A stretch of 64,000 bases of DNA, taken from the NCBI GenBank assembly GCA_029717555.1, contig JAMDHS010000006.1:367822-431821 (forward strand), written 5' to 3'. The notes under the pieces were generated by a model, which made no database searches, had not been told where the DNA came from, and saw nothing but the letters and a program-made list of their open reading frames with translations. Shown here piece after piece: positions 1 to 64,000 of this stretch. This stretch comes from Peribolospora baueri. Its lineage: Eukaryota; Basidiomycota; Peribolosporomycetes; Peribolosporales; Peribolosporaceae. Positions within the stretch are counted from its first letter, which is position 1; each line of letters opens with the position of its first letter. A program made the translations under genes and the position numbers.

Positions 1-1286
1 AGAGGCTGCTCACAAACTGCTTGAGCTCTACATGACGATGAAGGACAGAAAAGCGAGTCAGACGCATGCAAACCAAGGGTGGACAAAGTGGTGACCGTGG
101 ACGACAGCAAGGACACTTACAAGCCAAAGATCGCGGCCCATTTTAGCGCTCCACCGAGTCCGTTACCGAGGGTGAGCGAGGAAAGGGTTTGGAAACGGCC
201 GTATATCCTCGAAGACGCGCTCCCGCTCCGCCGCTCGAGCTCGCTGTTTGACACCAGGTTGAGAAGCACCAAGCCGGCGTCCGCGCTCTGAGCATTATAG
301 GAAAACGTGGACACGTTGCGAGCGTCGACGGTGATGCCGCCCAGGAAGAATTCGCTGTAATTGGCATCGACCAAAGCAGTGAAATCGGACGTCGTCCCGG
401 GCAGGATGGCTGAGGCGTTCACGCCAAGAGCGAGCATGGACGCTTCAACGGTGGGCGGCGCGAGCAGGAGCTTGTATCCGCGACTGTCTAGAGCGTGCGA
501 ATTCAAAGCGTTTTGCTCCGCGTCGGAGCCTGGGAAGAAGAGGTTGTCAATGGTGGGAGGAGAAAATCCACGGCTGCAAGACGGATCGCGTCCTCTGAGA
601 AAGATGAGAGGAACGACGGAGCCCAAAATGGCGACGGCCAAGGCCAACACGGGAACGATCCAAGTGCGGCGCAAGAGCAGCATGCGCTTGTAAACGTGAG
701 CGGCGGCGAGCCTCAAGATGCCGATCGGTCGGCCGTCGCTCAACTCGGCCGGGCCGGTTCCATCGAATCGTCCAGAGTCGTAAGCGACAGGGTCCGCGTC
801 CGAGTCGAAGGCGCATTCGACCTTTTCTTCTGCCTGGCCGTCCGGGGCAGACTCGCCACCAGTTTGCGCGTTCTGGGCATTGAGCTTGAGGAAAACGCTC
901 TCGAGAGTGGGACCATGGACGTCATACGACACGATGCCGAGCGACTGCTTGTGTCCCTCGAGGTCCCTGAGCAGCTTGGCTACGACTTGGATATCCTTTG
1001 TGGGCAAGGCGATGACCACGTCCGACGGGGTCGGCGACGGCACTCTCCCAGCACCGGGGATCTGCACACGCACGCGTTCAACCAGGGTAAGAGCACGAGC
1101 ATGAACATCGCCGATGGGAGTGATGCGCAGGGTATAACCGTCGCCGAGGCTCGACTTGAGCGATAGCGGCGAACCCTGTGCAAGCTTTTTCCCGGGCGCT
1201 GCCAGGATGGTCAATTCAGAGGCCAACAGATCCGCTTCGTCCAGGAAATGCGTCGTGCTGTGAGAAAGCAGCACGTGCGCCGGGGG

Positions 1287-1330
<44 letters not shown>

Positions 1331-4193
1331 CGCGAGAATGAGAGACGAACCAAGCGGAAGGCGAGCGAGAACGCCGAACCAGGTTAAGACACGAACAGCA
1401 AAATGGTCTTCCCGCGTTGACCGAGCAGAATCTTCCAAATCTGCCTCCTCGACAGGGGGTCCAATCCGCTCGTACATTCGTCGATCAGGAGAACTGCGAG
1501 GGCAAGCGATCAATTAATGGGCTCCGCCTCCATTTCATCACTCAAACAAAGACGTCTCACCTTGTGATCCGCCAACGAGAGCAGCAGCTAGTTGCAGCTT
1601 GCGTTTCTAAGGAGCGCAAAGCGAAATCAAACGAGGTCGTCTCAGCGCCCCATTTCGATGAAAAAAAAAACGAGCCGCAAGAGCCAGCTCACCTGACCGC
1701 CGCTGAGCGAACCGGGTCTGTGCTCGACTTTATTCGCCAGGTCGCACCTGCAGAGCAAATCTTCCGCGTCCTCCATCGTCTCCCTCCGGTCCTTCAAGCC
1801 GCGGAACACTTCGACATGTTGCTTGGCCGTGAGCTCCTCCCAGAAGACGTTCTTCTGCGGACATACCCCTAGCAGCCCTCTCGGCGCGACGCTGCGGTCA
1901 TGCCCCTCGATACGGATCGCCCCGGACGTGGCCGAGATCCAACCGGCCATGGCACCGATGGTCGTCGACTTTCCGGAGCCGTTTGAGCCTAGCAGCGCCG
2001 TGAGGGAGCCGTGTGGGACGGTGAAGGAAAGGTTGTCGACGACGAGAGATTTGCCGTACTTTTTCGAAAAGTGATCCACCTCGATGGCGGGAGTGGGCGC
2101 AGAGGAGGTTTCCTGCATCGCTCCCGCTCGAGGTGAGCGAAGCGGCCGACGGAACGTCTTGAAAAAAGATTCTGGATAGTAAAGCAATCGCTCCAAGGCG
2201 GCGGCTAGGAAGAGCCACAAGAAGATGTCGACCTGAAACGCAGGGGAGAAAAGAATGAGGAAGCGATGCGAGGCATGTTTGACCGGACAAAAGAACGCTC
2301 CCGCTCACTATGGAGATGATGAGCAAGGACAGCGGGCTGGCGCCACCTCCGTCATTGCCGTCCGGATAATAAACCTTGGTGGCGATCGCAGGGAGGTCGT
2401 TCATCTCGTATCGGGTGATGGAGAGGAAGAGGAACACAAAGGCCATCTAGAAATAAACGGATAAGATCAAAGTGTGTGATGAGCGACGACGAGCCAAGAC
2501 CCGCGTCCCCTCTGTCTCGAAACAGTCTAGGTCGTCCCCATCGCTCACCGGCGGAAACACGACGCTAAGGCCGATCTGCGTGCCCTGATGGCTGTCCTTG
2601 ACCAAGAGGGCGACGATGGCGAGAACGATGGCGAGACCGGTAGTGATAACGGCGCTCAGGTTAGCCCTTTTAAAAAAAGTGGCCATGAAAAGGCTCCAAG
2701 AGGCGAGGGCTGCGCCGGGAAGGACGTGGGCAAAAACGGTGAGCGCGCCTTCGGTCTTGGTGAAGAGCTGGGAAGCGACGATACCGCCCATGGCAAAATA
2801 GGCCGGAAAGTACGCCGCGGCGGGGCCGGTGATCCACTGCAGGATGCGTGGGAACTGGCCGCACCCCATCGTCTGTGCGAGGGCGGTCATTCCGGAACCC
2901 CTCTCAGCGGAGACGGAGGACGGCAGATGCCATACGACGCCGAGGAAGCCGATGAAGAAGGCGAGAACGATGAGCGAATAAACGCCGGAGAGGAAGAGAA
3001 TCCGCTTTTCGTCGGTTTGTTCAGAGTCGGATGAGAGCGAGAAGGGCTGCTCGTTGGGTAGCGGTGGATCGTCGCCTGTCAGGATGCGAATGATGGCCTG
3101 AGGATGAAAGACAGAGGTCGAAGTGCAAGGATGGAGATGGCATGGGCAGACGAAGAGGCCGTGAGCGGACGGTTTTCTAAACATGTGCCGTGCCGACTCA
3201 CGCTGTCGATCGCCCACTGAAGTGGGAGATGTCGTCGGTCATAGTCGCCATCGCGGTTGCTGACGCGAATGACGTTCAGCCCGCTGTCCATCCTCAACGT
3301 ATAGTTCACCGTCCCCCCGGCCGTGGCAGGCGCGCCGAGCGGCCCACCAAAGTCGTGGAAGATGACGGCTCCGAAACAGTTGCTCAGACCGGTGAAGCTC
3401 TGCTGACACATTCCCAGCAGCTCGTCCTCTGCGTCGAGTTGTTTGACTTGATGCCGGGCGGAAGCAGGTAGCGTCGCGGTGAGGAAGGAGATTATGGACG
3501 AGGCGGAGAGAGCACCGGAAGCCGTGGAGGCGTTTCCGGAGGCGTCGATCCAGTAGATTGGACGAGTACCAATCTCGGAGGAGAGCGCGCGCAGCGGCCC
3601 CGGGGTGGAAAGGCCGAGGTCGTCGTGCGTGCTGGGTGGAGAGGGAGGCAGAGGCCGTTCGATGTCCAGTTCCACCCACATGGGCACGTCCACCGAGCTA
3701 CTCCTCTGTGAAGTTAAAGTGGGAAGAATATGGACTCACGAAATCAAGTCCTTGCAGTACGCGAGGAATATGAAATAACAGATCGGAAGAAGGACACATC
3801 GGATGACATTGATCTGTGCATGAGAGACGTGACCATGAGCGTCGTCGTCTGCAGAAGAAACCTGTGCCCCGACAATAGAGGTACACGCCAAAGACGTCCA
3901 CTCGAGTCGTCTTTCCGGCGTCACCCTTTCGCGCCATCCGATCGGTGACTGGCCGGCGACTGCCGAATACTCACGATCCAGTGATGCCTGAGGACGATCC
4001 AGTTTTTCCTCGTCAGCGCCCAGAGCTGCTGCATGGCCATGGCGGACGCGCCTTTCTCCTCGCCCAGGCTGGAGCTCACGTCTCCCGCACTGTCCATGCT
4101 GTCCAGCTTTTCCGGGACAGATGAGGAGGTTGAGCGGCCGTTGAGCGGTAGGGCGACGACGTGGTCGACCTCTGGGCCTTGAGGTTCGGACAT
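1..4193 (-). CDS. ABCA-type ABC transporter, 3' part beyond window
   Basis: Membrane ATP-binding-cassette transporter of the ABCA (lipid/sterol-type) family; substrate unknown. It starts at 4193 (MSEPQGPEVDH) and reads leftward through several introns. Order: a short cytosolic N-terminus and first membrane helix (ending about 3740), a large lumenal loop with the ABCA-like stretch FTGLSNCFGAVIFHDF (about 3360-3410), a cluster of membrane helices (about 2450-3060 and 2230-2450), then the first nucleotide-binding domain. That domain has Walker A GSNGSGKST (about 1960-1990), signature LSGGQ (near 1690), Walker B VLLIDE and the THFLDEAD H-loop (about 1240), each interrupted by an intron. A linker and the first helix of a second membrane domain (about 640-700) follow before the window edge. 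The second ATPase domain must lie outside, so this is an incomplete view of a full-size transporter. The intron just before THFLDEAD carries a 42-base homopolymer. Exon ends are inferred by phase; family assignment is firm, function is not. Confidence 0.85.
1289..1330. repeat. G42 homopolymer inside an ABC-transporter intron
   Basis: Forty-two consecutive G on the plus strand, that is C42 on the coding strand. It sits in the intron between the Walker B exon (LLGQRGKTILL) and the exon with THFLDEAD, 30 bases or so upstream of the CACAG acceptor, where a polypyrimidine tract is expected. Confidence 0.95.
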
Positions 4194-5338
4194 GGTGGGG
4201 GTGGTTAGAAGTGCGGCCGTCCAGACGATCTCGACGCAAGCTGAGCGCGAAAGGCGACGTGGAGGAGAAGGGCGGAGGGGGATGACGACGACACCGAGCT
4301 CATGCTAACGTGCCGGCACGGGCGACGCGGCCTCCGAGGCGCTTTTGGCGAAGAGCGTCAGCGGACGCGGTAGCGAAGCGGTGAGGCGATTCGATGATGG
4401 GGGTGCTCTGGCTTGCGAGAAGATGATGGAGGAGCAAGATGAGCTAGCTAGCTTTGGCGTCGCCTGCGCAACAGCTAAAAGAGAGCTGGGCTCCACGTGG
4501 TTAGATGATGAAGGAGGTCTGTCAGCGTTATGAGCCGGCTGTCAGTGTATCTATCATCTCGAGATATGGTTCTCCCTTGTCGGCGGCTTCTCGCGGCTTC
4601 TCGGACAAGCTGCGGCAAGCATTCGGTCTGGTATCGTTCGGCGGGCCGATATGACAGGCAACCATCGACATTGGGCGAGCTGGCATCCGAGCCGGGCACC
4701 GAGACGGGAGTGTCGACGGTGTGGCTCATGGATGGGCAAGGGATGGAAGTGCTTGCTCGAGGAGGTAGGCATGGATGTGGGTCGCATCAGTTTATGCAGG
4801 AAGGGCGCCGACCAGCATCGAACCGGGAAGGCCGATTGCGCGCAAGTCGCCGACCCGGCTCCTGATCATCCATTACCATCGTCGCCCCGTCGCTTTTCGT
4901 CGCCGTGATGGCTGGGCGAGCGAGAGAACAGGCAGCATAGCATTGACCAGGCAATGCTCCTCTTTCTCGACCGTCTACAGTAGTCCATCGCGTGTACGGC
5001 TTCCTCGCCGCTTCATCCTCTGCAGGCGTATCGCGGACAAGGCTCCAGACGCGTTCGCTCCATCTCGCCCAGACATCGGACTAGCTTGCTCTTCAGCACT
5101 CGCCGCGCGACGACCACCTCGCTCGTTCGAGTACGAGTATGAGCACGAGCACGAGCACGAGCCTCGCTGGCCCTTGCCCGTTCGTCGAGCGAAAGAAAAG
5201 AGGGGCATTTAGTCCGGATCTCATTATCGGATGGCGGGGTATACATGACCTGTCCAACCTGAGAAGCAGAAACGCATCGTAACACGACGAGTCACCACCT
5301 CTAGCCAACATATATCAAACCAGGCGTCCCGTCTATCG
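4194..5338. other. Intergenic, upstream of the ABC transporter
   Basis: About 1.1 kb between the start of the ABC transporter and the stop of the ArfGAP gene, both on the minus strand. It should hold the transporter promoter. I see no convincing gene; a short GAGCAC/GAGTAC hexamer-like repeat lies at about 5130-5163. ORFs here lack recognisable domains. Confidence 0.6.
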
Positions 5339-7308
5339 CTAAAAATCGCCCCACTCCTCATCGTCTTCCCACCCGCCGTCCTTTTTCCTCTCTGCCGAAA
5401 CCTGCCTGACCTTCCTCCTGGCCCCCACGCTCCCCGAACCGGTCGTCCCAGCGGATCCGCGGAAGGACCCGGTAGAAGAGCCGATGGTGGGCCGGGGCTT
5501 CTGCCATATGTCCTCCTCATCGACGGCATTGGTCGAATCGGCGGAGCGCGGAAGGAAGGAAGTGGCGGAGGACGCAGAGGGGGGATCAACTCCGTTAGAG
5601 GCGAAAAAATCCCGCTCGGAATCGTCGCCGCCGTGTCCCGATGCCAAGAGCGATTGATACCCTCCTCCCCTAGAACCACCAGCGTATGCCCCCCTCGCCC
5701 CGTTTGCTCCGCCGGCATGCCCATTTAGATATTCGTGCCCAGTCTCCAAAGCCTTGCCTCCGAACCGTTGCGCCTCCGCCGCCCAACCGCCTAAAGTCCC
5801 TTTGATGCCCTGTTGAAACTCGGGATCCATGACGCGCGCCGCCGTAGGTTGTACGATCTCCGAGTTCACGCGCGCCATGCCAGCTCCCACCGTCGAGGTG
5901 AACCACGACAAGCCCGAGGAGAGTGCACCCACAGGGTCGGCGCGAATATCGTCGATCGTCGGAACCGAACCCGCACCGGAGAAGGAAGCGGAGGAAGAAG
6001 GTTGCCAAGGCTCCGATCCAAAGCCTGCGTACCGCCCTCCCTGGCTCGGAGGGAGGTTGTCAGGCCGAGCGGCATTGGAGGCTCCCAAGCTTGAAAAAAA
6101 CGCTTCATTGTCCGCTTTGCTGGGAGCGTTGGAGAATGGATTGGAAGCATCTCCAACGCCTCCTGGTCCTCCGGGCGAACTTGCGCGGGCAAAGGGGCCA
6201 GACGACTCTGCGGAGAGGGTGCGGTTGACAGTGCGGTTGGCTCGCGAAGTTCGGAGACTGTTAGAAGAGGAAGGGCGTGCCTGGTCGGCTACGCTGTTAG
6301 TGGCACTGGTGGGCGGGGCGGAGGAGGGCGTCCAGGGGCGGTCCTCTACTTCTGCAGAAAGCTGTGATAAACGCCCGGGCAAGACAGAGAGGAAAGACGA
6401 CATTGAGCACCCGCAGCGACTTTCCGGAGTACTCGACCCTGAACCTGACTCCGATCCGACCCACCTTCTCTCGATATTGTGAAGCGAAATGCGAGTTGTA
6501 TTTCTCGGCAATGTCCATCTCGCTGGAGAAGCCGCGAGAGGATTGGAAGAATTCGAGGCATTTGGCATTGCCTCCAAGCTGAAAGAATGGAATAAATACG
6601 GAAGGAGGGGTGGTTCCGTGAGTCTCATGACGGGGAAAAAGGCGGCGCGAGGAAGTCTCGTAAAGTGCGAACCAAAACCCCCTTCATGGCAATAGAGGAC
6701 AGCGCACCTTCATCTTCTTGAACTGGTCATCGGTCCATTTGTCCATAGTGAGAGACCGCACGAACCTGTATAGGACAGGACCAACCAGACGGGAGGTGGA
6801 AATTCAGGACAGTCAAACAAAACGGTCTGAAATGGTCACTGGAGCGTGTACTCACGAAATGTGCACGCCAAGTCCACGGTGGACGCCAGAGCACTCGAGG
6901 CAGATGTACGTGCCGTGACTATTGATGTGAGCAAGGCCAAGGAAAGGGAATACATACGACTGAGCTACGTGTGCACACCCAGGTTGGCTGCGAGGATGAA
7001 AGACCGTAAAGAGGCCGGCCCTCACCTGAGAGAGGCCCATTGCGGGTTGAGAGCTCCACAGTCGAAGCATTTCTGTGCAAGGTCAAAGAAGGACGTAAGA
7101 GGGGGGGAGGACACATCATCCGGTAAGAGTCAACTGAACAAGCGGAGGGAGTGTGGAATGATCCATCCTCCCGAACGAGGGCACCTGCTGGACAGAGCGC
7201 TAGCAAGTGACCCGTACGGAGCTCTGCTGTAGCCCACTCACGCACCCTGTTTGCGCCTTGCTTCTGAAACTCCAAAAGCTGTTGCTTGTACTCTGGGGAG
7301 GACGTCAT
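5339..7308 (-). CDS. GCS1: ArfGAP, Gcs1/ARFGAP1 type
   Basis: GTPase-activating protein for Arf GTPases in Golgi-ER and endosomal vesicle transport. Six coding exons. The first (MTSSPEYKQQLLEFQKQ) is followed by KCFDCGALNPQWASL, then SHGTYICLECSGVHRGLG, which together give the ArfGAP zinc finger C-x2-C-x16-C-x2-C and its catalytic Arg in VHRGLG. FVRSLTMDKW and LGGNAKCLEFF continue the domain. The last exon (from about 6362) is a low-complexity Ser/Gly/Pro tail containing amphipathic-looking segments (GWAAEAQRFGGKALETG) and ending EWGDF, as expected for the Gcs1/ARFGAP1 class, where amphipathic segments sense membrane curvature. Its 5' end faces the PPR gene across a short shared promoter. Splice sites were chosen by phase (for example ATCAATAG acceptor at about 6918). 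Class assignment is firm; which Gcs1/Age2 orthologue is slightly less so. Confidence 0.88.
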
Positions 7309-7651
7309 GACGGACGGCGGCGAGGTCGAGGCGGTGGAGACGAGCCACGGGTGCCTGCTCTGTTCGGCGGCTGAGCCGAGCTGGACGAAAGGTCACTACT
7401 CACTGGCGCCCTCCGCTTGGCGAAGGCGAATAGAGCGAGGCACGTGATCGAGCAAGGCTTTGGAACGAGAAGTCACGTGCTCTACCGACCAGCGGAAAAG
7501 AGCGGCTTCTTGACGTTCGCGCAAATTTCCATGATCGCCGTCCTTCTTCTGCCTCGCTCACCCTAATCTTCCCCTTTTCTTCGGCACGCAACCCGTCGCT
7601 CTTGTCGCCGCTCTTGTATTCTTGAGCAGGCAGGCAGGACCTCGCCAGCAC
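7309..7651. promoter_or_regulatory. Divergent promoter region, GCS1 / PPR gene
   Basis: 343 bases separate two divergent start codons, so both promoters and 5' leaders must lie here. I can name no specific factor site with confidence. Confidence 0.5.
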
Positions 7652-10600
7652 ATGACGCGCCACCCGCTGTTGCTGGCGCAGTTTAACCTACAACTGCCGG
7701 CTCGATCGCCTTCCCTGCCCCTCACGCCGGTGTCCTTCCCTCATGCCTCCGTGCTCTCGAGGCTCCTGCGACGTCACCTTCATGATGCCTGCGGGCATAA
7801 CGCACGGTATGGTACTGCCGGCGCAGATGGAGCTGACGTCGGCACAGTGGACGCGGTTGGCATCGGCGAGGCGAGCGCGCTCGCCGGTGCACAGGACGTG
7901 GCCACCCTTTTGGCGCTCGAAGGTGTTGATTCGGCAGTGGAATTGGAGCTGGGTTGGGTCGAGACGGCCAGTCGAAGGTGTCGAAACGCCGAAGTTGGTG
8001 ATCCTGCCACGCTCTCTTTGCCGAGACCACGCTTGGGCGGCGCTGCCATGGACATCACCTTGCGAGGCATCGACGCTGCCGTCCAAGCTGAAATCGGTCG
8101 AGCGACAGGCCGTCCTCTGTCCACGACCACTGGCCCTTCTGGATCGAGCCAACCGAACGCGTCCATCTCCGAGCGTTCCTCGGCTTCTTCATCGCCGATG
8201 CTCGATTTTCTTTATCCCACCCTCCAGCAATTTGACTCGTCCAACTCGCAAGAGCTGCGATCTCATCAAAGTGGTAGTGCCACACGACACCGAAGTTCTT
8301 CCCCCTCCATATCTCAGACGCGCACTGTCTCGCCTTCGGCAGCCGGTCCGACAGCTGTGCATGTTTCGCGAAAGTTTTACTCCTCCCGGGCGACCGCCAC
8401 CTCCCGACTACCGCCGCCCAGAGAAGCTACCCCCTCTTCGTCCGATGAATTAGGGAGGGCGCATTGTTCAGCAACGGAAGGGTCGCCGAGGCCCGCACGC
8501 CCTCCTTCGCTCTCGGCACCCTTCTGGCGTCTTGGCGCTTTGTTGAGGCAAGGAATGGAGAAGAAGGCGGGCACTAAAGAGGAAATCCAGATGGAATGGG
8601 CGGCGAAGATAGCAGCCATCGAAGAAGCTTGGGCGCGGTGTCAGTCTGCTCTGATCGATGCGGACTTCTTGAGCAAGCGAGACGGGGCAGCATCCAAGGT
8701 TTCCGAAGACGTCGACTCTGGATCAATTATTCCGCTGACGCGGCCGGCTCTCCTATCAGCCGCTACCGCCGTCCCAGCCTTTGTCCTCCAACGAACTCGC
8801 CGCCTTTATGCAGGCCCTTTGTTGGCAACCGAAGAGCGCCAGATTCATCACATCTGGGGCGACCGCTTGCTGAGCATGCTCGATGCGTGCGAAGGCTTCG
8901 ACGCTGAGGCAGGTCCGATTTGGTCGCGTCGCATTCCGATTTGGATGCTTCGCACTTGGGCTTTCGTCTTTCGTGGTGACATGCGCGCTGCCGTCGAGCT
9001 GGTGGAGTCTCGGCTAACGTGGGATGGTAGGGCCGAGCGGTTTTCCACGGCGGCGAGCCCTCAGAGAGAGCCCAACAGTGTCAATGCTCAGTCCCAAGCG
9101 ATGTCTTCAGCCGTTCATGCGCTCCTTTTCGGATGGGAGGTGTCTGCGAGGTGGGCAAACTCAAACGCCGAACAACCTTACTTTGACGCACAGGCAAGTC
9201 GAGACGAGTATGCGACGGTCTCCAATCCTCCAACGCCTGATGAGATTACCACCTCTGCACTCCGCTGGATCTTTTCCCGGTGGGATATGCTCGAGCAAGT
9301 CATTCACTCCTCCGCCGCTGTCGTCTCTGCCCATTACAAGCTAATAGCCGGCCTGAGCTCTGCAACGCGCTTCTTGGATGATAACATTTCCGATCGACCG
9401 CTGGATTCGACTTCAGGGGCCCTTGCGAAAACGGTTACCGGCCACGAAAGCTCAAGTCTTGGCATTTGGTCCTCCCTTTCCGCCCGTGGTGCCGCGTTCG
9501 AAATCATCTTCGCGCTCTGTAACAGGGGCTCCGCCGTCGAGGCGATGAACGTTTACGATTTCATTTTCGACAAGGGCGTTCAGGTTCCGGAGCATGTCAC
9601 CCGCAAACTCGTGCGGTACCTCTCATTTGAGAAGGAGCTAGAGCTCGCCAACCGCGTGTGGGCGCGGATGAGGAGTCTTTGGTCGGATGACTCGAACGCT
9701 GCGCCGCAGACATCCTCTCGGTTGTCGTCTACGAAGCACGCCGGACTCTATTTCCAACCGTCTACGTACCGTCTTGGCGTCTGGGTCCAGGCGAAACAGG
9801 GCCGCGTCAACGAGGTAGAGTCGCTCCTGGAAGAGATGGAAGCCGGCCCGCCAAGTGTCCGACCAAGCGCCGAGTTCACCTTCCGATCACGTTTACTCGC
9901 TTATTCCGAACGCGGAGACGTAGCTGAGTGCTTGGCGCTCTGGCAAAAACGGTTCGGCGGAAGCGACACCCAGGCTTGGCCAAACGTCAAGGAATACGGC
10001 CGTCTCATAGTCGCGTACGGGAAGCGGGACGACCTGGATGGAGCGAGTCGGGTGTTGTCTGAAATGTCGACCATAGGCATCGAGCCGGATCGGGTGATCT
10101 TCAACGTCTTCCTTGACGCCTTCGCACGCCGCGTGGATGTGCCATCGGCCCTCGCCGTTGTCGACAAAATGCGCGCAGCCGGCATCCCCCCCAATCGGTC
10201 AAGCTACAACACGTTGCTTCACATGTTTTCCTTGCGCAAAGACCCTGCTAGCGCAAGGCAGACGATGGCGACGATGCGCAGCGACGGGTTGTATCCCGAC
10301 CGGCTAGCCTGGACGGCGTACATGGACGCTAACGTCGAGGCAGGGCAATGGGACGAGGCATTGGAGGTCTACAAGTTCCTTAGGAGTCGACGGAACCGTG
10401 CATTGCGCCCCAACATTGCCACCTGCAACACGCTCCTCAAGGCCTACGTGCTTCGAGGCGCGCCTGCGCAGACAGTACTCGATGTGTTCCACGGTATCAA
10501 GGACCTCGATCTTGAGCCCAATATGCAGACCTACACCCTCCTGCTACTGAGCACCGCCGACGCCGGTGCGATGGACGTGGCTGAGGACATATTCATGCAA

Positions 10601-12220
10601 ATTGTTCGACGCGGTGACGAGGTTCCGCTCGGCACCATCAAGCCTAACCTGTACACTTTCAGCGTCATGATCCACGGCTGGCTGCGCCTTGGCCAGCGCA
10701 GTAAGGCGAAGGCATACTACGACGAGATGAAGCGACGCGGCATCGAGCCCAGCCCGGTTACTTACGGCCTCATCGTCACCGCCTACATTAAGAGCGGCTC
10801 CGAGGTTAACTTCAAGCTCGCGCGCGACATTGTGCAATCATTGATTGGCGAGCAGGTGGGCGAGAACGATATGGGCGGGGGAACGTTGATCGGCGAGCAG
10901 GTGGGCGAGGACGATGTGGGCGGGGGAACGACCATCAATCACAGTAGGACCGCTTCTTGGGACTCTCCCGCCCTGTCTCAAGGTCCCCCTTTTGAGGCCA
11001 TCTTCACCCCCATTATCAATGCCTACGCAAAGCGCCTCGACCCAGGCATGGCCGAAGCGTTCTTCCGCGACATGCTCAACCTGGGAAGTCAGACCAGCAT
11101 CGCGAGCTTTACCACGCTCTTGGACGCGTACAGACGCGTTGGAGACGTCGACAGCGCCAAGCAAGTGTGGAACAAGCTTTATTCGTTCGCAATCAATATT
11201 ACAAGGGAACCCACCTCTCCTGCACCCGCTGATCGCCGAGCTCTCGCCGATGGTTCTCATGCGTCTACTTCTTCCTTGGATCCCTCTCGCCGCAACCTCT
11301 TGTGTCTACCTCTGTCGGTCATGATCGACGCACTTTCCCAAGCGGGCCTGCATGAGGACGTGGCCAGATTGTGGTCTCGTGTCCGGTCCGATGGGTTCGG
11401 CTTCGACTCTCACAACTGGAACCATCTGGCTGTGGCGTTGATAAATGCCGGTCGCGTGGACGATGCGTTCAAGGTGGTGGAGAACGTGTTGACGGAAGAC
11501 GTAGCAGCTCCTTGGAGCAGCCAAAGCAGCATTTGGCAACGGTCATCGCTGGACGGAGGAGATAGATTGGGGATGGAGGAAGCAGAAGCGCGGGAAGGCA
11601 GCCGGCTGGAGGAGGACGAGTCGGACTCGAGCACCGGCGATGAGCCAGACCTCTACGGCGAACGGTCATCCAACCGCATTTCTTCTCCCTCCCGCCCTCC
11701 CAATCGCCGTTCCCAGGTACGCGCCGACGACGACATCTCCTCGGAAGAAGCGGCGAAGAGCGTCGCTGAGCTCGGTAGCCATGCCAAGTCTTCGTCTCGA
11801 GACGAACGCTCCCGTCTTCGAACGAGCACGCCGCCCGACCTCGGAGCGGCGATGGCGGAGCAGCAAATTGTGGGGCTGGCGCGTTCGATGTGGTATCCCC
11901 ACTTCAACACCCTGCACGCGCTCAGTCGTGCACTGGAGAAGTTGGCTCAGGGAAGGCCTGTTCAACGCATTGGGCCGTGGCTGAGCGGCGATGGTAGTCC
12001 TACGGAGGAGAGCTGGCCGGCGTCCGAGACGAGCGGCAGGGAGAGAAAGGCGGGGACTCGGGAGCAAGCTCTGGCGCTCTATGAGCACCTTCTCCGCACG
12101 TATCCTAATACGGTGGGCGCAGTCGCTGGGCACAGGGAAAAAGAGCGGACGAGGCTGGAAGAAGAGAAGGATCGGTTGGCAAGGGAGTCGGGCGGGAGGG
12201 GGTGGAGTGGTGGATTGTAG
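7652..12220 (+). CDS. Large pentatricopeptide-repeat (PPR) protein
   Basis: Intronless reading frame of 1522 codons from the first in-frame ATG (7652); a non-ATG extension upstream is not needed. The N-terminus is Arg-rich and poor in acidic residues (MTRHPLLLAQFNLQLPAR), compatible with mitochondrial import. Residues about 780-1050 hold a run of 35-residue PPR units with typical helix pairs, such as IFNVFLDAFARRVD, SYNTLLHMFSLRKD, TCNTLLKAYVLRGA and TFSVMIHGWLRLGQ. A further group lies at about 1120-1180 and 1230-1280. PPR proteins bind organellar RNA and act in its stability, processing or translation; the RNA target cannot be told from the sequence. The C-terminal third is acidic and Ser-rich (about 1300-1400), then becomes structured again. 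Between repeats lies a 45-bp in-frame tandem duplication (10841-10930). It is unusual here in having no intron. Confidence 0.85.
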   Translation: MTRHPLLLAQFNLQLPARSPSLPLTPVSFPHASVLSRLLRRHLHDACGHNARYGTAGADGADVGTVDAVGIGEASALAGAQDVATLLALEGVDSAVELELGWVETASRRCRNAEVGDPATLSLPRPRLGGAAMDITLRGIDAAVQAEIGRATGRPLSTTTGPSGSSQPNASISERSSASSSPMLDFLYPTLQQFDSSNSQELRSHQSGSATRHRSSSPSISQTRTVSPSAAGPTAVHVSRKFYSSRATATSRLPPPREATPSSSDELGRAHCSATEGSPRPARPPSLSAPFWRLGALLRQGMEKKAGTKEEIQMEWAAKIAAIEEAWARCQSALIDADFLSKRDGAASKVSEDVDSGSIIPLTRPALLSAATAVPAFVLQRTRRLYAGPLLATEERQIHHIWGDRLLSMLDACEGFDAEAGPIWSRRIPIWMLRTWAFVFRGDMRAAVELVESRLTWDGRAERFSTAASPQREPNSVNAQSQAMSSAVHALLFGWEVSARWANSNAEQPYFDAQASRDEYATVSNPPTPDEITTSALRWIFSRWDMLEQVIHSSAAVVSAHYKLIAGLSSATRFLDDNISDRPLDSTSGALAKTVTGHESSSLGIWSSLSARGAAFEIIFALCNRGSAVEAMNVYDFIFDKGVQVPEHVTRKLVRYLSFEKELELANRVWARMRSLWSDDSNAAPQTSSRLSSTKHAGLYFQPSTYRLGVWVQAKQGRVNEVESLLEEMEAGPPSVRPSAEFTFRSRLLAYSERGDVAECLALWQKRFGGSDTQAWPNVKEYGRLIVAYGKRDDLDGASRVLSEMSTIGIEPDRVIFNVFLDAFARRVDVPSALAVVDKMRAAGIPPNRSSYNTLLHMFSLRKDPASARQTMATMRSDGLYPDRLAWTAYMDANVEAGQWDEALEVYKFLRSRRNRALRPNIATCNTLLKAYVLRGAPAQTVLDVFHGIKDLDLEPNMQTYTLLLLSTADAGAMDVAEDIFMQIVRRGDEVPLGTIKPNLYTFSVMIHGWLRLGQRSKAKAYYDEMKRRGIEPSPVTYGLIVTAYIKSGSEVNFKLARDIVQSLIGEQVGENDMGGGTLIGEQVGEDDVGGGTTINHSRTASWDSPALSQGPPFEAIFTPIINAYAKRLDPGMAEAFFRDMLNLGSQTSIASFTTLLDAYRRVGDVDSAKQVWNKLYSFAINITREPTSPAPADRRALADGSHASTSSLDPSRRNLLCLPLSVMIDALSQAGLHEDVARLWSRVRSDGFGFDSHNWNHLAVALINAGRVDDAFKVVENVLTEDVAAPWSSQSSIWQRSSLDGGDRLGMEEAEAREGSRLEEDESDSSTGDEPDLYGERSSNRISSPSRPPNRRSQVRADDDISSEEAAKSVAELGSHAKSSSRDERSRLRTSTPPDLGAAMAEQQIVGLARSMWYPHFNTLHALSRALEKLAQGRPVQRIGPWLSGDGSPTEESWPASETSGRERKAGTREQALALYEHLLRTYPNTVGAVAGHREKERTRLEEEKDRLARESGGRGWSGGL
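10841..10930 (+). repeat. 45-bp in-frame tandem duplication in the PPR gene
   Basis: Units 10841-10885 and 10886-10930 differ at only three positions. Each encodes LIGEQVGE(N/D)D(M/V)GGGT. Forty-five bases add exactly fifteen residues, so the reading frame is kept. It falls in a linker between PPR helices. Confidence 0.95.
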
Positions 12221-12683
12221 CGTTCGCTGGAGGTAGCTGGTGTGCAAATCTGGTTGTAGGTTCGGTTTTGCATTCTCTTCAGGACCAGGAAGTCAAAATG
12301 TGTCTTTTCTCTGGCAATCCCATCAAACGCACAGGCTTCTCTGCACTCTTTTCAGCTGACGACATCGGACCTCTTGCGTCTGACGTATGTACAATACCGA
12401 GAATAAACGCACGTACGGCCAGGGCAACACCTAGGCGAACACAATCAAATATGACATTGAGCATACCGTTGGTTCCTTCGTCTTCTTGCGTCTCGTTCTT
12501 GCTGTCCATGCGATCGACTTCAAACGATAGAGACGGGTCTCTGCGCTGAACTGTAGCCGATGCTAGGTCAAGTCAGCGCTGGCCTCGCTGAATCAGCACC
12601 CGTCACACTTGACAAGGCGAACATCAAAGGACGGATTCTCACAAGGGGTGGCATGCGATAAGGGGCCATGCCAAAGAAATCAT
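12221..12683. other. Intergenic between convergent genes
   Basis: Holds the 3' ends of the PPR gene (plus) and the small membrane-protein gene (minus). A 76-codon minus-strand frame at 12279-12509 (starts MDSKNETQEDEG) has an acidic start and a hydrophobic stretch, and possible splice signals lie near it. Without a homologue I do not call it a gene. Confidence 0.4.
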
Positions 12684-13320
12684 TCAACGTAGATCCTGAG
12701 TCGTCCAGGAATTACGGAGAGACAAACAAACAGTCAGATCAACAAAGACCACCGTGTTTGAATGGCCCCCGAGATAGCGAAAACTCAAGTAGAGAATGAG
12801 AGGGGGGAGAAAGACGGGCGCAAACAACACACCCAGTGCGTTGCGGCGATCCTTCCGGCCTCTTCGTTTGTGAGCCTGTACTTGAGCCTGTGCCGCCAGT
12901 CATACAGAGCTTTGTGCGACAGAGCATAGGCAAGGAAATGATGAGCTTGCGAGCGAAGCTTAAGTGCGGGTCTGCCACTGCAGTTGGCAGATGCACCGAG
13001 AGTGGGAGATGGGTTCGGTCCGACTCACACATCCCAAACGCCATGCCTAGCATCCCTCCAATCCACAAGATCACTGCCACCGTCAACATCCTCGCATCCT
13101 CTCCATCGGCGCCAGCTGTGATGTAGTACCTTCCATCGGGGGTGCGAAAGCCACCTCCCCGAGGCTGGCGTCGACCGGCAGCTTGGGCGGAGGTAGTGCT
13201 GTCAAGGCGTGACCTGATGATGGCCGTGCCTGCTCTCGATGTCACCGGCAACAAATGATTGCTATGAGGCGCCATGGCTGCTCGCCTCAGGAGAGACGGG
13301 AAATGAGGAAGAGCGGGCAT
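12684..13320 (-). CDS. Small putative mitochondrial single-span membrane protein
   Basis: I do not recognise the family. The first exon starts at 13320 (MPALPHFPSLLRRAA); two other in-frame ATGs, at about 13396 and 13270, are alternatives. It gives an Arg/Ser-rich, acid-free N-terminus like a mitochondrial presequence, then FRTPDGRYYITAGADGED and one hydrophobic helix (MLTVAVILWIGGMLGMAFGM). A second exon follows in phase, after an intron whose acceptor I place near 12965. It encodes a basic, Tyr/Arg-rich tail (ALSHKALYDWRHRLKY, then RLTNEEAGRIAATHW). A last tiny exon would add three codons to a stop at 12684; that exon is uncertain. The predicted size is about 130 residues with one span and a charged tail, which would suit a small inner-membrane or respiratory-complex accessory protein, but this is inference only. 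It lies downstream of BUB3 on the same strand, about 180 bases from its stop. Confidence 0.5.
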
Positions 13321-13502
13321 CGTTGACAGGACAAGTTGATAGATGGTGATGCGAGAAGAATGATCTCCACTATTGCCTCGGTCCTTATGGAACTTCATTA
13401 GTCAGCAAGCATTTTGCGTCTATCAGTTTTTTTGCCATTCCATCGCTCAGCTCGCAACGCAGAACCAGATAACATCTTATACAAGGGCCATCCACAGCAA
13501 CG

Positions 13503-15299
13503 TTATGCCTTGCTCTTTGGCTGCGAATGGGAAGAAGCCGAGAAGGAGCGGAACAGGGGGTGAGCAAAACCTTCGTGCGCAGAGCCATCCCGACGCGTTC
13601 ACCCACACCCGGACGGACCAGAGTCGCGGAGAAAAAAAAGGAATGCAACGCACCCTGCTCTCCTCGTTCTGCCCTCTCCTCAGCAAAATCCGAATCTTCC
13701 CATCTCCCTCTTCTGCCACGCCGTCCTCAAGGTTAGTCCATCCGGTGGCGACGGCGAGTGTGTCTCCGTCTGGGGAGTAAGACACGACGGAGATTGGAGA
13801 GTCATATCGCGCAAACTGTCTTATGCGCTTCTTTGCCATGGCGTCCCAGATCGAGATCATGGCGTCGCCACCCGCTGAGGCGAAGGTTCCGTGGCTGTGG
13901 GCAGTGAGCACGAGAATTCAAAACTCAGGTCGTCCGAGACTTTCGCAGTAAATGTGCCGAGCGGTAGATGGGCACTGGATGTGAACATACCCAGGATGGA
14001 AAGCCAACGAGTTGACGGGGAAGACGGTGTCGATGCCGTCGACGGGTTGACGGTGGCACTTGAACGCGTACTTCTTCGCCTGCGCTTCTGGGGAGGGATC
14101 GAAGAACTCTACTGCCACACGGCCTTCTACGGAGGAAGTGGCGTAGCCTGAAGAGTGTGATCACGAAGGGATGGAAGGTACGACGATTAGATGAACGCGA
14201 TTGCCCATGGACGCCTGCAAGCGAGCCGTCCCGATCGCACTCTCGCGTACCCAATGTATCTCCAACTCTCACTGAACCCACTCACCCTCTCCGCTAGGCA
14301 TCGCCTTCACGTCCCGAATCATAAACTTGAGACTGCTCTCCCTCCTCTGCATAGGCTCTTGCTCTCCCTCTTTGCCAATCTTCCTCACATCCCAAATCCA
14401 GACGTGCCTCCCTCCCATTGCCACCACGATCTTGTCATTCACCACATCCATCGCAAACACCTTGTCTGGGTGTTGCAGCACCGCGGTCTGGGAGGTGGAG
14501 GGCGAGCGAGGGTCGAATGTCCGAACCGTCCGGTCCCACGACCCGGTTACAAGAGTGTCTGAAAATGTGCAGGGGGAGCAGGTCCAATCAAACAAACAAT
14601 CCATCAACCAAGGGTACATAAAACGGGCCGGATAAGAAGATACTTAACGAATAGCCATGCCACTCACTCGCCACATTGGAGTACTTGACGCACTTGACCG
14701 CATCGTCGTGCTTGCCGATCACGTTCGTCTGGCCCGTTTCGAGGTTCAATCTGCGGAAGATAGGAAATCAAGTGGGACCAACGGAAGATGAACATTCCAG
14801 CGTCTGACATCGTAGCCTCGCCACTTGACTCACAGTCTCACTCGTCGATCCAACGCGCCGCTCGCGCCAAGCTGCCCATCTACGAACGTTGCATCAAGCA
14901 CCGCTGCGGGGTGCTGGAACGTCTGGAGAAGCTCGTCTTTGGACGTGTCGTACAGCCGGACGGACTGCAGGAGAGTGCGGGGAAGAGAACAGGCGGCGAG
15001 GGAGAAATAAATGAGCTCACGGGCTACATCAAGCTCGAAGACGTATACTGAACGCCTGCAGTACAGATCCGCACCTTGTCCCACGAAGACACGAGAAGCG
15101 AGGAAGAGCTGGAAGGATCCCAAGCGAGCCCCGACACGGGATCCGTCGGCGCCGAGCTGAGCTCGACTTCGTCTAGAAGCGCATCGGGGGGAAGAAGCAC
15201 ACGAGGAAGTCCGGTCAGCCAGTCGGTCGTTGCACTTTTGATTCTTCAGCCGAGCAGCGAAAGCATGAGGAGATGCAACTGACGCTTCGTGTCCGCCAT
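13503..15299 (-). CDS. BUB3: Mitotic checkpoint WD40 protein Bub3
   Basis: Seven-bladed WD40 propeller that docks Bub1 and Mad3/BubR1 on phosphorylated Knl1/Spc105 at kinetochores. The first coding exon is only 16 nt (MADTK plus one base). The next gives [18 protein letters not shown] and [13 protein letters not shown], followed by [43 protein letters not shown] and [10 protein letters not shown]. The diagnostic Bub3 stretch [21 protein letters not shown] lies about 14055-14115. Downstream come [34 protein letters not shown] and [12 protein letters not shown] final exon in phase adds PKSKA before the stop at 13503, like the Lys-rich end of other Bub3 proteins. The [14 protein letters not shown] signature separates it from the related Rae1. 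It shares a 269-bp divergent promoter with the Brl1-like gene. Confidence 0.92.
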
Positions 15300-15568
15300 G
15301 GCCAGTCGTTGTCTTGGTGGTGGAGACGATGGTGGTGATGGTCGTTGTCGTCGTCGCCGTCGAAAAGTGCTCGCCATTCGTCGTCCATCGTAGCCGCTCT
15401 GGAAGATCGACGGGATTGCCGCAGCAGCCACGCGCCGGGGACGCGCCGCTGGACAAAGGACAAAATGAGGATCGCCATCGTCGTCTGACCACGACCGCCA
15501 CCACCGTCACCTCGCTTTCCCGAACCAGGCCCTTCCTTTGGGTCCGCCCTTTTGACCCCATCGCCGCC
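15300..15568. promoter_or_regulatory. Divergent promoter region, BUB3 / BRL1-like
   Basis: 269 bases between divergent start codons, containing a GTGGTGATGG/GTCGTCGTC-rich stretch (about 15310-15362). No individual factor site can be assigned. Confidence 0.45.
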
Positions 15569-17525
15569 ATGGCCTGGCAGCGCAGTAAAGAGGCGCCCAT
15601 GGACTGGGGCTACGAAAAGCCTGAGAGCAGGATGCCCTCTGACAGTCCATTTCGGAGGAGGCTCAACGAAGAGCCTCCTAGGAAGCGTAAGTTCCGGTGC
15701 TCCTTGGTGGGGGTGGTAGTGATGGCGGCGGCGGCGGCGGCGTTGCGTCATGCGTCCTGAATTGGACCTCGACACGAACTTGGCTGCTGCACGATACTCA
15801 TCTGCTCCTTCCTCTTCGCCCTCTTTCATCGGCTTGCTCTTCCAGGGCCTCACGCCGACCTCTCCTCCCCTCCTCCATTCGGCTTTCCTTCCGCTTCGGC
15901 CTCCAGCATCTTCCCCTCTTCATCCTCCTCCTCTTTGGCTCAGAGAGAACCGTCGGGCTCATTTCGCTTTGGCAGCAACACGCCCTTTCTCTTCCAGACT
16001 TCTGCCCCCGTCGCTTCCTCCCCGCCTACTTCCTGGGCGCCGCGTTCACCCTTCGACGCCTCGACCGCCTTCCCCGGCCTCGCGTTCAAAAGCGATGCGA
16101 GCGTGCCAGGGCCGGAAGTAGAGATGGGCGAGGCGACTCCGGAAGCCAAAAAGGCGATCGCTTTTGAGGGGAAGGCTGAGGGAGAAAGCGAACATGGGGA
16201 CAAGGTGAAAGACGAGGAGCACAATACCACCAAGACCGGAAAGCTGCCCATAGCATCGGGAGCAGTGATAAGGATTCAAAAACGCCGACAGAGGGGGGGC
16301 AGGCGTGGCCTTGCAAGAAGGGTGCACTATGAGGATCAGGATGGAAGCGACACCGAGGAAGTGAGCCAATGCTGAATCATACTTCGTCAGTTTATATCGT
16401 TCGACACTGTGTGACAGGTGGCCCGATTTCTCTCTTTTTTTCAGTTTCCTCACACGCCCTCTCGCCGAAGACGCCATCGCCCCGATCCAGCCTCCGACTC
16501 CGATGACCTGTCGGAGTCCGGATCCGATGAGGAAGGGTCGCGCAGCTGGATTGCCAACGCATCGCCTCGTCACTTGCTTGCCCAGCTTTCGTTACCCGTT
16601 ATGCCGCCAATGATGGGGCCTTCGGCTCAGCAGCCGGTCAGCGCCGCTGAATGGCCGTACGTGCTGTTGGGGTGAGTGCCAGCCGATGTGGGACTGCCTT
16701 TCTGTGTGACGCGCCGCTCACCAGACGTTGTAACTTGGTCATCACTCTCCCGATGCATTTCCAGGTGGCTACAGTTCCTTTTTAATTTGTCTCTCCTTTT
16801 GGCCTTCCTCTACCTCGTCATCAACTTTGTCGTGACGATCCAGCGCGATGTGGACAAGAAGGTGGAAGAGTACAGCCTCGAGATCCTACAGGAGATCACC
16901 CACTGCTCACGCTCATATATCGACAATCGCTGCGACCCTTCGACACGCATTCCCGTCAGCGAGGCCGCTTGCCAGGCATGGGAGCACTGCATGAACCGGG
17001 ACCCTACCGTCGTTGGTCGCGCCAAGGTCGGTGCCGAGACGTTCGCAAGTGTCATCGACGGCTTCGTGGAGAAGATCAGCTGGAAGACCTTGGTGAGCAG
17101 CTTCGGTCCACTTCGGCGTAGGCGCGTCGCCGACCCGCACCTCCGCTGGCGCTGATGAAACGAATGGTGTATTTTTTTCCCCTTCTGTCTGTTAGGCCTT
17201 CGGCGTAATCTCAACCACTTCGCTCATCTTCGCCACAAACACCACGCTCTCTTTCTTCCGAATGAAGCTTCCCCATCCCTCCTTCGGATCATCCTCGCGA
17301 AACGATATTCACCACCCGGACGGCTCCGCTCACGCACCGGGACAAGCTGCCATGAGCGTTCCACCAACGCCCAGCGCCCATCACATAACGTACCACCAAT
17401 CGCCTTTCGTCGGGGCCGGCGGAGGGGCATACACGTCGGGAATGCTGACGGGGATGGGTAGTCCGGCCGCTACGCCTAGTCGGAGGCGGAGCAAGAGGGA
17501 ACGTCGTGACGTAGGGGTCCATTAG
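15569..17525 (+). CDS. BRL1: Brr6/Brl1-family nuclear-envelope protein
   Basis: Integral nuclear-envelope protein of the Brr6/Brl1 family, which in yeasts supports nuclear-pore assembly and membrane lipid balance. Five coding exons. The first starts MAWQRSKEAPMDWGY; residues to about 250 are Ser/Pro-rich and disordered with Arg-rich patches (RRRRHRPDP). The core domain starts with a membrane helix (WLQFLFNLSLLLAFLYLVINFVV written in two parts: about 16764-16832). It then has the lumenal Cys-rich segment CSRSYIDNRCDP...CQAWEHCMNRDP, whose four cysteines form the family's disulfides, then VGRAKVGAETFASVIDGF and a second helix region (AFGVISTTSLIFATNTTLSFF). A Ser/Gly-rich tail ends in SRRRSKRERRD. 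The family call is firm. Brr6 and Brl1 are paralogues in ascomycete yeasts, and most other fungi have one member, so the symbol is approximate. Confidence 0.88.
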
Positions 17526-18038
17526 GCGCTCCGCGTTGGACAGGTCCGAAAATACCATCATCAGAACATGCCAATGCGCACAGCGCGGCACAACGAGTGC
17601 AACACCCTCCTCCTGTCTTGCTTCATCTATCTGCATATTCTCACCGCGGTACCTAATGGAATCGAGTCAATGATCACGCACGCAGCACGTCCTCTTTCCC
17701 GGAGGCGTCGGAAGATGCACGCGGGAACATCCACTTGCAGAAAACGATTTCGGTCATCTGGGACTCTACATCTTTGATCTAATATCTCGAAGTAAACGAC
17801 CTTTCTTTCCTCTTTCCTTCCGTCTTTCCTTCCTTCCTTCCTTCCTTCCTTCCTTCTGTCCTTCCTTCCTTATTGCTTCTCTTAGCAAAGCCTGTCCTCG
17901 TGATGAAACGCTCCATCAGCAACAACGACGACGACGACGACGACGATCAAGCTCCACAGCGAACGCCGACGATAACGGCTGTGGCCGTGGCCCGGGCCGC
18001 CAGCAGGGGCAATCGCACGGTAATCGTCGTAGCCCCAT
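17526..18038. other. Intergenic between convergent genes, with TTCC repeat
   Basis: 3' region shared by the Brl1-like gene (plus) and the sugar transporter (minus). A (CTTC)n microsatellite fills about 17811-17870 and a short GAC run lies at about 17930-17945. No gene seen. Confidence 0.7.
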
Positions 18039-21000
18039 TCACTTATTCTCGGCGCCTTCATCCGACCTCACCGACCTGGCCGTTCCCGACCCGGTTCCGG
18101 TTCCCTCCTCAGCTTGATGTTCTCCGCTCTTCTCCATCTTGCCTGTGCCCGTGGCGGCGGCGAGCGCGCGACGCTCGGCTTCGACGTCCGCGAGGAGGCG
18201 GTGAGCTTCGGGGCCGCCGGCTTCGATGCCGTACTTGTCCCATTCGTTGGCCACCCACACGGGGTTGCGTTTGTCCTCATAAGCCTGAAAGGGGGACGCG
18301 CAGAAGGGGAAAAGGAAAAAAAAAAAAAAAAAAAAAAAAAAAGTTCCAAAGTGGTATTGAGCGATCGTCATCGAGAGATCGACTGAGTGAATTTGATCAA
18401 TCGAACATGCATAACATGTCATGTGTGCGTGTGTCCCATTCGCTCACCTTTGCAAAGATAAGGTCCATTTCCTCGAGGGAGCGCTATGAGCGGTTCAGTT
18501 GGAAAGCGCGGTAGAGGATCGATCGATCAGTAAGGAGACATCCCACTGTTTGACAAGACGGACGGACAGCGTGAACTCACCCCTTTGGTCTCTGCATGCG
18601 GACAAGTGCCACACGTCCAAGGTCAAAGTGACAAGACGAAGTGGTGGGAGGAAAGAGCGATCAGCCGATGGTCGCCTAGCCGGCTACTAGAGTCGCCTAA
18701 ATGGGCCTGGATAGGCGACACCACACTTACCAGGATAAAAGGCCCAGACGGTAGGCAAGAAGGAAAGGTTGAGCAGACCAAAGACGAGGTAGGTGTAGTT
18801 GTTGATGTTTTTGAACGCAGGCCTGGATAACGTGGGCACGATGGATGGGGTAGGTCAGCATCTTCGCAGCAAAGATGGAGGGAGGTGGTTAGCGTTGTGG
18901 TACGTTCTGTACGCCTACTCACGGAGTGACCATGACCACCTGCATGTCGCCGAAGAACGAAGGATTATTGAAGGAGGGGGAAGACCAAAGTCAGATCTGC
19001 GACGCTTTGGCCCACACTTAATATCATGCCCGAGCGCAAAGACGAGTCTAACCATAAAGTTGAAAATCCAGTTCTGTCGTGATCAAAGGGAAGGATTGAC
19101 GATGGGGTCATGCCAAAAAAAAAAAAAAAGGGGGGGGGGGGGGGACAACGATGTGAGCAATGAAGATTTACCATCGAAATAGAACGACGGGGGCACACTC
19201 ACGCTGCATGTGGCCAGGGCGCTAGAGGCGGCCCGGACCTGGAGCGAAGTCACTTCAGGAGGGTAAAGCCAGGTCATGCCAAGCCAGCCGATGGCGAACC
19301 AGGTGTTGAAGAGGAACAGGAATGCAGCCGCGACTCCGTTAGGGGCCTTGGCTTTGGTGGACGTGCAGCCGCTGTGTGATGGACGAGGGAAACGGCAGAA
19401 CAGGTGGAGACGGATGAGCGAGGTGCGATGCTTGGTTTACTGGTCGTTCTTTCTCACCAGAGTACGACCATCGTCACTGTTCAAGGTGGGATGCGTGAAG
19501 CGGTGAGAAGAAATATAAGAAGATGTCAGAGGAAACGTCGTGCAGAATGATGATCCGGTTAGCACGTCCCAAGGGACATCCGGCAGGTACAAGGAGACGT
19601 ACGGCATTGCAAAACCGCGGCTGTAGCGAAGGGGTCGAAGAGAGCATGCTCAGCTTATCGTCTCTCCTTCCGCATCTCAAGACGAAGGCACTTGGGGCGG
19701 CTGTCTTCGGAAGTAGACTCACTCCACATCATGAGCTTGCGGCGTCCGACAGTGTCGATAAGCTTGAGAGGGATGAGGGACGCGAGGACTGAAAAAAAAG
19801 CAAGCAAGTGGTGGACATGAGAAGCGAGTGGAAAAGCCCCAGCAAAGCAACAAAAAGAGAGCAAGGGGTTGCACACTCACAGTATTCGGTGCCATTGCCT
19901 GCAGAACAACGCGGGCGAGAAAACGTCAGTCCGAGTTCGACGCGCGGCTGACAGATGACGTCTACTCACAAGCGGCAACCAGCCGAGCTTGGAAGGGCGT
20001 GAGACCGATAGAGTCTTCGTATACGACCGTCGCATAGTCTGCGGGCAAGCGCAAGAGCATGGTCGAGCATTGAAAATGAGCGGCTGGAGGCAGCACAGAG
20101 AAGATGTGACAGCGCACTTACAAGTGATCAAGTCTGGTTGATATGGGCAAGGAGACGACGATGAGCACGGTGGAAAGGGAAGAGGGGGCAGTAATATGAT
20201 CGGTTCCACTCACTGATACCTCCGATCTTTTTTTTAATCGCCAAAGAAAGCGGCGAGGCCGAGTCAGTAAAGCAACTCTATGACGAGAGGGGTTGAGCGG
20301 GAACGAGGTCGATCGACCACTCGGACACACCTGCTGCATGGCCTGGATCCAAATCGCGAGCAAGGCTCTCCTAAAGTTCTGGCTCTTGCCGCCCTGGATC
20401 ATGACCTTGATGTTGAGGCCTTCCTCTCCGGATGCCAGCAGTCCGTCCTGAATGGCCTTGATGGTCTTTTCGACGTGCGGATCGTCCTCGGAAATGTCCT
20501 CCAGACGAGCGATCACTTGGCGTGCCTCTTCGATCCTCCCTTTCTTTACGAGCCAACGAGGTGTCTCGACGAGGGGTATGATGAGGAAGAGAAGGAGGGC
20601 GAAGACGATTTGGAGTGCGATGGGCACCCTCCAGGCGGCCGAGGACTTGATGAAGGAGCAACCGAAGCCGACCCCTTGATGATGAAGAAAGAAAGAGGGC
20701 AATTTAGCATGCGCGTGCAAGCGGTTGTCCGTCCTGAGCCGGCTCGTAAGAAAGTCAATCGAAGGAAAGCTCACAGTAGGACACCATGATGCCGAAGGTG
20801 ATCAATGATCTGCGTGGAAAAAGGCGTCTCCATGGTCAGACAAAGGTTGCGATCGCGGCAGAAGGGCGTGCAAAGGTACACATACCCGCTGATGAGGATG
20901 AGGAAGCCGCGCTTGTTGGCATCGGAGACCTCGGACTGGTAGACGGGAATGGTGGCGGTGTCTGTGAACGCAACCGATTGGAAGGGGACGTTTTCCATGA

Positions 21001-21999
21001 TAAGGTAGGCTGTCGAGCGCAAAACGGGTACAAGCAGGAGACGAGGGGGGCTCACTCAAACCGTTGCCAACGCCGGTGACGATCCTGGCGACGATTAGCT
21101 GTGGCAACGAATACGCAGTGGTCTGGAGGAGGGCACCTGTACGGTAATAGTCACACGCACATCGACGGGGGTCGAGGAGACGACGGATAGCCTTTGAGCC
21201 GATGGACATGGGACGCGTGGGACGCACGGAGACTCACCGATGATCATTATGACAGAGCCCCAGACGATGGTCTTCTTTCTACCCAAGGCGTCGCCGACCC
21301 AAAGACACGAGAGTGCGCCCATCAGGCAGCCCTGTGAGAGAACATGAGGGTGGGTGTCAGCGAGCGAGCGGGTTGGACGCGTCTAAGAGAGTCGTAAGTG
21401 GATGAGGAAACGCAGAACGCACGATCTCGTAGATGGCCACCGTGATGGCTTGTATCTTGTCTCCATTGCGGTTGGTCTGGTCGTTGTAGACGGTCTGAGG
21501 GAACTGCTGCTCAAAGTAGGTGTTGGTGAGAAGACCGGACTGGCGGGCAGGACGAGCGAAAGCGAATGGAAAGGTCAGCTGGGGTCGTTCATTCGAAGGA
21601 GCAGGAGTCTGGCTGTCTCGAGGCGACGCGCACATAAAGACCTGACCGAATGACCCGACGGACGAGACGGAGGGGAAGGACGGGACGGAGGGTGAGTGTC
21701 GGGTGCCGAGCTGTCCTTCATCCATGCGGGTGACGAGCAGGTCTGCTTACCCTGATCATATCCAAAGAGAGTGAAGCCCGTGCCAGCTGATTCGGTTCGG
21801 GGGGAGGAGCACGAAGGGACGCGACGGGCGCGGATGACGTCTCAGCAAGCGTGCCGCCGGCCGGGCAGGCGATGCATCGTCACGGGGCCGCCGGCGGACG
21901 AAGCAAGCAAGCACATGCGGGCTTTTGAGACGCTCCACTCCACTCACCCACAAAGGCGACAGCCGTGGCGAGATTTTGTCCTCTCAAGTTCTCCCACAT
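18039..21999 (-). CDS. MFS sugar-porter transporter with many microexons
   Basis: Twelve-span major-facilitator sugar:proton symporter or facilitator of the plasma membrane; the sugar is unknown. It starts at 21999 (MWENLRGQNLATAVAF). In order, sugar-porter signatures are GTGFTLFGYDQG, SGLLTNTYFEQQFP, GDALGRKKTIVWG, NTATIPVYQSEVSDANKRG, VETPRWLVKKGR, QQIGGIN-LITYYATVVYE, DTVGRRKLMMW, NTWFAIGWLGMTWLYPPEV and PETKGRSLEEMD. A roughly 80-residue charged C-terminal tail follows, and the stop is at 18039. I count about 22 exons for some 560 residues. Eight internal exons are 21 nt or shorter and are needed to keep both frame and motif: 21634-21641, 20214-20226, 20122-20133, 19881-19898, 19458-19476, 19053-19073, 18923-18939 and 18581-18591. 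The helix after GRRKLMMW looks a few residues short, so one exon near 19480-19720 may be missed. Family call is firm. Confidence 0.88.
18316..18342. repeat. A27 homopolymer in a transporter intron
   Basis: Twenty-seven A on plus, T27 on the coding strand. It lies in the last intron of the sugar transporter, about 28 bases before the CAG acceptor of the AYEDKRNPVW exon. Confidence 0.95.
19115..19144. repeat. A15G15 double homopolymer in a transporter intron
   Basis: Fifteen A followed directly by fifteen G, that is C15T15 on the coding strand, in the intron upstream of the 21-nt NWIFNFM exon of the sugar transporter. Confidence 0.95.
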
Positions 22000-23614
22000 G
22001 GTCGGCCTTGTCGTCAGTTTATTGTCGTGTCGTCGACGTTGTCGTCGTCGTCTTCTATCTGGAGCGACTCTAAAGCAAGCGAGCAAGCGAGCAGGCTGGG
22101 GAGCGCGGCGAGCGACTGGGAAAAGGTGAGTGAGACGGGCCGAACCGGGCGTCAGTCGGAGGAGCGGAGGGAGGAGTCCGTCCGGCAAGGGGCGCCCTGT
22201 GGCCGTCCCGCTTTAACGGGCAGACGAGGCGCATCGGCGTCCTCGCAATCGTCACCCGACGTGGCAGGCGGGCGAGTGACCCGACAGGGGCCTGGTGCCC
22301 CTGCCCCTCGCCAGGGCGCCCCGTGGATGTGTGGAGGCGGGGAAGGGCGCGGGGACGATGGAGAGATGCACATGAGGATGGGGAACACCAAGGGTCAGTC
22401 AGACACAGTGCGAGTTTGCCGACCTTAGGCTCGTGCGGCGCACATCCGGAGGAAACGGCGAACGGCGTCTGGACGAAGAAGGTGCGTAACGGTGCATACG
22501 GACACTCGCGGAGGGAAATGGCAAAACGAAAGCGGTCAGCACGCACTCGCTTATGCGAAAGGGTAGGGCCCCCTTTTTTAATTCGGTTAGCCGTTCTGCA
22601 AGTGACCGAGTTGTATGTTCTGCGCACGAACATGACGACGTGCGTCGTTTGTCGTCGTCGTCGTCGTCGTCATCTCACAGACGGACCACCTCGCTATGAG
22701 CGCTCTCTGTATACGTCGGCGTACCGCAGCCGCGGCTCACGTGGTGGTACTGTGCGAGGGCGATAGAGGGACGAGGGGACGGATTCACCGAACAGGGCCC
22801 TCCTCGCCTCCACGATTCGATGCGGAGCGAGCTACTAGGCAAGAGAGAGGGGGGCCCCATTTCGAGGCACCAGTGCGTGTCGCCGAGCATCGTTCGTTCG
22901 TCGAGGGACGAATCGGAGTCGGACGAACGACGGACGAACCCCTCGGACCAAAGAAACTTGGACGACTTTTCTGGCGCGTCCCTAGGCGGTCCGCTATAGT
23001 TAGCTAGTTCGCGGCGTCTGTTGCGAGGTCCCAAGGCGCCCCACCACCTGACTTATTAGCTGCTTATGGTATGTCCATCCTCAATGTACCGTACTCACTC
23101 CGCCATTGAGATGAGATGAGACAGTGGCCAGGTTCAGATTCCGGCAACCAAGTCGGTTACTACACGACGTCCCTTCCGTCTCCGTCTGCGCTAGAGAGGA
23201 GAGACCAGAACTGATCTAGTGGTGCAAGAAACAACGGTCGGTCATCTACAAGAAAGAAAGAAATAAAGAACGACGGAACGGGAACGAAAAGAAAGGAGGG
23301 AGACAAGCTCAGATGGCGAAGAGGAACGGCAGGTAGCTAGTGATACAACCGAGTGGAAAATTCCACGATCGTTTTGCCCCGGCGCTTGCGGGACTTGTCG
23401 GGACGTGTGTGTATGCATTTGGGGAGGGGGGGGAAGCGGGAATCGCCGGTCCGCACTCCGAGATAGATATGGTAGATGAGTAGAGAGGAGGGGCGGTGGA
23501 GTTAGATGTCCAGCATCCGTGGTCCGAGGTGAGAAGAACATGAACGCGAGCACGAACGGACGAGTAGGGGCGAGTCGATGGGACGTGTGACAGAAACGGG
23601 ACGTGTGCGTGTAT
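22000..23614. other. Intergenic, upstream of the sugar transporter
   Basis: 1.6 kb between two minus-strand genes: the 3' flank of the mannosyltransferase gene and the promoter side of the transporter. A (GTC)n run lies at about 22646-22672. Overlapping ORFs here show no family motifs and I see no gene. Confidence 0.6.
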
Positions 23615-26600
23615 TCAGTAGAAACCTTTGCCATTGGGCTGTCCGCCTTCGTCGTAGCTACCGAGCCAAGGAAGGAGAATGAGGGCGGGGGAATGGATGG
23701 ATGGATGGACGCTCCGATCAGTGATACGAGACGACGACTCGCGTTTCGAAGCCGACTCACAAGTTGGGCTCGAAATTGATGAGACTGAGAACGAACGCAG
23801 GCAGGAGGTCGATCAGACGGACGGACGGACGGACGACGACGACCAGGTCAGCCAACGCGTCGAGGGTCGTCGGGCCAAGGCGACCAAGCGGTACACTACA
23901 CTTACTGTATGTTGTCAGACCACTGCGCAATCTCGAGCGGGTTCTGTTCAAAGTCGAGGTGAAGGTCGTCGTCCACGATGGGTAACGGCTTGGCCTTCTC
24001 CGGCTCCTCCTCCTCGCCTTCTGTGCGAGGGTCTTCCCAGCCAAAGTCGATCTGTACAGGGCGAAGGACGAAGGGTAAGGACGAATGAACGGGCCAGACG
24101 CCGACGGACGTCGAACCGACCGACCCGTAAACTCACACAAAGCGCAGAGACGATGCCTCCGTGGAAATAAGGGCGGAGGCCACGCTCCATCACCGCCCGT
24201 CGTCTCACGTCCCTTGCCGCCGGCTTGATCGCCCTGCCGTCGAAGCCCGCGTTGGCGAGTTGGTCCGCGTCGACATCTGAATGGGAGGCCAGGTGAAGAT
24301 GAAGGAGTGGTCAAGAGATCAGTCCCAGGGAGCGGAAGTGCAGGCCTACCAATCCGACTTCGGAACTCACCATGAATGCCCTCACTCCCATCGCCCTGTT
24401 CAGAGGCATGAAGCGCCTGCGCAGCCACCTTCTGTGCCGACGCTGCGCTTACGCCCTTCTCGCCGCCAGCGTGCCCGGTACCTCGGTCTCCTCCGCTGGG
24501 AGGAGGCAGCGCAGCGAGCGGTGGCGGGTCGTGGAAGTCGGGAAGGTACTTGTGGCGACCCCATGAGAAGCCACGTCCGACGCCGGAGGTAATTTGCTGG
24601 AAAGAAAGAGGGAGGGGGACGAGGAAAGATGAGCCAGGTCGATGAGGCAGTCAATCTCCGTTCCGTCTCACCTTGAGCAAGTTGTAATGGACGACTGTCG
24701 GGAGAGCGGCCCGGCATGCGACAAAACGAAAGCCGACACAATCAGTCGACGATTCAACGAACGACGATATCACGTTCCGGCAGCCCGGGGGGAGGGGACT
24801 CACACAACGGCTCGCCGAGATGGTCGTTCTGCAACATGGTGTGGGAGCAAAAATCGCCACTCAAGGTGCCCCTTGGGAGGGCGCCCGCGCTGACGTACCG
24901 ACCGGGCGTGGCCCACCGCTTGGCGAGGGCAAGAAAGGCGAAGCGGAAGGTGTCCTTGTCGCCGTCGGAGAAGTGGTACCAAAGCTTCCAGTCGAGGAGC
25001 ATAAAGTGGGCGGCGTAGAGCGCATCGAGGTGACGGCGCTTGTCGATCACCACCTGACCCGCCTCTTGCTCCCATTCGTCGCGACAATGGACGCCGATAA
25101 TCTGCCAGATCGGATTGGTCGGTTGAGTCTTCCAATAGTCGGGCCAGAACAGGGCTCCGAGGCGCTTGTATCCCGGCGCCTCGAAGAGATACTCTGGGTC
25201 ATGCTGGACAGAACGAAGAGAGATAAGCACGAGCGTCGACGGGTTTCGTAGATACCCGGTGCGGTGCGGTGCGGTGGCTCACCGAGGGTATAGAGTCACT
25301 GTCCAAGTAGAGCGCCTCTTCCCAACTGCTCTCTATGATCGCGCGCGCTTTGAGGTGCCACTGGAAGCGGAAAAAAGTAAAAGGGAAGAGAGCGCGGATG
25401 TCAGCTCCGAGCTAACTAGCCGCGATGACGAAATGGCGAAGACGCGGAGAAGCAACCCCCGACATGGACGCACGTTCTTCGTCCTCTTGTCGCTCTTTTT
25501 CGTTCCGCCAAGCTCGACGAGCGTGGCTTGGACGGCGGCCAGGTCGTTGTACACCGGATCACCCTCGGGCGGGGCTTCTCCGGGGAAATGGAAAATCTCG
25601 GCGGGGAGGGTGCAGTGGTGGTGCTTGCGGAGGATACGGAGGGTGAGCAGTACGCGGGAGATGGTATCTGCGTTGCCGGCCGTGAAGACTGTCCGAGGGG
25701 GGAGTGATGAGCGTCACCCCGCGTCCTCCTAGGGAGTGCTAGACTCACCCAAACCCCTCCCATGCGGCCTCCCAGATTCGAGCCCGCCGGGCGTCTTCTC
25801 AACCTTGCTCTTGGCGCTTCTCCACTGCGGGCCGAAGCCGCCATCGTCGGCGAGAATGCCGTTGGTGACGAGGTCCTGGAGAAAGCGCACCATGCTCATG
25901 CGAAGGTCGGCGATGGCGGTGGTATTGAACGAGCTCCACAGCTCGTAGCTCTTTAACGTCAGATCCTTATTGTGGTTCGGTTGGACGTGGTTGCAGGTCT
26001 GCGCGGCGGGGTAGGGTCACACGTGAGCGTGGTGAGACAGGGGGCCCGTCTCCTCCACTCCACGCACTTGCCGGGCTGGGCGCATGCTCGGAGCCCAGCA
26101 GAGGAAATGGCAGCAGCGGCGCACTCGGAGCCCAGCGAGGAATGACAGCAGCGACGCACCTGCAAGTTCTTCTTGACCCAATCCGGCGGCTGAAGGTCTC
26201 CCTTTCCGCCTGCGGATGATGGGAGACCGATCGCCTCGAGCCTTCCGAGCCTCTCCGACAAGCGGGCGTCGGTGGGCAGGGGTCCGTCCCAAGGGTCGTC
26301 CAATCGCAGAGAGTCGGCGCTGATGACGTCTCGGATGGACTGGAGGGAAAAGTGCAAGATGGGGAAGGCTCCATGGGGGTTGTTCGAAGGAGAGGAGGCG
26401 GGAGGGGACATGGGTGAGATGAGGTCGGAGACAGGAGAGGGCATGGGGGCGCCGGGGGAGGAAGGCTCGGCCCAAGGGCTTAATCCGGCGAGGTGGGAGA
26501 GCTTGTCCTTCAAGGAGGCGACCATGCTTTTTCGAAGAGAGGCGTCCGACGGCGGAGGCCGTACGGTCGAGTCGGAGTCGGCGTCATTGGTGGGAGAGAT

Positions 26601-26879
26601 GTGACTGAGACCTGCGACGTCGACGGCCAGCGGTACCACCTTTGCGTCTGTTCGACCGCCGTCCGACCTGGACTGTGCGCTGAGGAGGAGGACCCAGCAG
26701 AGAGCGCCAACGGTGAAGAGGAAGAGCGTTCTTCTTGCGTTGAGGTTGCGGAGGCGAAAAAGGGAAGAGAGGGCGCTGGCGGGCGGCCGTTGTCTGGTGT
26801 GAGCGTGGAAGGTGGGAGAGAAGGAGGCGGCGGAGGAGGGCGTATGGGCTGAGGGGAGGAGCGGTTTGAGGGAGGCCAT
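23615..26879 (-). CDS. Golgi mannosyltransferase-like protein (Mnn1/Mnn2 family)
   Basis: Type II membrane glycosyltransferase of the fungal Mnn1/Mnn2 (GT71, Mannosyl_trans3) family, which extends N- or O-linked mannans in the Golgi. It starts at 26879 with a Ser/Pro/Arg-rich cytosolic tail, then one signal-anchor helix (TLFLFTVGALCWVLLLSA, about residue 55-70), then a Ser/Pro-rich stem to about residue 240. Catalytic-domain pieces across several exons include TLKSYELWSSFN, NGILADDGGFGPQWR, IFHFPGEAPPEGDPVYND, EEALYLDSDSIPSHDPEYLF with the metal-binding DSD motif, RLGALFWPDYWKTQPTNPIW, EQEAGQVVIDKRRHLDAL and GDFCSHTMLQNDHLGEP. The C-terminus ends YDEGGQPNGKGFY at 23615. The acceptor-proximal part near 24130-24540 is Gly/Ala/Pro-rich and may be an insertion. 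Linkage and substrate cannot be told from the sequence; whether it is closer to Mnn1 or Mnn2 is open. Confidence 0.83.
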
Positions 26880-28320
26880 GGCGACAAGGTCGAGGCGAGG
26901 CGAGGCGAGGCGAGGCGAGCTGGCGCCGACGAAGCGGAGACGGGGGAGCAGTTGGGAGAGGGAGGCGAGCGAGAGGAGGAGCAAGGGCGGTATTAAAGCA
27001 AGAGGAGAGAAACTGGCAGCGAGCCGAGTGTGGAAGAAAGAGAAGGCGAGCGATCTGCGCAGCACCGACGGGGATCGGGATCGGCAGCAAGTCGGCGATG
27101 GGAGGCCGGAATAACGGAAGGGTGAGACGGATGGAGGGTGGCGGTGGTGGGCGCAGACGAGGGCGCGGGCGTCGGCGGCGGCGTCGGCGTCGACGGTGGT
27201 GGTGGTGTTGGTGATGGCGTTGGTGTTGGTGGAGAGAGAGACGAAGCAAATAAACGGACGATGACGGAATGAATGGGTCGATGCGACTGCGCCGTTATCT
27301 TGTTTGTCTCTCGCTCCGCTTGTCAGCACCCGCAATTTGTTCAGCTCGTCGTCGTCGATGACCACATCATCCATCCTTGCCCGACCTTGCTCTCGCTCTC
27401 GCTCTCACTCGTCGGCGTCCTGAGCCCGTCGGAAGCACTCAAGTGCACCGTGCAACCGCCGGGAAGTCACGTCGATGTAAGGTACACGAAGAAAGCAGGA
27501 GACAGACGTCCAGCATGATCATCTTGTATCTACATCTATCTACGTCCGCAAAGCCACACCAGCCACGGACGTCATCTCTCCCTCATCAGCCATTCATCTC
27601 TCCCTCATGAGCCACTCCGTCGCCGTCGCAGAAGCGCAAGCAAGCCACGACCGACACAGCTGGCGGACGACGACCGGAACCGAATCAGCCCCCGGATTCC
27701 ATCGACGGTTGCTCCGCACTCAAAACAAAACAAACCCTCCACAAACACCGTTCGTTGCGTGCCTCTTTTCTTTCTTTTCAGCCGACGAACGACCGTGGGC
27801 TGCTACGCACGCAGACACGGCCATGTCTTCCAAATTCCCAATCGACTCGTCCGCCGGTCGGTGTCGGGGATGGATAGAAAAGCTCAGGCTCAGGCCGACG
27901 GCGTATGCGATCCGATCCGTCTCCATCTCAACTAGCACAGGGTGGCCTGCCAGCAGGGTTGGACAACGCGTGCTTATCTGGCCAAGGTGTATCATCAATC
28001 GATCGAAACGTAGGGGACGACCTGAAGTGAGTGAGTGGTCCGAAACCCGTCCGTTGCCATGGCCATCGTTCTCCTCTTCTACCTCTTGGTCTTCTCCCGT
28101 TCACTGCAAGAGTGAGGAGGAGGGGAGACGGGACAACCAGGGCCTTCCTCGTCCGCTCCGATTTCACGCTGCGCAGACCGTTCCCTGAGGTAGAGGCGAG
28201 GCGATGCTCCGGGACGGTGACCCCCTTGCCGTCCGCCCGCCCCTCCCGGCCTCTTTTTCTCCCCGTCCTCCATCTCCCACTCGACTTTCAGACCCTGTCT
28301 TCGCCCAGGATTCGAGCTGG
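26880..28320. other. Intergenic, upstream of the mannosyltransferase gene
   Basis: 1.4 kb. The first 40 bases carry a GGCGA pentamer repeat (about 26892-26922), which would lie in the 5' leader. A GGTGTTGGTGATGG-rich tract lies at about 27180-27235. Several unsupported ORFs (for example plus 27607-28188) have no recognisable domain. No gene called. Confidence 0.55.
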
Positions 28321-28470
28321 TGTCGTAATGTGAGGATCACGGTGCACGTGCCAGATCTTGGATTCTCTCCAAAGGAGGGGAGACTGAGCAGGGGTTGTGC
28401 GGAAGTCGAAAAGAAGTGGAGAAGGGGAGGAGGTGGCCGATATAGGCAGTGTGAGGGTGGGGATTCCACA
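28321..28470 (-). mobile_element. Candidate LTR fragment of a Ty3/gypsy-like element
   Basis: Read on the minus strand, a purine-rich run (AGCGAGGGGGTGA) just after the degraded pol end is followed by TGTGGAATCC at 28470, and ACATTACGACA ends at 28321. This gives a roughly 150-bp TGT...ACA unit in the place expected for a 3' LTR, with a TATATC stretch inside. No second copy is visible in the window, so the boundaries are inference. Confidence 0.35.
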
Positions 28471-28489
28471 TCACCCCCTCGCTAAGACG

Positions 28490-28885
28490 CTTGTCCTCAA
28501 GCGGTGAAAGGAAGAGACTGCGGGGTGGAGGAAGGGGTAGGGGCGCACGTCGCCGGTCAACGACGGCGATCGTCGCCTCGCTTCGTCGCATCGTCTGCCC
28601 ACCACCACTCCGCCCAAGGAGCATCCCGCGAGGTTGAGGCGCTCGCCGTTGACAAGAAAATGTAGCACATGACCGTCGAGGGCCTCTAACTGGTAGGCGC
28701 CGTTTGCCACTCGTCGAGCGGATGATGAAAGGGCCGTCCCAGCGAGGTTCGAGCTTTTGTCGGCGGGAGAGGCGGAAACGAAAGACTCGGTCACCGACTT
28801 TGAAGCTGCGTTCGACGTAGGTGTCATCTTGACGTTCGGCCTGCCTCCTGGAGGCGTCCAAGAGCGCGTTCGTCCGCGGCACGTC
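28490..28885 (-). pseudogene. Decayed retrotransposon pol 3' end (integrase C-terminus)
   Basis: The minus strand encodes RSFKVGDRVFRFRL, RRQKLEPRWDGPFII and, in another frame, NGAYQLEALDGHVLHFLVNGERL. These match the C-terminal integrase tail of Ty3/gypsy-type elements (the VGD...KLEPRWDGPF...GAY.LE..DG pattern). A frameshift lies near 28690 between the two parts, and nothing recognisable of the protease, reverse transcriptase or integrase core is upstream, so this is a broken, truncated relic. Confidence 0.75.
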
Positions 28886-29110
28886 GGTGCTTCTAAGAAG
28901 AGACGAGTCTTCAACGGGAGGGAGGATAAAGCAGCAAGAAGAAACGGGTCTTCAACAAGAAAGAAACAAGTCTTCAAAGGCAGGGAGGATAAAGCGGCAA
29001 GAACACGTGGCAAAATGGAAAAGCGTGGGCGGAGAATCAGCGGTGGAAGATGAAAAAACAAGGAGAAAAGGGTCTTCAACAAGAGAAAAAAAAGCCTTCA
29101 ACGGGGAGGG
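28886..29110. repeat. Imperfect GTCTTCAAC / GGAGGATAAAGC repeats
   Basis: Next to the pol relic, GTCTTCAAC-like words recur at about 28908, 28949, 28972, 29073 and (as CCTTCAAC) 29094. GGGAGGATAAAGC(A/G)GCAAGAA occurs twice, about 60 bases apart. The array is purine-rich and degenerate. Confidence 0.7.
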
Positions 29111-29618
29111 AAGGTCGACAAGCAGCTCTGCAAGATGGGATACGATCTGAGCAACGATGACGACATAATGCTATGGATGCGGTCTTTCTTACGCTTCGAC
29201 ACCTGGACTAGTTGGGCTTCTCGTCCCCTTCTTCTTGCCTTGACGGTGAACAACAGACTTCAATTCGACTTTGCCGACGCGGCCATCGCCGAGCGTGCGC
29301 CTTCTCCATCCTGGCGCTAGCTCGAAGCAGGAACAGCATACGGCCAGGCCAGTCTAGTCGCGGTGAGCTGACCTGATTCCGCTGCTCATGTTCAGGACCC
29401 CCCTGTCCTCATTCCGTGATCGTGTCCACAATGGTAATCAGGGGAGTGCCGACAAAAACCAGTCCGAGGAAGGCAGCTAGCTGTGCGCTTCTACATGACA
29501 CACCTCGACCGGGGTTGATTTCCGACCACAGGTATCTACAAGACCTTTCACACGCCGAGACGACGTGGTGCCCCCTGAACGCGTCCTATAACTGCCCGTC
29601 CATTGCGCGACGTCGCGC
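29111..29618. other. Intergenic, 3' of CCS1
   Basis: About 500 bases between the repeat array and the CCS1 stop. It holds the CCS1 3' flank; no gene seen. Confidence 0.5.
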
Positions 29619-31089
29619 TCACAGGTTCGCCTGCTCATTTGCGTGCTCCCCCTTGTTAGCCGTGGTGCGGTTGGCAACCATCTTCGAGCTCGCCAGTCGC
29701 TCTTCTGCCCACATGGATTGGCCGGTGCAGGAGCAGACCTAAGTCGGCGAGGGAAAGGGAAGACATGGCAAGTGAGCGGATTAATTTTGCGAACAAAGGC
29801 TGTGGGAGACGGGACGGGAGAGGAACTTTCGAACGGACGAGGAGAGACTTAAATGCAAACTCACCGTCTTATCGTTCTCCCAAGCGCCCGCGCTTCTCGC
29901 GATCACGCCCGCCAGGATGCCCTTGGCGGCCTCCTTCGGCTCGCCCTGCTCCCTCTCTGCGACGACCATGGCGCGCCCGATGCACTCCCACACCTTCAGG
30001 TCGGTCTTCTCGACAAACAAATCGCCATAGCCCGCCTCATCCAGCTTGAGCTCTCCTATTTCCTTCATCACGGGACCCGTGCTCTTCGCGCCCTTGCTGA
30101 TGTTGCCTGTCTGAGCGACGTGCACGGAGTAGAGCTTGTTCTTAGCAGCCTCGGCGATGGGCGAAGAGATGAATGACGGATCGCCGCGTCGGACGGTGAG
30201 GTCAATGAGACACGTCGAGTCGTTCGCCTGAATCAGGCGCGCAATGCCGTGCACCTTTTGCGAGTGCTCCGGCGACTCCCAGGCGAGATTGTCTTGAGCG
30301 TCCGAGTGCGACTCGAAGATACATACTGCTGCACCCGAGTGGGTTCCTGAAGGGCAGATAGGGGCGCAAGGATGCACACGTGAGAAAAACGGGGAAGTAT
30401 TGTCGGCCGTTGCGATGATCGCCGCGCCTCCGGACCGTCCGTAGTCGGTTTGCTCGTATGAACCCACCATCTGTGGTTCCCGTGCCTCGGACGATGACCT
30501 GACGTCCGGTGTCTTTGAGCAACCTAGAGATTTTGGATGGCGGAGCTGCGATGAATGCATACGAGCAGGGAAGGAAAGACAAGAGCTCAGACGGCGATGC
30601 TTTGTCCGCGGGGTTTCGCACGAGCCCTCGGTGGACGCGAGGAAGGTACCTCTTACCTCTGCCCTCGACGACGACACGTTGGTCCTTCAAGTCAACGTCG
30701 TAGCGCTCAATGTCTGAGAATACGATGAGAACGGCGAGTCAGCAACATTCGACTCCAAGGGCAGGCGACCGCGCAGGTCTAATCTGGCACGAGGTCAACA
30801 GCCTGGGCGCCGGACGCTCGGCCGTTCAGCGCGCAGGACCGCGCGGCACTCACCATCCAAGGTGCGAAGCCGCTTTTGGATATCATCCACACAGTCCTCG
30901 CACTCCATGCTGACCGCGAACTCGGTCTGCGAGAGGAGTCGCGAATGGGGCGCATGTGGCAAACGAGGAGAGCGGGGCGGGTGCGAGATCCGGAGGAGGA
31001 TCAGCTAACATGGCCGTTGGTATGGGCACGCGGGGGCGATGCGAGCACGGGACAGAGTGACTCGCCTTGAACGACGTGGTAGCTGCCAT
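29619..31089 (-). CDS. CCS1: Copper chaperone for Cu/Zn superoxide dismutase
   Basis: Delivers copper to Sod1 and forms its disulfide, in cytosol and mitochondrial intermembrane space. Three classical domains are visible. First, an Atx1-like domain with the copper site M-x-C-x2-C (MECEDC) in EFAVSMECEDCVDDIQKR, followed by DLKDQRVVVEG and SKISRLLKDTGRQVIVRG. Second, a Sod1-like domain with GAAVCIFESHSD, VHGIARLIQAND, TGPVMKEIGELKLDEAG and GVIARSAGAWENDKTV. Third, a short C-terminal domain with the copper-transferring C-x-C (VCSCTGQSMWAEER), in a last exon ending at 29619. The start at 31089 is MAATTSFK. The first intron is best read with a GC donor (AAG|GCGAGT), because that puts TEFAVSMEC in phase. 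The second domain has a longer, Ser-rich entry than usual, so an intron near 30360-30470 is probable. Divergent to the DEAH helicase gene. Confidence 0.92.
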
Positions 31090-31598
31090 GATGGAAAGTG
31101 ATGGTGATGACGGCGAGTGATGGAGATAGAAGAATAACGTGAGTAGGTGTCGTTCCTTCTTTCCTTCCACTGAGCCGTCCGTCAGCCGATCACATCGAGA
31201 GCCATTTCCGCCTCGGCCGAGAGCCAACGTCAACGAAAAGATCCCCGCCGGCTGTCCTCAGACGCAACAGCGACTTGGTATTCGGCGTCCGTCAGGATCC
31301 GCGTCTATCTGTCCAGCTTTCTGGGACCTGGCTTGCAAGGCCATCCCGACGATCTCAGCAGCAACCATGGAGTCGCACGACGATGATGGCCGTCAGCCAA
31401 CGCACCGTGAAGTGAGGCGGCGCTGATTAGTAATCCACACTGCGACTTTTTTTTCCCGACTCTCGTTCCTTCAGGCGAAAACAAAGACCGGCGACGACCA
31501 CGTCCCGACATCGACTGTCTCATCCAAGTCCACTCCAAGACCTCAAGCACCGGTCGGAGCACGTTCCGCAAGGTCTCATCCGCGTCTCCTTGCCCGAC
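31090..31598. promoter_or_regulatory. Divergent promoter region, CCS1 / DEAH helicase
   Basis: 509 bases between the two start codons. A possible untranslated exon with ATG at 31366 and a GTGAGG donor (about 31411) precedes the helicase, but it joins out of frame, so I treat it as 5' leader. No named regulatory site. Confidence 0.45.
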
Positions 31599-34500
31599 AT
31601 GGCCATCGACGCCGCCAGCATGCTCGGCAAGCGGCGTGAGCGAAATGACGCGGAGGCACGCTCGACGCATCATGGCCTCTCTCCGAAGAAAAAGGTCAAG
31701 ATGCGAATGGCTGCAGTCAACGGCGACGGCAGCGGGAATGGCAGTCCCAATGGAAATGGCAATGGCAACGGCAAGTCCCCTGCTCGAAACGGCGATGGAG
31801 GGGAACACGATGCGTTGCTGCTCAAGAGGAGAGAATTGCCCATTTGGACCGGTGAGCGAGCGTCCGTCTCGACTTGAGCGACTCGCTCCTCTTCGCTGCG
31901 ACTTAAGTCTTCCTGCTCAATTTAATTTTTGTTCGCCCTCCTCTCCCCCCCCTCTCCTTCAATTTCCTCCGCGCAGCCCGTAACGCACTGGTGGAGGCCG
32001 TGAGAGACAACGACACGATAGTCGTCCTTGGCGAGACGGGAAGCGGAAAGACTACGCGTGAGTGTCATGGAGGAGCATACATTCTCTCACGAAGCAGCGA
32101 TGCCTCAGTTCGACAAGGTCCGGACATGCGCGCGTGTGTTTGTCTCCCGCTGAGAATTTGGCCTCCCGTGCCTCCGATTTCACCCAGAGTTGCCCCAATT
32201 TCTCTATGAAGCCGGCTTCGCCGGCCCGCCGTCTAAGGGTCGCCCGCCACAAATGATCGGCATAACACAGCCGCGAAGGGTAGCGGCGACGTCGCTAGCC
32301 GCGCGCGTGGCGACGGAGGTGGGTTGCGAGGTGGGAACGACGGTGGGCTATTCGATCCGCTTCGAGGACAGGACAAGCAGAGAGACTAGGATCAAGTTTA
32401 TGACGGACGGCATGGTGCTCAGGGAGCTTTTGGGGGAGAAGGCTAGAAGGGACAAAAAGATGGAGGAGAAGGAGAGGCGGAAGGAGGGCGACGCGGACGC
32501 AGTCGGGGAGCAACGACCGAACGGGAGCGGACCTCCGTCTTCCCCTAGCCCTTGTTCTCCGCGTTCTGGACCTGTCGCCAACGGCAACGACGTAGCAGCA
32601 AGCGGTGCGTCTAGCGTGTCGACGGGCCTCCTGGAGAGATACAGCGTGTTCATCATCGACGAGGCGCACGAGCGTACTCTCCGAACGGATCTCGTCCTCG
32701 GGTGTCTCAAGGACGTGCAGCGGAGACGAAAGGAGCTTCGTAGAGAGTGGATTGAGGGAGGAAGGAAAGGGAGGGAGGTCACGGAACTCAAGGTGGTCAT
32801 CATGAGCGCCACGATCGATGCCGACAAGTTCAGCGCGTTCTTCAACGAGTAAGCCAAGCCGTCTCTTGTCTGCCGACGCCGCTTCTTCTGCACCGCTCAC
32901 TCGCTCTTTTTCACCGTCGTGGACAGCGCGCCGATCCTATACGTCCAAGGCCGACAGTTCCCCGTCCAAGTCCTTTACGCGCGGGAAGCGACTCAGGATT
33001 ACATCGACGCGGCTCTCAAGACGGTGTACCAAATCCATTGTGACATGCCACCGGGAGACGTTCTGGTCTTTTTGACGGGTGCGTACGCTTAAGCCATCGG
33101 ACGGGCCGGGGCCGCGCGAGCTGCCGACTGACAGGACGTCGTTCATCGTGGCCAACACCACAGGTCAAGAAGAAATTGAGAACGTGGAAAAGTTGATAAA
33201 GACATACAGTGACTCGTTGCCACCAGGGAAGATGAAAGTGAGTTTTTTTGGCCTTCCGCTCGCGTCGCTACGAGAGCGTCATCCCGGCTGCTCACGGTCG
33301 CACAACCGATTCTTCACGGCCACGGCCACGGCTACGGTGGGCGTGCAGATCGTCGTTGCGCCCATCTTTGCCGCGCTCTCGTCGCAAGCGCAGTCTCGAG
33401 TGTTTGACGCGACGCCGGCGAACACGCGCAAGATTGTGCTGGCGACCAACATTGCCGAGACGTCGATCACGATCCCGGGGATTCGGTATGTCGTCGACAC
33501 GGGCTACTGCAAGGAGAAGAGCTACCATTCGCGGACGGGAGTGGAGGTGCTCGAGGTGGCGGGGATCAGCAAGTCTTCGGCACAGCAGCGGGCCGGCAGG
33601 GCGGGTCGAGAGGGCAAGGGCATGTGCTTTCGGCTGTACCCGGAGCAGGCGTACACCGGGCTGGAGGCGTCGACGGTGGCCGAGATCTTGCGGTGCAACC
33701 TGATGGCCGCCGCGCTGGAGTTGAAAGCATTGGGCGTGGACCCGTACACGTTCGACTTTATGGACAGGCCGGACTCTGCGGCGTGTGAGTGAGGGCGATG
33801 GAGTTGTTGGGCTTTTACCGATTTTCTTGCTCAAGCGTGTTGTTGTTTGTTTATTCCACAGTGACCGCGGCGGTGTTGAATCTGGTCAAGCTGGGAGCGG
33901 TGGACGCAAAGACAGGCGAAGTGACGGCGCTGGGGATGAAGATGTCCAAGTTCCCACTGGACCCGCCGTTGTCGCGGATGCTGGTGGCGTCGGTGGAGCA
34001 CGGGTGCACGAAGGAACTCGTGGACCTCGTGTCGCTTCTGTCAGCCGACCGGGGCGTCTTCACGGACTCGTTCGACGACCGAGAGAGGGCGGAGGAGGCG
34101 CGGCGCAAGTTTGCGCACCGGCAGGGCGACCACCTGACGCTGGTCAACGTGCTGCGGGCGTTCGAGAGCGTGGAGGAGAGCGGAAGGAGGGCGGGTGGGG
34201 CGGCGGCGCGAGAGGAGGTGCGGCGGTGGTGCAAGGACAACTTTGTGGAGGAGCGGGCGGTGCGGAACGCGCAGGCGGTGCGGCGCCAGCTCAGGACGTT
34301 CTGCGAGCGGGAGGGCATCGACTGGCGCGTGAGCTGCGGGGACGAGGCGGAGCCGGTGTTGAGGAGCTACTTGGCGGGCAAGGAGACGCACACGGCGTTG
34401 AGGCAGCCCGGGGGGTCTTACAAGGTGGTGCACGTGGGCACGGTGAGTGTGGTCTTTGTCGGTCGACGAGCTTGGAGTCAACTGGGCGAGCTTAGCGGCA

Positions 34501-34807
34501 CCGGCTTTTTTTTGTTGCTTTCGCCGTTGGGCCAGCCGATCAAGATCCACCCGTCGTCGTCGATGCGGGACAGAAAGCCTCAAGCGATCGTCTTTGACGA
34601 GCTGGTGAGTCCTCTCTCTCACGAGCGCGAACGCGAATGCGGCTTGCTGATCGGGATTGACTCGTCGGCCGTCCGCCGTCCGTCCTCGTCGCCCGTTCGC
34701 CGGTCCGGTCGCAGAACTTGACATCCTTCATCTACGCGCGCACCGTGTCGGCCATCGAGCCGTCGTGGCTGTCGAGGCACCAGGCTCGCGTGGTGTCTTT
34801 GGAATAG
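31599..34807 (+). CDS. DEAH-box RNA helicase, Dhr2/DHX33 type
   Basis: ATP-dependent RNA helicase resembling yeast Dhr2 and human DHX33, which act in nucleolar pre-rRNA processing. Starts [17 protein letters not shown] with a basic, Gly/Asn-repeat N-tail ([13 protein letters not shown]) and nuclear-signal-like KKKVKMR. Motifs in order: [10 protein letters not shown] (about 32030, split from [11 protein letters not shown] by an intron), Ia TQPRRVAA, Ib [17 protein letters not shown] (DEAH), [37 protein letters not shown] and [13 protein letters not shown]/ratchet and OB-fold parts follow ([47 protein letters not shown]). About 62 extra low-complexity residues sit between Ib and II. The last exon ends [11 protein letters not shown] at 34807. 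Family is firm; orthology to Dhr2 rather than another DEAH protein is likely from the [10 protein letters not shown] and HPSS patterns, hence no symbol. Confidence 0.85.
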
Positions 34808-35039
34808 ATGCGGGTAGACGTTTCGGTCGTCGGTCGTTGGTCGTTGCTCTCTGCTCGCTGTGCCCTTCTCCGTCGGATCGGATCGGATTGGATCGCATGC
34901 ATCCACCCAGTCGTCCATTCATTCACTCGTGCCCTCTTCCATGCTGCATTCCTTGCTTCCTTGCTTCGTTCATCCATCCGTCTGTCCATTCACCAACGGA
35001 CGTACGGATACGAGATTGGCGGCGTTGAGGAAGCATGCA

Positions 35040-35074
<35 letters not shown>

Positions 35075-36117
35075 GCTGCCGTCATAATACGATACGATGG
35101 TGCTCGACTGGAGTAGCGAAGAGCGAAGTGGTGGGCGCCGGCTGACTCAGCGGTGGGGGGTCACGACGATTGGGTTAGGCCCCGACGGGTTGAAAGAGGA
35201 AGTGGAGCGGGAGAAGGGAGGTATTTATTCTTGCTTGCCTTGCGTCGTTGAAATACGGAATGGGATTTGCGTGTCTCGTACCCTCTCGTTGTCTCTCGTT
35301 GCTCGAAGTCGCCTCGGAGACGAGATGTGTGTGTCTCTCATCTTCGCCTTCGCTGGCTTTGGCTTTGGCTTTGGCTTGGCTTGGCTGGCGGGCTGCATCG
35401 CTCGCGGGTCGCCGATGGCGCTCCACTCCGCTCGGCAGCATTGCCGCAGCAGCAAGTTGCCGCAGCCAGCCAGCAGTCGCTCGCTAGGCCGTCGGCCCGT
35501 CAACGTCGTTCGTTCGCCTCCGTCAGCCCATCCATCCATCCGCCTTCCTTCCTTCCTCCATCCATCATCATCCCACCCCTCCGTCACCTTCCGTCCCTCC
35601 TTCCGTCGTCCCGTCTTGTCCGACGCTCACGACCGACCACCGCCGACCGCCGGTGACTGCGACGGCGACGGCGACCGACGAACGACCAACGACCGACGAA
35701 CGACGACCGACGACTGCTGGACGACCCCACGGCCGGCGACTACCACCACCACCACCACCGCCCCGTGTCTTCCGCCAACGTCGCTCGACTTGCCGGGAAG
35801 ACGAGGAATAGGATCCTCTCCTTCTTCCCCATTCTTATTCCCATTCCCATTCCTAACCCTCCTTCCCTTCCTTTCTCACTCCCTCTGCCACGCCCTCTTC
35901 AAAACCCACATGCTTGCCCCGACTCGGTGACCAAACTCAACCCTCCGCTCCTGCCAGCTGACGACCCACTTCCGACGATCTCCATCTCCATCTCCATCTC
36001 CATCTCGCCTCCTTTTGCTTGCCTTGCCCTATTCCTCTCCTATCCCCGCGCTCAACGCCCACGCTGCCGTCACACCACCCACGTCCGCCTTCATCGCCGC
36101 ACACGCTCACGCTTGCC
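34808..36117. other. Intergenic, upstream of the histone-fold gene
   Basis: 1.3 kb. Includes an uninterrupted GTCT tetranucleotide run at 35041-35071, a GGCTTT repeat (about 35352-35385), GACGAACGACC-like repeats (about 35680-35710), and an (ATCTCC)n run at about 35977-36006 close to the start codon. Pyrimidine-rich before the ATG, as in many fungal promoters. No gene seen. Confidence 0.65.
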
Positions 36118-39100
36118 ATGGCCGACGGACGGGGTGAGCGGGGTCGCGTGAGCGCCGCCCGTCCTTCCTTCCTCATCTGACACCATCTCTCTTCCCCTCT
36201 AGAACACTCCTCCTTCATCTCCGCCCGCTACGCCAACGGCATCCTTTCCGACGTCCGACCCACCCGCATCCACACCGACACCCTCTTCTATCTCAACGCC
36301 TACCTCGATGAGCTCCTCCTTCTCATCCTCACCTCCGCCCGCTCCCTCGCGACGGACCGCATAAAAACCGACGGCCTGCTCAAGGTCCTCAACAACGCCA
36401 TCGGCAAGAACGCCGTGCTCGAAGCAGAACTCGAACTCCGCTCCTACTACAATGACAAGAGGCAGGGCGGCGGCGCTGTACCGCTCATGATCAGCGCCGG
36501 CAGCAGGTGGGACGGTACGTCGGAGTGGCCCGTAGGTCAGGCCTTTGACATGGTGCGTCCTTCTTCTCCGAGGCTCAGTCGTCATCGTCGTTGTCGTTGT
36601 CGTCGTTGTCGTCGTCGTCGTTGTCGTCCTCGTCGTCGTCCTCCTCCTCCTCCTCGCTCCATCCCCTTCCCCTCCTCTCCCCGCTGACGACACTCCACAC
36701 ATCCTTCTTTCTTTCCCAGCTCCGTCTCCGCTGTCAGTATTACTCCACCCTCGGCGACCGCAACGAAGACGAGGCGGAAGCCTTCGCCGGCGATCAGCCC
36801 ATCACCAACGCCAACGGTCAGACCATCGCTACCGTCACCCCCGGCGTCGCTATCTACGTCACCGCCCTCCTCGAGTTCGTAGGCGAGTACGTACTCCAGA
36901 ACGTGTCCCGCGTCATCGAGCGCGACAACGCCAATTCCGCCCGTCTCGTCGACCTCTTCAACGCGTTCATCGAGGACGAGTCGCTCGCCGGTCTTTTCAA
37001 CCGCATGCGCGTCAAGCGCTCCATCGAGGACCGTCTTCGCGCCGAGGACGCCCGCCGCCCCCGCCGCGCCACCAAGGACGGCGCCGCCCCCGCCGTCGGC
37101 GTCGCACAGCCTTGGCATGTCCCCGACGAGGACGAGTACGACCAGGCGATATCGCCCGTGTGGAGAGGCGCCCGCGCGAGCAAGTCGCCCCCGCCCCCGC
37201 CTCTCGCTCGCTCCCGCGAGGGCTCCCTCGTCAGTTCGTCCAACGCCCACTCGCCCTCCGCCTACTCTCCCACTGGACCCAGGCGCGCCGGCACCCGCGA
37301 CAGCCAGGACGGCCAGTCCGCCGCTTTCGGCAGCTTCTCCACCAGCCTCTTGAGCGGCAGCACCGCCGGTCACAGCTCGAGCACCAGCCCCACCTCGTAC
37401 AACACTCACCTCGGCTCCGCCGGCGCCGGCGCCGGCGCCGGCCCAGGCATGGGCCCGAGCAGCCCGCCGGGGAGCATGCAGTCCCACTCGGTCAGCTTCA
37501 CGGGCTCCGCCGAGTCCGGCCCCGGCTCGCCTCCCTTGTCCGCGCTGTCGCGGGCAGAGAGTGCGAGGCGGAGCTCGGACAAGGGTGCGGGCGTGTTTGG
37601 CAAGCTCCTCGGTGGCGGCGGTCCTTCGTCTTCCTCCTCCTCCTCCGCCATTAACAGTGGCAGTGGAGCGGGCGCTGGCGTGGGAGGCGGCCCGGGAGGG
37701 GGAGCGATGGCAGGCGAAGACAAGCCGGGCGGCGTGCGCAGGCGGGGCAGCGTCAAGGCCTTGGGCTCCGGTGCGGCGAGGCTCAGCAAGGAGGCCGCGC
37801 GGGGACATGGCGCAGCGATGAGCGTCGACACGATCAAGTCCGACGGCCCGAACGGGTCGAAGTCGAACGAGGAGGATGTGAGTGGGCGGCCGACCGACGC
37901 TAGGCGAGAAAGGGCCTCCGAGATGTTGCTCACCGACTGTTTTATCCCTCCCTCGGAAATTCGACAGGACTTTGAGGCACTCATGATGTCCGGACAGACG
38001 ATGAAGGTGTCTCTGACCCCTAACCGTCTTCGCACCATCGAGATCCACGAAAGAGAAGCACAGGCGAAGAAGCTAGCCCGACGACGGCCCGGAGCGCTCG
38101 ACTCAATCAGGTCCAACTCGGATATCTCCCTCGTCCCTTCGTCTCGCCGCTCGCCCAATCAGTCCAAGCTCATCCCTCGCGGCCCGTCCTCGCCCGACCC
38201 GGCCGCCCTTTCGGCCAACGGCGAGATGCAGTCGCACGAGGCGGAACCCCAGGAGACCCTCCAAGACATCCTCTCCCAGCCTCCCCCGTGGACCGACCAG
38301 ACTTCCGGCGCACTGGCGCCGGCCCTACCGACCAAGTCGCCCGCGCGCTCCGCCACGATGCCCTTGAGCCCCACCAGCCCCACCGGTGCCACCGATGTGG
38401 CCAAGGCGGTCAGATCACCCGGTGCGAGCCGGACCTCCTTCCCCGCGCCGCCGCCGTCGGCCAGCGATCGCAAACCTCCGCCCGCCCCTCCCGCGCATGC
38501 TCCCGCGCCACTGCCGTCGCCGGCTTCGGGCGAAGCCGGCGACGATATGGACCTCGACATGGACCTCGACGATGACGACGATGACCTCGGTCTCGGACCC
38601 GTCAAACCCAAACGCAAGGCCGGCATCCCCGGCATGTCCATCAGCGCCATCCGCGCCCGCGTCGAGCCGAGAGACGAGCGCACGAGGTCCGAGTCCAACC
38701 GGGACCTTCTCGAGTTCTTGAGCAGCCCCCCGCCCGGCAGCGATTCGCCTCTTTCCCCGGATCGGGACGAACGGAGGTCGTCCATGTCGTCCTCCGTCGG
38801 CGGAACCACAACGGGAACCGCTACCGGAACTGCAGCCGCAGCCGGATCTGGTTCGCGCAAGTCCACGAGTAGGTTCCGAAACCTGGTCGGCAAGTTCAGC
38901 AAGGGAACGAGCGACGGCACCACGACGCCGTCCGATCTTGGCAGTCCCAAGTCCCTCACCAGTGGCGCCGTCGGCGGTGGGTTCAGCTTGCGCAGCCGGA
39001 CGAGCTCGGTGAACGAGAGCGTGGACAACCTCAGTCTCGGTCCCGGTTCGGTATCGTCGCGCTCGGCCGTCGGCGGAGGCGCCGAACACGGTCCACCCAT

Positions 39101-40721
39101 GAGCCACTCGGCGAGACAAGCGGCGAGTTTGGGAAAGAGCTTTGCCGGCTCCGCACGCACTGGCAGTATCTCGAGCCAGAATCATCACCACCACTACCAG
39201 CAGCAGCAGCAGCAGTACGGTCTGTCGGGCCACTCCAAGAACCGCTCGCTGGCGCCGTCCGTCGGATCTATCAAGTCGGCTCAGACGCTAGAGTCAGACT
39301 TGGGCGGCGCCTACGCCAACCCGCTCGCTTCCTCCCCGCCGTCCACCAGGCCGACGCCTCCTCCGGCGCCCGCCAACAGGCTTCCGCTCTCGTACGCGCT
39401 CTCCAAGACGCCTACCCTCTCCGATCCGCACCCGGACCGTTTCCCAGGCCTGACCCACGCCGGATCCGAGTCGCCCGCCGCCGAGGTGGCGGCAGCAGCA
39501 CACTCCGGTGAGCCCGAGCCGGACGAGGGCGCGTATACGCCCACGCCCACGCACTCGTCCACGGCGTTGGCCGACGGCCAATTGCCGTCGTCCCGCGTGG
39601 GCGTCGGCGTCGGCGTGCGCGAGCGCACCACCACCCAGGCCACCCTCCTCGCTGCCGCCGCGAGGGCGGCGGCGGTCCAGGGCCTCGGAAACGGTGTGCC
39701 CATCGGTGCCGGGACGGCGGCGGCGGGAGGGGCCTACCCATACGCGCCACCGGTGGCCGCCGCCGCGGACGCGGTCAAGGCGCAGCAGCAAGAAAACGTG
39801 CGCGCGGCGTCGTTCGAGCTCTCCGAGGCGTCGCCGAGCGCTTCGGGCTTTGAGATCATCGATCCCCCTGTGTCCTTCTCGCCCGTCGAGCATCAGCACC
39901 GCAGTCGCTCGTCGTCGCTCGTCAGGAGCTTGTACGAGCTGGAGGCGCTCATGCGCACTGCGAGAAGCGCTGCCGACTGCAGGGCGTTGTTGCACGAGAT
40001 GATGGGCAGGGAGGGGCTGGACGCGGCGGAAGAGGAGGAGAAAGGGAAGAAGGAGGAGGAGGAGGAGGAGGAGGAGCGCTTGTTGAGCGGCGGGCCCGCC
40101 GCGAACGGTGCTGGTGCGACGCTCGGCAAGCTCCCGCCTTCCAAATCGTCTGCCGCCGCTGTCGCCGCCGCCGCCGCCGCCGCCACCGTCGGTGCTACCG
40201 TGCCGGAGTTGGAGCCGGAGGAGGAAGACCAGGAGCGGGAACCTATCGGAGGGTGGCCGCATCACAACCTCGTCGTCGGATGGCTGCTCGGCGGCGACGA
40301 GTCGCCGGTCGTCGAGTCGGAGTTGGCCGCCCCGGCCAACGGAAAGGGCGTCGTCGGCAGGCGCTCGTCCACGGCCGGCGCGGCTCGCAAGGCGCGACGG
40401 GCCGGGTCCGGGGCCGGGGCGGAGGACGATGAGGAAGCGGGCGCGGAGGCGGACGTGGACACGGACGCTGACGAAGCGTCCGGCCTCGACCTCGATCGTA
40501 CCGGCGGCGGCGTCGGCGGCGGCGTCGTCGGTGCGGGTAGCAGCAGCGCCATCGCCTCAGGCGGCTCCGGAGCGACGAGCCCGGAGAAGGGAGCGAGGAT
40601 GAGCCTGGGCGACGAGGCGAGCGGCGTATCCTCGTACACGGACGCCGTCGCGGGCGACGACGACAACGATGACGAGGAGCAGCAGCAGAGCGAGCGCGAC
40701 GAGGTGATCGTCGATGCGTAG
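36118..40721 (+). CDS. Large protein with two apparent histone folds
   Basis: I know of no named family. Three exons: 36118-36133 (16 nt), 36203-36552 and 36720-40721, giving 1455 residues. Residues 5-120 contain a helix-loop-long helix-loop-helix pattern: FISARYANGILSDV, then TLFYLNAYLDELLLLILTSA, then DGLLKVLNNAIGK. After the second intron comes a stretch like histone H2A: TPGVAIYVTALLEFVGEYVL, then ERDNANSARLVDLFNAFIED (about residues 160-215). The rest is mostly disordered, with Ser/Gly/Pro/Ala runs. Conserved-looking islands include MLLTDCFIPPSEIRQDFEAL and LTPNRLRTIEIHERE (about 37921-38055), SIRARVEPRDERTRSE-like sequence (about 38640-38700), and SLYELEALMRTARSAADC (about 39930-39980). 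Acidic end. A histone fold would suggest a chromatin or transcription-complex role, by dimerising with itself or a partner; this is inference. It could instead be an unrelated all-helical domain. Confidence 0.72.
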
Positions 40722-41985
40722 TCGTCCTCCGACGCTCAACGGACTGCTGAGGGAACGCTTGACGTGGCTGCCGGTACTAGCGCGCCTGCGAGCATGCGTG
40801 CCCGACACTGTCTGTCTGTCCGTCCGTCCGTGTCCGTCCGTGTTTCGCCCCCGTTCATCGGTGCGCTTACGTGGCGAGCGAGCGGAGCGTCTCGGTCCCG
40901 CGGCCGCTGCTGTCCGCTTTTTAGTCTCGTTTCTTCTTGCCTCCTTCCCTCCTTTCTTTCTTTTCCCCGTCTTTCCCGTCTTCCCTTTTTTATTCATATC
41001 ACTCCCGTCCCTCCCTCCCTACTTCCCTCCTTTCCCTGCTCCGTATACGCCCCTTGGGCCATATACCCGTCTATCTTTTCCTCTCCCGTCTTCGATCGGT
41101 CGATGGATGGATCAGATTTGCTCATTTCGTACCAGGCAGCCCCGGATATGTTTGCCTCTTCTCTCGCCCTTACCGCTATTTTCCCATCCTGGTCGAGCCC
41201 CTGGTCCGCCTCGCCTCGCCTCGCCTCGTTTCCTTTCCTTTCGCGTTCGTCGATCCCCCGAGGCTTTCGTCTTCGTCGCCTTGGTCCTGTCTTGTCTGTC
41301 CTGCACCGACTCGCCTTCCCTCCTTCGTCTCCTTCTTTCTTCGTTCTTCGCTTTTTCACTTGTCACTGGGGATATTTGGCTGGTCGGTTCGATTCGCTGT
41401 CCGTCTTCCCTCCCCCCGCCTCTCCTTTTGGTTGGAAACGATCCCGCCCCACTTGCCTGTCTATCTGCCTGCCTGCTTGCCTTGCTTGCTTCCCCTCCCT
41501 CCCTCTTCTACCCCCCTTGATCGCTTCTGCTTTTTTTGGTATGCCCCTCGTGCAAGCCTTCATTTCTTCGCTCTAATCGTCCGCCTCGTCCGTCCCACGC
41601 CGTCTACTCCGCTTGAGCCGGCGCACCCGCCGGGTAGGAGCGATGGACGACGAAGGAGACACAGGTGATCTGCGTCATAAGACGACATGACATCAACGAC
41701 AGGGAGTGGGGTCCATCTCCATAAGCGGACGCATAGGTCAATGTCGCGTGATTACGTAACACACGCTGCTCCATGACGTCGCCGACTCGATCGACGCTTT
41801 TTCTCTGTCTCGCCTTCTCGCAGTCGATGAGCGATGGGATGGGATTAGGATAGGACAGGTGGGGTTGGGTCGCAAGGTATAAGAACGTCCGAGTTGAGCG
41901 ACGACGACCACCTCCATCGACTCCCAGACTTCGATTTGTGATTTTCGTCTTTCTTCTGTATCCCACCGCCCCCGGCCTCGTCGAA
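40722..41985. other. Intergenic, strongly pyrimidine-rich on plus
   Basis: 1.26 kb between two plus-strand genes. From about 40920 to 41560 the plus strand is dominated by C and T, which removes stop codons and makes long overlapping frames in all three plus frames (243-270 codons). They share no domain and have no gene-like codon use, so I treat them as artefacts of composition. The last 250 bases should hold the promoter of the next gene. Confidence 0.65.
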
Positions 41986-42870
41986 ATGAGTACCCAGAGC
42001 CAGTACCAGACTCACGCGTACGTCTTCCTCCTTCCGCTGTATTTCTTTCCTTTCTTTCCTTTCCTTTCCTTCTCCCGCCTCTTCTTCCATCCATGCTAGA
42101 CGAGAAGGGACCGACAGAACGCTCATCTCCCCCGCCTCTTTTTTCTTCCTTCCAAAAAAAACATACAAACATACAAACAAACAAACAAACAAACAAACAA
42201 ACAAACAAACAAACAAACAAATTCAGCGGCGATGGCGACCAGAGGACGTACGCTAGAACCGAGATGCCGCCCCCGGACAGGCACCATGAGGGGCAGCAGC
42301 ACTCGCACGCCAACCTGGATGGCAAGGACCAGAAGAGCTTGGCTGTGAGCGTCGATCCGATCCGGTCTGATGGATGCCTCTACCCGCCTGGCGCACTCAT
42401 CCCCCGCCTTCCTTCTCTTCCTCCTCGCTCTTCCATCCGTCTAATCTCTCCCTCTCTCTCTCGCACACACACACACCCATATGGACGTCAGAATAAGCTC
42501 GATCAGGCCAGTCGGGAAGAGAAGCAGCGGCGCCAGGCGGACGACTACGAGTCGCACACATCGCCGACGGCGCCTGCCCTCTTTGTGAGCATCTCACGCT
42601 GACACGTCCCTCCGCCCCGTGCCGTGGCTACCTACCTACATGAACCGGGCCCTCGTCCGCTCGTTTGTGGCTTGCGGCTTGGCTTGCGGCTTGTGGCCGG
42701 CGCTCTATCGCGCGCGCGCTGATTGACTGACATGATCGGGCCCTCCCCTCCGTTTGCGTTCTTCCTTCTCTTTGCAGCATGGCAATGAGCCCTCGAAAGG
42801 AGCAAAGGTGGACCAAGAGCTAGAGCAGGAAGATGCAGAGATCCTCAGGAAGAAGGGTATAAAGCCCTGA
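41986..42870 (+). CDS. Small charged hypothetical protein (about 111 aa)
   Basis: Four exons with clean GT-AG sites and kept phase. They read MSTQSQYQTHA, then GDGDQRTYARTEMPPP...DQKSLA, then NKLDQASREEKQRRQADDYES, then HGNEPSKGAKVDQELEQEDAEIL ending RKKGIKP at 42870 (long stretches abbreviated). Very hydrophilic, with no membrane span or signal; the last half is probably helical and acidic/basic mixed. Function unknown. The splicing pattern, with three introns of 130-200 bases each bearing good signals, and the coherent charged helix argue for a real gene. It has no ORF of its own long enough to be noticed without splicing. The first intron carries the ACAA microsatellite. Confidence 0.7.
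42166..42221. repeat. (ACAA)n microsatellite in an intron
   Basis: About fourteen AAAC/ACAA units, the last twelve perfect, ending directly before the TTCAG acceptor of the second exon of the small protein gene at about 42226. The purine-rich array takes the place of the usual polypyrimidine tract. Confidence 0.9.
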
Positions 42871-43115
42871 CTCTGGGCGTCGGATTCTGAGACGTTGGCG
42901 TGTAGCCCGCGCGCGTAGATTAGAATCGCCGCCCTCGGCGGTTTTTTGTGCGCATATTAAAAAGAGACAAACAAAAAACCGGAATGGACCCTGAAGGCGT
43001 CACATGGAAAGAGAGACCGGATGAAAGTCGATGGGCATGAAAAGGAGCAGCAGGACGTTTAGCGGGCGTTCATCCAACTTCTTGTCGTAGACGTGCCATG
43101 TCGAGGTCCGGTCGC

Positions 43116-46100
43116 TTACGCTCCCCCTCCCATCCTGCTATCGGGAACGTTGGGCGTGATGATCGGCCCCCCTTCCTCGTCCTCATCCTCGCCCACGTCG
43201 AACATGACCTCGGAATCCCGCTCCCGCACGCCCCCGTTCTCCTTGTCCGTCCGATGTGTTGGATGATAGCCGTCTCGCCGGTCGTCGCCGTCGTCCTCCT
43301 CTTCGTCCGGCCGGTCTACGACGAGCTCGTCCAGCTCGTGAGGATCCTCCCCGCCCTCCTTCCCGCCGGGCAACCTGACCGCCCCGCCCCCATCCCCGCC
43401 CCCTCCGCCGCCGAACCTCCTCCCCCGTCCCCTCCTCGCCCTCCTCGCCCGACACCAGAAGAACGCGGCCAAAGCGAGCACGACGAGCATAAAGGCCAGG
43501 GCGGCACTCCCGGCGTTGTAGTACGCCTCCCACTTCGCCTCGTCCTTCACCTCCTCCTCGCTCTTGCCGCCGACGATCATCGGCGGCCCGCTGTTCCCGT
43601 TGCCTCCGCCACCGCTTAGGACGAGCATTCGATCCGGTTCGTCCCCCAGATGCGACGGTATCCGGGCGGAAGGGCCAGCGGCGGAGAGGAGGTCGACGCC
43701 CATGAAGCGGAGCATCATGTCGTGCGACTCCACGGGAACGTCAAAGCCGACCATGTGCGACGCGTTGGCCACCTTGACGTACGTCAGGTTGCGCGACGTC
43801 TGCCACGTGCCCGCGTAGCTGTTGTTCACGTGCCAGTCTCGTATCGGTGCATCCTGTAAGACAAGGTAGAGATCGGTCGGACAGGACGAGCATGTCAGCA
43901 AATCGGCGTCCTAGGGGGAAAAAAAGGACTAGGAAACAACAAAGGTCATCGGAAAGGACTGTCCGCCAGTCTTACTCACGCCCATGCCCTTCTCCCCTTT
44001 CCAGGTCAAGTTGCCGAGCGTCCACTCCACGCCGATATGGTTGCAAATAATGTCCTGGTCGCCCGCGAAGACAAGGATGGCTACGTTCTTGGAGAGGATA
44101 GTGGGGAAGAGGTCGATACTCGCATAGTCGCCTTGGCCAGTGAGCGCCGAGCCTACGCGGTTGTTGCACTCCGTCCACGCTTCTTGCCGTGCTTCTGCGT
44201 GCAGCGCTCTTTTCACGTCGTCGCGCTGACGATGAACAAAGGCACGGGGTACAAAAAGGGGAATATGTCTGCAAAAGGCACGCGAGCGCGAAAACTTGCC
44301 GAAAGAAGAGCTAAAACACTCACCCTCAAATAGTCGTATACCGCACTCAAGTCCGGTGGCCAGTTCATGCCACAAGCGGGGTATTCGTCGACCAAGCGGA
44401 TGTCGTACGAGTTGACGCACATCTTCTTGCCGTTGACGCTGTGGGTTTGTGAGCGCGTGCATATTTGGAAGATGTCCAATGGATTGGAAAGAGAACGGAA
44501 GGGGCGAAAGACGTAGAGGTCAGCTAGATGCATCGTCGAGCCCACTGATATTCGGTCATGGTTACGACGCTTCAGACTCGGCAACGACCCGGAGGTGGCA
44601 TGGGACGCCGCTCACGCCTCAAAACTCACGTCGTCAGCGTGAGATCGATCATGTCCGTCAAGATGTCGCAGTCGGAGTACTGTAGCTTTGTATGATCGTC
44701 CTTGTCCTTCTCCAGCGAAGCCATACACCGGGCCACGTGTTCGTCTAGCTTCTTGGTGGCCTGTAAACGCGCGATGGGGTGGGCCAGGGAGCATGGAAAG
44801 ATGAGGGCGACATCAGCGAGGAAAGAGATGGACGTTTATTCTTTAGATACCATCCACTACGATGACAGATTGGCACCCGACCCCGACAACCCACCTCGTC
44901 TCCCGGCCTAAGCAGGCCTGCCTGCTTGCCCATCTCGACGACGGAGCCAGCCTGATGTCTGGGGTCATAAGCACCATTGCCGATAGCGATGCCTTTGAGG
45001 CGCGTGTCAATCTCGGTGGTGGAGAGGATGGAGTTGGCGATCCAGGGGATCCATTGTCCCGCATAGGATTCGCCGGCTAGGTAGGTCTTTAACGTGAGGA
45101 GGGGACAGAAGAAGAGACCGAACGGTGAGCTTCGATGGAACGCAATACAGCACAGTATCGTGGGGTCGCTTACATCATGCTCCTTGAACTCGGGAAAGAT
45201 CTGATAGAAGTTTTTCAGGAAGTGTACCACCTGATCGCCGGCCTGCGGAGGGAAGGGATCCAATAAGTCAAGAAAAAGCGTGCGTTTGTATCAGTCAGGT
45301 AACAGAACAGGTAGCACTAGGCCACCAGCAGATGAACGGCCTAGAGAAACAAAAGGGACGATGGAAACGCTATTCACTTCTTTCGAGTTGTGCACGTAGG
45401 CGTTGGTGTCGGCGTAGGAGAAGCCCGTTCCAACCGGTTGGTCCACTGAGAGAGAGGGAGATGAGAGGCAACAACACTATAAATCAACTGAGCGTCCTTG
45501 CAAAGGGTTACGGGAAGGAATGAACGACGTAAGATGCGACGACTCACGGAAGAGAACGTCCACATACTCGTTCCAAGAACCGCCGTCCTTGACCCATTTA
45601 AGACCACCTTTTCCATCGACCCTCCAAGCGCCAATCTCCATCATGCTGCCATCGAAGCTGCTGCACCCGGGTCCGCCATTGAACCAAATGACGAGGCGCT
45701 TGCGATCGGACTGATGATTGGCGCGGAGGAGGAGGAAGTAAAGGTGCGAGTTCCCCCGCGGCGGGCCAATGGCATTCGAGGCTTTGGATGGGTTGGTGAG
45801 TGGTGGCGTGGAGGGGATGTGACCACCGTACATGACCAAAGGCCGGTCGGTGGGCAGGCCGGGGAGGCTGGGGATGAAGAAGTCCGCCGCTTTGAGGTTC
45901 GCTAGTAGCGAGCAGAGACGGCAGTCAATACGATTCAGTAGCAGAAGGTGGGAAAAGGAGGGAGAGACAGTGAGCTCAGAGCTCGGGTGGGCAAAACACT
46001 AGGAGACAAGGAACAGGACACCAGGACACTGACAGTCATCGAACGCTCTCCTCCCGTCGGCCAGGTTCGCAGCCAGCGCCCTTGGAAGACCGAGGAGAGC

Positions 46101-46130
46101 GGCCCATCCGGCGAGCGCCGCTGCGGCCAT
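43116..46130 (-). CDS. KEX1: Kex1 pheromone-processing serine carboxypeptidase
   Basis: Trans-Golgi serine carboxypeptidase that trims Lys/Arg from the C-termini of propeptides after Kex2 cleavage. Starts at 46130 with a signal peptide ([20 protein letters not shown]). Peptidase S10 motifs: [42 protein letters not shown] and [17 protein letters not shown] with the catalytic Ser in GESYAG. Further on are [22 protein letters not shown] and the catalytic Asp in [13 protein letters not shown], then the catalytic His in [11 protein letters not shown]. After the lumenal domain come one membrane span ([17 protein letters not shown], about 43470-43530) and an acidic, Gly-rich cytosolic tail ([15 protein letters not shown], ending SRMGGGA) as in Kex1 of other fungi. 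About nine introns. Its start lies 288 bases from the divergent WRS1 start. Identification is firm because a soluble vacuolar carboxypeptidase Y would lack the span and tail. Confidence 0.93.
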
Positions 46131-46418
46131 GGTGTTGATGGAGGAGGTGAGGAGGCGAAGACGAGGTGAATAAGTGAAGAGGAGGTGAAGGGGAGGCGAG
46201 GCGGTGGTGAAGAAGATGTCGACTCTCTGCCTATTGCGTTGCGGCTTCCGGGTCGGTGGGCTCCCGTCTTGCCGCAGTCGCGACGCCTTTGGGCGGCCGA
46301 CACCGCCGGGTCGTGCCGCAGCACTCACACCTTCAAGAGTCACGCCTAGCCAGTCAAGGGGGCGTTATTCTGACTGGCCGTCGCACTTCTCTCCTCTTAC
46401 TCTTCATACACCAGTCGA
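46131..46418. promoter_or_regulatory. Divergent promoter region, KEX1 / WRS1
   Basis: 288 bases between divergent start codons. The KEX1 side is GAGGAGGTGAAG-rich (about 46145-46200). No specific factor site named. Confidence 0.45.
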
Positions 46419-49031
46419 ATGACGGAGGCGACCCAAGAGGCAGCCAAGACGCTTGCAGAATACGCTCTCTCAGCTACCCATAAGGCCGCTTCCACCATCA
46501 CCGGCGCCATAGGCACGCCTACGTGAGTTGGCTCGTCCGACGCGCTCGCCCGCACCTCGAACGACGGTCGTCGAAGGGCTATAGTAGATCAGACAGACGG
46601 ACAGACAGACAGACGGACGGACGGACGAACGGACATGCGGTTGGGTGTGCCTTATTGAGCGTTAGACTGACTGACGAGCGGCATGCGTCTTCCCCCTTTT
46701 CCCCTTTCTGGTAGCGCTTCTGCGCCCATCGTCAACTCTTACCTCCAGGCCGGCTCGAGCAAAGCTCAGGAAGGGACCCAGACACAGGAAGGAACAGCAT
46801 CGGCCACGATGGATAACGAAGCCCCCGCGGCCACCGAGCCCGTCCCTGCGGCCGCGGAACAGAAGGTGACGCCCTGGGACGTCGAGGGCGGCTTCGTCGA
46901 CGGAAAGCAGGTGGCGATCGACTACGACAAGCTCATCGACCAGTTTGGCACCAAGCGCGTCGACCAGGCCCTCTTGGATAGGTTCGAGAAGGTTACGGGA
47001 CACAAGCCACATCCGCTTCTGCGAAGAGGTTCCTTTTTCAGTCATCGGTGCGTCACACCAGCGGCATCTGTCCTTCCCTACCTTCACCAGTTCATCTGAC
47101 CTCTTTCGCTCGGTTGGATTTGACTGCTCCAGCGAATTCGACCGCATCCTTGACCGATACGAACAGGGCAAACCCTTCTACCTCTACACCGGCCGAGGGC
47201 CGAGCAGCTCTAGCATGCACTTCGGCCACCTCATTCCTTTCATGTTCACAAAGTGAGAGAAACACCGGATGGCTGGGGAAGACTAGAACAGGAATGCTGA
47301 GAGAACCCACACGGGATCGTGAGACCATCGTCGCTGAGCACTGCCGTCTCGACTCGAACAGATGGCTCCAAGACGTCTTTGACGTCCCGCTCGTTATCCA
47401 GCTGACAGGTGAGTAGTATCTCGTTTGATCTGGTCTCCCCAACCCCCCGCTCATTACCACCTCACCTTCCACGTACATCTTCTCACCCCGACCCGTCCAC
47501 CCGCAGACGACGAAAAGTTCCTTTTCAAGCACGAGCTCAAGGTTGAGCAGACGTACCAGTTCTCCCGGGATAACGCGCGTGACATCATTGCTATCGGGTT
47601 CAACCTCGAGAAGACGTTCATCTTCAGCGATTTCGATTTCGTTGGGTGAGTCATGGTTGGATGGAGAGGGAGGGGTTGAGTGTGCGCTCACTTGTTTGGC
47701 TTTCCCTTTTTGCTCCCGTTTTTCCACAGAGGCCCTTTCTACCGCAACGTGGTGCGCATCTCCCGACAGATTAACGTCAACCAGGCTAAGAGCGTGTTCG
47801 GCTTCGACGATAGGTGAGTCGAATTCCGTTCGCGTGCGACGAGCGTTTCACCCGTCATCCGTCTTCCCTACCGGATAGTCTCGCTTTCTCTCTCGTACTT
47901 TCTGCGCTCACCATCTGTCATCATATCGCATTCTTCAATCACTCTTCAATGCCTCCCCGCAGTTCCAACATCGGCAAGCTGCACTTCTGCGCCATTCAAG
48001 CCGCCCCTTCGTTCTCCAACTCGTTCCCTCATATCTTCGGCACCCGCGACGACGTGCCAGCGCTCATCCCTTGTGCCATCGACCAGGTTAGAAATCGTCT
48101 ATGATTCCGGGTCCCTTTTAAGCTCGACACAGGCGTCACTTCAGCCTACCGTCCATCCATGCTGACTCGACCTGTCCATCCTTCCCCTTCCCCCCTTGTC
48201 CTCCCTGCAGGATCCCTACTTCCGGGTAACTCGAGATGTGGCCGCCAAGCTAAGGTACCCGAAGCCAGCTCTGCTCCACTCCAAATTCTTCCCCGCCCTC
48301 CAAGGTTCACAGACGAAGATGTCGGCGTCGAACGAGATGTCATCGATCTACATGCACGACACTCCCGCACAGATCAAGAAGAAGATCAACAAGTACGCCT
48401 TCTCCGGCGGCCAGACGAGCGTGGAGGAGCATAGGAGGATTGGAGGCGATCCCGACATAGACGTTAGCTTCCAGTTCTTGACGTTCTTCGTCGAAAGCGA
48501 TGAGGAGATCGAAAATGTTGCCAAGGTGAGCGCCGGAGTCAGCTTTCATCAGGTTGAACGTGTAGAGACGATTGTCTCAGAAGATCGGCTGTTCTTGATC
48601 TGATTCTCCCGTGCGCCATCGTCGCGCAATGTGCTCTTTCCACTCAAAGGCCTACCGATCCGGCGAGCTCCTCACTGGCGAGCTCAAGGCGCGATGCATC
48701 GAGGTGCTGCAGGGTATCGTCAAAACATTCCAGGAGGTGCGTACGCGTCTTGCGCGCTCCCTATCTTTCTGTCTATCACTTCTTCGTCTTCCCTCTCCTC
48801 TCGTCCCTTTTCATCACATGTATCAACTTCTGCGTACTGACCCGTCCGCATATCAACTCGACTCTACAGCGCAAGGCCCAGATTAGCGAAGAGACGATCG
48901 ACAAATTCATGGATTCCACGCGCAAAATCGACTACACCGTCGTGCCCCGCAATCCTGTCTCTGCCCCATCCACTTCCACTTCCACTTCCTCTAACGGAGC
49001 CGCTGCCGTTCCCCACACCAATTCCGCTTGA
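46419..49031 (+). CDS. WRS1: Cytoplasmic tryptophanyl-tRNA synthetase
   Basis: Class I aminoacyl-tRNA synthetase that charges tRNA-Trp in the cytosol. Starts [16 protein letters not shown] at 46419; an N-terminal extension (to about residue 75) precedes the conserved core. Core matches to eukaryotic Trp[42 protein letters not shown] and [20 protein letters not shown], where HFGH is the HIGH motif. Further on are [72 protein letters not shown] and TKMSAS (the KMSKS motif). After this are [18 protein letters not shown] and [16 protein letters not shown]. The end has [15 protein letters not shown] and a Ser/Thr-rich tail that seems particular to this lineage. Ten or so exons; all joins keep phase, with donors mostly GTGAGT. 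Identification is firm. Confidence 0.95.
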
Positions 49032-49407
49032 CCGTTCGGAGGGACAGTATATATGAGACTGCTTGGCATCCAGCTGCCAAGCGTAATGATACATGGGATT
49101 GCCTGCGAGTCCAGAGGACGACAGGGGCGGTGATACTCGGCGAGCGAACAGTAAAGCCGTACTCGCACCACTTTTAGGTCCTCCTCCTTCCCTTCAACCC
49201 AGCAGCCCGTGACGCGTCCCAAAAATTCGTCCGCCACCACGCTCCTTGTCATGTCCGCTCCCACCCTCCTCCATATCCTCATTCCTCCGCCTCGACGCGC
49301 GTCTGTTCGTTTCGTTGGCAATCTCTACTGGTTTAAAGGCTCATTTTGTGGCGTCCCCAGTACAGTGACGGAAACGTTTATATATTTACGTACAGTATAT
49401 ACAACCC
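49032..49407. other. Intergenic between convergent genes
   Basis: 3' flanks of WRS1 (plus) and YAF9 (minus). AT-richer than its surroundings (TATATATG and TATATATTTACG), suitable for transcript ends. No gene seen. Confidence 0.6.
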
Positions 49408-51122
49408 CTACTCGGCCACCCTGATTGGCCCGGGTCCGGTCGCCGCGCGCAATCGCTTGAGCTCCTTCTCCGCTTTGATGAGCCTGAAAAAAGAACAAGA
49501 CATGGTTAGGATGCGGTGGCAATGAGCTGAGATGGGTCAACAAAGCGTATCTCGTCTCGCGTTCGCTCGTACGGAGGGACATGGTTGAAACGAGAGACCG
49601 CGCTCACTTTTCTCGCCAATCATCGACGGTCTTGATCACTTCCTTTCTCGCCTCGTCCAGCCTCTCGCCTTCCTCTGCCGCGCTGGACGACTCGGTGGGA
49701 ATGGGAAGAGAGGAAGGGAGCGGGCTGGGTGGGTGGGCGATTAGGACGCTGTAGAACGACTCGGTGGGTTCGGGGAAGACGATCTCGTCATACTGCCAGG
49801 AGTGGACTACCGCCGGCGGTGCCAGCGGCGCGGGCGCGGCCGAAGCACTGCCGGCCACAGAGCTCGACTCGCCTCCTCCCGCGCCACCGGCGCCAACCGC
49901 TGTCGCATCATGGCAACTGGTCATCGACGACGACGACGACGCCGCGGCCGCATCACCGTCCCAATCGACACCGCTCCTCGACGCCGCTGCCACGTTCACC
50001 TCCGGCCTCGCGCCCAAATCCGCCGTCACAAGCTGTGATGATCCAGCCTCCGGGGCGCCAGTGGTCGCCGTGGGAGGGTTCCAAGGATGAAGCTTGAGGT
50101 GGTGGTAAAGCGTGAGCGGCTTCTCGGCCGCTTCGGGGACGAAGTAGATCTTGATCTGCACTTCGAACTCGCCCCAGCCCGTCTCTGTCACCTGGAACGG
50201 CGGCCGATCGACCGCTGAGAGGCGAGGTAGAAATGAAAAGGTCGGGAAGAGGAGGGGGGGTAGAACAGAGCAGGGTATGTTAGAATCGATAGTCATGAGC
50301 GATGCCAGAGTCCAGCGAGAACGGATGTCATCTCATCGCCATTCCCGTCCCAGCCTATCACGGCTGGCAGTCGAAGACGGGCCACCACACATGCGAGCGA
50401 TCGAAAAGAAGGGCAGAAAAAAAAAAGGAAAAGGAAAAGACAGACGCGGGCGCAGGACGGGACTCACTCCTGGTGCTCTGCGCATACGTCTCATGCAGCT
50501 TGAACTGGACCTTTTTGATGAAGTGGCTGATGTCGTCCTTGCCGCCGATCATCTTGTGCGGATCCACCTCCTCGTCCCTCCCTCTCGTGCTCACGCCCAC
50601 CGCCAAGCCTGCACCCGAACCTGAACCCTCGGCGGCGTCCTTGTCCTTGAAGGCGGGGGGCCCGGGACCACCCAAGGAGCCACCGGCGGAGAGGGCGGCG
50701 GCGGGGAGAGGGTTAGAAGCAGCGGAGCGGACAGCGATGGTCCATTTGTGCGTGTGGTCCGGATGCGTGGAGAGTTTCTCCGCTGGGGTCAAGGGGGTGG
50801 TGGTGTTTCCGTAGATGACTGGGGAGAGAAGGCGAGACGGTACGGTGGAAGACGAGCGAAGGTGAACATGGATAAACGTTTGACGGTAGAGCTCTAGACA
50901 TCGTCTGCTTTTCCTCTCAACCAGAAGAAGAAGCAACGCTCACTCGGGCGGGACACTGCAAGGCCCTGTGACACAAGCGGCCCGGAGGCGAAAAGAAAAG
51001 AAAGCAGGATCCATACGAGATGAGCACCGTCGTCCCTCGTTCCTCATCACACACCTTCGGAAAAGACGACAGACGGAGCACGGCCGCCCGCTTCCCTTCT
51101 CTTCGCTCACCCTCACACGCAT
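49408..51122 (-). CDS. YAF9: YEATS-domain protein Yaf9 (GAS41-like)
   Basis: Acyl-lysine reader of the SWR1 and NuA4 chromatin complexes. The first coding exon is 12 nt (MRVR, start 51122) and the second 22 nt (GLAVSRP plus one base). They lead into [39 protein letters not shown] and [21 protein letters not shown], the last being the YEATS core with the WGEF acyl-lysine pocket. [15 protein letters not shown] follows. Two low-complexity insertions are unusual: about 55 residues between the WTIAVRS strand and ISHFIKK, and about 100 Ala/Ser/Gly-rich residues after LHPWN. Then [19 protein letters not shown] and a C-terminal coiled coil ([16 protein letters not shown], then [13 protein letters not shown]) typical of Yaf9, which binds Swc4. 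The stop is at 49408. Coiled coil and YEATS order separate it from Taf14 and Sas5. Confidence 0.9.
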
Positions 51123-51310
51123 GTTAAACGACCTGTCTGCCACCCTGGAGCGCCGAAAGCGAGCGGGCGGCTCGCGGAAGGAAAATGCGTCGGGTCGGCG
51201 GGGTCCGCGCGAACGAAATGGTGGTGGTAAGGGAGTGGAATGGAGTTTAAGTACGGGAAGGAGTGAGTGATCGATCGGCCGACCTTGCGGGCGGGGGCCC
51301 AACGAGAGCC

Positions 51311-51316
51311 AAAAAA
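51311..51316 (-). terminator. RNA polymerase III terminator of tRNA-Glu
   Basis: Run of six T on the minus strand, starting two bases after the tRNA 3' end (AATTTTTT), the normal Pol III stop signal. Confidence 0.85.
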
Positions 51317-51317
51317 T

Positions 51318-51418
51318 TTCCCTTGCCGGGAGTCGAACCCGGGCCTTGACGGCGCCTGTAGAGGCGGGATAAACCCTACAATGAGAGCGTCATGTCCTGG
51401 CCGTTGGACCACAAAGGA
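51318..51418 (-). tRNA. tRNA-Glu(CTC): tRNA-Glu (CTC), with 29-nt intron
   Basis: The minus strand folds as a cloverleaf. The acceptor stem TCCTTTG pairs with CAAGGGA, a D arm contains GGTCCAACGGCC, and the anticodon stem TGACG pairs with CGTCA around loop C-T-CTC-A. The B box is GGTTCGACTCC (51329-51339) with CCCGG-like T stem pairing. Anticodon CTC reads GAG, hence Glu; the TGGTCCAACGGCCAGGA part is also Glu-like. The intron is 51353-51381, directly after position 37, the canonical place for the tRNA splicing endonuclease. The T6 terminator follows. Confidence 0.93.
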
Positions 51419-51933
51419 CTTGCTTATTTTTCATCTTCCAATTATGCAATATGGCTGTACCACCCAGCAACATGTGCATGCCCAATTCCCACCCACACCG
51501 TGGGAGGGACCATCGACACGACACTTCTTGTAGTGATGGCAGTGGCGAGCATGTCTTTCAACGATGTCTCACAAAAGTCTCTCACGCCTGAGGCAAGGCC
51601 ATTTTCTGGTGCGCGGTAGCTGTGAGAGACAGACACAGACAGACAGACACGCGTTCGCCTCCCCCCCGCCTGTGGCCGTATTCCATGGTCGCATCACACA
51701 AGCAACGTCACGCGTTCTCTCTCTTCGCTGCTTTGTTCTTTCCTGGACAAGAAGTGATGCGTCATGGTGACGTTTCGTATCTGTCTGGTAATGAGAACTA
51801 TAGGACGCGTCGCTGCGATGCGATTCGACCTGCCCCTCCGTTCTACATACATCTCCACGCGACATGGCCGCCTGGCTAGTCTCCAAAGAAAACAGACGCC
51901 GCCTGGCCCATCCTGTGCCCCCGACCAGAAACG
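51419..51933. other. Intergenic, upstream of the tRNA gene
   Basis: About 500 bases between the tRNA gene and the stop of the DUF1308 gene. A short (CAGA)n run lies at about 51629-51650. No further RNA gene or ORF supported. Confidence 0.55.
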
Positions 51934-54900
51934 TCAAGAAGGTGGAGCGGCGAGAGAGGAAGAAGGATACCCCGGCTCGGGAGCCCACATCCGCTCCGCT
52001 AGACTGCGCGGGAACGTGATCCAAAGCGCCGCGTCCTCCGCGCCGTCTTCCTTGGCGGAGGGGAACGATCGCCTGGCGTTTCCGCCGGCCAGCAACGCTT
52101 TCCCGCCCTGGCCCTTCCAAACCTCCCTGGCGGCCCCCCTAACGCTGCCCGCGTTCGTGCTGAGCGTCGTGCAGCCGATGCGGAGGCCGAGAAGGATGGA
52201 GCGGAGCGTGTGAGAGGTCTGCTTGGGTAAGGGCGCCGAGGAGCGCGCGCGCTGTTCGCCAAGGTGTGCCCGTGGGTTCTTCTCGGACACATGATCTGCA
52301 TTCTCGGCGACGGCGGCTTGGACGGTGTCCGAAGCGAGGCTGGCATCTTGTCGTGACGCCCGGTCTTGCGAAGCTTCTTGAGAACGTAGCGAAACGTCCC
52401 GTTCGATTGTTTGGTTCGTAGCGGCCCGTGGGGAAGAACGAGACTGAGTCGGAGGAGAGGTGGCGGAGCGGTGCGCGGTCGAAGTTTTGGCGGCGAGCAG
52501 GTCGACGAGGATGGGTTCTAGGGAGCGAGAGAAGGCCGTGAAGCTGGGCGTTAGACCAGCGTCTGCGGTCGAGTCGTAGATGGAGCGCGGTGGAGGGGGA
52601 CCGAACGAATGCGAGGCCGAGGGGGATGAAATGACGTGTGGCGAGGGCGTGGGCGCGTTGGGCGCCGGCTGAGCGACAACAAGCTCGGGAGAAGGTAGAA
52701 CGTCTATCGGAAGCCACGCCTCAAACGCCTGGCGGACCCGTTCGTGGTCTGCTAGAACTGTGGCCGGATTTCCAGCGCCACCAGGAACGCCACCGGCGAC
52801 GGGGGCGGAAACGTCATCGAAAGCGGGACGAGCGTAGCGCGAGCGCGTCCAAAACTTTTCGACGGGCTCGAGCCCGAAGAGCGCCCTGGCGCGCACGAGC
52901 TCGCTCGGTCCGCCTACGAGCTCGACAATGTGAAGGCACTTGTCGCGCGCTTGTTCTGTGGTGACGAGCCTGTAGACTGGCATCGAATCGCCGACGCCCT
53001 TAGAGGTTACGGAGGTTGGCGACGAGGAGGACGAGGGGGTCGGTGCGGCGGGACGTAAACGCAGGATGCCGTTGACGACATCGATCAAGAACGGCGCGTT
53101 GATCTCCCTCGTGAGCTGACCCGCCAAGGCGCACCGGTGAGAGTCGGGTTGGCGCAGGCCTCTCGCCCCGCCGGCGCTCCCGGAGGCGGAGGAGGCAAGC
53201 GCTGAAGCGGACTCGGAGTCGGATGAGCTGCCATTCTCTTGTCCTTCACGATCACCATCTCCTTCTCCTTCTTCTTCTTCGTCGTTGTCGTTGTCGTTGT
53301 CGTCGATGTCGCCGTTGCCACCCGGGATATTCGCTTCCTCTCTCCGCGTCTGCGTCGCTTCGACCACACGCTTCGGCGCCCGAAGGAGGAACAAGCTCTC
53401 CAGCCCCGTCTCCTTCCGAGCGCCCCCTTTCGCTGCCGTTCGACCGGCGTCGAATCGGCGCGATACGGTGGACAATGGGACGTGGGAAATGTCGCTGACA
53501 AACGCGACGAGCGTGGAGAGGTCGAGGTTGAGCGCGTGTCTCGTAGGTCGGAGGGGCCTGGTCGGAGGGGGCGGAGGCAGAGATGGGATGCTGTCGTCCG
53601 CGGCGCATTCGACGGTGACGCCGAGGGCGCGCATCTGGGCGAGGATGAGCCTGAGACGGCGGTTGAAGCTGTCCTCTTGGTCCGTCCTTCCGCCCTTGTC
53701 CTCGTCTGGGGGCTCGACGAGACGCGTTAACCGAATGACAATGTCGACACCAAGGGACGCTCGAGACGACGTGCCTCCGTATTTCCTCAAGTCTCCTTCA
53801 GCGTGCCGCGCGCCGTTGCGTGTGACGCCCGCGTCCTTCTGGCGACGATGATGGGCCGCTGCTGCGACGAGCTGCCGAGCCAACTTAATTAACGAGCACT
53901 TGGCGACCACGCGCGCGTCGATGGCTGCCGTGTCGTTCATGTCGAGAGGCGGCCTCTCCTTTGAGCACGAGGCGCGCGAAGAGGAGGAAGCGGCCGGGGT
54001 CGACAAGGCGGCCGACGAGTCCGAGTCCGAGTCGGAGTCGTCGGATTCGCAGAGGTACGCCTCGGCCTCGCGGAACTCGGCAAGCAGACTCGAGGGCTTG
54101 ATGCTTCGAGCCCGTACACACGCGGGATGCGGGATGGATAGGAACGGAGGTGAAGGGGGGGGTGGCACATATAAGGACCGAGCGGCGTGAGCTTCCCTTC
54201 ACTCTGCAGGATCCAATCCTCGCTGGAACGGGATAGAGACGACGGAGACGGCCGACCGGCCGACGTCGAGGACCCGATCCACACTCACGTATTGACCCTC
54301 ACCCATCGCCTCCCTCCGTCGGCCACCACGTCCACCTTGGCGCGCTTCTCCTTTCCCCTGGTCATTGCCCTCCCGTGGGCGTCGCCACCGCCGTGCTGTT
54401 CGGCCTTGGCCTTGGCCGCGGAATAGGAGGAGGTGGAGGAAGGGCGGGGCAGGGGGAAGGATGCGCCAATCTCAAAGACAGGTGGGTGGGTGAGAGCGGT
54501 GGAGAGAACGACGGAAGAGACGGAGAGGAGGTAAGGGGCGTTGGAGGAAGTGGAGTGTTGGGCGTTAGAGCGCTGAAAAGGAAACAGACAAACAGACAGA
54601 CAACGGGGGTGCGAGTGAGCGTCTGGAAAGCGATGTGACGACGGCTGACGTGACGATGATGCCTCCTCTTCTCTTCTCATCCCCTTCGCCTTCGCTCACC
54701 CTATCCGCCCATTCCTCCTCCCGCCGGAGCGCGTCCCTAAGCACCCTGACGCCCTTGATGCCGGGCGCATCTCCAGGGGGCGTGGGCGTGGAAGACGAAG
54801 AAGAAGAAGAAAAAGAAGAGGAGGAGGAAGAAAGGCCGCTCTCGAATACCCGCTCCCAACCTAGGATGGGCGGCCGACCGGCGACGGCGGCCTGGTGAGC

Positions 54901-55005
54901 GGAAAGAGCGGAGAGAGTGGCGAGGGCATGGGAGAGAGCGTCGCGGAGAGTGTTCCTTTCTGTAGTCGTCGTTGTCGTTGTCGTCGTCGTCGCCGTCTCG
55001 GCCAT
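51934..55005 (-). CDS. C7orf25-like protein (DUF5614 + DUF1308)
   Basis: Fungal homologue of the uncharacterised human UPF0415 protein C7orf25. Three exons: 54700-55005 (MAETA, then a run of ten Thr, then RNTLRDALSHALATLSAL), 54289-54572, and about 54100-51934. The second exon (NAPYLLSVSSVVLSTAL, ending RAKVDVVADGGRRWVRVN) matches the N-terminal DUF5614 pattern of a 'KVDIVADGG.WVKV' core. The third starts IKPSSLLAEFREAEAYL and contains NLDLSTLVAFVSDISHVPL (about 53500), which corresponds to the DUF1308 PIN-like core with its acidic residue. It is interrupted by an acidic low-complexity stretch (DDNDNDNDEEEEGEGDGD, about 53260-53320). AFEAWLPIDVLPSPEL and ALWITFPRSLAERMW near the end complete the domain. 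Molecular role is unknown; a PIN-like fold would suggest nuclease ancestry, which is inference. Confidence 0.8.
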
Positions 55006-55603
55006 GGAGGTGTCTATCGGTCGGTCGGTCGCGAGGAAGTGAGCGGAGAAGGAAGACAATTTTGATTTGATCGGTGCCCGCGCGATGCGATGCGACCGAC
55101 GGATCTCATCCATCCAACAGCTTGTCAACGTTTCGAAAGAGCAACAAACAAACATACGTCGCGCCGGTGCGCCGGTTGCAAGATGACGTTAGCAGCCGAG
55201 CAAGCGAACGAACGAACGAACGAACGAACGAACAAACGAACGAGCGAGCGAGCGGGTATGGTAGGGCGGGGTAGGACATGACGGAGGGACGACGGACGGA
55301 AGGACAGGCGAAAGAGGGGAGAGGAAGCGAGCGGGACATCCTCCACCGAAGAGCAGGAAAAGAGAAGAAGAGAGAAAGAGAGAGAGAGAAAGGGAGAGAG
55401 AGAGATGTGCGAGGGGGGAAATACGCGGGAAAGAAGAACGACAACAGAGGAGGCGCAGGCGAAATAATAAGCGCAAGATGGCGACGTGGGGGATGGGTGT
55501 CTATGAACGGTGGACGGTGCACGGCGAGGGAGCGGCTTTAAAGGGAGCAGCGAAGGATATCGAAAAGGGACTCTAGCAATGGGTGGGCCTAACATTACTC
55601 GCC
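55006..55603. other. Intergenic with GAAC microsatellite
   Basis: Promoter side of the C7orf25-like gene and 3' flank of the dynein gene, both minus. Contains (GAAC)n turning into (GAGC)n at 55205-55253 and an (AG)n-rich stretch at about 55360-55412. No gene. Confidence 0.7.
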
Positions 55604-58600
55604 TTAGCTCCGACCGTTGGGAGCGCCGTTCCCACCTTCCTCTCCGCCGTTCCCGCCCCTGTTCGGCGACGGAGACGACTCCACGGCACCCGAGCCCCGC
55701 GCTGCAGACCCGCTCGAGCCGGTACCACCAGGCTGGCCGACCGAACCACCACCTCCACCCCCAGCTCCACTACCACCTCCTCCTCCACCGCCAGGCGCTC
55801 CCGCCGCGCTGCCGCCCTGTCTCGCAGAGAGCAAGCTCTGGAAGAAGCTATGGAGCACTTCCGTCTGCGTAGCGCCGGTCGTCGGCGAGCCCTGCACGCC
55901 GGCTGGGGCGCCCGCAATGCCGAAGCCGCCGCCACCGACGGGCGTGCCGGGGGCGACGGGGAGAGGGCTCGCGGCGGAAGGTGGAGGGCGCGGGGATGTG
56001 GCACCTGTTCGCGATGGGTGGGCCGTCGCGCGGTCGTGTCGCGCGGACGACGCGTCGACCGACGGGCCGTAGCTGGAGGGAGAGTTGAGCGGAGGAGAGC
56101 GTGCGGCGGCGACGGCGGCTGCGGCGGTGGAGATGGGAGCGCGACCGGTGGGATCCTAAAATGAGGGCAAAAAAAGATGAGATGAGATGAGACGAGTGGG
56201 AGAAAGGAAATCGGTTCCAAGCTTACCCTCCGGGAGATGCGGTCCAGCCTGGCGCCGACGTTATCGAGCGTCTCGGCATCCATGAGCACCCTCTCGACGC
56301 TCGGTAAAGAAAGGCTAGAGCTGCCCATCGGGCCCACCACGCTCGTGCCGGCCACGCCAGAGTGGTAGCCGGAAAAGTTGGCATCGATGTCGCGCGTGGA
56401 CGTGGACGTGGACGTGGACGCTGGTTGCGGGGCAGTGGAGGAGGCGCCGGGCGCCTGCTGACGGAATTGGGACCGCGGGTCGCGGTCCTCCTTTTGGAGC
56501 GCTTCGTAGTGCTTCGCCAGGAAGGCTTGTTCGTCCGTGGCAGTGACGCGGGACGTGTTGGCAAGGAGCGGCTGGGGATTAGAGAGGAGAGGAGACGAGT
56601 CCAAACGTCAAACCCAGCAGCGTCGGCGCGGAGATGGGAGAGAGACATGACGGGCTCACCTGATCGTCCGCTTCGAGATCGGCCACCACCTCTCCATAGC
56701 TCTTGACGGCGCTCCGCACGCCCTCCTCCTTATCGACGACCGACTCCGCCTCGTCCACCTCCGCCTCATCTCTGCCCAGCGCCCTCCTTTCCTTCTTCAG
56801 CCGCTCCACCTCCACGTCCCACTCCCACCCCTTGCCGCACGCCCGACAGTCGAAGCCTTCGCGGAGAACCCGGATCTTTCCCCAGCTGTCCCAGCCGCTC
56901 GGGACGACCAACGTGTCCCTGTCGACCGTGCTGGCGCGGTACGGGAACGGGAACGCTGTGCTCCCGCCCGCGGCGGCCGTCGGAGGCGGCGGAGGTCCGA
57001 ACCCGTTCGCGGCGGGCGCGGCCGAAGGGGACGTCGGAGACGCGGGGACGGGAGCGTGGGATGCGACGGGCGTGAAGAGACGGTGGAGGATGTAAGAGCG
57101 TAGGATGGAGAACGATTGTGGCCGGGTGTGGGAGGTGAAGAAGAGGGCGGCGCCATCTGCCCGACGAGACGAGACGAGACGAGACGAGCGAGATGAGCGA
57201 AACGAGGGTGAGATCCGAATCAGCATCAGGCTGCCGCGTCCGTCAGGGTTCGACCGGGGGCAACTCACATTTGAGGCAGATGGTGCGAAGGACTTGCTGA
57301 ATGTAGTCGAACTGCTCCTCCTTGAAATCTCGTTCCCTCTCCAGATTGGGTATCAGATCGGCCTGACGCAGCGATGACGACAACCCAGTCGAATCAGGTC
57401 AGCGAGCGCACCGCCGTGGGAGAAGGAGAAGGGCGGGAAGCGGAAACAGCAGCGGCGTGCGTCGCTACTCACCTTTGTGCACACGACGCAGATCGGCACC
57501 CCCCAGTTGTCGGTGAGCGTGCCTTCGCTGAGGGGCAAGGCGGTGTCCGGATCGGTGCTCGCCATGGGCGCCGGCAAGACGGCAGAGCTGGCAGAGCCGG
57601 TCGCGGCGGCGGTGGTGGAGGTGGAGGCGCCGACGGTGCCGGCGCCGTTTGTCTGGGCCGACGACGCAGACGGCGACGGCTCGACGTAGGAGCGAATGTA
57701 TGCTTCCACTGTATCGTCGCATGATGAAAGGCGGGGCTGAGAATATCAGCTCGATGGAACTTGGGGGTCTAGTCAAACGGCACGAGCCGAGCCGAGGATG
57801 GGACGAAGGAGCGCCCCTGCCACTCACGCCTCTCTCGCATCTCGTCCAAGATGACGCCCGCTTGATTCCACTTCCTCGTCTCCTCTACGGTCGCCCCGGC
57901 TTTCGCTCCACGCTTGCCGCTTGCCGCCTCGACGCAGGTGTGAACGACATCGAGCCAGTCGCGAAGCTGGACGAGGAAGTGCCACGGCGTCTCCCAGTCG
58001 AGCACGATGAGGATGAGCGAGTCGCGGAGAGACTGGGCAGAAGCGGTGCCGACGCTGGTCGAGGCCGCGGAAGAGGGAGGAGCAGAGGAAGAAGACGTTG
58101 TCGGGTCTGTAAAGGCTTTCGGGGCCGGGAGGGCTGCGGTAGAAGGAGAGTCTGACGAAGGCAGGGCGGTGGTGGAGCTGGGGAACGCGAAAGGGAGGAG
58201 AGAGAGGTAGGTGGGATGGGAAGAGTGGAGCTGGTATACACCTATCCGTGCGATCACGTCTGGACAAGGACATGGAGGAAAGCGGTGAGTGAGGCGAGGG
58301 CGAAGGCGGGACGGGGAGCAACTCACCCTCTCCATCCTCGTCGCCCACATCAAAGTACCCATAGCCGAGACCGAGGTCGAGGGCGCGGTCGACCGTCTTC
58401 TTCTCTTCGGCCCCTTCGTCTGTCGCCGGATCTCCGTTGGCAAGCGAGCCGTTCACGGGCGTAGGGACGGCGGCGGAGGGTAGAGCGGAGGAGAAGGAAG
58501 GGTTGATGAAGCCCGAAGGGGATGAAGCCGCGAGATTGGAGACGAGGGTGGATTTTCCGGTTTGCGTCTCGCCTTGGAGGAGCGGTGAGGGAGAAGTTAG

Positions 58601-58973
58601 GGAAATGGGTGAGAATGCGAGGTTGAAAAGGGAAGAGGCACGGAGACTCACCGAGAACGATGACGTTCTTCGTCGGCACGGCCTTGCTGCTCGCCACGCT
58701 ATTCAAGATGCTGCTCCACAGCTCTCCCTCGGCGGCGGCGGCAGCACCACCAGGAGCGGCGGAAGAGGAGCTATTGGCGTTTGCGCCGGCAGCGTCTCCT
58801 GACGATTGCGCTCCGGCGTCGGCGGCGCCAGGTTCGCCCCTCGGTCGGGCGGGTCCGAGGGCAGCGATGAGATCGGAGGGTAGGCCGTTGGACTCGCCGT
58901 CCTCCGGTGAGGACGCAGCTGCGGCAGCGGCGGCGGCGGCGGCGGTGGTGGTGGCGGCGAGGGAGCCGTCCAT
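55604..58973 (-). CDS. Cytoplasmic dynein light intermediate chain
   Basis: Subunit of cytoplasmic dynein 1 that links the motor to cargo adaptors. Start at 58973 (MDGSLAATTT and an Ala run). A G-protein-like domain has Walker A GETQTGKST (split from KNVIVLG by an intron), DLGLGYGYFDVGD, IGVYQLHSSHPTYLSLLPFA, SLILIVLDWETPWHFLVQLRDWL, NWGVPICVVCTKAD and FDYIQQVLRTICLKDGAALFFTS. VPSGWDSWGKIRVLREGFDC and a charged segment follow (RRALGRDEAEVDEAE). The C-terminal half carries QAFLAKHYEALQKED, a typical conserved DLIC segment, then a Gly/Ser/Pro-rich end (GGGGGGGSGAGGGGGG) rich enough to be disordered. Helical Spindly/Hook-binding peptides like TEVLHSFFQSLLS lie near the end, as expected for the adaptor-binding helix. 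About eight introns. Firm identification. Confidence 0.92.
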
Positions 58974-61263
58974 GCTTAGGGCAAGAGCAGACGGGGTTGG
59001 GGGACAAGCAGGTGGCTGTCGCCGTTGCGATGGTGAAGGCGAGTCGAGAATTCGCGGCGGCTGCGCCGTCGCGGTCCTCCGTAGTCGGGGGCGAGGATCT
59101 CGGTGGTGGTCCAGACGTTCTCGTGGTGGCAGACCAGACGTTGCTGACGGCAGACCGGCGAGGACGCTGTCGTGTTGGTGGTGGCAGAGCGGTGAAGACG
59201 CTCTCCCTAGCTTGCTCGCCGACGATGTGCAACTGTCGATCCCAAAAGGGACGCGACCATCCGCGGTCGGTGCGGTCGCCGGCGGGCTAACCCTACTTCC
59301 CTCGACTGCGGCCGAGGTCGCGCTCGCCGCCAGTCAAGTACTCTAGACGAGAGAGAGAGAAGTCGACGATCATCGTCGATGCTGCAAGCATGCGGTGACG
59401 GATGGCATGGCCGAGTTTTGTTTTCAGATCCAGCGGGCCAAGCCTTGGACTTGGCCTTTTTTCTTCTCCAAGCTCGCAACCTGCCTTCTTCTCCTCTAGG
59501 TATAGTATAGATCGAGTCGGACAAGGCGGCAGTCGGCGGACGCTGGCTGGCGAGCGTCCCGTCCGTCGTCGTGGCCCAGGACGGGTCTTGTTTTCGAAGG
59601 CGGCGGCATGCGAAGACATACATGTGTAGCCAAGGAAGGAGGGATGCCCGCACGGATGGAAGATAGGGCTCGCAGGTTATGCGGGGGACCGAATGCGTTC
59701 TGTGCCGTGTCGAAGGACACGTGGATGGACTGGCGCTGGAAAAAAGAGGGGAGAGGCGGGGAGGAAGGAACGAGCACGGTCTCGAAGGCCGTCCGCCCGT
59801 CCGTCCGTCCATCCATCCATCCATCTCTCGAGCTGGAGCTGGCTTGCCTTGCCGTCGGAGCCGGCGGTAGGCGTGGGTAATCTGCTTGCTTGCTTACTTA
59901 CAGGAGAAGGATGGGGGGCTGGCGGTGGCGTGCCCGCTCGATCCACGCTCGACCTGGGCTTTTTGGCGAGGGAAGGCGTTCGTTCGTTCATCGTTCGTTC
60001 AGCCATTCATTCGTTCGTTCGTTCGTTCATCCCGCTGGCGCACATGCATGAAGAGGCGACTAAGCGAGCGTAGCGTGTTCGCCCGTGTGTCGTCGACCGA
60101 CGTCACCGTCGCGAGGTTCGCGTTCGATCGCCGACGGCGAGGGAGAGAGCGCAGACAGACAGACAGATGCAGGAACAGAAGAAGGAGCAACGGCGTGGCT
60201 GGACTGGACGAGCGGAGGCCGGCGACGATGACGGCGACGACGACGACGACGACGACGGCAACAGCGAGGCGGCTGAAGCTCAAGCTGACGCTCAAGCTCG
60301 GTCAGCTGGCTCGTTCGATGTCGTTCGCCTGGGCGCGACATGGAAATGGGTCGCCATCGCTGGGAGATAGAGACGATGTAGATACACACCAACACGCAAC
60401 GACGACACACGCCTGCCTCGCCTCCCTCCTCCTCCTCCTCCTCCTCCTTCTCTGCCTCCGTCTGCTCGGCCGTCGGCTGGCTGACTGGCGCGAGCGTCGA
60501 CGACGGGGCCGAGCACGACCCGAGTGGTGGACGTGGAGGAGGGGTGGGTGTGTGATGCCGACGACGACGCATCCTCATGTCGGTGTCGGTGTCGGTGTCG
60601 GTGTCGTCTCTCCTCGCCTCGGCTCGTCCCGGCTCTCGTTGGCTGTCACGACACATGCTCATGCGCGCCGGCTTGTGCGAGTGTCATGTCAGTGCGAGTG
60701 CAAGTCTATGCATATCATATCATACCATCCATACCATACCATACCGTACCATACCATATTTACGTCCACACCCATATCATACCATACCATACCATACCAT
60801 ACCATACCTCACGTCCACACAACGTCGGCGCCGACCATGCCCATGCCCATGCCTGCGTGCAGTGCCACTGCAGCCCACGGCGCTGCCCACCCTCCGCTCG
60901 CGCCTACTTCCATATCCAACTGCAGCCGCTCATATCCCGCCTCGTCTCGCCTGAGCCCACGCCGGCCCTACCTTAATTACCCTCGCCTTGCCTGAGCCCT
61001 GCCTTTCCTCGTCCTTCGCTCGTCCTTCGCTCGCCCTTCCTTTCATTCCAACCCCTCTCCCTCCTCGCCGCCCTTCCATCGTCCTTTACACCACCCCGCT
61101 CCACTCCAACATACAATACATACATACATATACACGTCAAGGCCAACCCCACTCGCCGCCTTCCATCTTGCTCCCCTCCTCGTCCTCCTTCCTCCCACTC
61201 CCACTCGTAGACCGGCAGCTTCACGTCTCGTCTCTGCTCTCGCCGTCTCCCTCCTAGTCCACC
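58974..61263. promoter_or_regulatory. Long divergent upstream region of the WOPR gene
   Basis: 2.3 kb between the dynein subunit start and the WOPR start. It contains several simple repeats: GAC-rich (about 60220-60262), CTC/CCT-rich (about 60420-60452), a GGTGTC hexamer run (about 60577-60608), and a CATAC pentamer array (about 60714-60807). A pyrimidine-rich stretch lies just before the start codon. No ORF here has a recognisable domain, so it is probably regulatory DNA and 5' leader. Confidence 0.5.
60714..60807. repeat. CATAC pentamer array
   Basis: Two blocks of ACCAT/CATAC units (about 60714-60757 and 60770-60807) with a few substitutions, separated by ATTTACGTCCACACC. Confidence 0.9.
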
Positions 61264-63232
61264 ATGACCACCCACCACGCCGGCCCGCACCGCTTGCCCC
61301 CGATCATCCTTCCCCTCCAACCGCCCGTCTTTCCGGCCCACCTGTCTTCCTCCTCCTCCTCCTCACCCTCGTCGTCGTGCTCCCTCTCCCCCCGATACCG
61401 TCCTTTCCCCTCGCCCTACGCCCCAACGCGTCCCGTCTTGCCCCCGATCGCACGACTCGACATCGTCCCCGACGCCGCCTTTGCGCACGGACCGCCGCCG
61501 CCGCCCGCTCACGTCGCATCTCATCACACCCACCTTGGCCCTCGCCCTGGTGACGCCGCCACGTATCTCCCCGGCGGCGCATGCCCTTGGCCCCCGCCAT
61601 ACCACGTCGCGCCCTCGTCCTCGTCTGCCGCACCGACCCCGACCCCGGCCCAGCCGGCCAAACCTGCACCTTTCTTCCCGACCCTCTCCTCCTCCTCCTC
61701 CTCTTCCTCTTCCTCCTCCTCCGCCTGCTCCAACTTCTCCTCCGACTCGTCCACTGCAACCTCCCACACCCCGACCCCGGCCCTGGCCGACCAGCAGCCG
61801 ACGTACATCGGCCACGTCAAGACAGCCACGGACGCCATCCTTCTCCTCTCCGCCTGCGACCTCCCCGCCCCTCCTCCGCCCTCGTCCTCGTCCTCGTCCG
61901 ATCTTCCCGTCCCCGTGCCCGTGCCTCCACGCCGCGTCACCCGCCGCCTACTCGATGGCGAGCGCGCCGCCCTCGTCCGTAGCGGCGCCGTGTTTGTTTG
62001 GGACGAGAAGGAGGCTGGGATGAGAAGGTGGACGGACGGGAGGTGTTGGAGCGCGAGTAGGGTCAGCGGATCCTTCTTGAGCTACAGGGAGCTCGAGGTC
62101 AAGACGAGGTGGGCGTCCGACTTTCGTTCCTCGCTCCTACACTGCTCTTTCGTTGACCCCCCGTCTTCATTTCACTTTCCTCAGGCCTGGCGGCTCCTCC
62201 CTTGGCCCGCCGACGACGAACCAGTACAAGCCCGACGGCCTCGTCAAGCAGTCCTTCAGCATCACCACCGCCTCCGGGCGCAGGCTGCACGTCATCAGCT
62301 ACTTCACCAAGCGAGACGTCAGAGAAGGTCGCCTCGGGCGCGTCTCCGATGACCCCCGCTTCCGCTTCCACTTTAGCCGCCGCTCGTCGTCGTCGTCGGC
62401 GGCATCGGGCGCCACGGTGGCACCCGAGAGAAGGTGGGAGGTGACGGTGGACGAGGTCGAATACCCAGCTCCGATCATCAGGTCTGGAGAAGTGCCAGCT
62501 GCCAGCCAACAACAACGACAACAGCAGCAGCGGCAGCGACACCGAGTCGGCCCGACCAACAACTCCGTCCCCTCCCCCTCCCCCTTGCCCCGACCCTTCT
62601 CCCTCCTCCGCAGACGCTCCGAGCCCGATTCTTGCACGACCTACGCCGAGCCATCCGCTCATAACCCTCGTCCTCGTCCTCGTCCTTGTTCTGGTCTTGC
62701 TTCTGGTCCTGCTTCTCGTCTTGGGGCCGGGGCCGGTCCCGTTCGCAGCGCTGCGGCACAGAACCGTTGGACGCGCCGGTTGAGCGCCGGCGGTGGTGCG
62801 CCGTACCGCGTTCCCGATAGGGGCGACAGGGCCGGAGGCGACGATGGCGGGATCACCGACAAAGACGAGGAGGAGAACGAGGAGGAGGAGGAGGAGTGGC
62901 AACGTAGTGGATGGTCATCAGAGTCAAAGGCAACGACCGACGCTGACGACGACGCTGCGGGGGCTCTTCTCAGCCTCCGCTCAGCAGCGCCAAGGACGAG
63001 CGCGACCCGCCTTTCCGCCTCGTCCCCTCCTCACTCCGACGTCGTCGCGGCCGCCAAGCTTCCCAAGCTCCCCTCGCTGACGGAGACATCGCCACTGCAT
63101 GCGCGCCTGCACTGGGATGCCAAGCTGATTGCGACGGCGGGCGCGGGCGCAGGCGCGGGTGCGGGGGCGGGAGTTGACACGGAGGACAGGAAGGCGCTCG
63201 ACAAGCTTTGGCGAGGTCTTTGGACGCTCTGA
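61264..63232 (+). CDS. WOPR-domain (Gti1/Pac2) transcription factor
   Basis: DNA-binding regulator of the fungal Gti1/Pac2/Wor1/Ryp1 family, which controls morphogenesis, sexual development or secondary traits. Two exons (61264-62108 and 62185-63232) give 630 residues. After a Ser/Pro-rich N-terminus, the first WOPR lobe spans about residues 179-280: TYIGHVKTATDAILLLSACDL, RRVTRRLLDGERAALVRSGAVF and VWDEKEAGMRRWTDGR, then CWSASRVSGSFLSYREL. The intron falls right after VKTR. The second lobe is in exon two: GLVKQSFSITTASGRRLHVISYF, then TKRDVREGRLGRVSDDPRF. The remainder is low-complexity Ser/Pro/Asp-rich. Start at 61264 is the only ATG before the domain with a good leader (CCACC before ATG). 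The Gti1 and Pac2 subgroups cannot be told apart with confidence here, so no symbol is given. Long upstream region fits a regulated gene. Confidence 0.92.
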
Positions 63233-63961
63233 ACGACGCGGCGCTGGCAGACCTCTGTCTCCGCCTCCGTCTGTTTCCCGTTCTCATTCTTCCCCGTTCC
63301 TCGTTTCCTGCTGTGCTGTCTACCGCCTACCGCTCCCCCCGTCCGTCCGTCCGAAGTTCCATTATCGTTTGGGCTATTTTCGTAACTGCTATCCTTCTAT
63401 TACTTTCATTACCTGTATTAGCTGGTAAATTTGTGCCAGTCTACTGTACTGTGCTCGAGTATTCGTACTTCCTTTTCTTTTGCTCCCTCGTCTTCCTCGC
63501 CGTCTTCCTCGCCCGAGCCCGCCCATGTATCCCTCGTTTCCCTCGGAGTCTCGCCCAGTTGTCTCCAGCCTCTCGTCCTCGTTCCCGTTCCCGTTCCCGT
63601 TCTCCACCTCGAATCGGATGTCCTTCCAGCTCGCCCTCTCTTCCCCTCCTGCTGTTCTCCTTCGTTCCTTCCCGTCTCCCTATCGTCCGTCATACGTCCA
63701 TCTGCTCGCAGGGCCTACGGCGCACGCCCTCGCAATAATCACAAAAGCGCTCTTCCTCTTCCTTTGACGGCGACGGAAGCGGAAGCAGAAGCAGAAGCGG
63801 AAAGAACGCTGGTTATATGAAAGAGCTGCGGTCGCGATCGTCACGCAGCCGCTGCCGCAGTCAGGGGGTGGGCCCCACACATCGGGTTCGGCCGAGTTGG
63901 GGGTCGTGCGTGCGAGTATCTTATATCTTATCTTGCCTTGCTTTGCTTTGCTTTGCTTCGG

Positions 63962-63962
<1 letters not shown>
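63233..63962. other. 3' flank of the WOPR gene
   Basis: Pyrimidine-rich plus strand with GTTCCC repeats (about 63582-63602). No gene seen. Confidence 0.6.

Positions 63963-64000
<38 letters not shown>
63963..64000. repeat. T38 homopolymer at window edge
   Basis: At least thirty-eight T, running off the right edge of the window, preceded by a CTTTG(C)-type repeat at about 63935-63960. Confidence 0.9.

What the first reader, a model, noticed from the sequence alone, without database searches (positions are those of the whole stretch)
18581..21641. Eight microexons (8-21 nt) in one sugar-transporter gene
Reading the MFS gene by phase and by conserved sugar-porter motifs forces exons of 8 nt (21634-21641), 13 nt (20214-20226), 12 nt (20122-20133), 18 nt (19881-19898), 19 nt (19458-19476), 21 nt (19053-19073), 17 nt (18923-18939) and 11 nt (18581-18591). 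Each is flanked by AG and GT and completes a motif split across it. The 11-nt exon supplies ETKG of PETKGRSLEEMD, and the 8-nt exon links GYDQG to SGLLTN. The 13- and 12-nt pair builds QQIGGINLIT. Dropping any one with length not divisible by three breaks the frame. This density of microexons in about 4 kb is striking. The weakest is the 13-nt one, whose acceptor follows A-rich sequence.
Basis: partly seen in the sequence, partly recalled or inferred. Interest (0 to 1): 0.75.

Follow-up and report, generated by a model that had tools for sequence, protein, structure and literature searches.

The report
Nine microexons in fungal sugar transporter
A sugar transporter gene of what looks like a basidiomycete fungus is cut by 22 short introns so densely that nine of its 23 exons are only 8 to 21 letters long, a known kind of gene structure that automatic annotation easily misses.

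Summary
All eight reported microexons are in the sequence at the stated coordinates, and a ninth (18 nt, 19603-19620) was missed. The minus-strand gene (18039-21999) has 23 exons and 22 GT-AG introns of 71-163 nt. It joins into an open 549-aa sugar porter (PF00083, profile 2-452 of 452, 363.5 bits). A spliced aligner, with protein profile (119 fungal homologs) and splice matrices (71 introns of paralogs) that exclude this gene, returned the nine exactly at all six intron penalties tested with it. Forbidding any one costs 31-53 bits. No shuffled segment reached the real score (0 of 200 for each). A homology-free scan (codon usage plus splice sites) found 9 of 9 at two penalties and 8 of 9 at three. 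Transcripts could not be examined.

Given 22 introns in 1650 coding bases, random placement gives 5.2 short internal exons (P of nine or more = 0.03). The unusual quantity is intron density (13.4 per kb); the microexons mostly follow from it. Most likely they are constitutive and spliced by intron definition (inferred). Microexons are already described in basidiomycetes and other fungi, so this is a very dense new example of a known kind.

The parts
21948..21999 (-). exon 1 (52 nt), start codon
   Evidence: ATG by hand, the profile match begins at 21987; same exon in the homology-free scan
21751..21786 (-). exon 2 (36 nt), LFGYDQG
21634..21641 (-). microexon, exon 3 (8 nt), completes G-LY-S
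   Evidence: knock-out 39.7 bits, 0/200 shuffles
21423..21539 (-). exon 4 (117 nt)
21238..21331 (-). exon 5 (94 nt)
21056..21136 (-). exon 6 (81 nt)
20886..20961 (-). exon 7 (76 nt)
   Evidence: the homology-free scan starts it at 21009 instead
20775..20809 (-). exon 8 (35 nt)
20331..20674 (-). exon 9 (344 nt)
20214..20226 (-). microexon, exon 10 (13 nt), IGGIN of the QQIGGIN motif
   Evidence: knock-out 31.0 bits, 0/200 shuffles
20122..20133 (-). microexon, exon 11 (12 nt), NLIT
   Evidence: knock-out 34.6 bits, 0/200 shuffles
19970..20038 (-). exon 12 (69 nt)
19881..19898 (-). microexon, exon 13 (18 nt), CNGTEY
   Evidence: knock-out 52.9 bits, 0/200 shuffles
19723..19788 (-). exon 14 (66 nt)
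   Evidence: knock-out 38.8 bits, 0/200 shuffles
19458..19476 (-). microexon, exon 16 (19 nt), LTMVVLC
   Evidence: knock-out 37.3 bits, 0/200 shuffles
19203..19371 (-). exon 17 (169 nt)
19053..19073 (-). microexon, exon 18 (21 nt), NWIFNFM
   Evidence: knock-out 51.2 bits, 0/200 shuffles
18923..18939 (-). microexon, exon 19 (17 nt), VVMVTP
   Evidence: knock-out 42.7 bits, 0/200 shuffles
18731..18822 (-). exon 20 (92 nt)
18581..18591 (-). microexon, exon 21 (11 nt), ETKG of PETKGRSLEEMD
   Evidence: knock-out 31.4 bits, 0/200 shuffles; the one microexon that the homology-free scan loses at its three strictest penalties
18448..18483 (-). exon 22 (36 nt), RSLEEMDLIFAK
   Evidence: lost by the homology-free scan at its three strictest penalties
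18039..18284 (-). exon 23 (246 nt), C-terminal tail and stop codon
   Evidence: the profile supports it down to 18252, the rest by open frame; the homology-free scan gives other edges

Best explanation
This is an ordinary, intact sugar porter gene of the major facilitator superfamily in a fungus, most likely a basidiomycete, with 23 exons of which nine are microexons of 8-21 nt. Shown from sequence: the exon structure, the full-length protein and the short GT-AG introns. Inferred: each intron is recognised as a unit (intron definition: U1 at the donor and branch-point proteins at the acceptor paired across about 100 nt), so exon length does not limit splicing and all nine microexons are included constitutively. 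Inferred too: the microexons arose because introns accumulated in this gene to 13.4 per kb, so that some intron pairs came to lie a few codons apart.
For: Open joined frame of 549 aa. PF00083 2-452/452 at 363.5 bits and 2882 homologs at E <= 0.001. Recovery of 9 of 9 with a profile and splice matrices that exclude the gene. Knock-outs 31.0-52.9 bits and 0/200 shuffles for each. 9 of 9 or 8 of 9 by codon usage and splice sites alone. Introns 71-163 nt, median 100, against a median of 95 in 71 paralog introns. Retaining any one of the 22 introns shifts the frame or adds a stop, and skipping five of nine microexons shifts the frame. CTRAY branch-like sites in 9 of 22 introns against 3.2 in shuffles. 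Random placement of 22 introns gives 5.18 short internal exons. A candidate Prp40 (FF domains, one matching FF_PRPF40A) is in the genome; Prp40 is described as bridging introns in yeast and as needed for microexons in C. elegans (PMC8378409, passages).
Against: No RNA evidence at all. Nine short exons is somewhat more than random placement predicts (P = 0.029, for a gene picked because it stood out). Several sites are weak (21-nt exon donor 7th percentile, 13-nt exon acceptor 9th, exon 22 acceptor 4th). The profile's homologs were found with the hand-joined protein and the paralog introns were called with that same profile, so the tests are not wholly independent of the model; the homology-free scan is the most independent one, and it misplaces exons 7 and 23 at all five penalties and loses exons 21 and 22 at three. 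WW domains, part of a canonical Prp40 (recalled), were not found in the four open frames tested. Intron definition was not tested directly.
Confidence: 0.88

Rival explanations
1. The exon structure is right, but one or more microexons are alternatively spliced and act as a switch, for example in response to sugar, giving transporter isoforms or unproductive mRNA.
For: Four of nine microexons (12, 18, 18, 21 nt) are multiples of three, so skipping them keeps the frame. A glucose-controlled 20-nt microexon is reported in Trichoderma Xlr2 (PMC11121469, passages). Some splice sites are weak.
Against: The in-frame ones encode conserved residues (NLITY, CNGTEYF, TAVLQCL, NWIFNFM), so skipping should harm the transporter (inference). 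The other five truncate the protein when skipped.
Confidence: 0.08
2. Some of the nine are artefacts of forcing a frame: the true exons are longer, elsewhere, or the protein lacks these residues.
For: Short AG-GT segments are common. In the shuffle test of the 8-nt exon the best shuffle came within 3.6 bits. One false microexon appeared in 60 controls, and at lax penalties the aligner calls a false 10-nt exon in the tail.
Against: Forbidding any single edge costs 18.8-51.2 bits. All nine are found without homology at two penalties and eight at three others. The residues fit the columns of 119 homologs without gaps.
Confidence: 0.03
3. The introns were inserted recently by a repeated intron-like transposon (introner) that is active in this genome.
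For: Very high intron number; none of the 22 positions is exactly shared with the nearest paralog L047, which has 9 introns (two lie within one profile column).
Against: The whole gene searched against its own genome matches only itself and one 56-base exon stretch of L047, so no intron showed a copy; that search skips simple repeats and very common words. Eight of 22 positions are exactly shared with some family locus, so part of them look old or lie at repeatedly used sites.
Confidence: 0.03

Closest known systems
Microexons of Phanerochaete chrysosporium P450 genes (PMC1184071, abstract and passages seen; an 8-nt example in the I-helix motif cited in PMC12940212, passages seen)
   Same: Basidiomycete multigene family, many short introns, microexons of 2-10 codons, some splitting conserved motifs, hard to annotate.
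   Different: Here nine lie in one gene of another family; introns are 71-163 nt (there frequent small introns of 45-55 bp, overall range 21-620).
Intron-rich genes of Cryptococcus neoformans (PMC3990503, passages seen)
   Same: Basidiomycete with many short introns and, in an RNA-seq-based annotation, exons as small as 1 bp.
   Different: Reported density is 3.35 introns per kb of coding sequence and the median exon 194 nt; this gene has 13.4 per kb. The paper also names a gene with 42 introns, so intron number alone is no record.
Amylase genes of basidiomycetes that gained many introns (PMC3584928, abstract and passages seen)
   Same: Gene-specific heavy intron gain, some possible parallel positions, little variation of intron size.
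   Different: There the gene came from bacteria; here it is a eukaryotic transporter family, and gain against loss cannot be decided from one genome.
Xlr2 microexon of Trichoderma (PMC11121469, passages seen)
   Same: A 20-nt fungal microexon that encodes a conserved motif.
   Different: That one is a regulated switch in an ascomycete transcription factor; here nothing indicates regulation.
Micro-exon genes of schistosomes (PMC4350168, search listing and passages; details of the definition recalled)
   Same: Many microexons in one gene.
   Different: There most of the coding sequence is in symmetric microexons and varies by splicing (recalled). Here they make 137 of 1650 coding bases and five of nine are not multiples of three.

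Membership tests
Sugar porter family of the major facilitator superfamily (PF00083) | Full-length match to the family profile above the curated cut-off | tested here: met
   363.5 bits against a cut-off of 22.3, profile 2-452 of 452
Sugar porter family of the major facilitator superfamily (PF00083) | Similarity to solved sugar porters over the whole transport domain | tested here: met
   Sugar transport protein 10, chain 7aaq_A, query 15-468, E = 7.1e-38
Sugar porter family of the major facilitator superfamily (PF00083) | Transport of sugar or polyol | not testable with these tools
   needs a transport assay
Microexon (internal coding exon of at most about 30 nt) | Length of at most 30 nt between canonical splice sites | tested here: met
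   8, 13, 12, 18, 18, 19, 21, 17 and 11 nt, all AG...GT
Microexon (internal coding exon of at most about 30 nt) | Needed for the reading frame or for conserved residues | tested here: met
   knock-outs 31.0-52.9 bits; skipping results
Microexon (internal coding exon of at most about 30 nt) | Included in mature mRNA | not testable with these tools
   no RNA data in reach
Micro-exon gene (schistosome type) | Most of the coding sequence in microexons, mostly multiples of three (definition recalled) | tested here: not met
   137 of 1650 coding bases; 4 of 9 are multiples of three
Introner-like element insertion | Introns with near-identical copies elsewhere in the genome | tested here: not met
   only self and one 56-base exon match; the search skips simple repeats and very common words

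The most novel reading that the evidence does not exclude
The gene marks a lineage in which introns are gained so freely that a transporter gene has been cut into codon-sized pieces: 22 introns, none exactly shared with its nearest paralog and 14 not found at the same column and phase in any of 20 family loci. The spliceosome of this fungus would then handle neighbouring microexons constitutively, which would make it a natural model for pure intron definition.
Probability: 0.2. Interest if true: 0.55.

Novelty: new member of a known kind. Interest (0 to 1): 0.36.

Why it matters
The short exons carry conserved stretches of the family (IGGIN and NLIT after QQ, CNGTEY, ETKG of PETKG), so an annotation that misses them would give a truncated, frame-shifted or gapped transporter. 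The gene is a compact test case for splicing of consecutive microexons (13 and 12 nt; 18 and 19 nt; 21 and 17 nt) and for homology-based microexon finding in intron-rich fungi.

Tried and rejected
Rejected: longer exons or cryptic edges. When a microexon is forbidden, the best alternatives (for example a 29-nt exon at 21682-21710, or extension of exon 9 to 20318, of exon 15 to 19566, of exon 18 to 19018 and of exon 20 to 18720) score 31 bits or more below the model.

Rejected: introner copies.

Rejected: a known gene on the other strand as the reason for the pattern. The + strand open frames at 17783-18511 and 21838-22425 match no Pfam family.

Led nowhere or only rough: the first aligner pass used too lax an intron cost and added spurious short exons outside the gene, in the target and in the paralogs. 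The homology-free gene scan over the window is crude: it gave 7.0 introns per kb over nine predicted genes, about 6.1 without the target, and at its two laxest penalties it ran past the target's stop with false exons; it is used only as a rough background. Intron positions in other fungi could not be compared, because no other fungal genome is held. Two of the three large protein searches, the structure predictions and the fold searches were not used.

Rows dropped: P0001 (945 aa) was left out of the profile by a length filter, so 119 of the 120 listed (of 2882 found) homologs were used. The tree used 16 of those 119 and the 15 of 20 family loci with aligner score over 120; the pooled short-exon count used those same 15; the shared-position test used all 20.

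Full report
What was checked. The model has 23 exons from 21999 down to 18039, a 1650-base coding sequence and no internal stop. All 22 introns are GT-AG, 71-163 nt long (median 100), 7 in phase 0, 12 in phase 1 and 3 in phase 2. All eight reported microexons are at the stated coordinates.

What the gene is. The joined protein (549 aa) matches Pfam Sugar_tr over the whole profile (2-452 of 452, 363.5 bits), solved plant and animal sugar transporters (best 7aaq_A, Sugar transport protein 10, E = 7.1e-38) and 2882 proteins of the large collection at E <= 0.001, among 7993 scored candidates, the best 120 being listed. Those 120 are 50-58% identical except P0001 (37%). The organisms named there are, by my recollection of their taxonomy, Agaricomycotina, mostly mushroom-forming fungi; some entries are called 'sugar transporter STL1'. 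No near-identical protein is among the 120 listed, so this species' gene seems not to be annotated in that collection. In a tree of 32 rows (midpoint root) the target forms a group with the 16 fungal homologs used (99/96), which hold together without it (96/91); the 15 other own-genome copies lie outside. The window lies in a 22.1-Mb genome of 178 contigs. I take the organism to be a basidiomycete; this rests on the homologs alone, and its class is not determined.

Is it more than chance? I wrote a spliced protein-profile aligner. Its protein profile came from 119 homologs and its splice-site matrices from 71 introns of paralogous genes in the same genome, the target being excluded from both. 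The homologs had been found with the hand-joined protein, so the profile is not wholly independent of the model. The aligner returned exactly the model's exons between 21987 and 18252, including all nine microexons, and none of its 8 gap columns touches a microexon. The nine were exact at all six intron penalties tried, -8 to -28; at -8 and -12 one false 10-nt exon was added in the tail. Forbidding a microexon cost 31.0 to 52.9 bits. Forbidding one edge at a time cost 18.8 to 51.2 bits. With the segment between the neighbouring exons shuffled (dinucleotides kept), 0 of 200 shuffles reached the real score for each of the nine; the closest was 3.6 bits short, for the 8-nt exon. A control gene with the microexons fused to their downstream neighbours gave no exon of at most 21 nt, and 60 such controls with shuffled introns gave one false one in all. 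A second, homology-free scan using only codon usage of the paralogs and splice-site matrices found 9 of 9 exactly at penalties -10 and -12, and 8 of 9 at -14, -16 and -18. That scan misplaced exons 7 and 23 at all five penalties, lost exons 21 (the 11-nt one) and 22 at the three strictest, and ran on downstream with false exons at the two laxest.

What follows for function. Retaining any one of the 22 introns either shifts the frame or, for the three introns divisible by three, brings a stop. Skipping the 8-, 13-, 19-, 17- or 11-nt exon gives 38, 282, 378, 446 or 466 residues before a stop. Skipping the 12-, 18-, 18- or 21-nt exon keeps the frame and removes 4, 6, 6 or 7 residues (around NLIT, CNGTEY, TAVLQC, NWIFNFM). 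I infer that all nine are needed for a normal transporter, and constitutive inclusion is the simplest reading. Branch-like CTRAY sites lie between 60 and 8 bases before the acceptor in 9 of 22 introns against 3.2 in mononucleotide shuffles; in paralog introns it is 47 of 109 against 15.6. Introns near 100 nt suit intron definition. The genome has FF-domain loci on two contigs, one with a PRPF40A-type FF domain (31.5 bits, cut-off 27; [quoted passage not shown] elegans (PMC8378409, passages). WW domains were not found in the four frames tested. This mechanism is inference.

How unusual is it? The intron density is 13.4 per kb. In the same family in the same genome it ranges from 0 to 11.1 per kb over 20 loci, some of them partial or weakly aligned. 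The literature value for Cryptococcus is 3.35 (PMC3990503, passages). HSP70 genes here match in long blocks, up to 1398 bases, and a frame with PPR repeats in the window runs 1561 codons without a stop. Given 22 introns, random placement yields 5.18 internal exons of at most 21 nt, with P = 0.029 for nine or more. Over 15 paralogs the pooled count is 11 observed, weakly supported ones included, against 18.4 expected. Microexon number thus largely follows from intron number, with a modest excess in this gene. Other family members also carry short exons with knock-outs of 20-43 bits, for example 16 and 12 nt in L055, 19 and 20 nt in L057, 5 nt in L059, 7 nt in L049 and 16 nt in L054; others called there are weak (14 nt in L057, 9.0 bits; 3 nt in L056, 9.8; 10 nt in L061, 2.8), and a 1-nt exon called in L056 (21.5 bits) was not looked into.

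Where did the introns come from? Eight of 22 positions coincide exactly, in column and phase, with an intron of at least one of 20 family loci (2.11 expected, P = 0.00045). Six of these eight are edges of microexons, as are 15 of the 22 introns overall. For instance the three introns around the 13- and 12-nt exons occur one at a time in L057, L048 and L056/L061/L062 (L061 and L062 are weakly aligned). Yet none is exactly shared with the nearest paralog, L047 (52.5% identity, 9 introns); two of its introns lie within one column of a target intron, so an alignment slip could hide a match. Shared positions may be old introns or repeat insertion at favoured sites; the phase-preserving test does not separate these. 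The gene's introns showed no copies elsewhere in the genome, which speaks against a recent burst of mobile introns.

Known or new. Microexons are described in basidiomycete P450 genes (PMC1184071, abstract and passages; PMC12940212, passages), exons down to 1 bp in Cryptococcus (PMC3990503, passages), and a regulated one in Trichoderma (PMC11121469, passages). Heavy intron gain in a basidiomycete gene is described for amylase (PMC3584928, abstract and passages). My searches (5 to 20 titles shown of each) listed no paper whose title or shown abstract reports nine microexons in one fungal gene, but they cover only an open-licence library and a few terms. I file the finding as a very dense new example of a known kind.

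Noticed in passing
window 7535-12217 (+): Open frame of 1561 codons without a stop, with pentatricopeptide repeats (PPR_2 164.1 bits), in contrast with the intron-dense transporter gene.
   Followed up: partly
window 16676-17152 (+): Open frame with the C-terminal domain of a Brr6-like nuclear envelope protein (PF10104, 148.6 bits), facing the 3' end of the transporter gene.
   Followed up: no
window 51318-51418 (-): tRNA gene (Rfam 50.5 bits) spanning 101 bases against a 71-position model, so perhaps with an intron.
   Followed up: no
window 33789-34718 (+) and 49607-50332 (-): Pieces of a helicase with HA2 domains and of a YEATS-domain protein.
   Followed up: no
L055 (G000:C91), L057 (G000:C119), L059 (G000:C136), L049 (G000:C44), L054 (G000:C128): Other sugar porter copies of this genome also contain supported exons of 5-20 nt.
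   Followed up: partly
L056 (G000:C88): The aligner calls a 1-nt exon with a knock-out cost of 21.5 bits in another sugar porter copy; not checked by hand.
   Followed up: no
window 18316-18342 and 19115-19144: On the minus strand, a run of 27 T in the last intron, and 15 C followed by 15 T in the intron before the 21-nt exon.
   Followed up: no
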